A DNA stretch of 64,000 nucleotides, taken from assembly GCF_027942865.1 (NCBI RefSeq), contig NC_134507.1, forward strand, positions 1,664,425 to 1,728,424, written 5' to 3'. Below are positions 1 to 64,000 of the stretch, piece after piece. A program made the position numbers and the translations under genes. Below the pieces are notes generated by a model, which ran no database searches, was not told where the DNA came from, and was given only the letters and a program-made list of their open reading frames with translations. Each line of letters opens with the position of its first letter. Within the stretch, counting starts at the first letter, position 1. This stretch comes from Odontesthes bonariensis (lineage: Eukaryota; Chordata; Actinopteri; Atheriniformes; Atherinopsidae).

Positions 1-123
1 AGACCAAAGTTACAGTCTCCCTGAATCCTGAATGTGGCCTCTCTTTTGCTCGTAATATTCACTCTTCTGTGAAGAATCTTTCATTTGAAAAAGTTTTTGG
101 TGTTCAGGTCCACTTTCTTCCAT

Positions 124-475
124 TTAAAGGGACAGTTCGCCTCTTTAAAGGGACAGTTCATCTCTTTAAAGGGACAGTTCGCCTCTTTAAAGGGACAGTT
201 CGCCTCTTCTGACATGAAGCTGTATAACATCCCATATCAGCAGCATCATTTCTGAACATCTTCTTACCCCCTGCTGCGTCCTGTGAGCAGAGTTCCAGCC
301 TCGTTTTGGTGTTGATGAAGGTAGTCCGGCTAGTTGGCTGGGGTTAAAAAGTAAAGCGTTTTGCTTCTCAGAACAATATGCGTTCAACAGAGTAATACAT
401 TTGCATCACAAAATGGTTCTCCAGGAAAAAGTCAGACCTCACAATCGCTTGGCCCTATTTTCTCTCCCTTCGTAT
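124..475 (+). mobile_element. TTAA-flanked MITE, left part (copy 1)
   Basis: The stretch starts at a TTAA (124-127) with four tandem copies of a 21-bp terminal block (TTTAAAGGGACAGTTC...). The body that follows is nearly identical to 48300-48600. The matching inverted right end, visible in the second copy at 48740-48781, is missing here, so this copy is truncated near 475. The TTAA border suggests a piggyBac-type non-autonomous element. The short ORFs inside are not convincing genes. Confidence 0.65.
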
Positions 476-1446
476 CAACTCGCCCAGTTAAATGGACCGG
501 TCCTGCTGGAACTGAGTATGGGGCATGTTGTCCCTGGTTCTGGTTCTGTTCAGGTTTTCTAAATCAGCCGGTGGGCTTTGTGTGTTTTTATGTGTTCTGT
601 TTGATTTATTGATGCAGGGTGGTGTATTATTAGGTTCTTATTCGGCTGATCAGTGCAGAACATTTTGCTCTTCATCTGTTTGTTCTGCGTGTTGAGAAAG
701 AAAAGCACTGAATCATTACTGTTTTAATGGATTATCATTTAGGAATAAGTGATTTGTTGTAATTAAATGTGTTTTTAATGGTTAGTTTGTCACATGATTA
801 GTGCGAGGACGATAAAGTGTTCAGATAATCAGAGACAGTTTTCTAGTTCAACTCAAATCTGCCACTTTTTGGTCCAAAACTCAGCAAATGTAGTTAAAAA
901 AGACAACAGAAATCATCACATTTTGGTGGCTGTGACGTGTTTATTTTCGCCACAAAGGAAATAAATTGATCATGATTGAAAGAAACCAACATTTTTCCTG
1001 TAAAATCAGCTGCTGATGAAACCACATGAAGGTTTGATCTGTGCTGAATGTTGATTAGAGGAGGAATAAACCACCTTTAACCACACAGCTCTGAGTCTTA
1101 GCTGCTCTTTGAGCTGCTCTTTGCTCTGCGTTGGGCAGATAAGCAACGCACAGACGTTCAAACGCCGCCTCTGTTATCAGCCTTTTGATTGGCTGATCCT
1201 GGCGTAACAAAAGACACAATCAGAGCTGTAAAGTAAGGAAAATGATTGAACATTTAAGCAATCTGAAAGTTGTGTGTTTACTCCACAAACAATGGCTCCG
1301 GTTCTCTTTTAGAAAGCTTTGAGTCTCGACCTGCTGACTTAGAGAAAGGTCGCCTTTCAGCTGACCAATCACTGACCTGCAAACAGCCAGAGAGCGGCGG
1401 ATAGGAGCTCAGATGGTCAACCGCTGTCAGTATTCTGCAGAGGAAA
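476..1446. other. Intergenic or far-upstream intronic DNA, no gene seen
   Basis: AT-rich unique-looking sequence with no exon, RNA gene or long ORF that I can support. It could belong to an upstream intron of bmpr1a, whose first exons were not located. Confidence 0.5.
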
Positions 1447-2350
1447 GGAACATTAGCCTCAGATAGAGTTTATCCACAGTCTGTAGCTAACTCTGCTGGA
1501 ACATTAGCCTCAGATAGAGTTTATCCACAGTCTTTAGCTAACTCTGCTGGAACATTAGCCTCAGATAGAGTTTATCCACAGTCTGTAGCTAACTCTGCTG
1601 GAACATTAGCCTCAGATAGAGTTCATCCACAGTCTGTAGCTAACTCGGCTGGAACATTAGCCTCAGATAGAGTTCATCCACAGTCTTTAGCTAACTCTGC
1701 TGGAACATTAGCCTCAGATAGAGTTCATTCACAGTCTTTAGCTAACTCTGCTGGAACATTAGCCTCAGATGGAGTTTATCCACAGTCTGTAGCTAAGTCT
1801 GCTGGAACATTAGCCTCAGATGGAGTTTATCCACAGTCTGTAGCTAACTCTGCTGGAACATTAGCCTCAGATAGAGTTCATCCACAGTCTGTAGCTAACT
1901 CTGCTGGAACATTAGCTTCAGATAGAGTTCATCCACAGTCTGTAGCTAACTCTGCTGGAACATTAGCTTCAGATAGGGTTTATCCACAGTCTGTAGCTAA
2001 CTCGGCTGGAACATTAGCCTCAGATAGAGTTCATCCACAGTCTTTAGCTAACTCTGCTGGAACATTAGCTTCAGATAGAGTTTATCCACAGTCTGTAGCT
2101 AACTCTGCTGGAACATTAGCCTCAGATAGAGTTTATCCACAGTCTTTAGCTAACTCTGCTGGAACATTAGCCTCAGATAGAGTTCATCCACAGTCTGTAG
2201 CTAACTCTGCTGGAACATTAGCCTCAGATAGAGTTCATTCACAGTCTTTAGCTAACTCTGCTGGAACATTAGCCTCAGATAGAGTTTATCCACAGTCTGT
2301 AGCTAACTCTGCTGGAACATTAGCCTCAGATAGAGTTCATCCAATGGGCT
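1447..2350. repeat. Minisatellite, 51-bp unit, ~17.7 copies
   Basis: The unit starts GGAACATTAGCCTCAGATAG and recurs every 51 bp (1447, 1498, and so on). Copies differ at few positions, such as TTTATCC versus TTCATCC and CTGTAG versus TTTAGC. The low divergence implies recent expansion or homogenisation. There is no coding potential. Confidence 0.97.
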
Positions 2351-2387
2351 CTGATATCCTTCATATCCATCTTTAGCTAACTGCAAT

Positions 2388-2632
2388 AGAGCTCAGGAAC
2401 TCTGCCGGCCTCCTGTGCACTGCTGTTTCTCTTCCCACATTTGTGTGACAGGGCCTGATGTAAGTGGAGGTTTTTCAGAGCTCAGAAACTCTGCTGGCCT
2501 GATGGCAGTGGAGGTTTTTCAGAGCTCAGGAACTCTGCTGGCCTGATGTAAGTGGAGGTTTTTCAGAGCTCAGAAACTCTCCCGGCCTGATGTAAGTGTA
2601 GGTTTTTCAGAGCTCAGGAACTCTCCTGTCCG
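2388..2632. repeat. Minisatellite, ~44-bp unit, about 5 degenerate copies
   Basis: Repeats of a block containing CCTGATGTAAGTGGAGG and TTTTTCAGAGCTCAG with a 44-bp period. The first copy is interrupted by about 60 bp of other sequence. It lies directly after the 51-bp array but is unrelated in sequence. Confidence 0.85.
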
Positions 2633-2639
2633 GCGCTGC

Positions 2640-3035
2640 TCCCTGCAGGAAGCTGTTGAGCTGATTGTTGCCGCTCTCACTTCCTCTCGGCACATTAACC
2701 GTTTCCTGTATGGCACAGTATGAGCTGTCGGCGGCGTTAAGCACTCCAAACAGCCATTGTTCTCCGGAAATATCCCTCGTTCCCTCCGGAGACATATTCG
2801 CCCTTTGAAGCTGGGTTGTTTCCCCCTATGGACTGTTGCTCTGCAGCCACCAGAAAACTTTAAAAAAGTTTAAAGCATCGCTGAAACGGCTTTAATCTGA
2901 TCGTTTTTCAGCAGCCAGGCTCATCATATTTCAGCTTGTTTGCTTTGAATCGTGTTGAGCGTTAATCCTGTGCCTTTTATTCTGCCTCCTCCTCGCGCAT
3001 TTGACTCACATACACATCCAAATTCAGATTTAAAT
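2640..3035. other. Non-coding, nothing recognised
   Basis: Unique-looking sequence. A 62-codon minus-strand ORF has no recognisable features. Confidence 0.4.
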
Positions 3036-3039
3036 TTAT

Positions 3040-3720
3040 ACAGGCGAGAGGCTCAGGAGTCATCGCATATAAATAAGATGAGCAAGCAAAATAAACCAAG
3101 TGTACACCCCCATGCATGATACATTCACATGATCAAAGGTACACAGAAACAAAAACAGACCAATTAAATGGTAGGGTGGCATTTACGAGGCAGAGCATTC
3201 TCAGCTATGATACAAGAATGGTAGAGATATTCAAACCAATATATCACAAAAAGGTTCCCCATGTTTTACAGAAAGCATCATCTTTGCACGTCAGATAGTC
3301 CAAAGCAACATATTCCAGTGTCACCCTGTGCCACTGAGCCTTAGATGGGGCTTTATCCATTATCCAGTTCAAAAGAATACACTTTCCAGCACAGAAAGCA
3401 AGTGTTTGGGGAAGTTTTCTCTTAAATTTGTCAGTAATGGACAAAGCAGCAGATATGAGGGGTCATTATTTCTATTAGTGGACAGAATCTTATTCATTTC
3501 TTGCTCAACGACAAACCAAAAACTGCTGCACTTTTCCACAGTGGCACAAACTGTAAGACTACCAGTTTCTGTTTTCCACTTGGGGCACAGTGGAGATGAG
3601 TTAGTGTTGGACTTATGAGGGAGATATGTGGGCCCTATGCAGGAGCTTTAGTTGCATACGCTCAACGTTTTGGCATCCTTCCACACATCGTTCCAGCCTT
3701 CGTCTGTTATCTTATACATT
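3040..3720 (-). pseudogene. L1/Tx1-like LINE ORF2 C-terminal remnant
   Basis: On the minus strand, broken reading frames give the C-terminal end of an L1-type ORF2. In order they read WNDVWKDAKTLSVCN, then LLHRAHISPS, then a SPLCPKWK segment, then FCAGKCILLNWIMDKAPS. These resemble the region after the reverse transcriptase in L1-like elements. Stops and frame changes separate the pieces, so it is dead. The assignment rests on motif resemblance only. Confidence 0.6.
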
Positions 3721-4160
3721 GAGTTCTTTTTCCCATGAGCTTTTCAGGAAATAAGTGTTGATGGTATACCCCTTAAGGATATTATAGAATAGCAGCGTCT
3801 TCCTTTGATTTGAAACTACAGGCAGCCTTTTCAGCCCTTGATTGACAGCTCTCTGAGCCAATAGGAGCTTCGCTTCGTGTCCACCTGCCGCATTAACCAC
3901 CCATACAAATAGTTGATGAAAATCAGAAAAGTAGGAGAGTTTTTTTTTGTTTTCTGAGGTCAAAAAAGTAGATCTGACTTCATTTGGTGGTGGAAACGTG
4001 GAGCCATGGTGACGGTGATGAGTCTGAGGAGGAAATATCAGACAAAGGGACACTTTTCTGTCCATTTAAAAACTGAACCAGCTGAGACATCAGGCTGTGG
4101 TGTCTGCAGGCATCGTTTTACAGGAAACCAAACTCAGGTGGACTCATCTGGTGACGCTTT
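3721..4160. other. Non-coding, nothing recognised
   Basis: No exon or element termini that I can support. Short ORFs on both strands overlap and look random. Confidence 0.4.
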
Positions 4161-4763
4161 GATGGTTACCGATGGTTACCGATGGTTAATGATGGTTACC
4201 GATGGTTACAGATGGTTAATGATGGTTACGATGATTAATGATGGTTAACCGATGATTACCGGTGGTTAATGATAGTTACTGGTCGTTAATGATGGTTACC
4301 GATGGTTAATGATGGTTACAGATGGTTAATGATGGTTACCGATGGTTAATAATGGTTAACCGATGATTACCGGTGGTTAATGATAGTTACTGGTCGTTAA
4401 TGATGGTTACAGATGGTTAATGATGGTTAATGATGGTTAACCGATGATTACCGGTGGTTAATGATGGTTACCGGTGGTTACCGATGGTTAATGATGGTTA
4501 ACCGATGGTTACCGGTTGTCACTGATGGTTAACCGATGGTTACCGGTCGTTAATGATGGTTACCGGTCGTTAATGATGGTTACCGATGGTTACCGATGGT
4601 TAATGATGGTTACCGATGGTTACAGATGGTTAATGATGGTTACAGGTGGTTACAGATGGTTACCAATGGTTAACGATTGTTACCGAAGTTTAATGATGGT
4701 TACCGATGGTTACTGATGGTTACCGATGGTTAATGATGGTTACCGATGGTTACCGATGGTTAA
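4161..4763. repeat. Minisatellite of ~10-bp GATGGTTA(C/A)(C/T) units
   Basis: About 60 units based on GATGGTTACC, GATGGTTAAT and GATGGTTAAC, with interspersed variants. Higher-order blocks of several units recur, for example around 4225-4270 and 4345-4390. Short plus-strand ORFs across it are repeat artefacts. Confidence 0.95.
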
Positions 4764-5525
4764 ATATTGGTTTGTGTGTTTGCTCAGATTTGTTTGTCTT
4801 TTTGTCTCTTTTTAAGGAAGCTGCACAGTTTTAATGTGGGTAAAATAGTTATAAAATAGTCTTTTATTCCTTCTGCTGTTGCCTTTTCAAAGGATTTCTG
4901 TGTTCGCTAAAGCGCCCCGAGGGGCCAGAACTGGGCCTGGACTCCATATTGTTCTGAAGGGCTCTGGGGTTATTTTGGGAATGTGGAGACGGGAGTTTCA
5001 GGAATGTTTTGGTGAGCAGCGACGGACAGGTGACGCTCTGCCGGCAGGCTTAGGGACGGATCTGATAACAGGCCACTCAGATGGCGCTGCGGATGCATCG
5101 ACCTGCAGAAGTGATGACGGCCGGTAACGAGAGAGCAGCTGCTTCCCGTGTGGACAGACACCAGCGGGACGCCTGGGAGGTCACAGCTGTCACGCGTTTA
5201 CACCGAATTCATGATTAAACACAGCTGTGGCACGTGTCAGATACCTAAATCACATCCCAAAATGTCTGTTGTTCCACCTAATGTCCATATAAATGGTGAT
5301 GTAACTTTTAAAGGCTAAAACCCTCCAGCTCTGCATGCAGATATAGATAGTTCCTCTGTTGATCCCAGAGGGAGACAGGTTAGCATGTAGCTGTAAGCTA
5401 GCAGTAGATGCTAGCTAACAATGCTTTCTCATCACCAGTGATGGACCGAGCCGGAGATGTTCAGTCCAGTCTGCAAACACAGAAACTATAAAGTATGGGG
5501 CAACTAGAGACGTTAACGGGCTTAA
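4764..5525. other. Non-coding, nothing recognised
   Basis: No supported gene. The ORF from 4879 has no family resemblance. Confidence 0.4.
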
Positions 5526-5526
5526 T

Positions 5527-5666
5527 GCCCCTGCTGTGGGCACGTTAGCATGTAGCTGTTAGCATGAAGCTGTTAGCCTGGGTCAGAGGATCCACTGCCC
5601 CTGCTGTGGGCACGTTAGCATGTAGCTGTTAGCATGAAGCTGTTAGCCTGGGTCAGAGGATCCACA
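5527..5666. repeat. Tandem duplication of a 70-bp block
   Basis: The block beginning GCCCCTGCTGTGGGCACG at 5527 is repeated at 5597 with no visible change. It contains an internal imperfect repeat (GTTAGCATG-TAGCT and GTTAGCATGAAGCT). Confidence 0.9.
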
Positions 5667-5670
5667 CATT

Positions 5671-5810
5671 GGCTGTGTTCCAAACCGCATACTTCTCCTA
5701 CTACTCATACTAACTTTTTGAGTTAGTAAGCGAGAAGTTGGGCATGCATCATGAGGTTACTACTCAAATACTCAAACTACCCAAGATGCAACGTAACGGG
5801 ACGTCGCCGA
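5671..5810 (+). mobile_element. GGCTGTGTTC MITE fragment (copy B)
   Basis: Starts GGCTGTGTTCCAAACCGC and matches the left ~140 bp of the complete copies at 7055-7677 and 43507-45640, then diverges near 5810. This is a truncated copy of the family. Confidence 0.75.
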
Positions 5811-7054
5811 TCGAAACAAAAAGCAAGGTGATTCCCAAAGAGCTGTTAGCTGAAAACTTGGCATATCTCAGCATGGTGTGCAGTGTGTCCTTAAAACATT
5901 TGAGGAAACTGGACAAAATAAATGGACCTAAGCATGAGTAATAAAACTTCTTTTTGCAGAAAAGTTCCAGATTAAAACACTGATGTTCAGTTAGTTAAGA
6001 TTCAAATAATCCCACAGGACAAAAGTGAGGAAAGTTAATGCTTTCATACGGAAAAAAAAGGGTAAATTATGACTAAAAGTTGTTGTTTTGCAACAAAATG
6101 AAGGACGTGAGTCAAATCTATTAGATGGAACAGATAAAGTAAATAAATTTAAAGTCATGGAACAAAAGATGGAGCAGAAGTCCTGATCCAGATCTCATTT
6201 CTTTACATTTTCCTTCCAAGCAGCCAGACTTTCCTGTAATATTTTACAGCGGTCTCGATCCATGGCTTTTATTTGGACATTTTCTGCCTTTTTCATCCAT
6301 TTTCAGTTCAGATTAATGTGTTTTTTCTCTGTTAAGCCACTTAACTCTGAGCTGTGAAGCATTCAGGCAGGAAAAAGGCTCCTAACTCGAGGGATGAAGC
6401 AGAGTTGTGTCCACACAGAACAGACTCTTCTTCATCAGTGGGTTAAAGATGGAGCGTCTCTGAAGCTGCGCTGCGCCTTTAAGAGTCTGATTACCCAGCA
6501 TCCTCTGCCAGACCTCAGTCTCCACTCTGACTGCTGCTGCAATCAAGCACACATGTGGATGGAGACGCAGCCATTTCCAGCCTCAGCGCTCCGTCCCCGC
6601 CGCCTTCCCTCGCAGGCTGTGAGCCAATCAGAGGCTGAGAGGCTCCCGGAGCCGCCAAACACCTGATTAGAGACATAAAATGTTGGTTAGGGGGCCCCAA
6701 GTCCTCCAGTGACTGGGATCTGATGTCTGTGTGTGATTAAAGATGCGTCTCACACACTGAGCTGAGCCTGATCAGCTGTTGGAGTTCATTTAATGGGACT
6801 CCTGAAGCTGGTCGTAGACTACGCGGCTGTTCAGGGGGTCTCACTTTTCCAGGGTCGCCACGCTGCTGTGATGTCATCGTTTGGTTTAAGGTCGTCATAA
6901 AACTCAGTCCAGGCTGTTTTAAGGCGGTTTATTTGTCTCCGTGTTTCATCTGCGGCTTTAATCTGCTTATATGCCGACTGACACCAGGTGCATGATGGGA
7001 AATCCATTGTGGAGTTTGTGGAATCTGTAGTTTGAGAGTTAAAACTCAGTCTTT
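5811..7054. other. Non-coding, nothing recognised
   Basis: No supported exon. The 90-codon ORF from 6394 has no recognisable domain and no splice context. Confidence 0.4.
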
Positions 7055-7677
7055 GGCTGTTAGAAACCGCTTACTGCATACTTCTCCTACTACTCCTACT
7101 AACTTTCTGAGTTAGTATGCCAGTTTGAGTAAGCGAGAAGTTCCCGGATGCATACTAGATTCTCCTAAATGTTGGGTATGCATCATGAGGTTACTACTCA
7201 TACTCAAACTACCCAAGATGCAACGTAACGTGACGTCGCCGATCGTCATTTCCTGTCAAAACGGCAGCTTCAAGCTAGCTACAACGAGGGTAGGTTCACT
7301 TCCTGTTTTCAAAACAAAAGCACCAATTGTATGGTAATGGCTTTCCCTATGATAAAAGGCAACGGGTATTTTATTTTGTGAAAATAACAGGAAGTGCGTT
7401 AGCTCACTGCGGCTAGCTTTAGTAGCGCCGAATTCGTGGGAACAAAAGGTAAACAGCCGGTATTTTGTCAGGTTTTCAACACGTTGCGCATCTAAATGAC
7501 TACTTTCTCACCTGAAAATTTTTCAAATGTTGCTAAAGTTTACAGAGTTTAGAGCTTAAGAGAAATCAGCTTCAGGCCGGCTGATTTCGGCTCGGGCAGG
7601 AGCGCAATGCATTGTGGGTAAACGCTCTGCATACCGTCTGATCGATGAGTATGCAGTAGGCGGTTTGGAACACAGCC
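7055..7677. mobile_element. GGCTGTGTTC MITE, complete copy (copy A)
   Basis: Ends form an inverted repeat: GGCTGTTAGAAACCGC on the left and GCGGTTTGGAACACAGCC on the right. The interior is shared with the copy at 43507-45640. No transposase is encoded. The superfamily is not settled because I cannot fix the target duplication. A single AGTATGCAGTA near the right end is the motif that became a huge array in the third copy. Confidence 0.8.
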
Positions 7678-8846
7678 TTGTCTTCAGATGTGTGTGAGTC
7701 TGTGTTCATAAAGGTGTGTGATCAGCTGATGAAGTTTACTTCCTCCCGTGTCTGACGGCGTGCTCCTCTGAGGGAAACTCCTACAATAGGAGCTGATTAA
7801 CTGGCGTGAGCTCAAAGAGTCGGCGTGCAGGTGGTTCATGTCGGGGCTTGAAGAGGTGCCACACACCTGGTGTTTTTAACCCCGAGCAGGGAGAGGAAGG
7901 CGGGCGTGTTCCAAAGGAAAGCCTCAAAATGGCCGAAAAGAAACTGAGCGGCAGACGGGACAAACGAGGTCTGAAAGAAGGATTCCCGTCGGAATGTTCC
8001 TTCAACAAAAAGGAGCTTTAAACTGAGTTTATTCTGAAGGATTCATAGTTTTAATCCCCATAAAGTGAATATTCATCATCAGAGCCGGCCAGCGTGGATA
8101 AATATTAACAGAATCAGTGTTCAGTTCTATAAATACAGCATTTAGTATCTTCCTGAAGCGCGTTTAATTCGTCTTTATGAACGGAAACCTCAGAATTTAA
8201 AGGTTTTGGGAGGTATAAGACGGGCATTGCTTGGTTTAAGCTCAGTGGCTCCGCCCTGTTTTAGCCCCACCCTCTCTGTGAGGTCAGCAGCTGCTGCCCC
8301 CCCCCATCCTCATCATTTAGACTTACTGTATTGATCTGGCTGCAGAGGAGTAAAGATAAAGGCTCCCAGGAACAGAAAGAAGGGATTTATGCTCAATATG
8401 TCGCCTTTAAAGCTAAGTTCTCTTTTAAAAAGTCACAGAAACATGAAAATGAGTGTTGAGACTGCGTCATTAATTACTGTAAAGAGAAAGTAAAACTGTT
8501 TACAAAGCAGGGAGCAGAATGAGGGTCCTGTGTATCTGCCTGCCGTGACCTCTGACCCCTCACGCTGCTCCTGCTGCTCCTTATAAGGAGCTCCGTCGCC
8601 CTCCTCCACCTCAGCAGTCAGCTGATGGAGGAGGAATGTTTCACCTCTGATAAATCTGACCTGGAGTCTGTCCTCACGGCGTCTGCACAGCATCAACATG
8701 ACAGCAGCATGAAAAACTTTCTGCTCAGAGGCGGCCTGAGAATCTGCCCCCTTTAAGCTTCTTTCTGCCTCACTGTGGCGCAGAGGCAGATGTTAAAACA
8801 TCTGCTTTTACGGGACAAACGGAGGCCGCAGACGCACAGTTTGGCT
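7678..8846. other. Non-coding, nothing recognised
   Basis: Mixed unique-looking sequence with several short ORFs on both strands and no splice-supported exon. Confidence 0.4.
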
Positions 8847-9405
8847 TCTTAACCCTGATCCCTGATAGGGGACATTTCTGTCCACTTGGGGTGAACTTTC
8901 TCCTCTAATTTCACTCTGTAGATAGTGATACTCATCATATTTGGTCCAGTTGGGCATTTTTGACAAACACACATCATACACAATGCAATTTTTCATTGTG
9001 TAGAAAAAAAACTCCTTAATTTCTTAAAAGGGACATTTTTGTCCCCTTTTAAAACGACCTAAAAACATCCCGTTGCAGAAAAACTAAAAAGCTGATAAAA
9101 CTGATGTTGTAGCTCATCAATGACATATCCCAGACCTAATAATCCCCCATAGAATATTTCACTTTGCACTGCATATATTGACAAAAAACAGCAGTTTTTG
9201 TGTGTTTTTTAACAGAAATTGGTGTTTACCTCATATAAACCAGTATTTAAAGGGTTACATTTTTTTAAATAATTGAAAACTTGGTGGTTATGATCAGAAC
9301 TGAAGTGTAAGAAAAGATTTATGAAAAAAAAAGTGGAAAAAAATATTAACATATGATGTTTTTAGGTTGTTTAAAAGGGGACAAAAATGTCCCTTTTCAG
9401 AAATT
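8847..9405. mobile_element. GGGGACATTT MITE-like element (copy 1)
   Basis: The left end has GGGGACATTTCTGTCC and the right end GGGGACAAAAATGTCCC. The interior matches the reverse complement of 17509-17966, including GAAAACTTGGTGGTTATGATC and GTGTAGAAAAAAA. It is a non-autonomous element of unknown superfamily, lying just upstream of the first bmpr1a exon seen. Its right end, AAAAGGGGAC preceded by GATGTTTTTAGG, is the sequence found inside the 56-bp array unit. Confidence 0.75.
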
Positions 9406-9480
9406 AAGTTAATGTTAAGTTAAATGTTGGAAATGAGCTGAAAACGGACCCGGTCCTGATTCTGAGTTTTCTCCCTGCAG

Positions 9481-9643
9481 CCGCGGGTCAGAACCCGGAC
9501 CACGTCCTGCAGGGGACGGGGGTGAAAGCCGAGGCCCGGCGCCCCGGCGAGGACTCCACCATCGCACCCGAGGACCTGCCCCGGTTCCTCAGCTGCTACT
9601 GCTCCGGACACTGTCCCGACGACGCCACCAACAACACCTGCCA
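9481..9643 (+). CDS. bmpr1a: bmpr1a exon: N-terminal ectodomain
   Basis: Acceptor CTCCCTGCAG precedes it and donor GTGAGT follows. It encodes [12 protein letters not shown] near the mature N-terminus, then [20 protein letters not shown]. It starts two bases into a codon, so a coding exon ending after one base of a codon must lie upstream. Confidence 0.92.
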
Positions 9644-12600
9644 GTGAGTCCGCTTCTTCATCAGGAGTCCAAGCCACGCCGTGGTTCAGAGCCCACGGGC
9701 GCCGCCACGCCGTGGTTCAGAGCCCACGGGCGCCGGCACGCCGTGTTTCAGGAGCCCACGGGCTCCGGCACGCCGTGTTTCAGAGCCCACGGGCTCCGGC
9801 ACGCCGTGTTTCAGAGCCCACGGGAGCCGGCACGCCGTGTTTCAGAGCCCACGGGCGCCGGCACGCCGTGTTTCAGAGCCCACGGGCTCCGGCACGCCGT
9901 GTTTCAGAGCCCACGGGCGCCGGCACGCCGTGTTTCAGGAGCCCACGGGCGCCGGCACGCCGTGTTTCAGGAGCCCACGGGCGCCGGCACGCCGTGTTTC
10001 AGAGCCCACGGGCGTCAGCACGCCGTGTTTCAGTGCCCACGGGCGCCGGCACGCCGTGTTTCAGAGCCCACGGGCGCCGGCACGCCGTGTTTCAGAGCCC
10101 ACGGGCGCCGGCACGCCGTGTTTCAGGAGCCCACGGGCGCCGGCACGCCGTGTTTCAGGAGCCCACGGGCTCCGGCACGCCGTGTTTCAGAGCCCACGGG
10201 CGTCAGCACGCCGTGTTTCAGGAGCCCACGGGCTCCAGCACGCCGTATTTCAGAGCCCACGGGCGCCAGCACGCCGTGTTTCAGAGCCCACGGGCGCCGG
10301 CACGCCGTGTTTCAGAGCCCACGGGCGCCAGCACGCCGTGTTTCAGGAGCCCACGGGCGCCGGCACGCCGTGTTTCAGAGCCCACGGGCGCCGGCACGCC
10401 GTGTTTCAGGAGCCCACGGGCTCCGGCACGCCGTGTTTCAGAGCCCACGGGCGCCAGCACGCCGTGTTTCAGGAGCCCACGGGCGCCGGCACGCCGTGTT
10501 TCAGGAGCCCACGGGCTCCGGCACGCCGTGTTTCAGAGCCCACGGGCGTCAGCACGCCGTGTTTCAGGAGCCCACGGGCTCCAGCACGCCGTGTTTCAGG
10601 AGCCCACGGGCGCCGGCACGCCGTGTTTCAGAGCCCACGGGCGCCGGCACGCCGTGTTTCAGAGCCCACGGGCGCCGGCACGCCGTGTTTCAGGAGCCCA
10701 CGGGCGCCGGCACGCCGTGTTTCAGAGCCCACGGGCTCCGGCACGCCGTGTTTCAGAGCCCACGGGCTCCGGCACGCCGTGTTTCAGAGCCCACGGGCGC
10801 CGGCACGCCGTGTTTCAGAGCCCACGGGCGCCGGCACGCCGTGTTTCAGAGCCCACGGGCGCCGGCACGCCGTGTTTCAGGAGCCCACGGGCGCCGGCAC
10901 GCCGTGTTTCAGAGCCCACGGGCGCCGGCACGCCGTGTTTCAGAGCCCACGGGCGCCGGCACGCCGTGTTTCAGAGCCCACGGGCTCCGGCACGCCGTGT
11001 TTCAGAGCCCACGGGCTCCGGCACGCCGTGTTTCAGAGCCCACGGGCGCCGGCACGCCGTGTTTCAGAGCCCACGGGCGCCGGCACGCCGTGTTTCAGAG
11101 CCCACGGGCGCCGGCACGCCGTGTTTCAGAGCCCACGGGCGCCGGCACGCCGTGTTTCAGGAGCCCACGGGCTCCGGCACGCCGTGTTTCAGAGCCCACG
11201 GGCGCCAGCACGCCGTGTTTCAGGAGCCCACGGGCGTCAGCACGCCGTGTTTCAGGAGCCCACGGGCGCCAGCACGCCGTGTTTCAGAGCCCACGGGCGC
11301 CAGCACGCCGTGTTTCAGAGCCCACGGGCGCCAGCACGCCGTATTTCAGAGCCCACGGGCGCCTGCACGCCGTGTTTCAGAGCCCACGGGCGCCAGCACG
11401 CCGTATTTCAGAGCCCACGGGCGCCTGCACGCCGTGTTTCAGGAGCCCACGGGCTCCAGCACGCCGTGTTTCAGAGCCCACGGGCGCCAGCACGCCGTGT
11501 TTCAGAGCCCACGGGCGCCAGCACGCCGTGTTTCAGGAGCCCACGGGCGCCAGCACGCCGTATTTCAGAGCCCACGGGCGCCAGCACGCCGTGTTTCAGA
11601 GCCCACGGGCGCCAGCACGCCGTGTTTCAGTTTGCTAACCCTCATTTCTTGATGTAAATGAACAGTAAAGAGGGGAAAGGGTCACATGTCTCTGAATGAT
11701 GGTTTAAAGTCGGTTTGGGTGATTTGTGTCGCCAGGACCAACGGTCAGTGCTTCGCCATCATCGAGCAGGACGAGTTCGGAGAGATCCACCTGACCTCCG
11801 GCTGCATGAAGTACGAAGGCTCACACTTCCAGTGCAAGGTAGGACCCCCCCCCCCCCTCATGGCTCGCCTCCAGCCTCAGATATAAACAGTTCTTCCACA
11901 TCACCTGGTCTTTAGGATTGATTTAGTTTAGATTTTTCTTCTTAAAGATGAGTTTCCCTGCTGGGTTTCTGTTTGGGTGCATGTCAACTTTCCTAAAACT
12001 CGACCTCAAAGGTGTCTCCTTCCATCTGAGCGCCGGCTCGGAACCCGGAGATACCAGAGGAGAGAGGAGCGGGTTCCAAGGTTGGGAACGTTGTTGTTTT
12101 TGGTGTAAAAGTAAAACCAAATGTGTAAATCTGTGGCCCGTCCCTCCTTTCAGACACTGGGTGAACTGTCCCCGGGGTGTTTCTCACCTGTTCGCTACAT
12201 TTAAACACCATATTTAGGTCAAAGTCAAATTTATTTATAGGACATTTCATGTCCAAACAATTCAAAGTGCTTCACATAAAATAAAAGCATTGCAGCAGGG
12301 AGTGGAAGAAGCATTAAAATACATAAAAGGATATAAAGAGAAACAAATCAACTTTAAAAACCAGCAACAGTCCAGATAAGTTCACAGATATCGTGCAGAT
12401 TTCATGCATAGACACATGAGAACAGAAATGTCTTTAACCTGGATTTAAAAATGTCTCCATTTGGTGAAAGTTTAATCTCCACTGGCAGTTTGTTCCACTT
12501 GTTTGCAGCATAACAGCTAAATGCTGCTTCTCCATGTTTAGTCTGGACTCTGGACTGGACCAGCTGACCTGAGTCCTTGGATCTCAGAGCTCTGCTGGCT

Positions 12601-15600
12601 TTATATTCTCTGAACAGATCACAGATGGAAACCTTTTAACATCTATTCTGTGACTGACTGGAGTAAAGATTTTAAAGCCGGTGAGAAGTGAACCTTTGTG
12701 ACCCGTTTGATTGACAGGACTCCCCCAAAGCTCAGACCAGGAGGACGATCGAGTGCTGCAACACAGACTTCTGCAACAGGGACCTGCAGCCGACCCTGGC
12801 CCCCCAGCTTCCCATCGGTAACCCCCCCCATCAGATCAGATCAGAGTGTCTCAGGTGAGGTCAGAACTAACCGCCGTGCTGCTTTCTCTGCAGAGGGCAG
12901 CCCCCACTGGTTGGCCTTCCTCATCTCCATGACGGTGTGCTGCTGCACCCTGATCTGCGTCACCGTGGTCTGCTACTACAGGTAGGACCAGCTGAGCCCT
13001 CATTTCCCCTTTAAAACCACCTAAAAACATCTACAGGTAGGACCAGCTGAGCCCTCATTTCCCCTTTTAAAACCACCTAAAAACATCTACAGGTAGGACC
13101 AGCTGAGCCCTCATTTCCCCTTTTAAAACCACCTAAAAACATCTACAGGTAGGACCAGCTGAGCCCTCATTTCCCCTTTTAAAACCACCTAAAAACATCT
13201 ACAGGTAGGACCAGCTGAGCCCTCATTTCCCCTTTTAAAACCACCTAAAAACATCTACAGGTAGGACCAGCTGAGCCCTCATTTCCCCTTTTAAAACCAC
13301 CTAAAAACATCTACAGGTAGGACCAGCTGAGCCCTCATTTCCCCTTTTAAAACCACCTAAAAACATCTACAGGTAGGACCAGCTGAGCCCTCATTTTCCC
13401 TTTAAAACCACCTAAAAACATCTACAGGTAGGACCAGCTGAGCCCTCATTTCCCCTTTTAAAACCACCTAAAAACATCTACAGGTAGGACCAGCTGAGCC
13501 CTCATTTCCCCTTTTAAAACCACCTAAAAACATCTACAGGTAGGACCAGCTGAGCCCTCATTTCCCCTTTTAAAACCACCTAAAAACATCTACAGGTAGG
13601 ACCAGCTGAGCCCTCATTTTCCCTTTAAAACCACCTAAAAACATCTACAGGTAGGACCAGCTGAGCCCTCATTTCCCCTTTTAAAACCACCTAAAAACAT
13701 CTACAGGTAGGACCAGCTGAGCCCTCATTTCCCCTTTTAAAACCACCTAAAAACATCTACAGGTAGGACCAGCTGAGCCCTCATTTCCCCTTTAAAACCA
13801 CCTAAACACATCTACAGGTAGGACCAGCTGAGCCCTCATTTCCCCTTTTAAAACCACCTAAAAACATCTACAGGTAGGACCAGCTGAGCCCTCATTTCCC
13901 CTTTAAAACCACCTAAAAACATCTACAGGTAGGACCAGCTGAGCCCTCATTTCCCCTTTTAAAACCACCTAAAAACATCTACAGGTAGGACCAGCTGAGC
14001 CCTCATTTCCCCTTTTAAAACCACCTAAAAACATCTACAGGTAGGACCAGCTGAGCCCTCATTTCCCCTTTTAAAACCACCTAAAAACATCTACAGGTAG
14101 GACCAGCTGAGCCCTCATTTCCCCTTTAAAACCACCTAAAAACATCTACAGGTAGGACCAGCTGAGCCCTCATTTCCCCTTTAAAACCACCTAAAAACAT
14201 CTACAGGTAGGACCAGCTGAGCCCTCATTTGCCCTTTAAAACCACCTAAAAACATCTACAGGTAGGACCAGCTGAGCCCTCATTTCCCCTTTTAAAACCA
14301 CCTAAAAACATCTACAGGTAGGACCAGCTGAGCCCTCATTTCCCCTTTAAAACCACCTAAAAACATATACAGGTAGGACCAGCTGAGCCCTCATTTCCCC
14401 TTTTAAAACCACCTAAAAACATCTACAGGTAGGACCAGCTGAGCCCTCATTTCCCCTTTTAAAACCACCTAAAAACATCTACAGGTAGGACCAGCTGAGC
14501 CCTCATTTCCCCTTTTAAAACCACCTAAAAACATCTACAGGTAGGACCAGCTGAGCCCTCATTTCCCCTTTAAAACCACCTAAAAACATCTACAGGTAGG
14601 ACCAGCTGAGCCTTCATTTCCCCTTTTAAAACCACCTAAAAACATCTACAGGTAGGACCAGCTGAGCCCTCATTTCCCCTTTAAAACCACCTAAAAACAT
14701 CTACAGGTAGGACCAGCTGAGCCCTCATTTCCCCTTTTAAAACCACCTAAAAACATCTACAGGTAGGACCAGCTGAGCCTTCATTTCCCCTTTAAAACCA
14801 CCTAAAAACATCTACAGGTAGGACCAGCTGAGCCCTCATTTCCCCTTTTAAAACCACCTAAAAACATCTACAGGTAGGACCAGCTGAGCCTTCATTTCCC
14901 CTTTAAAACAACTTAAAAACATCTACAGGTAGGACCAGCTGAGCCCTCATTTCCCCTTTTAAAACCACCTAAAAACATCTACAGGTAGGACCAGCTGAGC
15001 CCTCATTTCCCCTTTAAAACAACCTAAAAACATCTACAGGTAGGACCAGCTGAGCCCTCATTTCCCCTTTTAAAACAACCTAAAAACATCTACAGGTAGG
15101 ACCAGCTGAGCCCTCATTTCCCCTTTTAAAACCACCTAAAAACATCTACAGGTAGGACCAGCTGAGCCCTCATTTCCCCTTTTAAAACCACCTAAAAACA
15201 TCTGCAGGTAGGACCAGCTGAGCCCTCATTTCCCCTTTTAAAACCACCTAAAAACATCTACAGGTAGGACCAGCTGAGCCCTCATTTCCCCTTTAAAACC
15301 ACCTAAAAACATCTACAGGTAGGACCAGCTGAGCCCTCATTTCCCTTTAAAACCACCTAAAAACATCTACAGGTAGGACCAGCTGAGCCCTCATTTCCCC
15401 TTTAAAACCACCTAAAAACATCTACAGGTAGGACCAGCTGAGCCCTCATTTCCCCTTTTAAAACCACTTAAAAACATCTACAGGTAGGACCAGCTGAGCC
15501 CTCATTTCCCCTTTTAAAACCACCTAAAAACATCTACAGGTAGGACCAGCTGAGCCCTCATTTCCCCTTTTAAAACCACTTAAAAACATCTACAGGTAGG

Positions 15601-18600
15601 ACCAGCTGAGCCTTCATTTCCCCTTTTAAAACCACCTAAAAACATCTACAGGTAGGACCAGCTGAGCCCTCATTTCCCCTTTTAAAACCACCTAAAAACA
15701 TCTACAGGTAGGACCAGCTGAGCCCTCATTTCCCCTTTTAAAACCGCCTAAAAACATCTACAGGTAGGACCAGCTGAGCCCTCATTTCCCCTTTTAAAAC
15801 CACTTAAAAACATCTACAGGTAGGACCAGCTGAGCCCTCATTTCCCCTTTTAAAACCACCTAAAAACATCTACAGGTAGGACCAGCTGAGCCCTCATTTC
15901 CCCTTTTAAAACCACCTAAAAACATCTACAGGTAGGACCAGCTGAGCCCTCATTTCCCCTTTTAAAACCACCTAAAAACATCTACAGGTAGGACCAGCTG
16001 AGCCCTCATTTCCCCTTTAAAACCACCTAAAAACATCTACAGGTAGGACCAGCTGAGCCCTCATTTCCCCTTTTAAAACCACCTAAAAACATCTACAGGT
16101 AGGACCAGCTGAGCCTTCATTTCCCCTTTTAAAACCACCTAAAAACATCTACAGGTAGGACCAGCTGAGCCCTCATTTCCCCTTTTAAAACCACCTAAAA
16201 ACATCTACAGGTAGGACCAGCTGAGCCCTCATTTCCCCTTTTAAAACCACCTAAAAACATCTACAGGTAGGACCAGCTGAGCCCTCATTTCCCCTTTAAA
16301 ACCACCTAAAAACATCTACAGGTAGGACCAGCTGAGCCCTCATTTCCCTTTTAAAACCACCTAAAAACATCTACAGGTAGGACCAGCTGAGCCCTCATTT
16401 CCCCTTTTAAAACCACCTAAAAACATCTACAGGTAGGACCAGCTGAGCCCTCATTTCCCCTTTAAAACAACCTAAAAACATCTACAGGTAGGACCAGCTG
16501 AGCCCTCATTTCCCCTTTTAAAACCACCTAAAAACATCTACAGGTAGGACCAGCTGAGCCCTCATTTCCCCTTTAAAACCACCTAAAAACATCTACAGGT
16601 AGGACCAGCTGAGCCCTCATTTCCCCTTTGAAACCACCTAAAAACATCTACAGGTAGGACCAGCTGAGCCCTCATTTCCCCTTTAAAACAACTTAAAAAC
16701 ATCTACAGGTAGGACCAGCTGAGCCCTCATTTCCCCTTTAAAACCACCTAAAAACATCTACAGGTAGGACCAGCTGAGCCCTCATTTCCCCTTTTAAAAC
16801 CACCTAAAAACATCTACAGGTAGGACCAGCTGAGCCCTCATTTCCCCTTTAAAACCACCTAAAAACATCTACAGGTAGGACCAGCTGAGCCCTCATTTCC
16901 CCTTTTAAAACCACCTAAAAACATCTACAGGTAGGACCAGCTGAGCCTTCATTTCCCCTTTAAAACCACCTAAAAACATCTACAGGTAGGACCAGCTGAG
17001 CCCTCATTTCCCCTTTTAAAACCACCTAAAAACATCTACAGGTAGGACCAGCTGAGCCCTCATTTCCCCTTTAAAACAACCTAAAAACATCTACAGGTAG
17101 GACCAGCTGAGCCCTCATTTCCCCTTTTAAAACCACCTAAAAACATCTACAGGTAGGACCAGCTGAGCCCTCATTTCCCCTTTTAAAACAACCTAAAAAC
17201 ATCTACAGGTAGGACCAGCTGAGCCCTCATTTCCCCTTTAAAACCACCTAAACACATCTACAGGTAGGACCAGCTGAGCCCTCATTTCCCCTTTTAAAAC
17301 CACCTAAAAACATCTACAGGTAGGACCAGCTGAGCCCTCATTTCCCCTTTTAAAACCGCCTAAAAACATCTACAGGTAGGACCAGCTGAGCCCTCATTTC
17401 CCCTTTTAAAACCGCCTAAAAACATCTACAGGTAGGACCAGCTGAGCCCTCATTTCCCCTTTAAAACCACCTAAAAACATCTACAGGTAGGACCAGCTGA
17501 GCCCTCATTTCCCCTTTTAAAACCGCCTAAAAACATCATACGTTAATATTTATTTCATAAATCTTTTATTCCACTTCAGTTCTGATCATAACTACCAAGT
17601 TTTCAATTATTTAAAAAAAAATGAACCCTTTAGATGCCAATTTGAACTTTTTAGCCCAAATTTTAAGCCTTTAGGTGCCAGTATTTTCAAAATATGTGGA
17701 ATTATTGAGTGGAGATAATTATGGTCTGGGATATGTCAATGATCAGCAACAACATTGATTTTTTTTAGGGACTTTTAATTCTTTTGTTATGCCTGATTTA
17801 AAGAAAAACACTAATTTCTGAAAAGGGACATTTTGAGGGTTTTTTTCTACACAATGAAAATTTGCATTGTATATGATGTGTGTTTGAAAAAATGCGTGGA
17901 ATTAGAGGAGAAAGTTCCCCCCATGTGGACAGAAATGTCCCCCATCAGGGGTAACCTCGCTTTAACAGAGCCAGCAGAGGAACTTCGGGCAGTTAGAGAC
18001 TGAAATGAAAGCCCTGGTGTTGTGCGTGTGTGTTACAGGTACAAGTGGCAGGCGGAGCGTCAGCGGTACCCCAAAGACCTGGAGCAGGAGGTCTTCATCC
18101 CGGCCGGGGAGTCGCTCAAAGACCTCATCCATCAGTCCCAGAGCTCCGGCAGCGGCTCGGGGCTCCCCCTGCTGGTACGGGCGCCTCATCGCACTCAGAA
18201 ATATCACTCTCTGTTTGTTTGTTTTATTCAGTCACACAGTAAACAACAAATGTGTTCAGTACAATCACAGCATTTTTTTAAGCGTAACGCTCATATTTAA
18301 GCCTGTCCTGTTGAACAAAATGAAGCCATCCATCAACCTATATCTTTAAAAATACTAAAGTAAGAAGAAAAATAAGAGTAAAAAGACAAAAAACAGAATT
18401 GCATCTAATAAAGTAAAAAAAAATAGAAGAATAATGAAACCAAATCATTTCCTGAATTTTAACTCGACATAAACTCCTGAATGTTGTTAGGAGTCATCGG
18501 ATTGATTTAAATTCATCAGAGCTCCTCTTTGCCATGAAAATGAGCTGACGCAACATCTGGAAACAGCCAAGCAGCAGAGAGGAACATCTGCGCCACCCTT

Positions 18601-21600
18601 TCTGGAACCAGTTCCTGCCTTTTTAAATGCTCGTGCATACGTTTTCTGTCATTAGCAGGGTGGCCGCGGGTCCTTAAAAAGTCTTAATTCCATTTTCCTG
18701 AAAATAAGACCTTAAAAAGTATTAAATTGTCTTAAATTCAGATTGCATGGGTCTTAAATATTTGTGTATTTTTCTTTTTGCTCTAAAGGAACAGTATTTA
18801 TTTTTTAAATGTTCTGAAAATATTGTAATAAATTTAATTTAGTGATGACATTTTTGTGGTCTTTTCGCATGACACACATTTAGCCGTCATTTCACCGTTT
18901 TACTGTCAGTGCGTTTACTTGGAAATACTTTGTATTTCCATCGTGCGTTTGGTCTTAAATGTCATTTAGAAGTGGTACTAAAAGGTCTTAAATGTAACTT
19001 GTTTACACCTGTATACACCCTGATTAGAAGCCACAGGAAGTGTTGATGTGAGCTTAAATGCGTTTCCCTCCTGCAGGTGCAGCGGACCATCGCCAAGCAG
19101 ATCCAGATGGTGCGTCAGATCGGGAAGGGCCGCTACGGCGAGGTGTGGCTGGGCCGCTGGCGGGGAGAGAAGGTGGCCGTCAAGGTCTTCTTCACCCGCG
19201 AGGAGGCCAGCTGGTTCAGAGAGACGGAGATCTACCAGACGGTCCTGATGAGACACGAGAACATCCTGTGTGGGTTTCACGCTCAGTTTGCATCGGATAC
19301 ACGGAGAGTCGGCAGCTTATTTCCTGCTCATTACTTCCAGGCTTCCGTAGACATTTTTCATTAGTCGAGCAGAAGAACGGGGGCTAGATCTCTGAGCTCA
19401 GAGCTTTAAGGCGAGACACTACAGGTGAATAGGGTAATATTTTAAAATAATAGATATCACCATGAAACTTCCTCAGTTGATTACTTATACAAGTATGAAA
19501 AAAAAAATGTATTGCAAGTTTTAGAAATTTGTATGTTTAATTATGCAAATGAGGCATTATCTCATTAAATATGCGCAGATTTGCATATATTTCCGGAAGC
19601 TAGATCTGAACATATGATAAAGCCAGGTGCAAAATTATTTTTTCCTTTTGTTTACACACAAAATGAAAAGAAAAGTACAGAGGGATTTCAGGATATCTGC
19701 TTTCATTTCCTAAGAAATCAAAATATACTGTCCATAGCCTAAAAAAACATCGATTTTTGCCACATTTTTTTATTATAATGTTACATAAATCAGGCCAGGA
19801 ATGATTTATCAACAAACCCTTCTGTAAATATCTTCAGAATACTGCTAAGTGTATAACTGGAGAGTTTGGTGTTAGTAGGTGCTCCATAGGCTGAGATATT
19901 GATACTGGAAAAATACAAAAAACTAATCTAGAGAAAACGGCATTTAAAGATTTAAATAGGGGAATTTAATACAACAATTGCTCAAAAACAGAGTAAATGC
20001 TCAGGCCCTTAGTAATACTAATATAGAATAAAATAATCTTATTAATAAAGAATACAAGCTCAATACAACACAGTAAAAGACATGTATGAGCAGCCGCTGT
20101 CATTAACTCGGTTTCCTAACGACAGTTTATGCTCAGGTGAGCTGCTTCCCGATGCTTCATCAGCTGATCTGATAGATTTTATTTTATTGCATCTTTCTTT
20201 TCTTTGAAAGTTGTGATGTTTTGGGGCATTTTCAGAGATTCTAAACTAAATAGCAATTTATAATAGAAGCTAAACACGGGAGCGTCTGAGCGAATCACGT
20301 TAACAGAAACGAGCAGCAGCCAATGAGATTCTGTCTTTAGCTATAAATCCGCCTTTAGACATTCCTGATTGGTTACTGATAGAAAGGAAGTGCCGTTATT
20401 TGGGTTTCATATCATTGTGCAGGAGACTCAGAGCTTTCCAACGGTACCGGTCATGACTTCAGTAAACAGGCGAAGCTCGGCATGGAATTGCTAACGTTGG
20501 AATACTAACTTTTTGGTAAATTTGGGCGAAACTCGCTGCAGCGAGCAAACAAAATGTAATAAAATAAACTTTTTAATTTATGTTTTCAACGTTTTCTTTA
20601 CAGCAGTTTGAAAGAACACATGTTGAAGGAGTAAACTGGCCCAAAATCTCAAAATTGACCACATGAAAAATCCCTGTTTTTGCCTGCCGTGTCTGGCCTT
20701 CAGAGGGAACGCCTGGAGCCTGAAGGACTGCAGCGCCGATCAATACTCCTGATTAATTTATAATCAGGGGATGATTTACACTGAGGGCGAGCGTCGCCGG
20801 CGGGCTGAGGCTGGAAGCCGTCAGACGTGCTGCAGAGGAGCGTCTGAGCAGTTTTCTTTCTGATCCATTGTGCCTCATCGATGCTGGGAGTTGGTCCCAG
20901 TTTGTGGATCAGTAGCATGAAAACCGAAGCAGATCTGTGTTAAACTTAGTCAGAATCATTGATCTGTTCGGTCTCCGATTCGCCGTAAATCTGTTCTTTA
21001 TCTCCTCGCTCGGCTTCAGGCGAGTCGGCGCCTCCTGAACCAGATTTAATCAGATCTGTGATGAAGTGACAGAAGCCTGAAGTTTTATCCAGAAACACGA
21101 GGACGTTTTCCTGCAGTCGGGCGTTGGATCTGATATGGAGCCCTTTCAGGGCCGTAACCTTAAAAAAAGTAGAGTTTTAAACTGAATTCACAGGTTTGAG
21201 CTCAGAGTTTATTTTCTACAGCCCTTTACAGACAATCCTTACGGTGCTTTACAGCAGGTAATAAATAAAAACAATAAGTAAAAACAATAAAAGAACAGTG
21301 GAAGCACTAAAATACAACAAAATCGAATAAGATAAAATAAGATAAAAGTGTCGTCATACTGCTGGGTATTAAGTTATTATCCGTGGTTTGGTGAGAAAGT
21401 TTGGTTAGTTAAGCTGTTCGGGACAAATCTTAGTGTGAGGGCGATTAAATATGAAAAAGTGTTCTCAGCCACGCCCACCGTTTCCCACAATGCAGTTCAC
21501 CCCAACATGGCGTCTTCCCGCTGGTGTTAAACTTCATCTGGAAGCTTGTGAACGCTCCGTACGCTGTGGGGTGAGCAACCTGCTCTGCCGGCTGCCACGG

Positions 21601-24410
21601 TGCATTGTGGGGGATGTAGGCAGCAGCAGATCATTTAAAATCTGTTCCAAGCTGCTTTATAGACTCACCTGAAGCCTGCACAGGTGAGTCTCTCACACCA
21701 TCGGTTTGATGGGAAAAGGTTTCCGAACAAAGCTGAAGCCGCCGTGTTTCTGCCACCAACTCGAAGTCAAAGCGACGTCCTGTAACCTGAGATTTAACCC
21801 GTAGAAATAAGACTTCCCTCCTTGCTCCGGCAGGCTTCATCGCGGCGGACATCCAGGGCACGGGCACCTTCACGCAGCTGTTCCTCATCACCGACTACCT
21901 GGAGAACGGCTCCCTGTACGACTACCTGAAGATGACCACGCTGGACACGCAGTCGCTGCTGCGGCTGGCCTACTCGGCGGCCTGCGGCCTCTGCCACCTG
22001 CACACGGAGATCTACGGCACGCAGGGCAAGCCGGCCATCGCCCACCGGGACCTGAAGAGCAAGAACATCCTGGTGAAGAAGAACGGCACCTGCTGCATCG
22101 CCGACCTGGGCCTCGCCGTCAAGTTCAACAGGTGAGCCGAGTCTGACGCGCAGCGCCGCGTTTGGGCCGAGGTAATAATCCGTTATAACACCGACCTGCT
22201 CTTTGTGTTGCCATAGCGACACCAATGAGGTGGACATCCCTCTGAGCACCCGGGTGGGGACGAGACGCTACATGGCCCCCGAGGTCCTGGACGAGAGCCT
22301 CAACAAGAACCACTTCCAGGCCTACATCATGGCCGACATGTACAGCTACGGCCTGGTGGTCTGGGAGATGGGCAGGCGCTGCGTCACCGGAGGTACGTGC
22401 ACGCTCACAGGCACGCACATCCTCTTTGAAACCTTTGAACCCACTCAGTGGCTTGTCTGACCGTAACAAATCGCCCGCAGAGTTGTTCATCGCGTCACTG
22501 ATGCGATGCGAGACTTAAACACAGGAGCAGAAACGGGTTCAGCTTGTTTTCATGTGGAAAACATGAAAAAGGTCAGAAGTTGGAACAGCTTTGTTCATAG
22601 AAAAGGATCAAAAAGGGTAAAAATAAAAGAAAAACATTGTGATGTCATCAGTGATGTCACCACATGTAAATCAGGTGATTAAATTCACTCCCTCCTTAAA
22701 CTTTGGGTCCCACTTTATCTCTGATTGGAACCTGTTAAAATAAATGTTTCCTTTAAAAACCTAAAATTACAAAATGAAGTTAAAGTCCAGTTGGAAGGAA
22801 TATTTCTGCTGTTTTAAAATGAAGAAAGGATCGTTTTTCAGCTGCTTTTCGGGGTCCAGTTTGTTTTGTAAACGCTGTTCTCAGGAAGGTTTGAATAAAG
22901 TTGGAATAAAGTTGGAACAGGTGAGTGCAGCTGTGCTCTCTCTGCAGGTATGGTGGAGGACTACCAGCTGCCCTACTACGACATGGTGCCCTCTGACCCG
23001 TCCTACGAGGACATGCTGGAGATGGTGTGCGTTAAAGGACTGAGGCCCACCGTGTCCAACCGCTGGAACAGTGACGAGGTGAGAAACCGAAACCAGCGGC
23101 TCTCTGGGCTCACCAGAACCGGCCGGGAGGTTTTAATGAAACAGGAAACAGAACTACAGAAGCAGAAATCAGGATTAAACACAAGAAACACAGATTTATG
23201 AAGTGTTTGGAACATCTGGATGTTGGGCAAACAATCATTTTAATGCTGAATATGAGTAACAGTTCTGTAAACGTGAACTGAGCTACAGCTAACAGGAAGC
23301 GTTTGGCCGTTAGCTCCTGCAGCTAACAGGAAGCGTTTGGCCGTTAGCTCCTGCAGCTAACAGGAAGCGTTAGGCCGTTAGCTCCTGCAGCTAACAGGAA
23401 GAGTTTAGCCGTTAGTTCCTGCAGCTAACAGGAAGAGTTTGGCGGTTAGCTCACGCAGCTAACAGGAAGAGTTTGGCCGTTAGCTCCTGCAGCTAACAGG
23501 AAGAGTTTGGCCGTTAGCTCCTGCAGCTAACAGGAAGAGTTTGGCCGTTAGCTCACGCAGCTAACAGGAAGCGTTTGGCCGTTAGCTCACGCAGCTAACA
23601 GGAAGCGTTTGGCCGTTAGCTCACGCAGCTAACAGGAAGCGTTTGGCCGTTAGCTCACGCAGCTAATAGGAAGCGTTTGGCCGTTAGCTCACGCAGCTAA
23701 CAGGAAGCGTTTGGCCGTTAGCTCCTGCAGCTAACAGGAAGCGTTTGGCCGTTAGCTCCTGCAGCTAACAGGAAGGGTTTGGCCGTTAGCTCCTGCAGCT
23801 AACAGGAAGCGTTTGGCCGTTAGCTCCTGCAGCTAACAGGAAGCGTTTGGCCGTTAGCTCCTGCAGCTAACAGGAAGCGTTTTGCCGTTAGCTCCTGCAG
23901 CTAACAGGAAGCGTTTTGCCGTTAGCTCCTGCAGCTAACAGGAAGCGTTTGGCTGTTAGCTCGTGCAGCAACAGGAAAAAATAAGAGTAATTACGTGGAA
24001 ATGTGTTCAGAATCCAATGTGATGTCATCAGTGATGTCACCAAATGTAAATCAGGTGATTAAATTCACTTTAAACGGTGTTAAAATGTTTAGTTTCCTTT
24101 AAGAAATGTGAAGTTTCCTTTAATAAATGTTTAGTTTCCTTTAATAAATGTGAAGTTTCCTTTAAAAACGCCTCAGAGCTTAAAGGGTTAAAGGTTCTGT
24201 TGGCTGGATCAGAAGCAGCTCGTCCTCAGGAACAGGTTCTGAAGGTTCTGAATGTTCTGAAGGTTTCTAACTTTGTTTCCGCAGTGCCTTCGAGCCATGC
24301 TGAAGCTGATGTCAGAGTGCTGGGCCCATAACCCCGCCTCCCGCCTCACCATCCTCAGAGTCAAGAAGACGCTCGCCAAGATGGTGGAGTCCCAGGACAT
24401 CAAGATCTGA
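9481..24410 (+). CDS. bmpr1a: BMP receptor type IA, ten coding exons (5' start exon not found)
   Basis: A transmembrane serine/threonine kinase that binds BMP ligands, is phosphorylated in its GS box by type II receptors, and signals through Smad1/5/8. Ten exons join in frame into about 503 residues plus stop (human BMPR1A is 532). In order: cysteine-rich ectodomain with [10 protein letters not shown] and TRRTIECC, one membrane segment, GS box [11 protein letters not shown], then a kinase with [23 protein letters not shown], the type I form [18 protein letters not shown] and the C-terminus VESQDIKI. The ectodomain fits BMPR1A better than BMPR1B. The exon with the start codon and signal peptide lies upstream and was not found, so which fish paralogue this is stays open. 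Two introns hold large minisatellites. Kinase exons are GC-rich at third positions. Confidence 0.93.
9674..11629. repeat. Minisatellite, 31-bp unit, ~62 copies, in bmpr1a intron
   Basis: GC-rich units of AGAGCCCACGGGCGCC plus GGCACGCCGTGTTTC, 31 bp each, with a 32-bp variant carrying AGGAGCC. The array starts 30 bp after the splice donor. Because 31 is not a multiple of three and the unit lacks stop codons, all three plus-strand frames stay open for over 640 codons. Each unit ends in GTGTTTCAG, which looks like a 3' splice site core. Confidence 0.98.
11736..11838 (+). CDS. bmpr1a: bmpr1a exon: mid ectodomain
   Basis: Acceptor TGTGTCGCCAG, donor GTAGGA. It encodes [16 protein letters not shown] and [14 protein letters not shown], the conserved cysteine framework of the ligand-binding domain. 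The donor is followed by a run of 12 Cs. Confidence 0.95.
12216..12660 (-). mobile_element. L2-like LINE 3' end fragment in intron
   Basis: Read on the minus strand, it ends in the fish LINE tail around ATTCAAAGTGCTTCAC. It encodes a broken C-terminus resembling [17 protein letters not shown] then [10 protein letters not shown], matching the better-preserved copy at 61142-62330. Truncated and inactive. Confidence 0.7.
12718..12817 (+). CDS. bmpr1a: bmpr1a exon: end of ectodomain
   Basis: Acceptor TTGATTGACAG, donor GTAACC. It encodes [14 protein letters not shown] and [15 protein letters not shown], the last cysteines of the ectodomain. It ends after the first base of a glutamate codon. Confidence 0.95.
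12894..12981 (+). CDS. bmpr1a: bmpr1a exon: transmembrane segment
   Basis: Acceptor TTTCTCTGCAG, donor GTAGGACC. It encodes a hydrophobic stretch beginning [10 protein letters not shown] and ending ICVTVVCYY. Its last bases, CTACAG, and its donor are repeated about 82 times in the downstream intron. Confidence 0.93.
12982..17535. repeat. Splice-donor minisatellite, ~56-bp unit, ~82 copies
   Basis: The array begins at the first intron base. Each unit (56 bp, or 54-55 bp with a shorter T run) carries GTAGGACCAGCTGAGCCC, a pyrimidine tract CATTTCCCCTTTT, AAAACCACCTAAAAACATC and CTACAG, then the next GTAGGA. So each unit repeats the exon-intron junction CTACAG|GTAGGA. The last ~27 bp of the unit match the end of the transposon that starts where the array stops. 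The array makes up 90% of this 5,057-bp intron. Confidence 0.98.
17509..17966. mobile_element. GGGGACATTT MITE-like element (copy 2, inverted)
   Basis: Reverse-complement match to 8847-9405: TTCAGTTCTGATCATAAC, CCAAGTTTTCAATTATTT and GTGGACAGAAATGTCCCCC. Its outer left end is replaced by the 56-bp array, whose units contain that end. Copies 1 and 2 flank bmpr1a ectodomain exons in opposite orientation. Confidence 0.75.
18039..18174 (+). CDS. bmpr1a: bmpr1a exon: juxtamembrane and GS box
   Basis: Acceptor GTGTGTTACAG, donor GTACGG. It encodes [20 protein letters not shown] then [13 protein letters not shown], the glycine-serine box phosphorylated by type II receptors. It ends on a codon boundary. 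Confidence 0.96.
18175..18650. other. Intron, no element recognised
   Basis: AT-rich intron sequence without clear repeat termini. Confidence 0.4.
18656..19022. mobile_element. CAGGGTG...CACCCTG non-autonomous DNA element
   Basis: Termini CAGGGTG and CACCCTG are flanked on both sides by ATTAG (18651-18655 and 19023-19027), a likely 5-bp target duplication. The interior is rich in GGTCTTAAA-like repeats in both orientations. It ends 54 bp before the next exon, so it contributes to the acceptor region. Superfamily uncertain, hAT-like by termini. Confidence 0.6.
19077..19269 (+). CDS. bmpr1a: bmpr1a exon: kinase N-lobe
   Basis: Acceptor CCTCCTGCAG. It encodes [18 protein letters not shown], the glycine loop, the catalytic lysine in VAVKVFF, and RHENIL. 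The only workable donor is CCTGT|GTGGGT, which leaves a T as the last exon base. The split codon then reads TGC (Cys) where the family has Gly. Confidence 0.9.
19270..21833. other. Intron with AT-rich and possible repeat content
   Basis: 2.5-kb intron. 19430-20690 is AT-rich, partly reminiscent of dispersed fish repeats, but I could not fix termini. 21190-21340 resembles a degraded LINE tail. 20270-20420 looks unique. No exon seen. Confidence 0.4.
21834..22131 (+). CDS. bmpr1a: bmpr1a exon: kinase core
   Basis: Acceptor TGCTCCGGCAG, donor GTGAGC. It encodes [17 protein letters not shown] (L45 region that sets Smad choice), then [16 protein letters not shown] with the catalytic Asp, and ADLGLAVKF. 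Confidence 0.97.
22217..22392 (+). CDS. bmpr1a: bmpr1a exon: activation segment and C-lobe
   Basis: Acceptor TTGCCATAG, donor GTACGT. It encodes [26 protein letters not shown] and [16 protein letters not shown]. The activation segment and APE motif are intact. Confidence 0.96.
22393..22947. other. Intron; holds one of two copies of a 53-bp block
   Basis: 22638-22690 (GTGATGTCATCAGTGATG...) is almost identical to 24018-24070 in the next intron. Otherwise nothing recognised. Confidence 0.7.
22948..23078 (+). CDS. bmpr1a: bmpr1a exon: kinase C-lobe
   Basis: Acceptor CTCTCTGCAG, donor GTGAGA. It encodes [33 protein letters not shown] and SNRWNSDE. Length 131 bp. Confidence 0.96.
23288..23976. 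repeat. Minisatellite, 34-bp unit, ~20 copies, in bmpr1a intron
   Basis: Units of CTAACAGGAAGCGTTTGG plus CCGTTAGCTCCTGCAG. Variants include AGAGTTT for GCGTTT and CACGCAG for CCTGCAG, clustered in neighbouring copies, which suggests block duplication. Each unit contains the near-palindrome GCTAAC/GTTAGC. Confidence 0.97.
24285..24410 (+). CDS. bmpr1a: bmpr1a last coding exon
   Basis: Acceptor GTTTCCGCAG. It encodes [20 protein letters not shown] and [15 protein letters not shown] followed by TGA at 24408-24410. The conserved C-terminus confirms the end of the receptor. Confidence 0.96.
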
Positions 24411-24900
24411 CCGCCCTCCCCCTTCACCTCCTCCAACCGGAGCGACCGCCTCCTTCACCTGGAGGAGGCGGAGTCTGGGAGGAGGAGGAGGCGGAGTCTG
24501 GGAGGAGGAGGAGGCGGAGTCTGGGAGGTGAAACGTAAAGGACCCGTCTCAGGGCTGAGCTCTGCTCCACCTCCAGCCGGGCTCGACGCTTTCTGTGAAA
24601 GCCAAACAAGACGATTAAAGTCATTAATGAGGGCAGAGGAGGTGGGCGGGGCTCTGGATGCTCTGATTTGTCTGCGGACCCCTTCGAGGACCCCTTCGAG
24701 CGGCCTTCCTCCACTTCTGCCTGTTTGAAAACGCTCAAAATGCCAGTTTTTTTGTTGTTTCTCCTCTTCAGGACTGAGTTCTCCTGCCATACTGAAATAT
24801 ATCTCGGCTCTTAGAGTAATTATACACAGAATGAGGTACTTTTATTATTATAATTAAACGTGAGCCTGTAAATAAATGTTCTCATGAGAGGATCTGAGAC
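24411..24900 (+). other. bmpr1a: bmpr1a 3' UTR (proximal part)
   Basis: Follows the stop codon. It contains three tandem copies of a 23-bp GGAGGAGGCGGAGTCTGG block at 24461-24528. AATAAA at 24871-24876 is a candidate early polyadenylation signal. The UTR may run to about 26070, since 24900-26070 has no repeats or genes and ends in AT-rich sequence. No transcript evidence is available. Confidence 0.45.
24871..24876 (+). terminator. bmpr1a: Candidate polyadenylation signal, bmpr1a
   Basis: AATAAA 460 bp after the stop codon. Canonical hexamer; usage unknown. Confidence 0.4.
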
Positions 24901-26679
24901 CCAGAACACTTCGCTGCAGTGGTGTCGACATCCAGCCGCCTCCTCCCAAAGGAGATGGAGGGGTCGCCATGGAGACGTCTGCCGTCCTGTCCGTCTGTCT
25001 GTCCACTTCCTGTCCGTCTCCGTCTGTCCGGTAGGAGGCGGTCCAACGCCTCAGTGGGTGGAGCCAGACAAAGAAACGCCGTCAGATGTTAAGGCCTCAG
25101 CGGACGCCATGAATAATGTTGTTGGTTGTTATTGGTTACTGAAAACGCAGAAATGTGATCACACTCACGACTTTTGTTTAGTTTTATTTAAAAAAATCGA
25201 TTTTAAAATTAATAACACTTCAAACCAAACCAACCAGCACAGAAGAAGAAAGCAGGTTTACTGTGTTTGGCTCCTCCCACTGAGGTTCAGCTCCTCCAAT
25301 CAGGTGACTGCTGTTGTTAGTTGAAATTATTAGTTAAATATGAGGTGTGGGGGGGGTAAACTGGCTCCAGGTTACAGGAAGCAGACGGGTTTAAACCGGC
25401 GGCGATATTTAAAAAGTTCCTCTTAAGATTTACACATTCAACAGCCCGGCCTGCTCTCATTGGTCAGCTCTGTGGCCTGATGTTTAAAATGATTGGACGG
25501 GACACCCGGAGGCCAAATCGGCGTAAAAGAAACAGCCGTCTGACTTCACAAGGACTCAGAAACGCCCCGTTTTCCCTCTGATGTCATCACTCTGACATGT
25601 TTGTAGGTTTAAATCTTACGACCGGCTCGTATCTGCTCCTGTAACCAGCTGCTGCTCAGACATTTTGTTCGCCACGCGGTCACATGACCAGCGGCTGTTC
25701 CACCCGATCGATGTAATTCAGACGCTAACAGTTTCCCCCCGCTTCCAGTGTTTGTGCTAAGCTACGCTAAAGCCCCCCGAGCCCCTCGGACTGTTCCTTT
25801 AAGCGTGGGCGCCCGCTCCTCGGCAGCAGGGCGGCGTGCACGTGAGGGCTCGGCGTGCATGTGTGTGGGCGCCCCTGGTGTTGTATTTAAACGCAGTAAC
25901 CGTAGTGTTTCTCTGTAACCCAGTAATCTCTGATATGTAAATCTTTCCTGTCTGTTGTTGTTTTGTACAGCATCTGGTTTGGTGCCTTATGAGTTTACCA
26001 AGAAATGAAAAACTCAGTATAAAGTCTGTCCAATGTACCCATTTTTAAGTAAATAACCTTATTTTAGTACACAAAGCGCCGGCGTCCACTCTGCTTCTTT
26101 CTACTTATTTACTGTTGCATGTTGTTTTCATTCAGATTTACCTGGAAAAAAACCTGAAAATTTAAGCTTTTTCTGCTTAGAAAGGATAAAAGCAACATGA
26201 ATCTGGTGATTTAACTGTCATACTCACAGATCGTCTGCTTCCAGCTGTGGTTTAATGAGTTTAAAACATTCATTTCTAACTGTTTATTGCTCAATTTTTA
26301 CTTTAAAGTTCCATACAGTCTGAGCAGAGCTCCCCCTGCTGGACAAACCGACACACTGCTGCAGATGTCAAACTTTCAGGGTTTTATTACTGCTGAATTT
26401 GATGGTCAGAACCAGTGGTGGAAGTACTGAAGTGTAGTACTGAAGTAAAAGTACTCTATTGGTTGTCTTTCAATGTCTAGGCCATTTTGATGAAGAATGC
26501 AGGTATAGCTACTGGTAATACTTAAGCCTCTACAGAAGTCACTGTTAGTAAAAACTATAAGCAACATTGAAGCTGACAGAGCCACCTGATTGGTTTAAAC
26601 ATATTTTTGTGTAGGCAACGTTATGGCAAAACTGCATTTATAAAATGTAGAAGTCAAAAGTATGCATTATTATTTTTAC
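24901..26679. other. Possible distal bmpr1a 3' UTR and intergenic DNA
   Basis: No second gene seen. The 146-codon ORF from 24884 has no recognisable domain. Confidence 0.4.
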
Positions 26680-27352
26680 TTAAAGGGGAACTCCGGGGCA
26701 TTTGAAGCGCGTTTCCATTGCTAGAGGTTGTCAAATACTGCCAGTAGGACACAGAGAGGTGCGTATCGGCGCTCCCTGTGTGGAGATCGCGCTGTTCGCT
26801 CAGCCTGTCATGCGAGGCTAATACGTGGTGGCTAAGGGGCAAATGCTAACCCTTCCACGTAAAACAACAACTTGCACACTGCAGAAACGTCACACCACTT
26901 TATAACCCATCCGACAATAAAGTCACAAGCCTTACCATCAAAACCATATGCATGGTTCTCACATTACTGGCATGGGGACGTTACAAAACAACTTTATAAA
27001 CAGCATGTAACTCACCGGCTGGTTGTAGGCTCGCGGATGTGAATAATAATCCCATATACAAAACAATTATCTTCTCTAGAAAAACCGCGTTCAAGTATTT
27101 AAAACATTACAACAATATTACTGGGCATGTATTTTGTGTTTGTTGGATGGTTTATAAAGTGGTGTGACATTTCTGCTGTGTGCAAGTTGTTTTACGTGGA
27201 AGGTTTATTATTGCCCCTTGGCCACCACGTATTAGCCTCGCATGACCGGCTGCGTACAAGGAGCGCAGATACGCATCTCTCTGTGTCCTGTCAGTATTTG
27301 ACAACCTCTAGCAATGGAAACGCGCTTCAAATGCCCCGGAGTTCCCCTTTAA
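26680..27352. mobile_element. TTAA-flanked foldback element (copy 1)
   Basis: Bordered by TTAA at 26680-26683 and 27349-27352. Ends TTAAAGGGGAACTCCGG and CCGGAGTTCCCCTTTAA form perfect inverted repeats that continue inward past GCGCGTTTCCATTGCTAG. The left arm is about 450 bp, while the right arm has lost its inner half. The TTAA borders suggest a piggyBac-type MITE. ORFs are repeat shadows. Confidence 0.8.
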
Positions 27353-27690
27353 AGCTGCTCAGAACTGAACTAACTCTGGTTCTGCCTCAGATTCTGGGTT
27401 TATGTTCATGTTGGAACATGTTTCAGTGAATCTCTGCAGCTGTTACCATGGAAACATCTGCAGATATTCACTTTAAAGCTGCTCAGAACTGAACTAACTC
27501 TGGTTCTGCCTCAGATTCTGGGTTTATGTTCATGTTGGAACATGTTTCAGTGAATCTCTGCAGCTGTTACCATGGAAACATCTGCAGATATTCACTTTAA
27601 AGCTGCTCAGAACTGAACTAACTCTGGTTCTGCCTCAGATTCTGGGTTTATGTTCATGTTGGAACATGTTTCAGTGAATCTCTGCAGCTG
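27347..27690. repeat. 124-bp tandem repeat, ~2.8 copies
   Basis: CTTTAAAGCTGCTCAGAACTG occurs at 27347, 27471 and 27595, exactly 124 bp apart. Copies are nearly identical. The foldback element sits in the TTAA of the first copy. Confidence 0.95.
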
Positions 27691-27807
27691 CTTTTATATA
27701 AAATAAATGAGGCTGATCGGGACCTTTAGAAGTCATGTGACTTCAAATTGAACATCATAGTTCAACCTTTAACCTCTACAACTAAGTTGTTTTTTCAATA
27801 TGAATAT
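27691..27807. other. Short non-coding gap
   Basis: Nothing recognised. Confidence 0.4.
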
Positions 27808-27815
27808 ATTTTAAA

Positions 27816-28367
27816 TAGGGCTGGGTGAGTTAATTATTTAATCTGGCATTATTTTTTGTGCCTTTAATGGTTAGGAAAGTTCAGGGGGCAGAACACTCAA
27901 CCCACTACACCACGGACCACCCGTTTTATTATTTAGTGAAAGTAATCTTTGGATCCACCAAACATGGAGAAGAGTACGGAACTTTTACTCGGCCATTTTC
28001 ATGTTAAAGTTCTTCCAGACGGCGGAGTCGACAGAACCAAAGTCATCTGTAAACACTGCCAAGTTGAATTGTCTTCTCAGCGTAGTAGTTCCAGTCTAAA
28101 ATATCACTTAAAGGCAAAACACACAACTGATAGCAGCAAGTCATTCAAGGAAACAGACAGTGGAGCGAGGCTTCTACATAAAAACTACAGAAAGATGCTG
28201 ATGTTAAAAGTGTGTTTGCACAGCAAATGTTATGGCACTTTCATTCATATGGCAGCACATTTAAAATAAAGCTAAATGCTAAAAGCTATACGCTACTTTT
28301 GGGTTCTGAGTACAAATGAAATCATGTGATTAATTAGATTAAACATTTGAATCGTTGCCCAGCCCTG
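27816..28367 (+). mobile_element. hAT element with intact BED-finger ORF (copy 1)
   Basis: Ends TAGGGCTGGG and CCCAGCCCTG are flanked by a perfect 8-bp duplication ATTTTAAA (27808-27815 and 28368-28375), the hAT signature. The transposase catalytic part is deleted and only the N-terminal BED-finger exon remains. It lies between bmpr1a and rps27a. Confidence 0.93.
27955..28269 (+). CDS. BED-type zinc finger ORF of a deleted hAT transposase
   Basis: An intact ORF from 27949 to 28269. The likely ATG reads MEKSTELLLGHF, because the same start (MEKGTELLLGHF) opens copy 2 at 34202. It carries a BED-like finger, CKHCQVELS...HLKAKH (C-x2-C, H-x4-H), expected to bind DNA. No RNase H-like catalytic domain or dimerisation domain follows. 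The last ~20 residues after LLHKNYRKM are probably read-through of a deletion junction. It is about 95% identical to copy 2. Expression is unknown. Confidence 0.6.
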   Translation, partial: PPNMEKSTELLLGHFHVKVLPDGGVDRTKVICKHCQVELSSQRSSSSLKYHLKAKHTTDSSKSFKETDSGARLLHKNYRKMLMLKVCLHSKCYGTFIHMAAHLK

Positions 28368-28494
28368 ATTTTAAAGAAACCTTTAAACATTTATTTTGTT
28401 GAGCTGCTCCTGAACGCCTCAGTAACTCCAGGTTCCACCATGATGGCGGCGTGTTAATGACCACACAGACTCGCAGGTGTCAGACTTCCTGGCC

Positions 28495-28500
28495 TTTATT
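28495..28500 (-). terminator. rps27a: rps27a polyadenylation signal
   Basis: AATAAA on the minus strand, 22 bp past the stop codon. Such a short 3' UTR is usual for ribosomal protein genes. Confidence 0.85.
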
Positions 28501-28521
28501 GTCAGCGCACTCAGACCCCGC

Positions 28522-28671
28522 CTACTTGTCCTCGGGCTTGTTGAAGCAGTACGTCAGGCAGCACTTCCCGCAGTAGTGGCGGTCGAAGTGGCTCGCCATG
28601 AAGACGCCGGCGCCGCACTCGTCAGCGGGACACTCGCGCCTCAGCCGGTGGATCTTACCGTTCTCGTCCAC
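28522..28671 (-). CDS. rps27a: rps27a coding exon 5
   Basis: Encodes [19 protein letters not shown], then [14 protein letters not shown] and NKPEDK, stop TAG at 28522-28524. Acceptor TTTCGTCTCCAG on the minus strand. Contains the zinc-binding cysteines. Confidence 0.97.
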
Positions 28672-31202
28672 CTGGAGACGAAACACAGAGTTCAGACTGC
28701 GGCAGACGGATCCCGGCGGGTTCGAACGCGAGCGGCGCGGCCTTACCTTGTAGTATTTGAGCACAGCGAGCTTGACCTTCTTCCTCTTGTGCTTGTTCTT
28801 CTTCGGGGTGGTGTAGGACTTCTTCTTCCTCTTCTTAGCGCCACCTCGCAGCCTCAGCACCAAGTGCAGAGTCGACTCCTGAACACAAAACGTCCCGTTT
28901 CAGTAAGCCGGTCTTAACATTGTGTTTACTCCCTTTGTCCTACGGGTCAGAAATGCCCCGCCCTACCAAAGACCCAAAATAAAGCAACTTAATTGAATTT
29001 TAAATTCAAAATCTATTTTGTATGATGAAACCACCTGTTATTGATCTATTCAACTCAATACATTTTTTATCATGTATTTTTGGTTAAACAATACAAAAAG
29101 ATAATCACCAGTTTTCAGGATTACACATTACTTTTTCTAATGATGGGGTCCCTTTAGGAAAAGTTGGAAAAAGATAGTTTAAGGTATTTTTTCTACAGCT
29201 AAGCATGGTAGCTTTTGACCCGCAGGACAACAGGAGGGTTAAACGGATAAAGACCCCGAGAACAGAACACCAGCTGGCTTTAACGTCTGATCCAAATATT
29301 CTGATATCCCAGTTTGAGCCAAAACTTGTGGAAACTGTGAGGAAATGTCGCCCCTTCCCTTCGGCCTAACTAACCCCCCCACGGCACCCTAACGGTGTGA
29401 TGTGCAGAGAGCGGCGTGCACGCCCTGGGCTCACCTTCTGGATGTTGTAGTCGGACAGCGTGCGCCCGTCCTCCAGCTGCTTCCCAGCGAAGATCAACCT
29501 CTGCTGATCGGGAGGGATTCCTGCACACAACAAGCGGCGCAGGGTCAGAAACTACCGGGCGCACAGACAGCCCATACGTACAGCTGCAGGAGCAGCCGGT
29601 CCTTTAAACGCCGCGCTGCTTCTGATCAGACTTTAATCAAAAGGACGTTTCAGTTTAGCCGTAAATCATACAATCAGTTATTAGAAGGTAATCATGTCAA
29701 AGTTCTGCAGAAAAGTCTTTAGGTTTAAAACTAACAAACGTCTCATTTTAAAGCAGCTTTTTAACGTAATAATCATCAATAACCAACAAACTGAGGCCTT
29801 AAGACGGCCCACAGCTCCCAGAGAAAACTATTCGATTCATTAAAAAGCAGCATCAGGGTGACCAACACATTTAAGGGAGAATTAAGTTTAAACTAAAAAA
29901 AATAACTTCGTCTCGCTTTTAAAATTCAACTTTCCCTCAAATAAAAAACAGACTTTTATTTGCTATAAAACTCCAGAAGTCAAACACTTCAGAGGCTGAA
30001 ACTTGATATTTTTTTTTTTTACAGCATTTTAACTTCTGACAGCAGTGCTATCGGCATGCTTTGGCTGGTTAAATTAAACAGTTAACTCACCCTCTCTGTC
30101 CTGCAGGTTAAATTAAACAGTTAACTCACCCTCTCTGTCCTGCAGGTTAAATTAAACAGTTAACTCACCCTCTCTGTCCTGCAGGTTAAATTAAACAGTT
30201 AACTCACCCTCTCTGTCCTGCAGGTTAAATTAAACAGTTAACTCACCCTCTCTGTCCTGCAGGTTAAATTAAACAGTTAACTCACCCTCTCTGTCCTGCT
30301 GGTTAAATTAAACAGTTAACTCACCCTCTCTGTCCTGCTGGTTAAATTAAACAGTTAACTCACCCTCTCTGTCCTGCTGGTTAAATTAAACAGTTAACTC
30401 ACCCTCTCTGTCCTGCTGGTTAAATTAAACAGTTAACTCACCCTCTCTGTCCTGCTGGTTAAATTAAACAGTTAACTCACCCTCTCTGTCCTGCTGGTTA
30501 AATTAAACAGTTAACTCACCCTCTCTGTCCTGCTGGTTAAATTAAACAGTTAACTCACCCTCTTTGTCCTGCTGGTTAAATTAAACAGTTAACTCACCCT
30601 CTCTGTCCTGCTGGTTAAATTAAACAGTTAACTCACCCTCTTTGTCCTGCTGGTTAAATTAAACAGTTAACTCACCCTCTTTGTCCTGCTGGTTAAATTA
30701 AACAGTTAACTCACCCTCTTTGTCCTGGATCTTTGCCTTGACATTTTCAATAGTGTCTGACGGCTCGACCTGTTAAAACAGAAGATTACAGGTGAGCCAC
30801 AGCACGTTCTTCCGGTCACATGGTGGCTAAAACAATCCAAGTTTAAACAGACACACACATTTCATTTAATAAAAACACTAAAACTGCCAGAGACGCTTTA
30901 AAAACCTCAAATCGAGGCGGTTCAAGCCGCTGCTGTCCGCCACACGTGTTTACGGTGTCTGACTAGCTTAGCCACTTAGCTTTGGTTTTACAGTCTAACA
31001 TCCACCAGCAAGAGTGAAAAACTCACACACTACGTTATATTTAAATCTTAAAGTTAAAATTAAACCAGTTAAAGCCGTTAAAGTGGCAGTTATTTATCCA
31101 AACTATTGCGTAAAGTAAATCTGAGCGCCGCATCCCTCCATCATAGAAACCCACCTCGAGGGTTATGGTCTTCCCCGTGAGGGTTTTGACGAAAATCTGC
31201 AT
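28522..31202 (-). CDS. rps27a: Ubiquitin-ribosomal protein eS31 fusion, complete, five coding exons
   Basis: Encodes one ubiquitin fused to the 40S protein eS31. Cleavage after the LRLRGG end releases free ubiquitin and the ribosomal protein. Exons on the minus strand (31155-31202, 30715-30769, 29435-29520, 28747-28878, 28522-28671) total 471 nt, 156 residues plus stop, the family length. The ubiquitin part begins [16 protein letters not shown]. The ribosomal part has the basic stretch [20 protein letters not shown] and a four-cysteine zinc site (ECPADEC, CGKC). No defects seen. A 39-bp minisatellite built on the exon 2 donor fills half of intron 2. Confidence 0.98.
28747..28878 (-). CDS. rps27a: rps27a coding exon 4
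   Basis: Encodes [13 protein letters not shown] (end of ubiquitin, with the processing site) and the lysine-rich start of eS31, ending KLAVLKYYK. Donor GTAAGG, acceptor TTGTGTTCAG. Confidence 0.97.
29435..29520 (-). CDS. rps27a: rps27a coding exon 3
   Basis: Encodes [18 protein letters not shown] then TLSDYNIQK of ubiquitin, with Lys48 in AGKQLEDG. Acceptor TTGTGTGCAG, donor GTGAGC. Confidence 0.97.
30068..30716. repeat. Splice-donor minisatellite, 39-bp unit, ~17 copies, rps27a intron 2
   Basis: On the rps27a sense strand each unit reads CAGGACAGAGAGG, then GTGAGTTAACTG, then TTTAATTTAAC. The first block equals the last 13 bases of exon 2 (with one base change in most units) and the second equals its donor. 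Units nearest the exon keep the exon base (GACAAAGAGG). More distant ones have GACAGAGAGG, and the most distal also change CCAGCAG to CCTGCAG. Confidence 0.98.
30715..30769 (-). CDS. rps27a: rps27a coding exon 2
   Basis: Encodes [18 protein letters not shown] plus the first base of Gly35. Its 3' end GACAAAGAGG|GTGAGT is the seed of the adjacent array. Because the array begins at this junction, the authentic donor is the first of about 17 near-identical candidates. Confidence 0.96.
31155..31202 (-). CDS. rps27a: rps27a coding exon 1 (start codon)
   Basis: ATG at 31202-31200 begins [16 protein letters not shown]. The exon ends on a codon boundary, donor GTGGGT. An acceptor TTTTTGTTCAG lies 17 bp upstream of the ATG, so the first exon is non-coding. 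Confidence 0.97.
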
Positions 31203-31329
31203 CCTGCCGTTGAGTCCACCTGAACAAAAACACACACACAAGCCTTCACAGTCCACTCGGAATAAAAAATATTCCGAAATGTGCTTATTTTTCACAAAAA
31301 TCAGCCGAAAACACGGAGCGCCGCCTTAC

Positions 31330-31367
31330 CACCGGTCTACTCCTAATGGCGGATCATGAGAAGAGGG
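31330..31367 (-). promoter_or_regulatory. rps27a: rps27a non-coding exon 1 with 5'TOP-like start and 4-codon uORF
   Basis: On the minus strand the pyrimidine run CCCTCTTCTC (31367-31358) fits a 5'TOP start, the growth-regulated translation signal of ribosomal protein mRNAs. The exon ends at ACCGGTG|GTAAGG. An upstream ATG begins a tiny ORF (MIRH, stop TAG) at 31357-31343. The transcription start is inferred from the motif only. Confidence 0.65.
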
Positions 31368-31706
31368 CTTTCGGAGGCCGCGACGGGGTTTTCTGCACAC
31401 GTTTGCACGGACAAGGCGGCCGTTGTTGCGCCTGATTGAAATATATTCAAAACATAAATATGTGATCATTTTTTCACTTTTTCACCAACGTTTGAGACAT
31501 TTAAATTGACAAAAATGTTCACAAAAAAATCTACTTATAATTAAAGACAAATAAGAACTACATTTTATAAGGACCTGATTTACCAGGGACAGTCTCTCGG
31601 TAACCATAACGACGAAGTGTGTGTAGCGGAAGTCATAGCTTCAGAGTAAGACGTTACTTTACAGTATTAAAGTAGTAAGTAAGGGCAGAACTTCAACAAA
31701 TTAACG
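31368..31706. promoter_or_regulatory. Shared promoter region between rps27a and clhc1
   Basis: About 340 bp separates the inferred rps27a start from the clhc1 ATG, with the genes pointing apart. The rps27a side is GC-rich, the middle AT-rich. No TATA box is placed convincingly. The human genes have the same head-to-head layout, so a conserved bidirectional promoter is likely. Confidence 0.55.
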
Positions 31707-31910
31707 ATGTCACAGTCAAAACAATCCAGCAGTTTATCTCCAAATGGAGAAGAAAGAAGACCCGCACCGAAAAATCTGCTGAGTGAGGACGACAGAAGGG
31801 CTTTCCGGTCTCTGTACGGCTTTATTGAACAGGAGAAGAAGTACCTGCAGTGTCCAGAAGAGGGCCCCGACGAGCTCCGATACATCGTCTACCGCTCCGC
31901 GTTCAACAAG
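31707..31910 (+). CDS. clhc1: clhc1 coding exon 1
   Basis: ATG at 31707 begins MSQSKQSSSLSPNGEERR; the exon ends RYIVYRSAFNK on a codon boundary. The donor GTGATTAACG is immediately repeated (GTGATTAACG GTGATTAACG), so two candidate donors lie 10 bp apart. Using the second would shift the frame. Confidence 0.88.
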
Positions 31911-34900
31911 GTGATTAACGGTGATTAACGGAAATATTTTGAACGGGTTTCAGGAAATTATGTCAGTTATGAGACACGAAAAAAGCTGCTGTAAAACTGT
32001 GAGATGAGCTCTAATTAACATCTAATCACGTTTTTATGACCAAACGCAGATTTTTTAAAACTCGCTGTAGTCCAAAATAAGTCATTTACCACCAAATCAA
32101 AGCAGTTACATGCCCATATTTCCTATTTTCGCTAATAAAATAAACGTTTAGCAATTCATAAACTGCATTTTAAAGAATTGACTTCTTCTGAAGGTTAATC
32201 CAGAGCAGATTTGAGTTGCTTTTTATCTGAATCTGTTCCGAGGCGATCTGGATCCTCTTAGTTATGATCCAACAGATGAGCACCGAGTTAACAAAGCCCG
32301 AAAAAAAAACTAAATTCAAATAACTTTATTTTTCCCCGAGGGGCAATTAAAGGCCCATAGAGCAGCAAAAAAATAGAATAGAAAAATACTTTATTCATCC
32401 CCCAATGGGGGAAATTCAAATTAGTCAAGTAGCTCAAAAAATTATTAATATTTACAATGATTGTATATTAACAACAACAATAATAATAATACCAATTCGA
32501 ATAAAAATACTACTACTAACTAATAATAATAACAATAATAATAAATGAATAATAAACAACACCTTCTCAGGCTGAATAAGTCCAGATTTAGATCCAGGTC
32601 AAACTTTATGAACCTTCACAGGCTGAATAAGTCCAGATTTAGATCCAGGTCAAACTTTATGAACCTTCTCAGGCTGAATAAGTCCAGATTTAGATCCAGG
32701 TCAAACTTTATGAACCTTCACAGGCTGAATTAGTCCAGATTTAGATCCAGGTCAAACTTTATGAACCTTCTCAGTCTGAATAAGTCCAGATTTAGATCCA
32801 GGTCAGACTTTATGAACCTTCACAGGCTGAATAAGTCCAGATTTAGATCCAGGTCAAACTTTATGAACCTTCTCAGGCTGAATAAGTCCAGATTTAGATC
32901 CAGGTCAGACTTTATGAACCTTTTCAGGCTGAATAAGTCCAGATTTAGATCCAGGTCAGACTTTATGAACCTTTTCAGGCTGAATAAGATATATAAACTG
33001 AATAAGATAAGATAAACTCAGTGTTTGGTGGGCTCGTCAGCTTACACAGTGAACTTGATTCTGGAAGGTGATTGGACGAGCGACGGCCTATAAGAGACTT
33101 CTGATGGCCATCAAGGCGGAGTACGACAACACCATCCGGGAGCTGAAGAGGAGGGAGGATGAGGTCCGGGCGTCTCAGCGAACCGCGGCGGCCTCGGTGT
33201 CCCTCAAAGACTCTCTGATGACCTGCCAGAAACGAGCCAAAGTGCTCCGGGACAGGTGTGTGCGTCCCATTACAGCCTGGTCCCAATGAGAAGAGAAGTC
33301 TCTCATGTTGTTGTTTTCATCAGATTTCAGAGCCAAAGCTTTAGGAAGCCGCACACAGACCTGCCAACTGCTTTCCCCCTGTGTCTCCGTCCAGAAGCTC
33401 GGCCCTTCAGACAGAAACAGCAGAAGTTCAGGAGCAGATCCGGAGACAGAAGTCCTGGAAACAGCAGAGCTCCTGGATCCCAGGTACAACGGATACACCT
33501 TCAATCCGTCTGCTCTCTGGAGTTGAACATGAACAAAAACTGTCCCCAGTCCTTTTAAAAGCTGATTTACAGAGATTAAACTCTGCCGGAAATACTTTGA
33601 ACTGTTTAAACAAATAGAAAACGGCTTCAGTTTCATCTAGGGCTGGGTCAGTTAACTCATATTAGTTATTATCGAGTTAACTCGTCAATTATTTAATGCT
33701 AATAAAAATATTTTATCGCGCATTAGCGCAGCTTTTATTATTTATTTTATTATTGTAAAAGTCTGTCGCTCACATGCTTTTATTTTGTAAAAGTCTGTCG
33801 CTCACAGGCTTTTATTTTGTAAAAGGCTGTTGCTCACAGGCTTTTATTTTGTAAAAGTCTGTCGCTCACATGCTTTTATTTTGTAAAAGTCTGTCGCTCA
33901 CAGGCTTTTATTTTGTAAAAGTCTGTCGCTCACATGCTTTTATTTTGTAAAAGTATGTCGCTCACAGGCTTTTATTTTGTAAAAGTCTGTTGCTCACAGG
34001 CTTTTATTTTGTAAAAGTCTGTTGCTCACAGGCTTTTATTTTGTAAAAGTCTTTTGCTCAAAGGCTTTTATTTTGTAAAAGTCTGTTGCTCACAGGCTTT
34101 TATTTTGTAAAAGTCTGTTGCTCACAGGCTTTTATTTTGTAAAAGTCTGCTGCTGTCTGCTGTGGAACAGGAAAAGAAAGTAATCGGCGGATCCACCAAA
34201 CATGGAGAAGGGTACGGAACTTTTACTCGGCCATTTTCATTTTAAAGTTCTTCCAGACGGCGGAGTCGACAGAACCAAAGTCATCTGTAAACTCTGCCAA
34301 GTTGAATTGTCTTCTCAGCGTAGTAGTTCCAGTCTAAAATATCACTTAAAGGCAAAACACACAACTGATAGCAGCAAGTCATTCAAGGAAACAGACAGTG
34401 GAGCGAGGCTTCTACATAAAAACTACAGAAAGATGCTGATGTTAAAAGTGTGTTTGCACAACAAATGTTATGGCGCTTTCATTCATATGGCAGCACATTT
34501 AAAATAAAACTAAATGCTAAAGGCTATACGCTACTTTTGGATTCATTTTTGGGATTCTGCGTACAAATGCGATTAATCGTGATTAATCAGGGAAATCATG
34601 TGATTAATTAGATTAAACATTTTAATCGTTGCCCAGCCCGAGTTTCATCAAAACTTTGTCATTTTAGAGTTAAAGTCCCAAAGAAATGCAAACTGACATA
34701 CGATGGGTGTAAACTACAGAAAGTGACCAAAATGAGACATAAGACACAAAACTGCCACCAAAGGAACAAATTACAGAAACACAACCTGAAGCAAACAGGA
34801 GACATAATAACCAAAAAGAGCCACAAAATAATTAGGTGCAAAACAACCACAAACTGCCACCAGACACCAAGAAGAGACTCCAAATGGAAACAAAACGTCT

Positions 34901-37900
34901 TAAAAATCCCAATTAAAGCAGCTGCAAAAAGACACAAAACAACAAGATTGTGTCCACAAAGAGGCTAAATGTGACCATAAACCATCAGGAAGTGACTTCA
35001 AAGAGCTGCAAAGTGACCTCAGAAACAGTTGGAAGAACCCCGGTGCTGTCGTGGTGTTTGGACTGATTTATCGGTTAAAACCTCTTCTTCATCAGGTCTG
35101 ACTGTGGCTGAGGCTGAGGACCCCGGGGCTCTGGACCGGCATCTGGAGGATTTAGAGGCCCAGCGAGCAGCCCTGCTGGACAGAAAGCGCCGCTGTGTTC
35201 CTCTGGAGGTCCAAGCAGAGCTGGACGCTGAGCTGGTGGCCGCCAAACGCCACCGAGACCGCCTGAGAGCCCAGAACCACCACCTGAAGCTCCTGTGAGA
35301 CCTGAACTGAACCATGAGAATCCCTTCAGTTTATTTCTGCGGCCAACAGGAGGAAACTGTGACTTTGTGTTGCTCTGCCTGCAGATACCAGCGTCTGAAG
35401 CTGGTGTGGGACCGTCTGAGCGGCTGGGAGGAGGGCGGCCAGCAGGCTCCCCTGGAGGACCTCCTGGGCTCCTCTGTGGAGGGCGTCAGGCAGGCCCCAT
35501 CCTCAGAGGGTAACACATCCCACTTTAAGGAAGGTTTCAAACGTCCTCACATTGGTTTCTCCTGACACTCGGGTTTCTTTTGCCCAGCAGAGACGGAGGA
35601 AGACGCCCGCCGCTCCGACTCTGAGCTGTTTGAGGACGAAGAGCCCACCGCAGTGGATGAGTCCGAGCTGCTGGAGGACCACCTGAGCAGGTAGTGAACC
35701 TTCCCTCCTGTCCTCTGCCAATGAGACTCTGAACCTTCCCTCCATCCTCTGCCAATGAGACTCTGAACCTTCCCTCCATCCTCTGCCAATGAGACTCTGA
35801 ACCTTCCCTCCATCCTCTGGCAATGAGTTTCTGAACCTTCCCTCCATCCTCTGCCAATGAGACTCTGAACCTTCCCTCCATCCTCTGCCAATGAGACTCT
35901 GAACCTTCCCTCCATCCTCTGCCAATGAGACTCTGAACCTTCCCTCCATCCTCTACCAATGAGACTCTGAACCTTCCCTCCATCCTCTGCCAATGAGACT
36001 CTGAACCTTCCCTCCATCCTCTACCAATGAGACTCTGAACCTTCCCTCCATCCTCTACCAATGAGACTCTGAACCTTCCCTCCATCCTCTGCCAATGAGA
36101 CTCTGAACCTTCCCTCCATCCTCTGCCAATGAGACTCTGAACCTTCCCTCCATCCTCTGCCAATGAGACTCTGAACCTTCCCTCCATCCTCTGCCAATGA
36201 GACTCTGAACCTTCCCTCCATCCTCTACCAATGAGACTCTGAACCTTCCCTCCATCCTCTACCAATGAGACTCTGAACCTTCCCTCCATCCTCTACCAAT
36301 AAGACTCTGAACCTTCCCTCCATCCTCTACCAATGAGACTCTGAACCTTCCCTCCATCCTCTGCCAATGAGACTCTGAACCTTCCCTCCATCCTCTACCA
36401 ATGACACTCTGAACCTTCCCTCCATCCTCTACCAATGAGACTCTGAACCTTCCCTCCATCCTCTACCAATGAGACTCTGAACCTTCCCTCCATCCTCTGC
36501 CAGTGAGACTCTGAACCTTCCCTCCATCCTCTACCAATGAGACTCTGAACCTTCCCTCCATCCTCTGCCAATGAGACTCTGAACCTTCCCTCCTTCCTCT
36601 ACCAATGAGTCTCTGAACCTTCCCTCCATCCTCTGCTAATGAGACTCTGAACCTTCCCTCCATCCTCTGCCAATGAGTTTCTGAACCTTCCCTCCATCCT
36701 CTGCCAATGAGACTCTGAACCTTCCCTCCATCCTCTGCCAATGAGACTCTGAACCTTCCCTCCATCCTCTACCAATGAGACTCTGAACCTTCCCTCCATC
36801 CTCTGCTAATGAGACTCTGAACCTTCCCTCCATCCTCTGCCAATGAGACTCTGAACCTTCCCTCCATCCTCTGCTAATGAGACTCTGAACCTTCCCTCCA
36901 TCCTCTACCAATGAGTCTCTGAACCTTCCCTCCATCCTCTGCCAATGAGACTCTGAACCTTCCCTCCATCCTCTGCTAATGAGTCTCTGAACCTTCCCTC
37001 CATCCTCTACCAATGAGTTTCTGAACCTTCCCTCCATCCTCTGCCAATGAGTCTCTGAACCTTCCCTCCATCCTCTGCTAATGAGACTCTGAACCTTCCC
37101 TCCATCCTCTACCAATGAGTCTCTGAACCTTCCCTCCATCCTCTGCCAATGAGACTCTGAACCTTCCCTCCATCCTCTGCTAATGAGTTTCTGAACCTTC
37201 CCTCCATCCTCTGCCAATGAGTTTCTGAACCTTCCCTCCATCCTCTACCAATGAGTTTCTGAACCTTCCCTCCATCCTCTACCAATGAGACTCTGAACCT
37301 TCCCTCCATCCTCTGCCAGTGAGACTCTGAACCTTCCCTCCATCCTCTACCAATGAGACTCTGAACCTTCCCTCCATCCTCTGCTAATGAGACTCTGAAC
37401 CTTCCCTCCATCCTCTACCAATGAGTCTCTGAACCTTCCCTCCATCCTCTGCCAATGAGACTCTGAACCTTCCCTCCTTCCTCTACCAATGAGTTTCTGA
37501 ACCTTCCCTCCATCCTCTACCAATGAGTTTCTGAACCTTCCCTCCATCCTCTACCAATGAGTTTCTGAACCTTCCCTCCATCCTCTACCAATGAGACTCT
37601 GAACCTTCCCTCCATCCTCTACCAATGAGACTCTGAACCTTCCCTCCTTCCTCTACCAATGAGTTTCTGAACCTTCCCTCCATCCTCTACCAATGAGACT
37701 CTGAACCTTCCCTCCTTCCTCTACCAATGAGTTTCTGAACCTTCCCTCCATCCTCTGCTAATGAGTCTCTGAACCTTCCCTCCATCCTCTGCTAATGAGT
37801 CTCTGAACCTTCCCTCCATCCTCTACCAATGAGTTTCTGAACCTTCCCTCCATCCTCTGCCAATGAGTTTCTGAACCTTCCCTCCATCCTCTGCCAATGA

Positions 37901-40900
37901 GTTTCTGAACCTTCCCTCCATCCTCTACCAATGAGTTTCTGAACCTTCCCTCCATCCTCTGCCAATGAGTTTCTGAACCTTCCCTCCATCCTCTACCAAT
38001 GAGTTTCTGAACCTTCCCTCCATCCTCTGCCAATGAGACTCTGAACCTTCCCTCCATCCTCTACCAATGAGTTTCTGAACCTTCCCTCCTTCCTCTACCA
38101 ATGAGTTTCTGAACCTTCCCTCCATCCTCTACCAATGAGTTTCTGAACCTTCCCTCCATCCTCTACCAATGAGTTTCTGAACCTTCCCTCCTTCCTCTAC
38201 CAATGAGTTTCTGAACCTTCCCTCCATCCTCTGCCAATGAGACTCTGAACCTTCCCTCCATCCTCTACCAATGAGTTTCTGAACCTTCCCTCCATCCTCT
38301 ACCAATGAGTTTCTGAACCTTCCCTCCATCCTCTGCCAATGAGTTTCTGAACCTTCCCTCCATCCTCTACCAATGAGTTTCTGAACCTTCCCTCCATCCT
38401 CTACCAATGAGACTCTGAACCTTCCCTCCATCCTCTACCAATGAGTTTCTGAACCTTCCCTCCTTCCTCTACCAATGAGTTTCTGAACCTTCCCTCCATC
38501 CTCTACCAATGAGACTCTGAACCTTCCCTCCATCCTCTGCTAATGAGTCTCTGAACCTTCCCTCCATCCTCTGCTAATGAGTCTCTGAACCTTCCCTCCA
38601 TCCTCTACCAATGAGACTCTGAACCTTCCCTCCATCCTCTGCTAATGAGTCTCTGAACCTTCCCTCCATCCTCTGCTAATGAGTCTCTGAACCTTCCCTC
38701 CATCCTCTACCAATGAGTTTCTGAACCTTCCCTCCTTCCTCTACCAATGAGTTTCTGAACCTTCCCTCCATCCTCTACCAATGAGACTCTGAACCTTCCC
38801 TCCATCCTCTACCAATGAGTCTCTGAACCTTCCCTCCATCCTCTGCTAATGAGTCTCTGAACCTTCCCTCCATCCTCTGCCAATGAGACTCTGAACCTTC
38901 CCTCCATCCTCTGCTAATGAGTCTCTGAACCTTCCCTCCATCCTCTGCCAATGAGACTCTGAACCTTCCCTCCATCCTCTGCTAATGAGTCTCTGAACCT
39001 TCCCTCCATCCTCTGCCAATGAGACTCTGAACCTTCCCTCCATCCTCTACCAATGAGACTCTGAACCTTCCCTCCATCCTCTGCTAATGAGTCTCTGAAC
39101 CTTCCCTCCATCCTCTGCTAATGAGTCTCTGAACCTTCCCTCCATCCTCTGCCAATGAGTCTCTGAACCTTCCCTCCATCCTCTGCTAATGAGACTCTGA
39201 ACCTTCCCTCCATCCTCTGCCAATGAGACTCTGAACCTTCCCTCCATCCTCTGCCAATGAGACTCTGAACCTTCCCTCCATCCTCTGCCAATGAGACTCT
39301 GAACCTTCCCTCCATCCTCTGCCAATGAGACTCTGAACCTTCCCTCCATCCTCTGCTAATGAGACTCTGAACCTTCCCTCCATCCTCTGCCAATGAGACT
39401 CTGAACCTTCCCTCCATCCTCTGCCAATGAGACTCTGAACCTTCCCTCCATCCTCTGCTAATGAGTCTCTGAACCTTCCCTCCATCCTCTGCTAATGAGT
39501 CTCTGAACCTTCCCTCCATCCTCTGCCAATGAGACTCTGAACCTTCCCTCCATCCTCTGCCAATGAGACTCTGAACCTTCCCTCCATCCTCTACCAATGA
39601 GTCTCTGAACCTTCCCTCCATCCTCTGCTAATGAGTCTCTGAACCTTCCCTCCATCCTCTGCTAATGAGTCTCTGAACCTTCCCTCCATCCTCTGCTAAT
39701 GAGTCTCTGAACCTTCCCTCCATCCTCTGACAGTGAGACTCTGAACCTTCCCTCCATCCTCTACCAATGAGACTCTGAACCTTCCCTCCATCCTCTGCCA
39801 ATGACACTCTGAACCTTCCCTCCATCCTCTGCTAATGAGACTCTGAACCTTCCCTCCATCCTCTGCCAATGAGACTCTGAACCTTCCCTCCATCCTCTAC
39901 CAATGAGACTCTGAACCTTCCCTCCATCCTCTACCAATGAGACTCTGAACCTTCCCTCCATCCTCTGCCAATGAGACTCTGAACCTTCCCTCCATCCTCT
40001 ACCAATGAGACTCTGAACCTTCCCTCCATCCTCTACCAATGAGACTCTGAACCTTCCCTCCATCCTCTGCCAATGAGTCTCTGAACCTTCCCTCCATCCT
40101 CTGCCAATGAGTTTCTGAACCTTCCCTCCATCCTCTACCAATGAGTTTCTGAACCTTCCCTCCATCCTCTACCAATGAGTCTCTGAACCTTCCCTCCATC
40201 CTCTGCTAATGAGACTCTGAACCTTCCCTCCATCCTCTGCCAATGAGACTCTGAACCTTCCCTCCATCCTCTGCTAATGAGTCTCTGAACCTTCCCTCCA
40301 TCCTCTGCCAATGAGACTCTGAACCTTCCCTCCATCCTCTACCAATGAGTCTCTGAACCTTCCCTCCATCCTCTGCTAATGAGTCTCTGAACCTTCCCTC
40401 CATCCTCTGCTAATGAGTCTCTGAACCTTCCCTCCATCCTCTACCAATGAGACTCTGAACCTTCCCTCCATCCTCTGCTAATGAGTCTCTGAACCTTCCC
40501 TCCATCCTCTGCTAATGAGTCTCTGAACCTTCCCTCCATCCTCTACCAATGAGACTCTGAACCTTCCCTCCATCCTCTGCTAATGAGACTCTGAACCTTC
40601 CCTCCATCCTCTGCCAATGAGACTCTGAACCTTCCCTCCATCCTCTACCAATGAGACTCTGAACCTTCCCTCCATCCTCTACCAATGAGACTCTGAACCT
40701 TCCCTCCATCCTCTGCCAATGAGTTTCTGAACCTTCCCTCCATCCTCTGCTAATGAGTCTCTGAACCTTCCCTCCATCCTCTGCCAATGAGACTCTGAAC
40801 CTTCCCTCCATCCTCTACCAATGAGACTCTGAACCTTCCCTCCATCCTCTACCAATGAGACTCTGAACCTTCCCTCCATCCTCTACCAATGAGACTCTGA

Positions 40901-43900
40901 ACCTTCCCTCCATCCTCTACCAATGAGACTCTGAACCTTCCCTCCATCCTCTACCAATGAGACTCTGAACCTTCCCTCCATCCTCTACCAATGACACTCT
41001 GAACCTTCCCTCCTTCCTCTGCTAATGAGTCTCTGAACCTTCCCTCCTTCCTCTGCCAGGTTTCTGGAGCTCTTTGCTTCGGCTCGCTTTGAGGAGGCTG
41101 CTCTGCACGCTGCCCGATCTCCCCGAGGAGTCCTCAGGAACCTGGACACCATGCAGATGTTTACAGGTGAACACCTGCATTAAAGGGTCTTCGAGCTTTT
41201 ACTGGTTTCTGAAGCTTTAACTGGTTTCATCTCAGATCTGCTGTTGGTTTCTGAAGCTTTAACTGGTTTCTGAAACTTTAACTGGTTTCTGAAGCTTTAA
41301 CTGGTTTCTGAAGCTTTAACTGGTTTCTGAAGCTTTAACTGGTTTCATCTCAGATCTGCTGTTGGTTTCTGAAGCTTTAACTGTTTCCATCTCAGATCTT
41401 CTGCTGGTTTCTGAAGCTTTAACTGGTTTCTGAAACTTTAACTGGTTTCTGAAGCTTTAACTGGTTTCTGAAGCTTTAACTGGTTTCTGAAGCTTTAACT
41501 GGTTTCATCTCAGATCTTCTGCTGGTTTCTGAAGCTTTAACTGGTTTCTGAAGCTTTAACTGTTTCCATCTCAGATCTTCTGCTGGTTTCTGAAGCTTTA
41601 ACTGTTTCCATCTCAGATCTTCTGCTGGTTTCTGAAGCTTTAACTGGTTTCATCTCAGATCTTCTGCTGGTTTCTGAAGCTTTAACTGTTTCCATCTCAG
41701 ATCTTCTGCTGGTTTCTGAAGCTTTAACTGGTTTCATCTCAGACCTGCTGCTGGTTTCTGAAGCTTTAACTGGTTTCATCTCAGACCTGCTGCTGGTTTC
41801 TGAAGCTTTAACTGGTTTCATCTCAGATCTTCTGCTGGTTTCTGAAGCTTTAACTGGTTTCATCTCAGACCTGCTGCTGGTTTCTGAACCTTTAACTGGT
41901 TTCATCTCAGATCTTCTGCTGGTTTCTGAAGCTTTAACTGTTTCCATCTCAGATCTTCTGCTGGTTTCTGAAGCTTTAACTGGTTTCATCTCAGACCTGC
42001 TGCTGGTTTCTGGAGCTTTAACTGGTTTCATCTCAGATCTTCTGCTGGTTTCTGAAGCTTTAACTGGTTTCATCTCAGACCTGCTGCTGGTTTCTGAAGC
42101 TTTAACTGGTTTCATCTCAGATGTTAGAACCAAAGCAGATCAAAGTTAGAACCAAACCAGGAGAAGCTGCTATCAGGTTTTATGGATCATATATGAGGAG
42201 GAAACTCCAGGTTTTATTCTAATTGTGCTGTATGAGGGCCTTCCATCCTACAGACTTCACAGAAACATGTCCCCTCTCAGGTGTGGCGGGCCCTCCAGGG
42301 TCGGTCCCCCCTCCCCTGCTCTTCTTCCGGGCCCTGCTGGTCACTGTGGCGGCAGGAGATGAGCTGTCGGCTCCGGTGTCCCTGCACGGCGTCCGCTGGG
42401 CCCTGCAACAAAGCAACACTCAGCTCGTCACGCACGCCGTCACCCAGAACAAGTAACACAACAACCACCGTCTGCTCAACACTAAGTTCCCCCTAACTAT
42501 GAAAAAGTAGAACCAATTTACCTTTAGTCCAACGATCTTAACTGCTTAAAGTAGTTAAAGTAACTAAATTATCTGCAGTTTTCATCAAGATTTGATCAAC
42601 ACGGTAAAGCTTTTCCAACTGGTCCAATCAGAGCAAAGCTCTGATTTCTGAAGGATGGAGAGAAATTCGATCCATAAAACAGCAAAAATTATAAATTAAG
42701 ACCATCAGTCAGGCTTAGAATTATTCTTACGAGTAAGACGACGTGAAGCAGAAATGCTTTAATGCTCAAAAGAAGATTTTAAGGATGTGTGGTTTTGTCC
42801 GGCTGCGTCCTGATGTTTCCCCTCAGACTGACCTTCACTGAGGAACTGGGCGACGCTCTGACTGAGCATGCTCAGAACAACCCCACCGTGGCCGACGTGT
42901 GTCTGGCGTTGGCCGCCGTCGTCTACCAGGCCTGCGGGATAGACAGGAAGACTGCACTGAGCATGTGCAGGAGAGGCCTGATCCACAGCGCCGCCGAGTT
43001 CATGAAGCAGTGCGAGGACGTCACGGCGGGTGAGTGTGTGCGATGGGTGGAAGTCTGTCCTTGTGAGGACACCTTTGGGCTGTAAACTGTTGGCTCAGCA
43101 CTAAATCAGGAGTACATGGTTCAGCTTTTAAGTCATCGGTTTCAGAAACTTACATCTTCCTCTGGAGGTGTTGATTAATGTGATGATTAAAACACTTCCA
43201 GAAGCTAATGATGCACTCACGTCATCACACAGGGAACATAACCCCAAAGTAAACCTGCAGAATCAGCGATGGCTGAGCCCTAAAAAGGCTCAGATGACTC
43301 TGGGGCATTTTGAGGCTTTAAAGGTGACAAAAGTGGCGCTTTTTAACAGTTTGACACAGATTTCTGTACGCAGATCAGAGCGGCTCGTTAAATGAGACAC
43401 TTTTAAGCGGAACTAAAAAGGTACCAGGGTCGTGTTTCTGGGGAGTTTTAACTTCAGACACCCTGATATATGCTCCCAAATTTAAGTAAAAGGCTCCTCA
43501 GACTGAGGCTGTGTTAGAAACCGCATACTTCTCCTACTACTCCTACTAACTTTCTGAGTTAGTATGCGAGTTTTAGTAAGCAAGAAGTTCCCGGATGCAT
43601 ACTAGATTCTCCTAAATGTTGAGTATGCATCATGAGGTTACTACTCACACTCAAACTACCCTAGATGCAACGTAACGTGACGTCGCCGATCGTCATTTCC
43701 TGTCAAAACGGCAGTTTCAAGCTAGCTACAACGAGGGTAGGTTCACTTCCTGTTTTCAAAACAAAAGCACCAATTGTATGCTAATGGCTTTCCCTATGAT
43801 AAAAGGCAACGGGTATTTTATTTTGTGAAAATAACAGGAAGTGCGTTGCTCACTGCGGCTAGCTTTAGTAGCGCCGAATTCGTGGGAACAAAATTGTAAA

Positions 43901-44627
43901 CAGCCGGTATTTTGTCAGGTTTTCAACACGTTGGGGATCTAAACGACTACTTTCTCACCTGAAAATGTTTCAAATGTTGCTAAAGTTTACAGAGTTTAGA
44001 GCTTAAGGGAAATCAGCTTCAGGCCGGCTGATTTCGGCTCGGGCAGGAGCCAAATGCATTGTGGGTAAACGCTCTGCATACTGTCTGATCGATCAGTATG
44101 TAGTATGCAGTATGTGAGTATGCAGTATGCAGTATGCAGTATGTAGTATGAAGTATGCAGTATGCAGTATGCAGTATGAAGTATGCAGTATGCAGTATGC
44201 AGTATGTAGTATGTAGTATGTAGTATGCAGTATGTAGTATGCAGTATGCCGTATGTAGTATGTAGTATGCAGTATGTAGTATGCAGTATGCAGTATGCAG
44301 TATGTAGTATGCAGTATGCAGTATCCAGTATGTAGTATGTAGTATGTAGTATGTAGTATGCCGTATGTAGTATGTAGTATGCAGTATGTAGTATGCAGTA
44401 TGCAGTATGCAGTATGTAGTATGCAGTATGCAGTATGTAGTATGTAGTATGCAGTATGCAGTATGTAGTATGTAGTATGCAGTATGTAGTATGCAGTATG
44501 TAGTATGTAGTATGCAGTATGCAGTATGTAGTATGTAGTATGCAGTATGCAGTATGTAGTATGTAGTATGTAGTATGCAGTATGCAGTATGTAGTATGTA
44601 GTATGCAGTATGTAGTCTGCAGTATGT

Positions 44628-44661
<34 letters not shown>

Positions 44662-44662
44662 A

Positions 44663-44717
<55 letters not shown>

Positions 44718-45255
44718 TAGTATGTAGTATGCAGTATGCAGTATGTAGTATGTAGTATGCAGTATGTAGTCTGCAGTATGTAGTATGCAGTATGCAGTAT
44801 GCAGTATGTAGTATGCAGTATGCAGTATGTAGTATGTAGTATGCAGTATGCAGTATGCAGTATGTAGTATGCAGTATGCAGTATGTAGTATGTAGTATGC
44901 AGTATGCAGTATGTAGTATGTAGTATGTAGTATGCAGTATGTAGTCTGCAGTATGTAGTATGTAGTATGTAGTATGCAGTATGCAGTATGTAGTATGCAG
45001 TATGCAGTATGTAGTATGTAGTATGCAGTATGTAGTATGTAGTATGCAGTATGCAGTATGTAGTATGTAGTATGCAGTATGTAGTCTGCAGTATGTAGTA
45101 TGCAGTATGCAGTATGCAGTATGTAGTATGCAGTATGCAGTATGTAGTATGTAGTATGCAGTATGTAGTATGTAGTATGCAGTATGTAGTATGCAGTAAG
45201 CAGTACAGTATGTAGTATGTAGTATGTAGTATGCAGTATGCAGTATGTAGTATGT

Positions 45256-45289
<34 letters not shown>

Positions 45290-48200
45290 TAGTATGTAGT
45301 ATGCAGTATGTAGTATGCAGTATGCAGTATGTAGTATGCAGTATGCAGTATGCAGTATTTAGTATGTAGTATGCAGTATGTAGTATGTAGTATGTAGTAT
45401 GCAGTAAGCAGTACAGTATGTAGTATGTAGTATGTAGTATGCAGTATGCAGTATGTAGTATGTAGTATGTAGTATGCAGTATGTAGTATGTAGTATGCAG
45501 TATGTAGTATGTAGTATGCAGTATACAGTATGCAGTATGCAGTATGTAGTATGCAGTATGTAGTATGTAGTATGCAGTATGTAGTATGCAGTATGCAGAA
45601 TGCAGTATGCAGTATATAGTGTGCGGTTTCGAACACAGCCTCAGTGACCCCAAAGATTCTGATCAGGACCGTCAGAAAGCTGGATCCAGGAGGAAGAAGA
45701 AGAAGAAAGCTCCAGAAAAAGGTTGGGGATAATCTGAACTTCTGCTTCCTTCTCTCAGATGACTGCATGTGGGTCCTGCGCTGCTCCCCGAGCCCCCAGC
45801 TCCTCCAGCTGTTAACGGATCCTCCGGCCATCTTGTCAGTGGGCGTGGCCTGTGCCGCTCTGCTGGCGGACCCTCAGCGGCAGCACTTGGCGCTGCAGCT
45901 CCTCGACAGCTTCGCCAGCCGAGGTACAGCCCACCCTGCTGCGTATCAGCGTTAGATAAATAGATGCATTAAAGCAATACTATGTAACATTTCTACCTTA
46001 AAGCTGCAGTCTGCAGGATTTGTTGTTGTCATACGTAAAGTCCTACTTTTTGGCATTTTAAGAGTTTACATGATCTATCAGAACGCTTGAAGTTGAAAAC
46101 GGTGACCTCCGTAGTCGCAAAATGCAAGAAATGCTTATTTTTTAACCGAAAAATAAAAAGTTATTCAACTTCCTGTCCCGCCCCATCAAAACACATGAGA
46201 ACTCGTGCACGTAGACGTGCACGCCAGATGCGCTTACACGACTCCTCATTCATCAACTCATCTGTCATTTGCGATCATGGAAGACACAGTAAGTAGACTA
46301 GCCCGTAATGAAGTTCAATAGTCCAGATAAATAAGCGTGGGGACGAGCCTACTTTGTATCGCGCGTGCACAATCGGTGATTGACAGGCAACAGAGCCCAG
46401 CTCGTAAACCTGATTGGTTACCTTTTACCGGTCCGGTCTGCAATTTTGTAAACAAACCTGCTGGCTTTGGAGGGACCTAGCGGGACATATAGGGGACCTA
46501 GAGAACTCATTTTTTTTGTATTGGGGTATTTAATGTACTACTTTCAGAATCCCCGGACAGTTCCAGACATTATGCTTGAAAAAGAGTTGCAGACTGCAGC
46601 TTTAAAATAACAGCTCGAAAAACATTGTGCGGCTAGAATGAGTTTTAATATTACGATTGGCCTGTCTCCTATGCCCTTCGGGGGTCGAGTTGGAAAAACT
46701 GCGCTATGTAACTTTGCTGGACCGGCCCGGGAGCTGAGCGGAAGTACTTCGACTTGCTTTCTGGCACACCTACCACAAAAACAAATAGACCCCTCTCAGC
46801 TCCCAGGTACATTTGATTACTCTTACCTTTTCGGTCGACATAGCTTGCACCTTCTGACTCCTCTCCGGTTCGTCAACAAACGTGAAACGTGAAAGTGAAA
46901 GGGTGTTGTATTTACGACAGTGTAACTGTACATTACCTCCAAGCCTGTAGGGGGAGCTCCATAATGGGCTTTTTGAGAAGTTACATTGTATTGCTTTAAA
47001 GTCTCAGTGGGGGATAAATCCTGAGGGAAATGTAGACACTCAGATAAATCGATATGGTTTTTAATAAATAAACATTTCCACTTCCTAAAAATGTTTCCAT
47101 ATAAAACGGTTTCAGTTTCCGTCGTGAATTTTTGTTCAGAATTTATTTCTTTGTCAGATTCTTTCCTTAAAATGCAGATTTATTTCTGTCTTCATGTTTT
47201 TATATTTTAATTCGATGCCGATTAGAATGGCGTAGACGGAAAACATCCAACATTCAGGGATAAAAACGAGCTTCTTTCAGGTTTTCAGGGCAGTTTGAGG
47301 TCATCTTCCTGCTTTCCAGAGCTAACCGGGGAATAAATGTGGTATTAGAACATCAAAATAAAGAATTATAAATCAAAATCACCTCAAATTAATACAAATA
47401 AATTCTAATTCGTTTGGTAAAATTTACCTTTAAAAAAATGTCATGTATTCACATTATTTATTATTCATTTAATATTTCCTAAAATGGCATTTCGAACACT
47501 ACTTTGACAGATCAGGTTTCTTTGGTTGCACTTTACAGTAAAGGAAATAAAGAGGTGAAACGGGTGTGTCTATAACACGGATATTTCCCATGTAATAACC
47601 ATGAATCATGGTAATATCACATTAAACATCAGCAGGTGGGCTGACTCAGACCTAAATACAGTGGAATCATCATCCTATATTACCTCATTATTATCAGGTT
47701 ATTCACACATTCGTGTCCCCGTAAAACCATTTTATTTTTAGCCGTTACCACATTATTCCTACAATGTTGCCATATTTTTACCTGATAGTTTTGCCTTGTT
47801 GTCATCTGTGAATGTGTTTCCCTTCAGGCTCCTTATTACCCTGCAGCTTCATTTTGGTATTACGGTGATGGGCCCGTTATTACCTCTTTATTACATCCTG
47901 TTAGCCGCTGTAATGTAAGCTGCTGCCTTTATTTCTTCTCTCTCCACCTCCAGTGTTATCACCGGATTTAAAGAAGTTTGTTTTCATTATCCTGTGACTT
48001 TGGTTCTTTCTGTTGATGAATTGGTCTCCGTGAGTGTGAGCTGTTGTTCAAACTGAACGGTAAGGCCAACGATGAAAGATCCGGCAGCACTGAGCCACAG
48101 ATCGATCGCTGACTGTGTGGTTACGGCTGCAGAAAGTAGATCCGGTCCCTGGGTCAGAGCCTGCCACTAAGATCAAGCATCCATCAGTCAGTGTGCCAAC

Positions 48201-49346
48201 AGGTGAGAGAAGACTCTGCTCTGGAGGAGTAAATTCCCTTCATCCATCCAACTCCATGCTGCACTTAAAGGGACAGTTCTCCTCTTTAAAGGGACAGTTC
48301 TCCTCTTTAAAGGGACAGTTCGCCTCTTCTGACATGAAGCTGTGTAACATCCCATATCAGCAACATCATTTCTGAACATCTTCTTACCCCCTGCTGCGTC
48401 CTGTGAGCAGAGTTCCAGCCTCGTTTTGGTGTTGATGAAGGTAGTCCGGCTAGTTGGCTGGGGTTTAAAAAATAAAGCGTTTTGCTTCTCAGAACAGTAT
48501 GCGTTCAACAGAGTAATACATTTGCATCACAAAATGGTTCTCCAGAAAAAAGTCAGACCTCACAATCTCTTGGCCCTATTTTCTCTCCCTTCGTATCACT
48601 GTCGCTGCCGCCTTTTTTTTTTTTTTTTTTGCTAGTTTTAAAATGTAGCACTCTGAGGTCATTAAATTGATGTAAAGTGCTTTATAAATAAAATATATGC
48701 TTATTATTATTATTATAAATGATGTTGCTGATATGGGATGTCAAACAGCTTCATGTCAGAAGAGGCGAACTGTCCCTTTAACGCACAGTTGGAGGTACCT
48801 TCCAGAGTCTCTCTTAACTTGGTTGCTAAGGTCTTTGTGCCACTGATGAAATATTTCTAAGCATTTCTTAAAGTACAAGTCCAAGGTCCAAACCTTGGAC
48901 ACTTTTTAGTAAAATGCTTTTAAGGATTTTATATGAAGGAATCCTGAACTGGACGGTGTCTCCTGCCTGTCTCCAGTGGCAGCTGGGAGAGGCTTCAGCC
49001 TCGCTGCCACCCTGAATCGGATTAAACGGGTGTAGAAAATGGATTGATGGAACCCTGACCCTGAAAATAAATCTTAACTTAAGGTCCCCAGAAGCTAAGC
49101 TGCTGAGTCCAGGTGGCGTCTGACCCGGCTGTGTCTCTGCTCCTCTCAGAGGGGCTGGAGGACGTGATCCTGGAGGACGGCGGCTCCTCGGTGGACGTTT
49201 GGACGGACGTGGCGTCGCTCTGCTCCGGGCTGAAGCGGGAGGACCTGAGCCGGACTGTGAGGTCCGTCCTGCTGAACCAAAGCGGGACTGGAGTCCGCTC
49301 ACCAGACCTGGATGGAGGGCGGCTCATGGAGCATGTCTTTCTGTGA
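31707..49346 (+). CDS. clhc1: Clathrin heavy chain linker domain-containing 1, complete, eleven coding exons
   Basis: Eleven exons joined by GT-AG introns give exactly 583 codons (582 residues plus stop; human CLHC1 is close to this length). The N-terminal part (VIGRATAYKRLLMAIKAEYD, then QTETAEVQEQIRRQ, then LDRHLEDLEAQRAALLD) looks like coiled coil. The C-terminal part matches the clathrin heavy chain linker: FLELFASARFEEAALHAA, SPRGVLRNLDTMQMF, then helical repeats through exons 8-11. The molecular function is poorly known, and I make no claim beyond the fold. Neighbour rps27a, head to head, supports the assignment. Introns 3, 6, 7, 9 and 10 are swollen by repeats and mobile DNA. Confidence 0.92.
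31911..32560. other. clhc1 intron 1, proximal part
   Basis: AT-rich. 32385-32420 (CTTTATTCATCCCCC, GGGGGAAATTC) resembles the 3' end of a fish retroposon and is followed by an AT-rich (TAA)n-like stretch. Nothing else recognised. Confidence 0.45.
32561..32988. repeat. Minisatellite, 51-bp unit, ~8.4 copies, clhc1 intron 1
   Basis: Units of AATAAGTCCAGATTTAGATC plus CAGGTCAAACTTTATGAACC and TTCTCAGGCTG. The period is divisible by three, so ORFs repeat a 17-residue block (NKSRFRSRSNFMNL...). That is a repeat artefact, as one unit has TAG. It is unrelated to the 51-bp array at 1447. Confidence 0.96.
33068..33255 (+). CDS. clhc1: clhc1 coding exon 2
   Basis: Encodes VIGRATAYKRLLMAIKAEYD, TIRELKRREDEV and KDSLMTCQKRAKVLRD. 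The acceptor TTCTGGAAG has a poor pyrimidine tract, but the frame joins exons 1 and 3 correctly. Predicted helical. Confidence 0.88.
33395..33483 (+). CDS. clhc1: clhc1 coding exon 3
   Basis: Encodes SSALQTETAEVQEQIRRQKS then SSWIP. Acceptor TCTCCGTCCAG, donor GTACAA. Frame chosen because exon 2 ends with two bases of an arginine codon. Coiled-coil character. Confidence 0.85.
33757..34150. repeat. Minisatellite, 32-bp unit, ~12 copies, inside hAT copy 2
   Basis: Units of GTCTGTCGCTCACATG plus CTTTTATTTTGTAAAA, with variants such as GTTGCTCACAGG. It is absent from hAT copy 1, so it arose after or during divergence of the two copies. Confidence 0.95.
34202..34507 (+). CDS. BED-type zinc finger ORF in hAT copy 2
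   Basis: 101 codons from ATG, MEKGTELLLGHFHFKV, with finger CKLCQVELS...HLKAKH. It differs from copy 1 at only a handful of residues, mostly conservative (K/G, V/F, H/L, S/N, T/A), with no stop or frameshift. Like copy 1 it lacks the transposase catalytic region. It could be recently mobile rather than selected. Confidence 0.6.
   Translation: MEKGTELLLGHFHFKVLPDGGVDRTKVICKLCQVELSSQRSSSSLKYHLKAKHTTDSSKSFKETDSGARLLHKNYRKMLMLKVCLHNKCYGAFIHMAAHLK
34650..35095. other. clhc1 intron 3, distal part
   Basis: A-rich on the plus strand with recurring CAAAANTGCCACCA and GACACAAAAC-like words; low complexity. The ORFs at 34659-34968 are unconvincing. Confidence 0.45.
35096..35294 (+). CDS. clhc1: clhc1 coding exon 4
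   Basis: Encodes LTVAEAEDPGALDRHLEDLE, QRAALLDRKRRCVPLEVQ and KRHRDRLRAQNHHLKL, a charged helical coiled-coil segment. Acceptor TTCTTCATCAG, donor GTGAGA. Confidence 0.9.
35385..35509 (+). CDS. clhc1: clhc1 coding exon 5
   Basis: Encodes YQRLKLVWDRLSGWEEGGQQ, PLEDLLGSSVEGVRQ and APSSE. Acceptor TGCCTGCAG, donor GTAACA. Confidence 0.88.
35591..35690 (+). CDS. clhc1: clhc1 coding exon 6
   Basis: Encodes ETEEDARRSDSELFEDEEPT and VDESELLEDHLS, a strongly acidic linker. The acceptor is CCCAGCAG, a tandem NAGNAG site: using the upstream AG adds three bases (start 35588) and keeps the frame (AETEED). Donor GTAGTG runs straight into the 34-bp array. Confidence 0.87.
35695..41059. repeat. Minisatellite, 34-bp unit, ~158 copies, filling clhc1 intron 6
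   Basis: Units of TGAACCTTCCCTCCATCCTC plus TGCCAATGAGACTC. The array starts four bases into the intron and ends at the acceptor: the last unit reads CCTTCCTCTGCCAG, and the exon follows. Each unit is a pyrimidine-rich 3' splice site decoy with CCAAT where the real one has CCAG. Main variants are TACCAAT, TGCTAAT and GAGTTTC/GAGTCTC, arranged in patchy blocks. Minus-strand ORFs (up to 250 codons) are artefacts. Confidence 0.99.
41060..41166 (+). CDS. clhc1: clhc1 coding exon 7: clathrin linker start
   Basis: Encodes FLELFASARFEEAALHAA and SPRGVLRNLDTMQMF, the most clathrin-heavy-chain-like part. The acceptor is the last unit of the array. Donor GTGAAC. Confidence 0.93.
41198..42121. repeat. 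Minisatellite, 42-bp composite unit, clhc1 intron 7
   Basis: Full units combine GGTTTCTGAAGCTTTAACTG, GTTTCATCTCAG and ATCTTCTGCT (42 bp); shorter ~21-bp units lacking the middle part occur mainly at 41240-41340 and 41400-41500. A 198-codon minus-strand ORF (SETSSRSEMKPVKA repeats) is an artefact of the period being divisible by three. Confidence 0.97.
42281..42452 (+). CDS. clhc1: clhc1 coding exon 8
   Basis: Encodes PPPLLFFRALLVTVAAGDEL, SLHGVRWALQQSNTQLV and THAVTQNK. Acceptor CCCCTCTCAG, donor GTAACA. Helical-repeat region. Confidence 0.92.
42453..42826. other. clhc1 intron 8
   Basis: AT-rich, no repeats recognised. Confidence 0.5.
42827..43029 (+). CDS. clhc1: clhc1 coding exon 9
   Basis: Encodes LTFTEELGDALTEHAQN, VADVCLALAAVVYQACGIDR and SMCRRGLIHSAAEFMKQC. 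Acceptor TTTCCCCTCAG, donor GTGAGT. Confidence 0.93.
43030..43506. other. clhc1 intron 9, proximal part
   Basis: Nothing recognised; the 75-codon ORF from 43168 is unconvincing. Confidence 0.45.
43507..45640. mobile_element. GGCTGTGTTC MITE with internal 7-bp expansion (copy C)
   Basis: Ends GGCTGTGTTAGAAACCGC and GTGCGGTTTCGAACACAGCC. 43507-44090 matches 7055-7650 closely. Between the common body and the right end a single AGTATGCAGTA has grown into a ~1.5-kb array. It sits in clhc1 intron 9. Confidence 0.85.
44093..45617. repeat. 7-bp repeat array AGTATGC / AGTATGT, ~215 units
   Basis: Alternating 7-bp units with occasional changes (TATGAAG, TCTGCAG, TAAGCAGTAC). Blocks such as the TAGTCTGCAG context near 44615, 44770, 44945 and 45085 recur, showing duplication of larger segments. 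Two long minus-strand ORFs (544 and 611 codons, ILHTAYC repeats) are artefacts. Confidence 0.98.
45759..45923 (+). CDS. clhc1: clhc1 coding exon 10
   Basis: Encodes DDCMWVLRCSPSPQLLQLL, PPAILSVGVACAALLADPQR and ALQLLDSFASR. Acceptor CCTTCTCTCAG, donor GTACAG. Confidence 0.92.
45969..46999. mobile_element. TTAA-flanked MITE, outer element of a nested pair
   Basis: TTAA at 45969-45972 and 46996-46999. Ends TTAAAGCAATACTATGTAAC and GTTACATTGTATTGCTTTAA are inverted. A second TTAA element (45998-46605) is inserted 26 bp from its left end. Located in clhc1 intron 10. Confidence 0.85.
45998..46605. mobile_element. TTAA-flanked MITE, inner element
   Basis: TTAA at both ends. Ends TTAAAGCTGCAGTCTGCAGG and GAGTTGCAGACTGCAGCTTTAA match as inverted repeats. 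No transposase. The short ORF at 46087 is not supported. Confidence 0.88.
47000..48264. other. clhc1 intron 10, middle part
   Basis: AT-rich, nothing recognised apart from short low-complexity tracts. Confidence 0.45.
48265..48781. mobile_element. TTAA-flanked MITE (copy 2 of the family at 124)
   Basis: TTAA at 48265-48268 and 48778-48781. The left end has three tandem copies of the 21-bp terminal block (AAAGGGACAGTTC). The right end is a single inverted copy (GAACTGTCCCTTTAA) preceded by CAGCTTCATGTCAGAAGAGG, inverted to the left. Contains a long T run at 48610-48630. Confidence 0.88.
48950..49055 (+). mobile_element. 3' tail of a fish retroposon
   Basis: Contains GGCAGCTGGGAGAGGCTTCAG, then CCACCCTGAATCGGATTAAA and GAAAATGGATTGATGG, the familiar tail of a dispersed teleost LINE/SINE family. 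Ends about 95 bp before clhc1 exon 11. Confidence 0.6.
49150..49346 (+). CDS. clhc1: clhc1 last coding exon
   Basis: Encodes EGLEDVILEDGGSSVDVW, DVASLCSGLKREDLSRT and the end RLMEHVFL, stop TGA at 49344-49346. Acceptor CTCCTCTCAG. Confidence 0.92.
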
Positions 49347-49504
49347 AAACTGGACCAAACAACTGTTCCTCTGACCCTGCAGCTGTGTTCATTCTTCTTC
49401 TGACACACACCACATCAGCCACCTCTCCCTCACTCTGTGATAACATCTGAAGACTTTCAACTGTAAGCTGAGCCAACAGAAGTCCAGTTTCAGCCCAGTA
49501 CAAA

Positions 49505-49556
49505 AATAAAGAAATGCTTCTATTCTGCTTTTCTTTTAGGTGTAGATCTGAATAAA
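49505..49556 (+). terminator. clhc1: clhc1 polyadenylation signals
   Basis: AATAAA at 49505-49510 and 49551-49556, about 160-210 bp after the stop codon. The second lies upstream of a GTGTGTGTTC-type GT-rich element. Either or both may be used. Confidence 0.65.
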
Positions 49557-49714
49557 TGTGTAACCTTTGGTGTGTGTTCAGGTTTTCCACCATTCTTCAA
49601 CCAGAACATCCATGAAAACTGGATTTGATTTGATTTGGACTCTATTTTCACTTCTGAATTTCCCTCAAATTTGCAGTTGAGGGGTCATAAAAACCATAAA
49701 ACTCTGCAGTTTTA

Positions 49715-49815
49715 GCTTCTCTTCTTTGGCTCCCTGTTAGATTCAGAACAGAATCTAAGATTCTTCGCCTGACATATGAAGCTCTGAATGATCGAGCTGT
49801 TAATGGCTGACCTGA
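49715..49815 (+). mobile_element. LINE ORF2 C-terminal fragment
   Basis: Plus-strand frame reads LWLPVRFRTESKILRLTYEA then LNDRAVNG and a stop. This matches the WLPV...R..FK.L..TYKAL motif found after the reverse transcriptase of fish LINEs. Confidence 0.6.
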
Positions 49816-49944
49816 GCTTGGTTCCCTGTTGTTGGTCTCGTTGCTTTCATGCAGCGCTCTATAATGCCTCAGCATACATGAGCTGTTATCGTTGAATCCA
49901 GTTTCTTTGGAACACAACAAACACGTGGAAGATGGATATTAGTA

Positions 49945-50483
49945 CACTGAAAAAAACAACTCATAAGATTTACTTATAAAACCCTTTGTAAGTATTTGCA
50001 CTCAAATGATTTAAGTAATATTTAATGCTGCAATATCAAGTCAATTTTACTCACCATAAAACATAACAGTTTTGAAGATATTAAGTAACATTTAATTACA
50101 TCTAAGTTTTAAGTTATATTTATTTAAACAAATTAAGTAAAGTATACTTGTTTTTCATAGGCAGGAACATCATTTAAGTAAATGTTATATATCTGTAGTA
50201 TTTGCTGTTATGAAGTAACTTAGTAGATTTTAACAATACACTTTCAGAGTAAAGTTTATGTAGTATTTCTAGGTTTATGTACATACAACTATTAAACATT
50301 TAAATTGTATGAGGAAACCTAAGTAAAACTTATTCTTCCCCCATAATTCATGTTTTACGTTAATAAAATGTTTAATTTTACTTAAGAAGCTCGAGTTCTT
50401 ACTGAATCTGAAAAATACAAGGTAGAGATTACGACAGTTACTCTAACAGAGTTTACTTCACCAAAAAGTCACTTTTTTCAGTG
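49945..50483. mobile_element. TA-flanked MITE, CACTGAAAAAA ends
   Basis: Ends CACTGAAAAAA and TTTTTTCAGTG with TA on each side (49943-49944, 50484-50485), as for Tc1/mariner-type elements. The interior is AT-rich, with AAGTAA-like words and no ORF. Confidence 0.8.
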
Positions 50484-50485
50484 TA

Positions 50486-51850
50486 CATTTATTTATAATG
50501 TTATTTATTTTATACCTAATAATATTAATTATTCTATTTCTAATATTTAATGTATGTGCTATTTCTCTGTTTCCCTATGAGATTAATAAAGTATTTCAAT
50601 TATATTCTATGTCACACAATTATTATTATAAGAAATAAATAGTGATGTGGCAACACTTTTCTGTCCCGGCAGTCAGGAGGATGTGCCAGCTACTTCTGTG
50701 CCGAGTGAAAAGCTGGAGGGGTCGTAACAAAGAAGAGGAACAGACTGAAGCCCAACTCAGCTGAAATCATCTTGTTGTTACATAAACATTTTTCCACCTT
50801 TCTATAAATCTTACTAAAGCATATCTCTATTACATACAGTATTTTATGATGGCACAATCACGTTATAACACAAGTATATAATTAATGTCTCTAATAAAAC
50901 AGTCAAACATTTCAAGATGCACATGGAACCTTTATTGTTCTGCAGAACAGTGTCTGTTTTATAACACCCGGCCCTTTAAATGCTGTGTTGAAGGGTGGCC
51001 AGCAGATGGCGCCATAATTAATTTGATCAAATGGTTTGACTGGGACCCCAGAGTCGGACCTGGGACTCAGACCCGCGGCCTGGACCCGTGCCGCCCTTTG
51101 AGGACCTACAGCTTCAGTTCATGGAGCTCCTGCACCAGCTGAGCTAAAGGATCCTATTTTCTGTGTAAGTGTTGAACTTTAAAGTCTACAGCTGAGCTTC
51201 TCTTGCTCCCTTTTCTACCTGAAATCCGCCTTTAACTGAGCTTGAAGTAGACTTTAAGCTAACTGTGATGCTGTGCGTCTGACGTCATGACGTCTCCGCC
51301 TTCCCCAGAACCTTCTAGAACTTTCCAGAACTTTCTACCGGCAGTTGGGCTGCCCGCCACTCTCTCGGCTCTGACAACTTGGAAAGAAAATAGATGCCGA
51401 ATTACCACCGCCTCCATCGTTTTTGAAGGTTAGTAAGATGAAAAACAAATGATTTAATTGTAGTAGTTGAGTAAATTTAGTTAGTTTAGTAAGTTCCCGC
51501 CACGAACACCTGCTAGCATCCCAGACAGCTAGCGGGGCTAGTAGCTCTCCTGCTCTCTGGGTTTAATATCGTAACGGTAGCTTACAGTTGTGTATTCATA
51601 CAGTGTTGGTGTTGGCTTAGTGTTAGCTATAAATTAGCAAAAAGAAATATATATATATAGATATATTTATATATACATATACATATAAATGGCTATAAAT
51701 TAGCCCATTATCGCAGCAAGCTGGGTCGCGGTTGTCTTCTTTTCTACTTCGGGCGCGCGCATTTATACATGACCGTTGGTTCACATGCCTGTCTGCGCGC
51801 ACAGTTCATGCGGTCACGGCCATGGTTGATGTGGGGGGTGATATTAGATT
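50486..51850. other. Intergenic, nothing recognised
   Basis: AT-rich, with an (AT)n stretch at 51640-51690. No gene seen. Confidence 0.45.
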
Positions 51851-52236
51851 AGATTAGATTAGATTGTACTTTATTTGTCCCACAACGGGGAAATTAACTT
51901 GTCACAGCAGCAACAACAGACATGGAACAAGAAATTAGAAAACGAGAAAAAGCAAGAACTAAAAAGTAAAGCGACCAAAAAGTAAAGTGACCTAATATAA
52001 ATAATATTCACATTGTGAAGCTGAACTTAATAAAATATAAATAATACGGATAAAGAAAACTCTCTATATGATTATCATGGGAAGGCAACAACATGATCAG
52101 TGGGTGCATGTGTTGAAGTCTGACAGCTGCCGGGATGAAGGACCTGCGGAACCTCCCCTTCTTCTACCGTGGGTGTAACAGTCTGCTGCTGAAGGAGCTG
52201 TACAGGGACCCCCCAGTGTCATGGAGGGGTGAGAGG
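51851..52236 (-). mobile_element. Retroelement remnant interrupted by the 5-kb element (left part)
   Basis: Begins with TTTATTTGTCCCACAACGGG, a common fish retroposon tail on the minus strand, and continues to GGGGTGAGAGG at 52236. The sequence resumes at 57294 with GGGTGAGAGG. I recognise both pieces as parts of one dispersed fish repeat. Confidence 0.55.
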
Positions 52237-52925
52237 ATAGACATAGAACACTAGACTGAGCAACCGACGTTCTGCCAATACAAGCTAACGAGACGCGGGG
52301 CCGCCATCTTGGAGTGGTGATGCGTTCCACTCCGTGTAATCGCTTTGGCAGGAGAAATTAATGGTCAGAACATTTTAGAAATAATGACTCACTACATACC
52401 ACTAATTTTCACATCTTTTTTTTTTTGTCATGCGCGAAGTTATGATAAAGGACACATGATTATTTGTTTTTAGAGCAAAATTTTGCAAATTGTTTGATTA
52501 GAAGCTGTGTTTTGACCCATTGTACCATACAGCACTACTTCACCTTAAAGCAAAACCTGGGAAACATTTGTCCATAAGAAGGGGAAAAAGGAGAAAGACG
52601 GGGAGGAATTCTATTGAATCCTGGTTGAGACAAATGTGGAGAGCAGATTTTTTTTGGTCTATAATCAATAAAATGGATGTGAATAATATAATAAGTGCAT
52701 TAACTGCAATCCTTTGTTTATTATTTTATTGTCATTCACACTACACTGTTATAGACCTATATTTCATTCAGCTTGCCAGAAACCTATTGCAAGGTCATGC
52801 ATTGCCTGTTTGATTCAACTGCAACTCCATAAAAAGGTCATAGTGAATACAGCACACCAGATTTTCATACATTTTTTAATTAAGTTATTTTTTTTCACCA
52901 AAATTTTTAAGGGTTACATATCATA

Positions 52926-53434
52926 AAAACTGCGTTCAAGTATTTAAAACATTAAAACAATATTACTGGGCATGTATTGTTGTAATGTTTTAAATACTTG
53001 AACGCAGTTTTTTTCTAGAGAATATAATTGTTTTGTATATGGGATTATTCTCCATCGACTCTTTTGGGCTTTCACATGCGCGAGCCTACAACCAGCCGGT
53101 GAGTTACATGCTGTTTATAAAGTTGTTTTGTAACGTCCCCATGCCAGTAATGTGAGAACCATGCATATGGTTTTGATGGTAAGGCTTGTGACTTTATTGT
53201 CGGATGGTTTATAAAGTGGTGTGACGTTTCTGCAGTGTGCAAGTTGTTGTTTTACGTGGAAAGGTTAGCATTTGCCCCTTAGCCACCACGTATTAGCCTC
53301 GCATGACACGCTGTGCGAACAGCGCGATCTCCACACAGGGAGCGCAGATACGCACCTCTCTGTGTCCTACTGTCAGTATTTGACAACCTCTAGCAATGGA
53401 AACGCGCTTCAAATGCCCCGGAGTTCCCCTTTAA
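52926..53434. mobile_element. TTAA foldback element, right half (copy 2)
   Basis: The ~450 bp ending CCGGAGTTCCCCTTTAA at 53434 is the inverted match of the left arm at 26680-27130. 52926-53015 is a hairpin around CTGCGTTCAAGTATTTAAAA, the centre of the foldback. The rest of the left arm is missing. Confidence 0.75.
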
Positions 53435-54423
53435 TGAGTGGCAGCGAAAGACATGATATTTTTATATGTCCTGGAACATCTATCTATCTATCTATTGATG
53501 CAACATCTGTGTGTCACTCTGTCCACCAGTTTGTCTGTTCCATGCATAAGTCTCGGACTGACCGCAAATTTGGCATGTATCTTGCTACTGGTGTGCGTGA
53601 GTACAGTGCAAAGTTTGGTGGGTTTTGGACAAAAATATAATTTCGCAACAACAGCAAAAGGCACGGGTATGCAGTGCGCCTAACAATGTCATCAGCTGCA
53701 ACCCCAACCTGTTATTTCGCTTAACTAATATTACTTTGCAACATTCCTTTGAGGAAAAAAGGCTATACTAACTTCACGGCCCTGAATCTACATCATCACC
53801 AATTCAACATGACAAGTTTCTTGGAAAACATTGTTTGTATGGGTACTGCACTAATTATGATATGATGTTTAAAACAGAAATATTCACCTCATTAGGCTGA
53901 GGTTGTTGGTTTGAGGTTGCCATTTCCGGGGAATCCTCAGAGGCCATGAACAGGCTTTCTTCAGCTCTTCTGGAGGTAGATGTAGTCCTGTCCTTCACCA
54001 GCTGAATTGAAGAAACATTATGCACAAAACATAATGCAACAGCAGCAACAATATACATATTTGACGATAAAATATTTACATGTATTCGAATGCCAATAGC
54101 CTTATGATGATACACCTACTTTTTGGAGGTGAACTGGAAAGCTGAAAAGGGATGGAATAACTCCATTACGTAGTCGGACAATCTGACCCGTTCAATCAAA
54201 ATCAGCCTGTTTGAAATGTTGACTACAGAGTTTTGAATTATTCGTTGCAGTGAATCCTTCTTTCCTCAAAGCCACTTCCCACTTCTTCCTCAAGCTGTCA
54301 TCTTTGGGAAACCTTCAAAAGTGTCAAACGTAGTCTTGGTCAGTGCTGGTTACATACATTTACATACATTCTGGTTCATCATTTTTAATGTGCATCCCCA
54401 CTCCCCATTTCAACATACTCAGT

Positions 54424-54451
54424 GACTGTGTGTGTGTGTGTGTGTGTGTTG
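54424..54451. repeat. (GT)n microsatellite
   Basis: Perfect GT run. A shorter (ATCT)n lies at 53478-53495. Confidence 0.9.
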
Positions 54452-54589
54452 GGGGTTTACTACACTGAACTGCTCATATTGCACAGAATTAAGGCCAGTC
54501 AGTGCTTATGAGGTAAACACTGTGGGTCTAGGAACAGCAGTCGACAGCTAGTCAATTCAGATGTAATAGGGACGTCTGGGTCTCTTTGC

Positions 54590-54655
54590 TCAAGCTGCTG
54601 CCCCCGCGACCCGATCCCCGGACCAGCGGAAGATAATGGATGGATGGATGGATAG
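54590..54655 (+). mobile_element. Retroposon tail with (GATG)n
   Basis: CGACCCGATCCCCGGACCAG then GATAATGGATGGATGGATGG is the usual end of a dispersed fish retroposon family. Confidence 0.55.
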
Positions 54656-55281
54656 TTCAACACTAATCCCAATATTACTCCACTACAGGCGTCAAGTAAG
54701 GTTGGAAGGGGGTTTTCACGCATTTTGTAACACACAACATACCATTGGAAAGCTAAAATATACTATCCACTGTCCATCTGATTGTCTAACTCAGGGGCGT
54801 CTGTAGCTTGAGCGAACATTCGGGGCTGTAGCCCAGACATGAAAATAATTTTTAAAAGGGGTCAGGGGGTTTTTCCCCTGGGATTTTTTAAAAAAAAAAG
54901 GCGGTGTTAAAATGAAAATTTAACACAGTTCATGACCAGCTGCTTAACATGTTGAATGCCGAGCTGTGAATGTTTGACAAGGACCAAGGAATGGGAGGAC
55001 TCAGATGCAGAGAGTAGCGTAGTTCAAACAAATTTATTTTTAGTAAATAAACAAAGGGGGCTATGAAAAAAGTCATAACAAAAATTCGCTCCAGATGGAG
55101 GAAGAACAGGATCTGTAAGAAAACTGAAATTCTCTCCTTAAAAACTGGAGGCTGTTTTCTATGGCTAAAGCGCAAAGAACAAAAAACACTCCTAAAGGGT
55201 TGGAGGCTATAACAATGAGCTTCTCCTATAACGATTAACTTCTGTTAATCGTTATAGGATTAACTTCTGTTAATCGTTATA

Positions 55282-55464
55282 GGCCCAGCTGCGGAGCGCC
55301 TGCAGCCCGCGTCCCGCCGAGAGATCACAGCACCGATCCTCCCGTGGCGGCCGCTTCCAGCGGTGTTTCGGGCTCGCCGGGACCCAGTTTGGTGGCCTGC
55401 TCGGGAGGATCGGTGCCGTGATCTCTCGGCGGGACGCCGGCTGCAGGCGCTCCGCAGCTGGGCC
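55282..55464. repeat. GC-rich inverted repeat with ~62-bp arms
   Basis: Left arm 55282-55343 starts GGCCCAGCTGCGGAGCGCC. Right arm 55402-55464 ends GGCGCTCCGCAGCTGGGCC. They pair over about 62 bp with few mismatches around a 58-bp loop. A third, direct copy of the arm with an extra GAGAGATCGCGGCGCC duplication follows at 55478-55560. Upstream, 55217-55283 has smaller hairpins (AACGATTAA/TTAATCGTT). Confidence 0.85.
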
Positions 55465-55912
55465 GCGGCTCCGTTTCAGCTGCGGGGCGCCTGTGGTTGG
55501 TGTCCTGCCGAGAGATCGCGGCGCCGGTCCTCCCGAGAGATCGCGGCGCCGGTCCTCCCGAGCGGGTCGTCGGGCTGGGTCCTGGTGGGCCTGGGGTGCC
55601 GCTGGAGGCGGCCGTCATCCAGAAGCAACTCCTGGAGAAGGCGGTGATTTAACTTTTTTATTTTATTTAGTCAGGGACCATGTGCAAAGTACATTAATTA
55701 CAAAGTAAAGAGATGACCTGCACCTGATTGTAGCTTTGAAGCTAATTTCCATCTGCAGTCCCATCTGCATGTCACAGACAGCGCCTGTCCATCTGTCTCC
55801 ACGTCACTGTCGTCCAGAATCTCAACGCTGATAGGCTGTCTGGCGCGAATATTTCGCCAAAGTTGGATTTTTTGAACTCGCGCGAATCGCATATTTTCAC
55901 TCGCGCGGCGGC

Positions 55913-56551
55913 CACCGCATCACCGCACCGCCTCACCGCTCCTCACCGCGCCGCCCCACCGCGCCGCCTCACCGCACCGCCTCACCGCTCCTCACCGCGC
56001 CGCCCCACCGCGCTGCCTCACCGCACCGCCTCACCGCTCCTCACCGCGCCGCCTCGCCTCACCGCTCCTCACCGCACCGCCTCACCGCACCGCCTCACCG
56101 CTCCTCACCGCGCCGCCTCGCCTCACCGCTCCTCACCGCGCCGCCTCGCCTCACCGCTCCTCACCGCGCCGCCTCGCCTCACCGCTCCTCACCGCGCCGC
56201 CTCACCGCACCGCCTCACCGCTCCTCACCGCGCCGCCCCACCGCGCCGCCTCACCGCACCGCCTCACCGCTCCTCACCGCGCCGCCCCACCGCGCTGCCT
56301 CACCGCACCGCCTCACCGCTCCTCACCGCGCCGCCTCGCCTCACCGCTCCTCACCGCGCCGCCCCACCGCGCTGCCTCACCGCACCGCCTCACCGCTCCT
56401 CACCGCGCCGCCTCGCCTCACCGCTCCTCACCGCGCCGCCCCACCGCGCTGCCTCACCGCACCGCCTCACCGCTCCTCACCGCGCCGCCTCGCCTCACCG
56501 CTCCTCACCGCGCCGCCTCACCGCACTGCCTCACCGCTCCTCACCGCGCCT
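55913..56551. repeat. GC-rich CTCACCGC minisatellite
   Basis: Built from CTCACCGC, ACCGCCTCACCGCTCC and TCACCGCGCCGCC words in a ~36-60 bp higher-order pattern. A 316-codon ORF from 55863 (repeats of HRAAPPRRLTAP type) is an artefact. Confidence 0.95.
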
Positions 56552-57236
56552 CAGAATCCTGCGGTCTGAGCTGGTTACAAAGTTGCATGATGACAGCAGC
56601 GCCGCGGTAGTCTATCACCGCTCAAAGTGTGGTCCCGTGACGGAGCTCTCCTTCTTTTTCTTCTTCTTCGTTCTTCTTCTTATTATTATTATACATATTT
56701 TTCTTTATGTCAGTCCAGAGAGATTCGGGGCTGAAGCCCGGAGATTCGGGGCTGAAGCCCCGAATGACCAGGTCTCTCGACGCGCATGGTCTAACGCTAA
56801 CGTTAGCTGCTGACCAAGTTGCAGTTGGTATCAGTTGCTACCTAACAACTCAGTGTGGACTGAAATTTTACTCCTATTGGCTTTTACAATTTTTATCTTC
56901 AATCACTTGTTTCAACTTTATGTTGTTCAAACATGTCATGTTTTAATCAGTTTCATCGCCAAGCAATTGTAGCTACTATAGTTATACTCTTCTGTTAACC
57001 TACAACGGTCGATAGCTGTTAACGATTTCAGTATCTTTGCTCCTACTCAACTCTCTGGTAATATGCTGTTTACAAAATACAAACAATAGCACGGTAATGT
57101 TAAATCTTACTTGTGAAAAGTTATCCCTTGTTTCTTCATCTCTACCGTTCTCGTTTGAGCAGGAGTACGCAGCGCACCAGCCGGCATCCTGTCAGTGTCT
57201 CTGGTGTGGTCTCTCAACGTTCACCACTCCAAGATG
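56552..57236. other. Inner right flank of the 5-kb element
   Basis: A CTT-rich tract at 56645-56690, then two copies of GAGATTCGGGGCTGAAGCCC at 56718-56765. Nothing coding. Confidence 0.45.
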
Positions 57237-57293
57237 GCGGCCGTTTTTCTTGCGTCTCAGCAGCCAATGCTCAGTCTAGTGTTCTATGTCTAT

Positions 57294-57593
57294 GGGTGAG
57301 AGGAGTTGTCCATGATAGATGTCAGCTTAGCTAACATCCTCCTCTCACCCACATTGTCGATGGAGTCCAGGGGACAGTCCAGGACTGATGATTTAATGAT
57401 GATTTAGCTGTGGTGTTTCCGGGAAGCCGGCATTTGCTTCCACCTGCGTTGCTTTCAAAGGACTTGAGGTTAACGGCGAAACTGGAGAAGATTTTGTTTA
57501 CTTGCTCAGATTTGGAATACATATATTTCAGTACATAGATGCAGATGAACGCTGTAAACATGATGAAAGACACAATATGATTGCACAAACTAA
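57294..57593 (-). mobile_element. Retroelement remnant (right part)
   Basis: Continues the repeat broken at 52236: GAGTTGTCCATGATAGATG, CAGCTTAGCTAACATCCTCC. No intact ORF. Confidence 0.5.
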
Positions 57594-57601
57594 CTCTAAC
57601 A

Positions 57602-58581
57602 TAGGGCTGTCGCGATAACCGCAAAATGCAATCACCGCGGTGCGTGTCCAGGCCACCACCGCCCACCGCACGCCCGCTTGCACGCGCAGAACAACTCGAG
57701 AAACTGAACGAGTTTTTAAGACTGCACAGTAGATACAAAGCGACTGACAGAACTGATACTTTTTAAAGCCAGCACAGTAATAATGATACATTGTATATTC
57801 CCCTCAAGGCAGGACAAACACATTAACACAGCGAGGTGCCGCGTTTCTGTCGTCATATTTGCATATAGGCACCGCACACGCACACACGTCTGCATGCTAC
57901 TCGTTGTAGTCTCATTCTCCCTCGGCAGCTGATATTACAAGAATATGCCTACTCAGTGTCGTAGCAATAGAAGTTAAAATAAAATGCAGTGGCCTACCTT
58001 TATCTCGGCTTTACTCCTCTGCCTAGTCCGGACACTTTATGGCTTTGAATCTTCCCTTATTATCCATGTTTACCGTTGTAAATGCGACCGTCTAATATCA
58101 ACAATAAACCACAGAACCACAGCTCGGTGTGCACATTTGCTGTTGGGAAATACCTGATCATTTCAACAAAACTGTGTAGGTGAAACTATTAAAAAAAAAA
58201 AAAGTTTAAAAAATGTGCCGGGGTTGGTTGGTCGGCGGCAGTCTGTTAAAAAAAAACTGTATCCCGGACACGTGAGCTCAACTGCTGCCCTGATCTGCTT
58301 CGTTTTTCTCCGTCATTACTAAACGAAACGTGCGCAGGTCTGCAACAATGTTGATATTTGCCATGTGGCACTGGCAACAACAATGCAGAGTAAATGACAG
58401 GCAAAGAAAAATGAAATGTCAGAATCGCTGGGGAAAAAGCCGGATTATGCGCTCGATTTTCATCTAACATTGCATGTCGTGGAAAGTAGCCTAATGAACA
58501 AAAATGCAATATCACCGCATACCGCGCTGTTGAGCGGCTATGAGTCACCGCGGTGGGAATTCCCTCACCGCGACAGCCCTA
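57602..58581. mobile_element. hAT MITE with CTCTAACA target duplication
   Basis: Ends TAGGGCTGTCGCGATAACCG and CTCACCGCGACAGCCCTA, flanked by a perfect 8-bp duplication CTCTAACA (57594-57601, 58582-58589). The subterminal CACCGCGGTG occurs at both ends. No transposase ORF. Confidence 0.93.
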
Positions 58582-58589
58582 CTCTAACA

Positions 58590-59160
58590 TATCTGTAACC
58601 CTCAGGACTTCTGTACTGCAGAGCTTCCTTTGGTTCCTGTCAACCTCTCCAGAGGTCTGCTGATGGCAGAAGGACTATATGACCTCTGGTTGGGACCCTG
58701 GTCAGTTCCACAACCCTTGGCTTGGTGTCCAATGTGACGGCTCCCCCCAGCTGGCCCGCTGTATTCTCAGCTCTCTGACTTCTTGTGCCAGAGGGACAGT
58801 CCTGTGTGGAGGCAGCCCAGACAGCTGGTTTTATCTGTGAACCTGCATACTTTCACTTCAGCAACAACAAAGGTATGCAAGCCCAAAATAGTGATAGTAA
58901 TGTCTCATTTTAACTTTATCTTAATTTAGTTTTACACAGAACAGGGATCAGCAAAATAAATACATATATATATATTCAAAATTAGAGAGGGCTGGCTACA
59001 TTTGAATGAATTTTGTGTATAAATGATTCACTTTATGTTGGCCAACGTGGCAAAAAAAAACACATCAAAATCTTATTCATGATATCCAAAAGCTGAGATG
59101 ACATCTCGTCAATGTCGAATGAATTATAGAGAGTAATGTAAAATTAAATTCTGCTTTTGA
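58590..59160. other. Intergenic, nothing recognised
   Basis: No supported feature. Confidence 0.4.
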
Positions 59161-60460
59161 CAGACGGGATTATGAAAACTTGGTGAAGGATATTGAGCTT
59201 AAAATTGCTTCAGTGCTCCTTAAGTTGGAACACATCTTTCTTGTGTCTAATGCAGCTGTAGATGAGCTTTTACAGGAGTTAAACTTTTTGATTGGTTCTC
59301 TTTCTCTGCCAATTACCCAAAAAACTTTTAGCCAAGTACAGTGGAAACCGCTTATAGTGATCACGTTGGTCCAGAGCCAATTTGAACACTAGAAGCGGTT
59401 GATTACTAAAACCGAATTTGTACTGTATTACAGGTATTTCACTTGTTTTTTTTATGCAGAATATCATCTAAATGCCATTTGTATCGTTTTTCAATGAGAA
59501 AAATTAAATGAAACGGATAGCTTCAGCATTTACTGAATTTTATTATCATGCAAGTTTAATTACAGTACTGCGCAGTGCGCAGACATACTGTAGGCTAACT
59601 CAAATACAGTACGTAACTTATTCTCTGCTGTGCCGCCGGTGCATTTTTTTTCTTACAAGTCAGAAAATAAAGTTTGAATTCAATCCGCCTTTCAGCACCC
59701 CTGCTCGGATCTATGCTCCTCCGTACCGGTGTTCTGTCGATTTGTGCTACTTGGCGTGAAAACGAAACTTAGAAAATCGGCTTGGCGCATGCGCAAAACC
59801 ACAAAGTAGCAATTCTCGACAAGTAGGAGAAATTGACTGAACACCGGCCTCCCATCTTACAAGAACCAGCCTGGAGCTTCCAGCGGTCACACGCGCATTC
59901 AATCCGCTCTCCAGCACCCATCCTCGGACACATGCTCCTCCATGACTTCCTTTTTCCAGCCATGATTCGCGCGCTTGCTGCCCGGTGTCAACTCGTTACG
60001 TTAGCTAGCGAGGCAGAAGCAGACGTCCAGAAAGGAATCAAGGGAGTAAAAAATAAAATAGCTACACGTAGTTTTAAAATTATTTTTGCACATGTTTACA
60101 TTCATAAAATGGCCAAAAATGAACATTATAAGCGGATTTCTTGATCACTATAAACGAATTATTTAAACAGCATTTGTATAGAAATGATTCCGTCCCAAGC
60201 CTTTTGATCCATATAAGCGGTTGATTACTATATCCGTGACCACTATAAGCGGTTTCCACTGTATTACAAGACAATGGATGCCAGTTTGACCCGTCAGCTG
60301 TTGAAAAGCTAGCCAGTGCACTCTGTGAGACAAACCCTGTTTAAAAAAAAGCAATTGGAGATAAAGGTCCACTTTCCAGTGCTTGGAGGTGAAAAGCTTA
60401 CTATAAGAGCCACTTTAATGTAGTGGAACCAGCGGAATATATACTTGACCGAAAGAATCT
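59160..60460 (+). pseudogene. Fragment of a dispersed fish ORF, split by a TA-flanked element
   Basis: Plus-strand frame DYENLVKDIELKIASVLLKL, then LSLPITQKTFSQ, runs to 59338. Removing the inserted element (59339-60261) and one TA continues in frame as VLQDNGCQFDPSAVEKLAS to 60340. After a frameshift at an A run come AIGDKGPLSSAW and SHFNVVEPAEYILD. The last block resembles a transposon-associated protein family common in fish genomes whose name I cannot give with certainty. Start and end are missing. Confidence 0.45.
59339..60261. mobile_element. TA-flanked DNA element, CAGTGGAAACCGC ends
   Basis: Ends CAGTGGAAACCGCTTATAGT and ACTATAAGCGGTTTCCACTG are perfect inverted repeats with TA on each side. 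Subterminal AGCGGTTGATTACTA repeats occur at both ends. This fits pogo/Tigger-like mariner relatives. No transposase ORF. Confidence 0.85.
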
Positions 60461-60467
60461 TTAGTCC

Positions 60468-61141
60468 TCAGGGCAGGTTGGCATTCAGGAAGATCAGATG
60501 CCTCAGCTTGGATGGGCTGATGCGATTTCGCCTCTCCGTGAGTATCTGCCCTGTTTTGGAGAAGATTCTCTCAGAAGGAACTGATGTGGCAACAATACAT
60601 AGTCTCGCCTCCATCAGCTTCACCAGGCGTGGAAAGACTGAGGCCTTGGCCTGCCACCAGCTCAGTGGGTCTTCTGCTCTCTGGATGAGGGGCTCCTCAA
60701 GGTAGCTCCTCACCTCCATTACAGCATCAGCTTTTGGATTTCTCCGTGAAGCATCAAAAAGCCTCCAAACGGCAGAGGTTTGCTGCTCCTCCTCCACTTG
60801 GCCCTCTAATGGTGGAGCTGGCTGGCTGCTGGGGGTGCATTTTGCTGCTGCTGCTGCTGCACTAATCCTCTGAAGAGCTTCATCAATAGCTCTACCATCA
60901 CTGGAGGCAAGTTTTTTAAACCTTTTTAAATCCAATAAGGTCGTTTCTGAAAGGACACTGTTGTACTCCATCCGCAGAAATGTGCGGCCCATGGCTGAAC
61001 AAAGAGCTGCAACTAATTCCTTCACTTTCTGCACAGTTACTGTCTGTTGGTACTCGGCTGTCACCCGCTGCAGACCTTTGCAAAGCAGGAGCATTTTCAA
61101 GGCTGTGACATAGCTGAAGGAGAGACAACAGGAACTTTTAA
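60468..61141 (-). pseudogene. hAT transposase C-terminal fragment
   Basis: Minus-strand frame of over 220 codons. It has the hAT dimerisation motif near its end: WWQAKASVFPRLVKLMEARL, then SERIFSKTGQILTERRNR and SKLRHLIFLNANLP, stop at 60468. The catalytic and BED parts are absent because the 5' side is cut at 61142 by a LINE tail. No internal stop, so it is fairly young. Confidence 0.85.
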
Positions 61142-62330
61142 GGCAAGGCAATTTTATTTAGAGAGCACAATTCATACACAGGGCAATTCAAAGTGCTTCA
61201 CAGCTACATAAAATCACAAGAAGGCAACAAAATCATAAAAAAGAAATAAAAAAATAAAATAAAGAAATTAAAAACCCATTAAAATAATCATTAATTAATT
61301 AAAAAGCGAAGAGTGCAGATAAAATACTTTCAAGTGTCATATGCACAGCTAAATAGAACTGTTTTCAGCCTGGATTTAAACATTGTCAGAGCTGAGGCCT
61401 GTCTCACATCTTCTGGAAGGCTGTTCCAGATGTTAGGAGCATCAAACTGAAACGCAGCCTCACCTTGTTTAGTCCTGATTCTGGGCACCAGCAGGAGACC
61501 CCTCCCTGAGGCAGGAGACCCCTCCCTGAGGCAGGAGACCACTCTCTGGGGCAGGAGACCCCTCCCTGAGGCAGGAGACCCCTCCCTGGGGCAGGAGACC
61601 CCTCCCTGGGGCAGGAGACCCCTCCCTGAGGCAGCAGACCCCTCCCTGAGGCAGGAGACCCCTCCCTGGGGCAGCAGACCCCTCCCTGAGGTTCTCAGAG
61701 TCCGAGTTGGTTCATATGGCTCTAACATGTCAGAGATGTACTTTGGCGCTTGACCGTGAAGAGACTTGTACACGAGCAGAGCTGTTTTAAAGTCTATTCT
61801 CTGAGCGACAGGAAGCCAGTGCAGAGACCTGAGCACTGGACTAATATGGTCGTATTTCCTGGTTCTATCAGGACTCGAGCAGCAGCGTTCTGGATGTACT
61901 GCAGCTGTCTTACAGCCCGTTTAGAGCCCAGTGAGCAGGCCGTTAAAGCAGTCTAACCTGCTGGAGACAAACGCATGGATCAGTCTCTCTAAGTCTGCTT
62001 TAGACACTATTCCTTTGATTCTGCCAATGTTTTTTAGATGGTAAAAAGCTGCTGATGTTACAGATTTAATGTGGCTGTTAAAGTTCAGGTCTGTCCAATA
62101 TTACCCCGAGATTTCTAACTTGATAGTTAGGTTTTAGAGAGAGAGTCTCAAGGTGACTGATAACACTTTCTCTTTGTTTCTGTGGGCCACAGACAATGAT
62201 TTCAGTTTTGTCTGAGTTTAGCTGGAGGAAATTGTTTTGCATCCACACACTGATCTGTTCGATGCAGCGACTGTTTGTTTTAGAATTTAGTTTTTTAAAA
62301 GTATGTGACATATTATACGTGATACATTAT
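61142..62330 (-). pseudogene. L2-like LINE fragment, 3' part
   Basis: 3' tail at 61142 (AAGGCAAGGCAATTTTATTT on the plus strand). The minus strand encodes the reverse transcriptase end NNFLQLNSDKTEIIVCGP (62311-62078) and, after a frame break, MLRSLHWLPVAQRIDFKTAL, SLHGQAPKYISDMLEPYEPT and FKSRLKTVLFSCAYDT (61836-61330). A 20-bp minisatellite (10 copies) disrupts the ORF at 61491-61690. Truncated at its 5' end and inactive. Confidence 0.85.
61491..61690. repeat. 20-bp minisatellite inside the LINE, 10 copies
   Basis: Unit GCAGGAGACCCCTCCCTGAG with G/C and A/G variants. Three copies of the same unit occur at 63860-63919 in the second LINE copy. Confidence 0.97.
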
Positions 62331-62419
62331 ACTGTATGTGTTGTGTTTGCAATGTATAATCAGTCGCTATGCTGGCCAATCATTAGAAAGCTCTGTCGTA
62401 ACCCGAGCTGGGACTGACC

Positions 62420-62580
62420 ACTCAAAGTGAAACCAAAGCAGCGAATGGAAAAACACTGGGTTAAAACTGAAAAAAACTCTGATTCACTACAAAGAGGCGA
62501 TGCTTGTGCGCATGACCCGTCACAGTTCAGGCTCCATTTTGAGTGCACAGCAGCAGGTGGAAACCTGAGGTCAGAATCAG
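62420..62580 (+). other. Possible 5' exon of an unidentified gene
   Basis: Ends in CAGAATCAG|GTGAGTGTG, a strong donor. No coding content can be assigned. Proposed only as a partner to the exon-like segment at 62997. Confidence 0.2.
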
Positions 62581-62996
62581 GTGAGTGTGAACAACTTTTT
62601 CTTTTATCTTTTTTAGTATTTTTGTTGGGCTTTTAATGCCTTTAATGTTAGGACAGAGACAGGAAGCAGGGGGCAGAGGGAGGGGAAAGACACGCAGCAC
62701 AGGGCCGCTCGGTGCGGGAGTCGAACTGGGGCTGATGTGTTTTAATCAGGACTTCAGAGCAGCTTTGGCAGCAGTAACTCATCTGTAAATCCAAACTCCA
62801 CAAAGCTGCAGACAGCTGATCAGCTGGGTCAGCACAAACTGAGTCTGACGGCTCGGAGGAAAGAAATGACGTCTCGTTTCTCTAAAAGTTCCTTCTGACA
62901 TGGAACAGAAAGAAAAGCAGGAGGTTAAAGCTTGTTTCAGTTTGGCTGTGAGACCTGAACAGACGTGTTTGTCTTCATTCTTTTCTTCTCTCAGAC

Positions 62997-63096
62997 TGAC
63001 TGAAGTCCAGAAGATGGACAGAGCAGAGTCTGCAGCATCCAGCGGTCGCTCTACCAACAGGAACCCATCCAGACCTCCAGAACCATCAGACACAAA
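62997..63096 (+). CDS. Candidate first coding exon, possibly of an NLR-like fish gene
   Basis: Acceptor TTTTCTTCTCTCAG and donor GTAAGA bracket an ORF. From ATG at 63014 it reads MDRAESAASSGRSTNRNP then SRPPEPSDTK. The serine-rich sequence ending PSDTK resembles small N-terminal exons of the large fish NLR (NLRC3-like) family, but it is too short for proof. The rest would lie beyond the window. Treat it as a hypothesis. Confidence 0.28.
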
Positions 63097-63099
63097 GTA

Positions 63100-63470
63100 A
63101 GAGAACTCTTCTTATCTGGGATATCACCATGGCAACGTATACTGGCAACCCAAACAGGGTGTGAAGCAGGTTGGAAATATTCAGGCTGACTTTAACCTTA
63201 TTTTTAGGTGATCTGGCTTAACTCACCCTAACAGCGGAGATGTTGTTGAGCTGTAGTAGGATGCTGGTTATCAGCCCAGGTTTTCTGACTCTGAATATGA
63301 GCGTGTTCATGTTCATGAGGAGGTGGTATCAGCTGACCAATCAGAACCTCTAATTCTGTCAGAGTGAAAAGCAGCAGCAGCTGCTGTGAAAGCTGGAAGG
63401 AAAGAAGGCAAAAAGGAAAAAGAATGCCAGCAGGAGGAGATGTGATCTGTATATGATGGTGTATTTTATT
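63100..63470. other. Non-coding, nothing recognised
   Basis: Would be intron if the preceding exon is real. Confidence 0.4.
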
Positions 63471-63472
63471 AA

Positions 63473-64000
63473 GGCAAGGCAAGGCAAGGCAATTTTATTT
63501 ATAGAGCACAATTCATACACAGGGCAATTCAAAGTGCTTTACAGCTACATAAAATCACAAGAAGGCAATAAAACCATTAAAAAGTAATAAAAAAAATAAA
63601 ATAAAAGAAAGAAATTAAAAAAGAAAGAAATTTAAAACCCATTAAAATAATCATTAAGTAATTAAAAAGTGAAGAAATGAAGTGCAGATAAAATACTTTC
63701 AGGTGTCATAAGCACAGCTAAACAGAACTGTTTTCAGCCTGGATTTAAACATTGTCAGAGTTGAGGCCTGTCTCACATCTTCTGGAAGACTGTTCCAGAT
63801 TTTAGGAGCATAAAACTGAAACGCAGCCTCACCTTGTTTAGTCCTGACTCTGGGCCCCAGCAGGAGACCCCTCCCTGGGGCAGCAGACCCCTCCCTGGGG
63901 CAGCAGACCCCTCCCTGAGGTTCTCAGAGCCCGAGTTGGTTCATATGGCTCTAACATGTCAGAGATGTACTTTGGCGCTTGACCGTGAAGAGACTTGTAC
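63473..64000 (-). pseudogene. Second L2-like LINE copy, runs off the window
   Basis: 3' tail begins with AAGGCAAGGCAAGGCAAGGC and matches 61142 onward at high identity, including the 20-bp repeat (three copies, 63860-63919). Same orientation as the first copy, about 2.3 kb away. Confidence 0.88.

Follow-up and report, generated by a model that had tools for sequence, protein, structure and literature searches.

An expanded tandem array containing the 5' splice site of a bmpr1a intron in Odontesthes bonariensis

The gene and the array in its intron

The window, the whole stretch of 64,000 nucleotides analysed here, carries a gene that was modelled by eye, on GT-AG boundaries, as ten exons that keep one frame to a single terminal stop. 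The extracellular part of the gene matches BMPR1A at 1.9e-50 as compared with 5.3e-29 for BMPR1B, and judged from this match the gene is bmpr1a. The smallest of the nine introns in the model measures 76 nt, and the donor of the first kinase exon is TGT|GTGGGT. The model agrees with an earlier note on this DNA in ending one exon at 12981 and starting the next at 18039. The features of this region are as follows.

12894..12981, plus strand: bmpr1a transmembrane exon, 88 nt, ending in ..TGC TAC TAC AG|G (one-frame ten-exon model; BMPR1A match)
12967..12989, plus strand: hairpin containing the exon's own donor, GGTCTGCTAC..GTAGGACC, -6.9 kcal/mol (predicted local fold)
12976..17537, plus strand: tandem array, 82 units of 54-56 bp, the first 6 nt (CTACAG) exonic (TRF and exact parsing)
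12982..12987, plus strand: donor of the transmembrane exon, GTAGGA, copy 1 of 82 (exact parsing, donor scoring)
17487..17492, plus strand: final donor copy, 82 of 82 (exact parsing)
17538..18038, plus strand: non-repeat remainder of the intron with the real acceptor, TTACAG|GTACAAG (acceptor score 6.24)
18039..18174, plus strand: bmpr1a GS-domain exon (ten-exon model)

The array, which makes up 90% of the 5,057-nt intron, is not a product of chance, since TRF reports 82.0 copies with 97% matches and a score of 8697. Exact parsing yields 82 head-to-tail units, 51 of them of 56 bp, 29 of 55 bp and one of 54 bp, with the last unit cut by the array end. Eleven of the 56 columns vary across the 81 complete units, and in its head-to-tail arrangement, unit size (within the range of ~7-100 bp) and high identity the array is a minisatellite. 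CAG|GTAGGA is found in 82 of 82 units and the longer CTACAG|GTAGGA in 80; CAGGTAGGA is again present in all 82, placing AGGT at the unit boundaries throughout, and CCTAAAAAC occurs 75 times within the array. The earlier note had described about 82 tandem copies of the bmpr1a 5' splice site running from the exon-intron junction, and this description holds in all but two details: its span started correctly at 12976 and stopped 2 bp short, at 17535, and the full CTACAG|GTAGGA that it placed in every unit is not universal, only the CAG|GTAGGA core being so.

Among the best-scoring candidates for unit matches in the 945-Mb assembly, 81 of 81 fall in the array. In two paralogues the corresponding intron is 133 and 92 nt long, begins with a normal donor and is free of the array. 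Minisatellites, counted as arrays of at least 150 bp with a period of at least 7, cover 30.3% of the window and 0-100% (mean ~33%) of 15 sampled 10-kb stretches, a sample biased to chromosome ends because 14 of the 15 stretches lie at 1 Mb of their contigs. From the anatomy of the array and this base rate we infer that it arose in a genome very rich in minisatellites, at any rate over the sampled stretches. Two other introns in the window consist of array over 93.5% and 99.9% of their length, and three array ends in the window are no more than 6 bp away from a splice junction. This is an excess over a rough model that assumes 40-60 junctions (P 0.002-0.006 if counted as three ends, 0.025-0.053 if counted as two events), and it is a hint that splice sites may be where arrays begin or what limits them. 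The motif CAGGTRAG, taken three times at a spacing of 38-68 bp, has 33,808 matches in the genome vs 369 for the motif read backwards; the one letter-permuted motif used as a control, which did not keep the G-rich CAGG core, has 139 matches and 134 backwards.

Splice signals and folding of the units

Splice scores were computed with human matrices. On these matrices the unit donor, at 8.69, ranks third among eight bmpr1a donors (that of the first kinase exon was left out), and it is equalled by 22 of 3394 other plus-strand GTs. The acceptors of units 2-82, on the same matrices, range from -1.83 to 2.62 with a median of 0.39, and all ten of the gene's own acceptors (5.28-12.15) lie above the best of them; of the 3905 plus-strand AGs that lie outside the array, 1360 match or beat the unit median. 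Because 10 of the 187 AGGT sites beyond the array reach or exceed the unit scores on both sides, single units are unexceptional as dual sites, and the exceptional feature of the array is repetition rather than any one dual site. The scoring of each unit, a check that the earlier note had proposed, thus found good donors and weak acceptors, and therefore supports its tandem 5' splice sites. Its further claim that every copy looks like a recursive splice site survives only formally, in the AG|GT at each joint, and is not supported on the acceptor side.

The acceptor features that had been reported upstream of the AG are likewise weaker than claimed. As a branch word, CCTAAAAAC was judged to lie too near the AG, and CTCAT is the better candidate branch site. 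It directly precedes TTTCCCCTTTT in the unit, 35 nt from the end of the AG and with no further AG in the interval, in the layout CTCAT-TTTCCCCTTTT-24 nt ending in CAG, with a pyrimidine tract of 11 nt. The distance of 35 nt fits the branch-to-AG range of 10-60 nt given in a portion of PMC10156609. A recursive (ratchet) splicing device, in which the intron is removed stepwise from AG|GT to AG|GT, could use this legal acceptor layout and the AG|GT at every unit joint (a zero-length exon), and a strong donor may aid a weak acceptor at dual-specific sites, according to passages of PMC10809524. Such a device is nevertheless very unlikely here, with unit acceptors below all those of the gene itself and no better than many AGs elsewhere, with an intron of merely 5.06 kb, and with no significant constraint on the splice letters. 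Constraint on the donor columns of the array units gave a P of 0.12. The 20 columns of the longest invariant run cover CAG|GTAGGACCAGCTGAGCC and gave a P of 0.07, which does not exclude weak constraint. We see no evidence that the array was selected for ratcheted splicing.

The first donor differs from the others in its predicted fold. The hairpin around copy 1, at -6.9 kcal/mol vs -3.9 kcal/mol for the fold of a unit copy, is equalled in stability by folds at 2.4% of 1500 random plus-strand GTs, and later copies are without it because its 5' arm is exon sequence. The predicted accessibility of copy 1 is 0.0003 vs 0.0007 for the median copy, i.e., ~0.4 times. RNA structure was rejected as a driver of the array, the first 311 nt having a z of 0.88, with 83 of 100 shuffles folding at least as well.

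Origin of the array and consequences in mRNA

The array is real and unusual in size, and it is most simply read as a runaway tandem repeat rather than as a machine for stepwise splicing. It is probably an expanded minisatellite that captured the bmpr1a donor, and whose repeated donors are candidate splice sites; the donors intact in 82 of 82 units, the 20-column invariant run and the array ends near splice junctions count against this reading. A 56-bp segment, consisting of the last 6 nt of the transmembrane exon and the first 50 nt of the intron, would have been duplicated, after which unequal exchange or replication slippage would have raised the number of copies to 82. In RNA, the units would act as nearly equal, competing 5' splice sites accompanied by weak acceptors, and, to judge from the donor score, U1 could bind any of them. 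The earlier suggestion that the array ties up snRNPs is implausible by number, as one transcript of this one gene offers 82 sites and a cell holds roughly a million U1 particles.

Use of copy 1 would yield the normal mRNA. If a later copy were used, n units would stay in the message, and the reading frame would meet a stop immediately past the membrane helix. In silico translation with 1, 2, 3, 5, 10 or 81 retained units ended in VVCYYR* in six of six cases, an in-frame TAG following at once. Blocks of one, two and three units measure 54-56, 109-112 and 164-168 nt, respectively. Since the units run from GT to AG, any retained block of at least two units is a possible intron, and its removal (at least 109 nt) as an intron of its own could restore the frame. 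A single retained unit would be a dead end, being shorter than any of the nine introns in the model. This property of keeping the phase would make growth of the array tolerable.

The truncated product invites a reading as a regulated decoy, in which later donors or intron retention would give a BMP receptor that lacks the kinase, stays anchored in the membrane and damps signalling. Any retained unit would end the protein just past the membrane helix, as this reading needs, and kinase-less type I receptors are dominant negatives. We regard it as highly improbable, because plain retention without any array gives the same protein, the stop lying in the first unit, and because downstream exon junctions should trigger nonsense-mediated decay. 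Hidden poly(A) sites were rejected, which also speaks against a decoy, as the array-bearing intron contains neither AATAAA nor ATTAAA.

The array could also be a coincidence of sequence with no effect on RNA, exon definition always picking copy 1 and leaving the other 81 silent. The exon that copy 1 directly adjoins is 88 nt long and has a strong acceptor (10.66), and nothing favours a particular later copy, as the contexts of the units are nearly identical. Identical competing donors are, however, usually shared, and the hairpin is predicted to make copy 1 the less accessible site, so that we consider this outcome unlikely.

Returning to the captured donor, we can speculate, with the odds well against it, that the array exemplifies splice-neutral arrays, in which a minisatellite with a captured AG|GT donor (units GT..AG) excises itself from RNA. 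Any donor would be usable and any block of at least two units removable in any order, with the frame restored each time; growth in essential genes could then be unlimited, and donor-derived minisatellites would be a recurrent class in this genome. If such self-excision is true, 56-nt ladders should vanish, with only single-unit leftovers trapped. With 82 almost identical donors in a single intron of a developmental receptor gene, the array is a natural experiment on donor choice by the spliceosome, and it also tests how well a large splice-site-bearing repeat is tolerated.

Comparison with known systems

Like recursive splice sites or ratchet points, the array juxtaposes acceptor and donor at AG|GT; unlike them, it has a weak acceptor half and 82 near-identical copies ~56 nt apart. 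Among the matches listed in one open-access library, no title concerned a tandem array of recursive splice sites. At least one lariat-based survey of recursive splicing discarded sites that overlap repeats, as stated in a portion of PMC10156609, and arrays like that of bmpr1a would therefore be invisible to it. Two human cases, CBS (PMC2630376) and UBC (PMC10809524), as described in parts of these papers, qualify the remark in the earlier note that it knew of no tandem array of such sites.

The gain of introns through tandem duplication of AGGT-bearing DNA, as described in PMC4974935, is similar in that the duplicated AGGT stretch supplies both GT and AG. In bmpr1a, by contrast, the duplications sit inside an existing intron and create no new intron position, the same position being present in the two paralogues.

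Human UBC contains a tandem array of dual-specific AGGT sites (part of PMC10809524). In UBC and other repeat genes, according to the same passages, and in the bmpr1a array, AGGT lies at each unit boundary, and a unit is therefore readable either as an exon or as a GT-AG intron. The UBC units are coding, have 228 nt (a multiple of three) and were seen in use by RT-PCR, whereas those of bmpr1a, read from sequence alone, have 54-56 nt and an in-frame stop, and so could not be retained or removed as coding units without a change of frame.

The human CBS VNTR has a 31-bp unit, c.1444_1467+7, in 16-21 copies (section of PMC2630376), a notation from which we count 24 exon and 7 intron bases across the donor. 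It is polymorphic, whereas the bmpr1a array is known from one assembly. In both, going by that section, the unit reaches from an exon end across the adjoining donor, here the exonic CTACAG followed by GTAGGA.., and the donor is repeated head to tail. Exon sequence makes up most of the CBS unit (24 of 31 nt); in the bmpr1a unit intron sequence predominates (6 exon and 50 intron nt), and its 82 copies take up 90% of the intron.

The tandem array in bmpr1a and its origin

The bmpr1a intron that follows the transmembrane exon consists almost wholly of one tandem array, with the following layout:

12894–12981, plus strand: transmembrane exon, ending in CTACAG
12976–17537, plus strand: array of 82 head-to-tail units (TRF and exact parsing), 4,556 of the 5,057 nt of the intron
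18039–18174, plus strand: next exon, encoding the GS region

Exact parsing yields units of 56 bp (n = 51), 55 bp (n = 29) and 54 bp (n = 1), the final unit being truncated by the array end. The last six nucleotides of the exon are also the first six of unit 1, which includes the exon's donor, GTAGGA at 12982. Every one of the 82 units contains CAG|GTAGGA, extended to CTACAG|GTAGGA in 80 of them. The observation of the earlier note that the donor has been copied in tandem, beginning at the exon–intron junction, is correct. Among the 81 complete units (truncated last unit excluded), 11 of 56 alignment columns vary, and CAG|GTAGGACCAGCTGAGCC forms an invariant run. With 11 variable columns placed at random, 12% of trials left all nine donor columns untouched and 7% produced at least 20 invariant columns in a row, so that selection on the donor columns is not demonstrated by these column-placement trials.

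The identity of the gene is supported by ten placeable exons in the window, positioned by eye on GT-AG, which form one frame whose only stop is the terminal one, and by the extracellular part, matching BMPR1A at 1.9e-50 vs BMPR1B at 5.3e-29. At the junction of the first and second kinase exons (19269–21834, plus strand), the frame-keeping donor is TGT|GTGGGT, yielding ENILCFIAAD; the usual residue is glycine (ENILGFIAAD), and the difference is either a real change or an assembly error.

In a genome-wide search that scored the best candidates only, all 81 unit matches in the assembly lie inside the array. The GS exon has two relatives, on contigs C7 and C27. Both the extracellular part (BMPR1B 1.1e-18 vs best BMPR1A 1.9e-13) and the GS exon identify the C7 copy as bmpr1b. 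The GS exon on C27, with the bmpr1b-like letters RYSIDLEQDETYIPPGES, has BMPR1B as its top match (1.4e-07); since no BMPR1A kinase chain is among the matches listed, that ranking is also compatible with BMPR1A. Two bmpr1b-like copies, together with a 945-Mb genome in chromosome-sized contigs, point to a teleost. The homologous transmembrane exons on C7 and C27 end in CTTCAG|GTAATT and CTTCAG|GTAAGA, respectively, and the array is absent from the homologous introns, of 133 and 92 nt.

Splice-site strength and predicted consequences in RNA

Scored with human position matrices, the unit donor reaches 8.69, a value equalled or beaten by 22 of the 3394 plus-strand GTs outside the array, and ranks third among eight correctly placed bmpr1a donors. 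In turn, the acceptor matrices, which span just 20 nt with the pyrimidine tract further upstream, give units 2–82 a median of 0.39 (range −1.83 to 2.62), reached by 1360 of 3905 non-array AGs on the plus strand, whereas all ten bmpr1a acceptors scored fall within 5.28–12.15. Copy 1, preceded by exon sequence, scores 6.86. The layout upstream is CTCAT, followed by TTTCCCCTTTT and by 24 nt ending in CAG; the candidate branch (CTCAT) is 35 nt from the AG, with no intervening AG. Because this spacing falls inside the 10–60 nt range used for lariat mapping in PMC10156609, the unit acceptor is weak but legal. The proposal that every unit also resembles a recursive splice site therefore stands in part: the AG|GT at the unit joints formally permits recursion, but the poor acceptor strength leaves recursive splicing a weak reading of the array. 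Away from the array, 10 of 187 AGGT sites score as well on both sides, and it is the repetition, rather than the individual dual-site score, that stands out.

At the junction the reading frame is TAC TAC AG|G TAG, and in all six cases tried (1, 2, 3, 5, 10 or 81 retained units) the protein terminates in VVCYYR*. Any retained block starts with GT and ends with AG, with sizes of 54–56 nt for one unit, 109–112 nt for two and 164–168 nt for three. Set against the shortest other bmpr1a introns in the window (76 and 85 nt), such bookkeeping from sequence suggests that blocks of at least two units would be removable in a second splicing step, restoring the frame, whereas a single retained unit probably could not be excised.

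A hairpin at 12967–12989 (−6.9 kcal/mol), with its 5′ arm in exon sequence, surrounds the exon's own donor; 2.4% of 1500 random GTs have a local fold as stable, and a unit copy has −3.9. Predicted accessibility is 0.0003 for copy 1 vs 0.0007 for the median copy (~0.4x), which in this model would, if anything, favour later donor copies. Taken as a whole, the 311-nt start shows no structure beyond that of shuffled sequence (z 0.88).

Minisatellites around splice sites in the window and genome

Minisatellites (arrays of 150 bp or longer) make up 30.3% of the window. Across 15 stretches of 10 kb sampled from the same genome, cover is 0–100% (mean ~33%), with 7 of 15 more than 40% array, a sample biased to chromosome ends because 14 stretches were taken at the 1-Mb position of a contig and one at the 3-Mb position. 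Two further introns in the window are nearly all array:

9644–11735, plus strand: another bmpr1a intron, 93.5% array, 31-bp GC-rich unit, starting 31 nt past the donor
35691–41059, plus strand: intron of a CLHC1-like gene (TSNAXIP1_N 1.5e-18, Clathrin_H_link 1e-07), 99.9% array, 34-bp unit

The 34-bp array starts 4 nt into its intron, with its end on the next acceptor; the unit repeats the pyrimidine tract, but just four of the array's 159 AGs, the real acceptor among them, score at least 5. As the bmpr1a and CLHC1-like introns are almost wholly array, intronic minisatellites in this genome expand as far as splice sites and across them. Within the window, three ends of arrays are no more than 6 bp away from a splice junction; a rough Poisson estimate assuming 40–60 junctions gives P of 0.002–0.006 for three ends and 0.025–0.053 for two events. 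Splice sites may seed arrays, or selection may merely halt them at exon edges.

Other arrays were observed in the same window:

41202–42122, plus strand: 42-bp array (CTGGTTTCTGAAGCTTTAACTGGTTTCATCTCAGATCTTCTG), starting ~35 nt past a CLHC1-like donor, its unit containing TTTCATCTCAG, acceptor-like by eye
44094–45615: 7-bp array CAGTATG, ~218 copies, within a minus-strand 625-aa open frame
30064–30727: 39-bp array between two exons of the ubiquitin-ribosomal protein S27a gene (28525–31325, minus strand; Ribosomal_S27 3.3e-22, ubiquitin 5.7e-12), its minus-strand unit carrying AGGGTGAGT, a strong donor-like word (10.27) in gene-sense orientation

Donor-like motifs repeated three times at 38–68 bp spacing (39–69 bp for CAGGTRAGT) are abundant genome-wide, in strongly clumped matches that count short-unit arrays several times over: CAGGTRNG gives 24,602 + 38,979 matches vs 2,860 + 1,262 backwards, CAGGTRAG 11,100 + 22,708 vs 223 + 146, and CAGGTRAGT 568 + 618 vs 0 + 63. 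The permuted motif AGTGCRAG gives 16 + 123 and its reverse 84 + 50. Among the matches listed, contig C1 has at least six CAGGTRAG loci, one further locus for CAGGTRAGT and one for AGTGCRAG, and unit size is mixed (~11 to 53 bp). The CAGGTRAG-type excess may reflect the usual G-rich minisatellite core (CAGG), not splice-site origin. Across 36 minisatellites of the sampled DNA and the window, a donor of at least 8.69 occurs on four of 72 unit strands, including that of the bmpr1a array.

For the bmpr1a array, the preferred interpretation is that of a minisatellite with a captured donor. Its GT..AG unit phase, the interesting and testable aspect, would make leftovers removable, and the array may thereby excise itself at the RNA level and be tolerated for that reason.

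Comparison with known systems

Minisatellites are also found in the growth-hormone introns of gilthead seabream (PMC3045353), and tandem duplication of AGGT segments is described in PMC4974935 as a route to new introns. PMC10809524 reports tandem dual-specific AGGT sites, UBC units removed stochastically and, in 8.4-fold excess, introns sized as multiples of the surrounding repeat unit. It also argues for mutual support between donor and acceptor recognition at dual-specific sites, and this is the strongest case to be made for the weak acceptors of the bmpr1a array. A counterpart is the CBS VNTR, c.1444_1467+7(16_21) in PMC2630376, whose unit, counted from this notation, comprises 24 exon and 7 intron nt; compared with it, the bmpr1a array is larger and differently phased.
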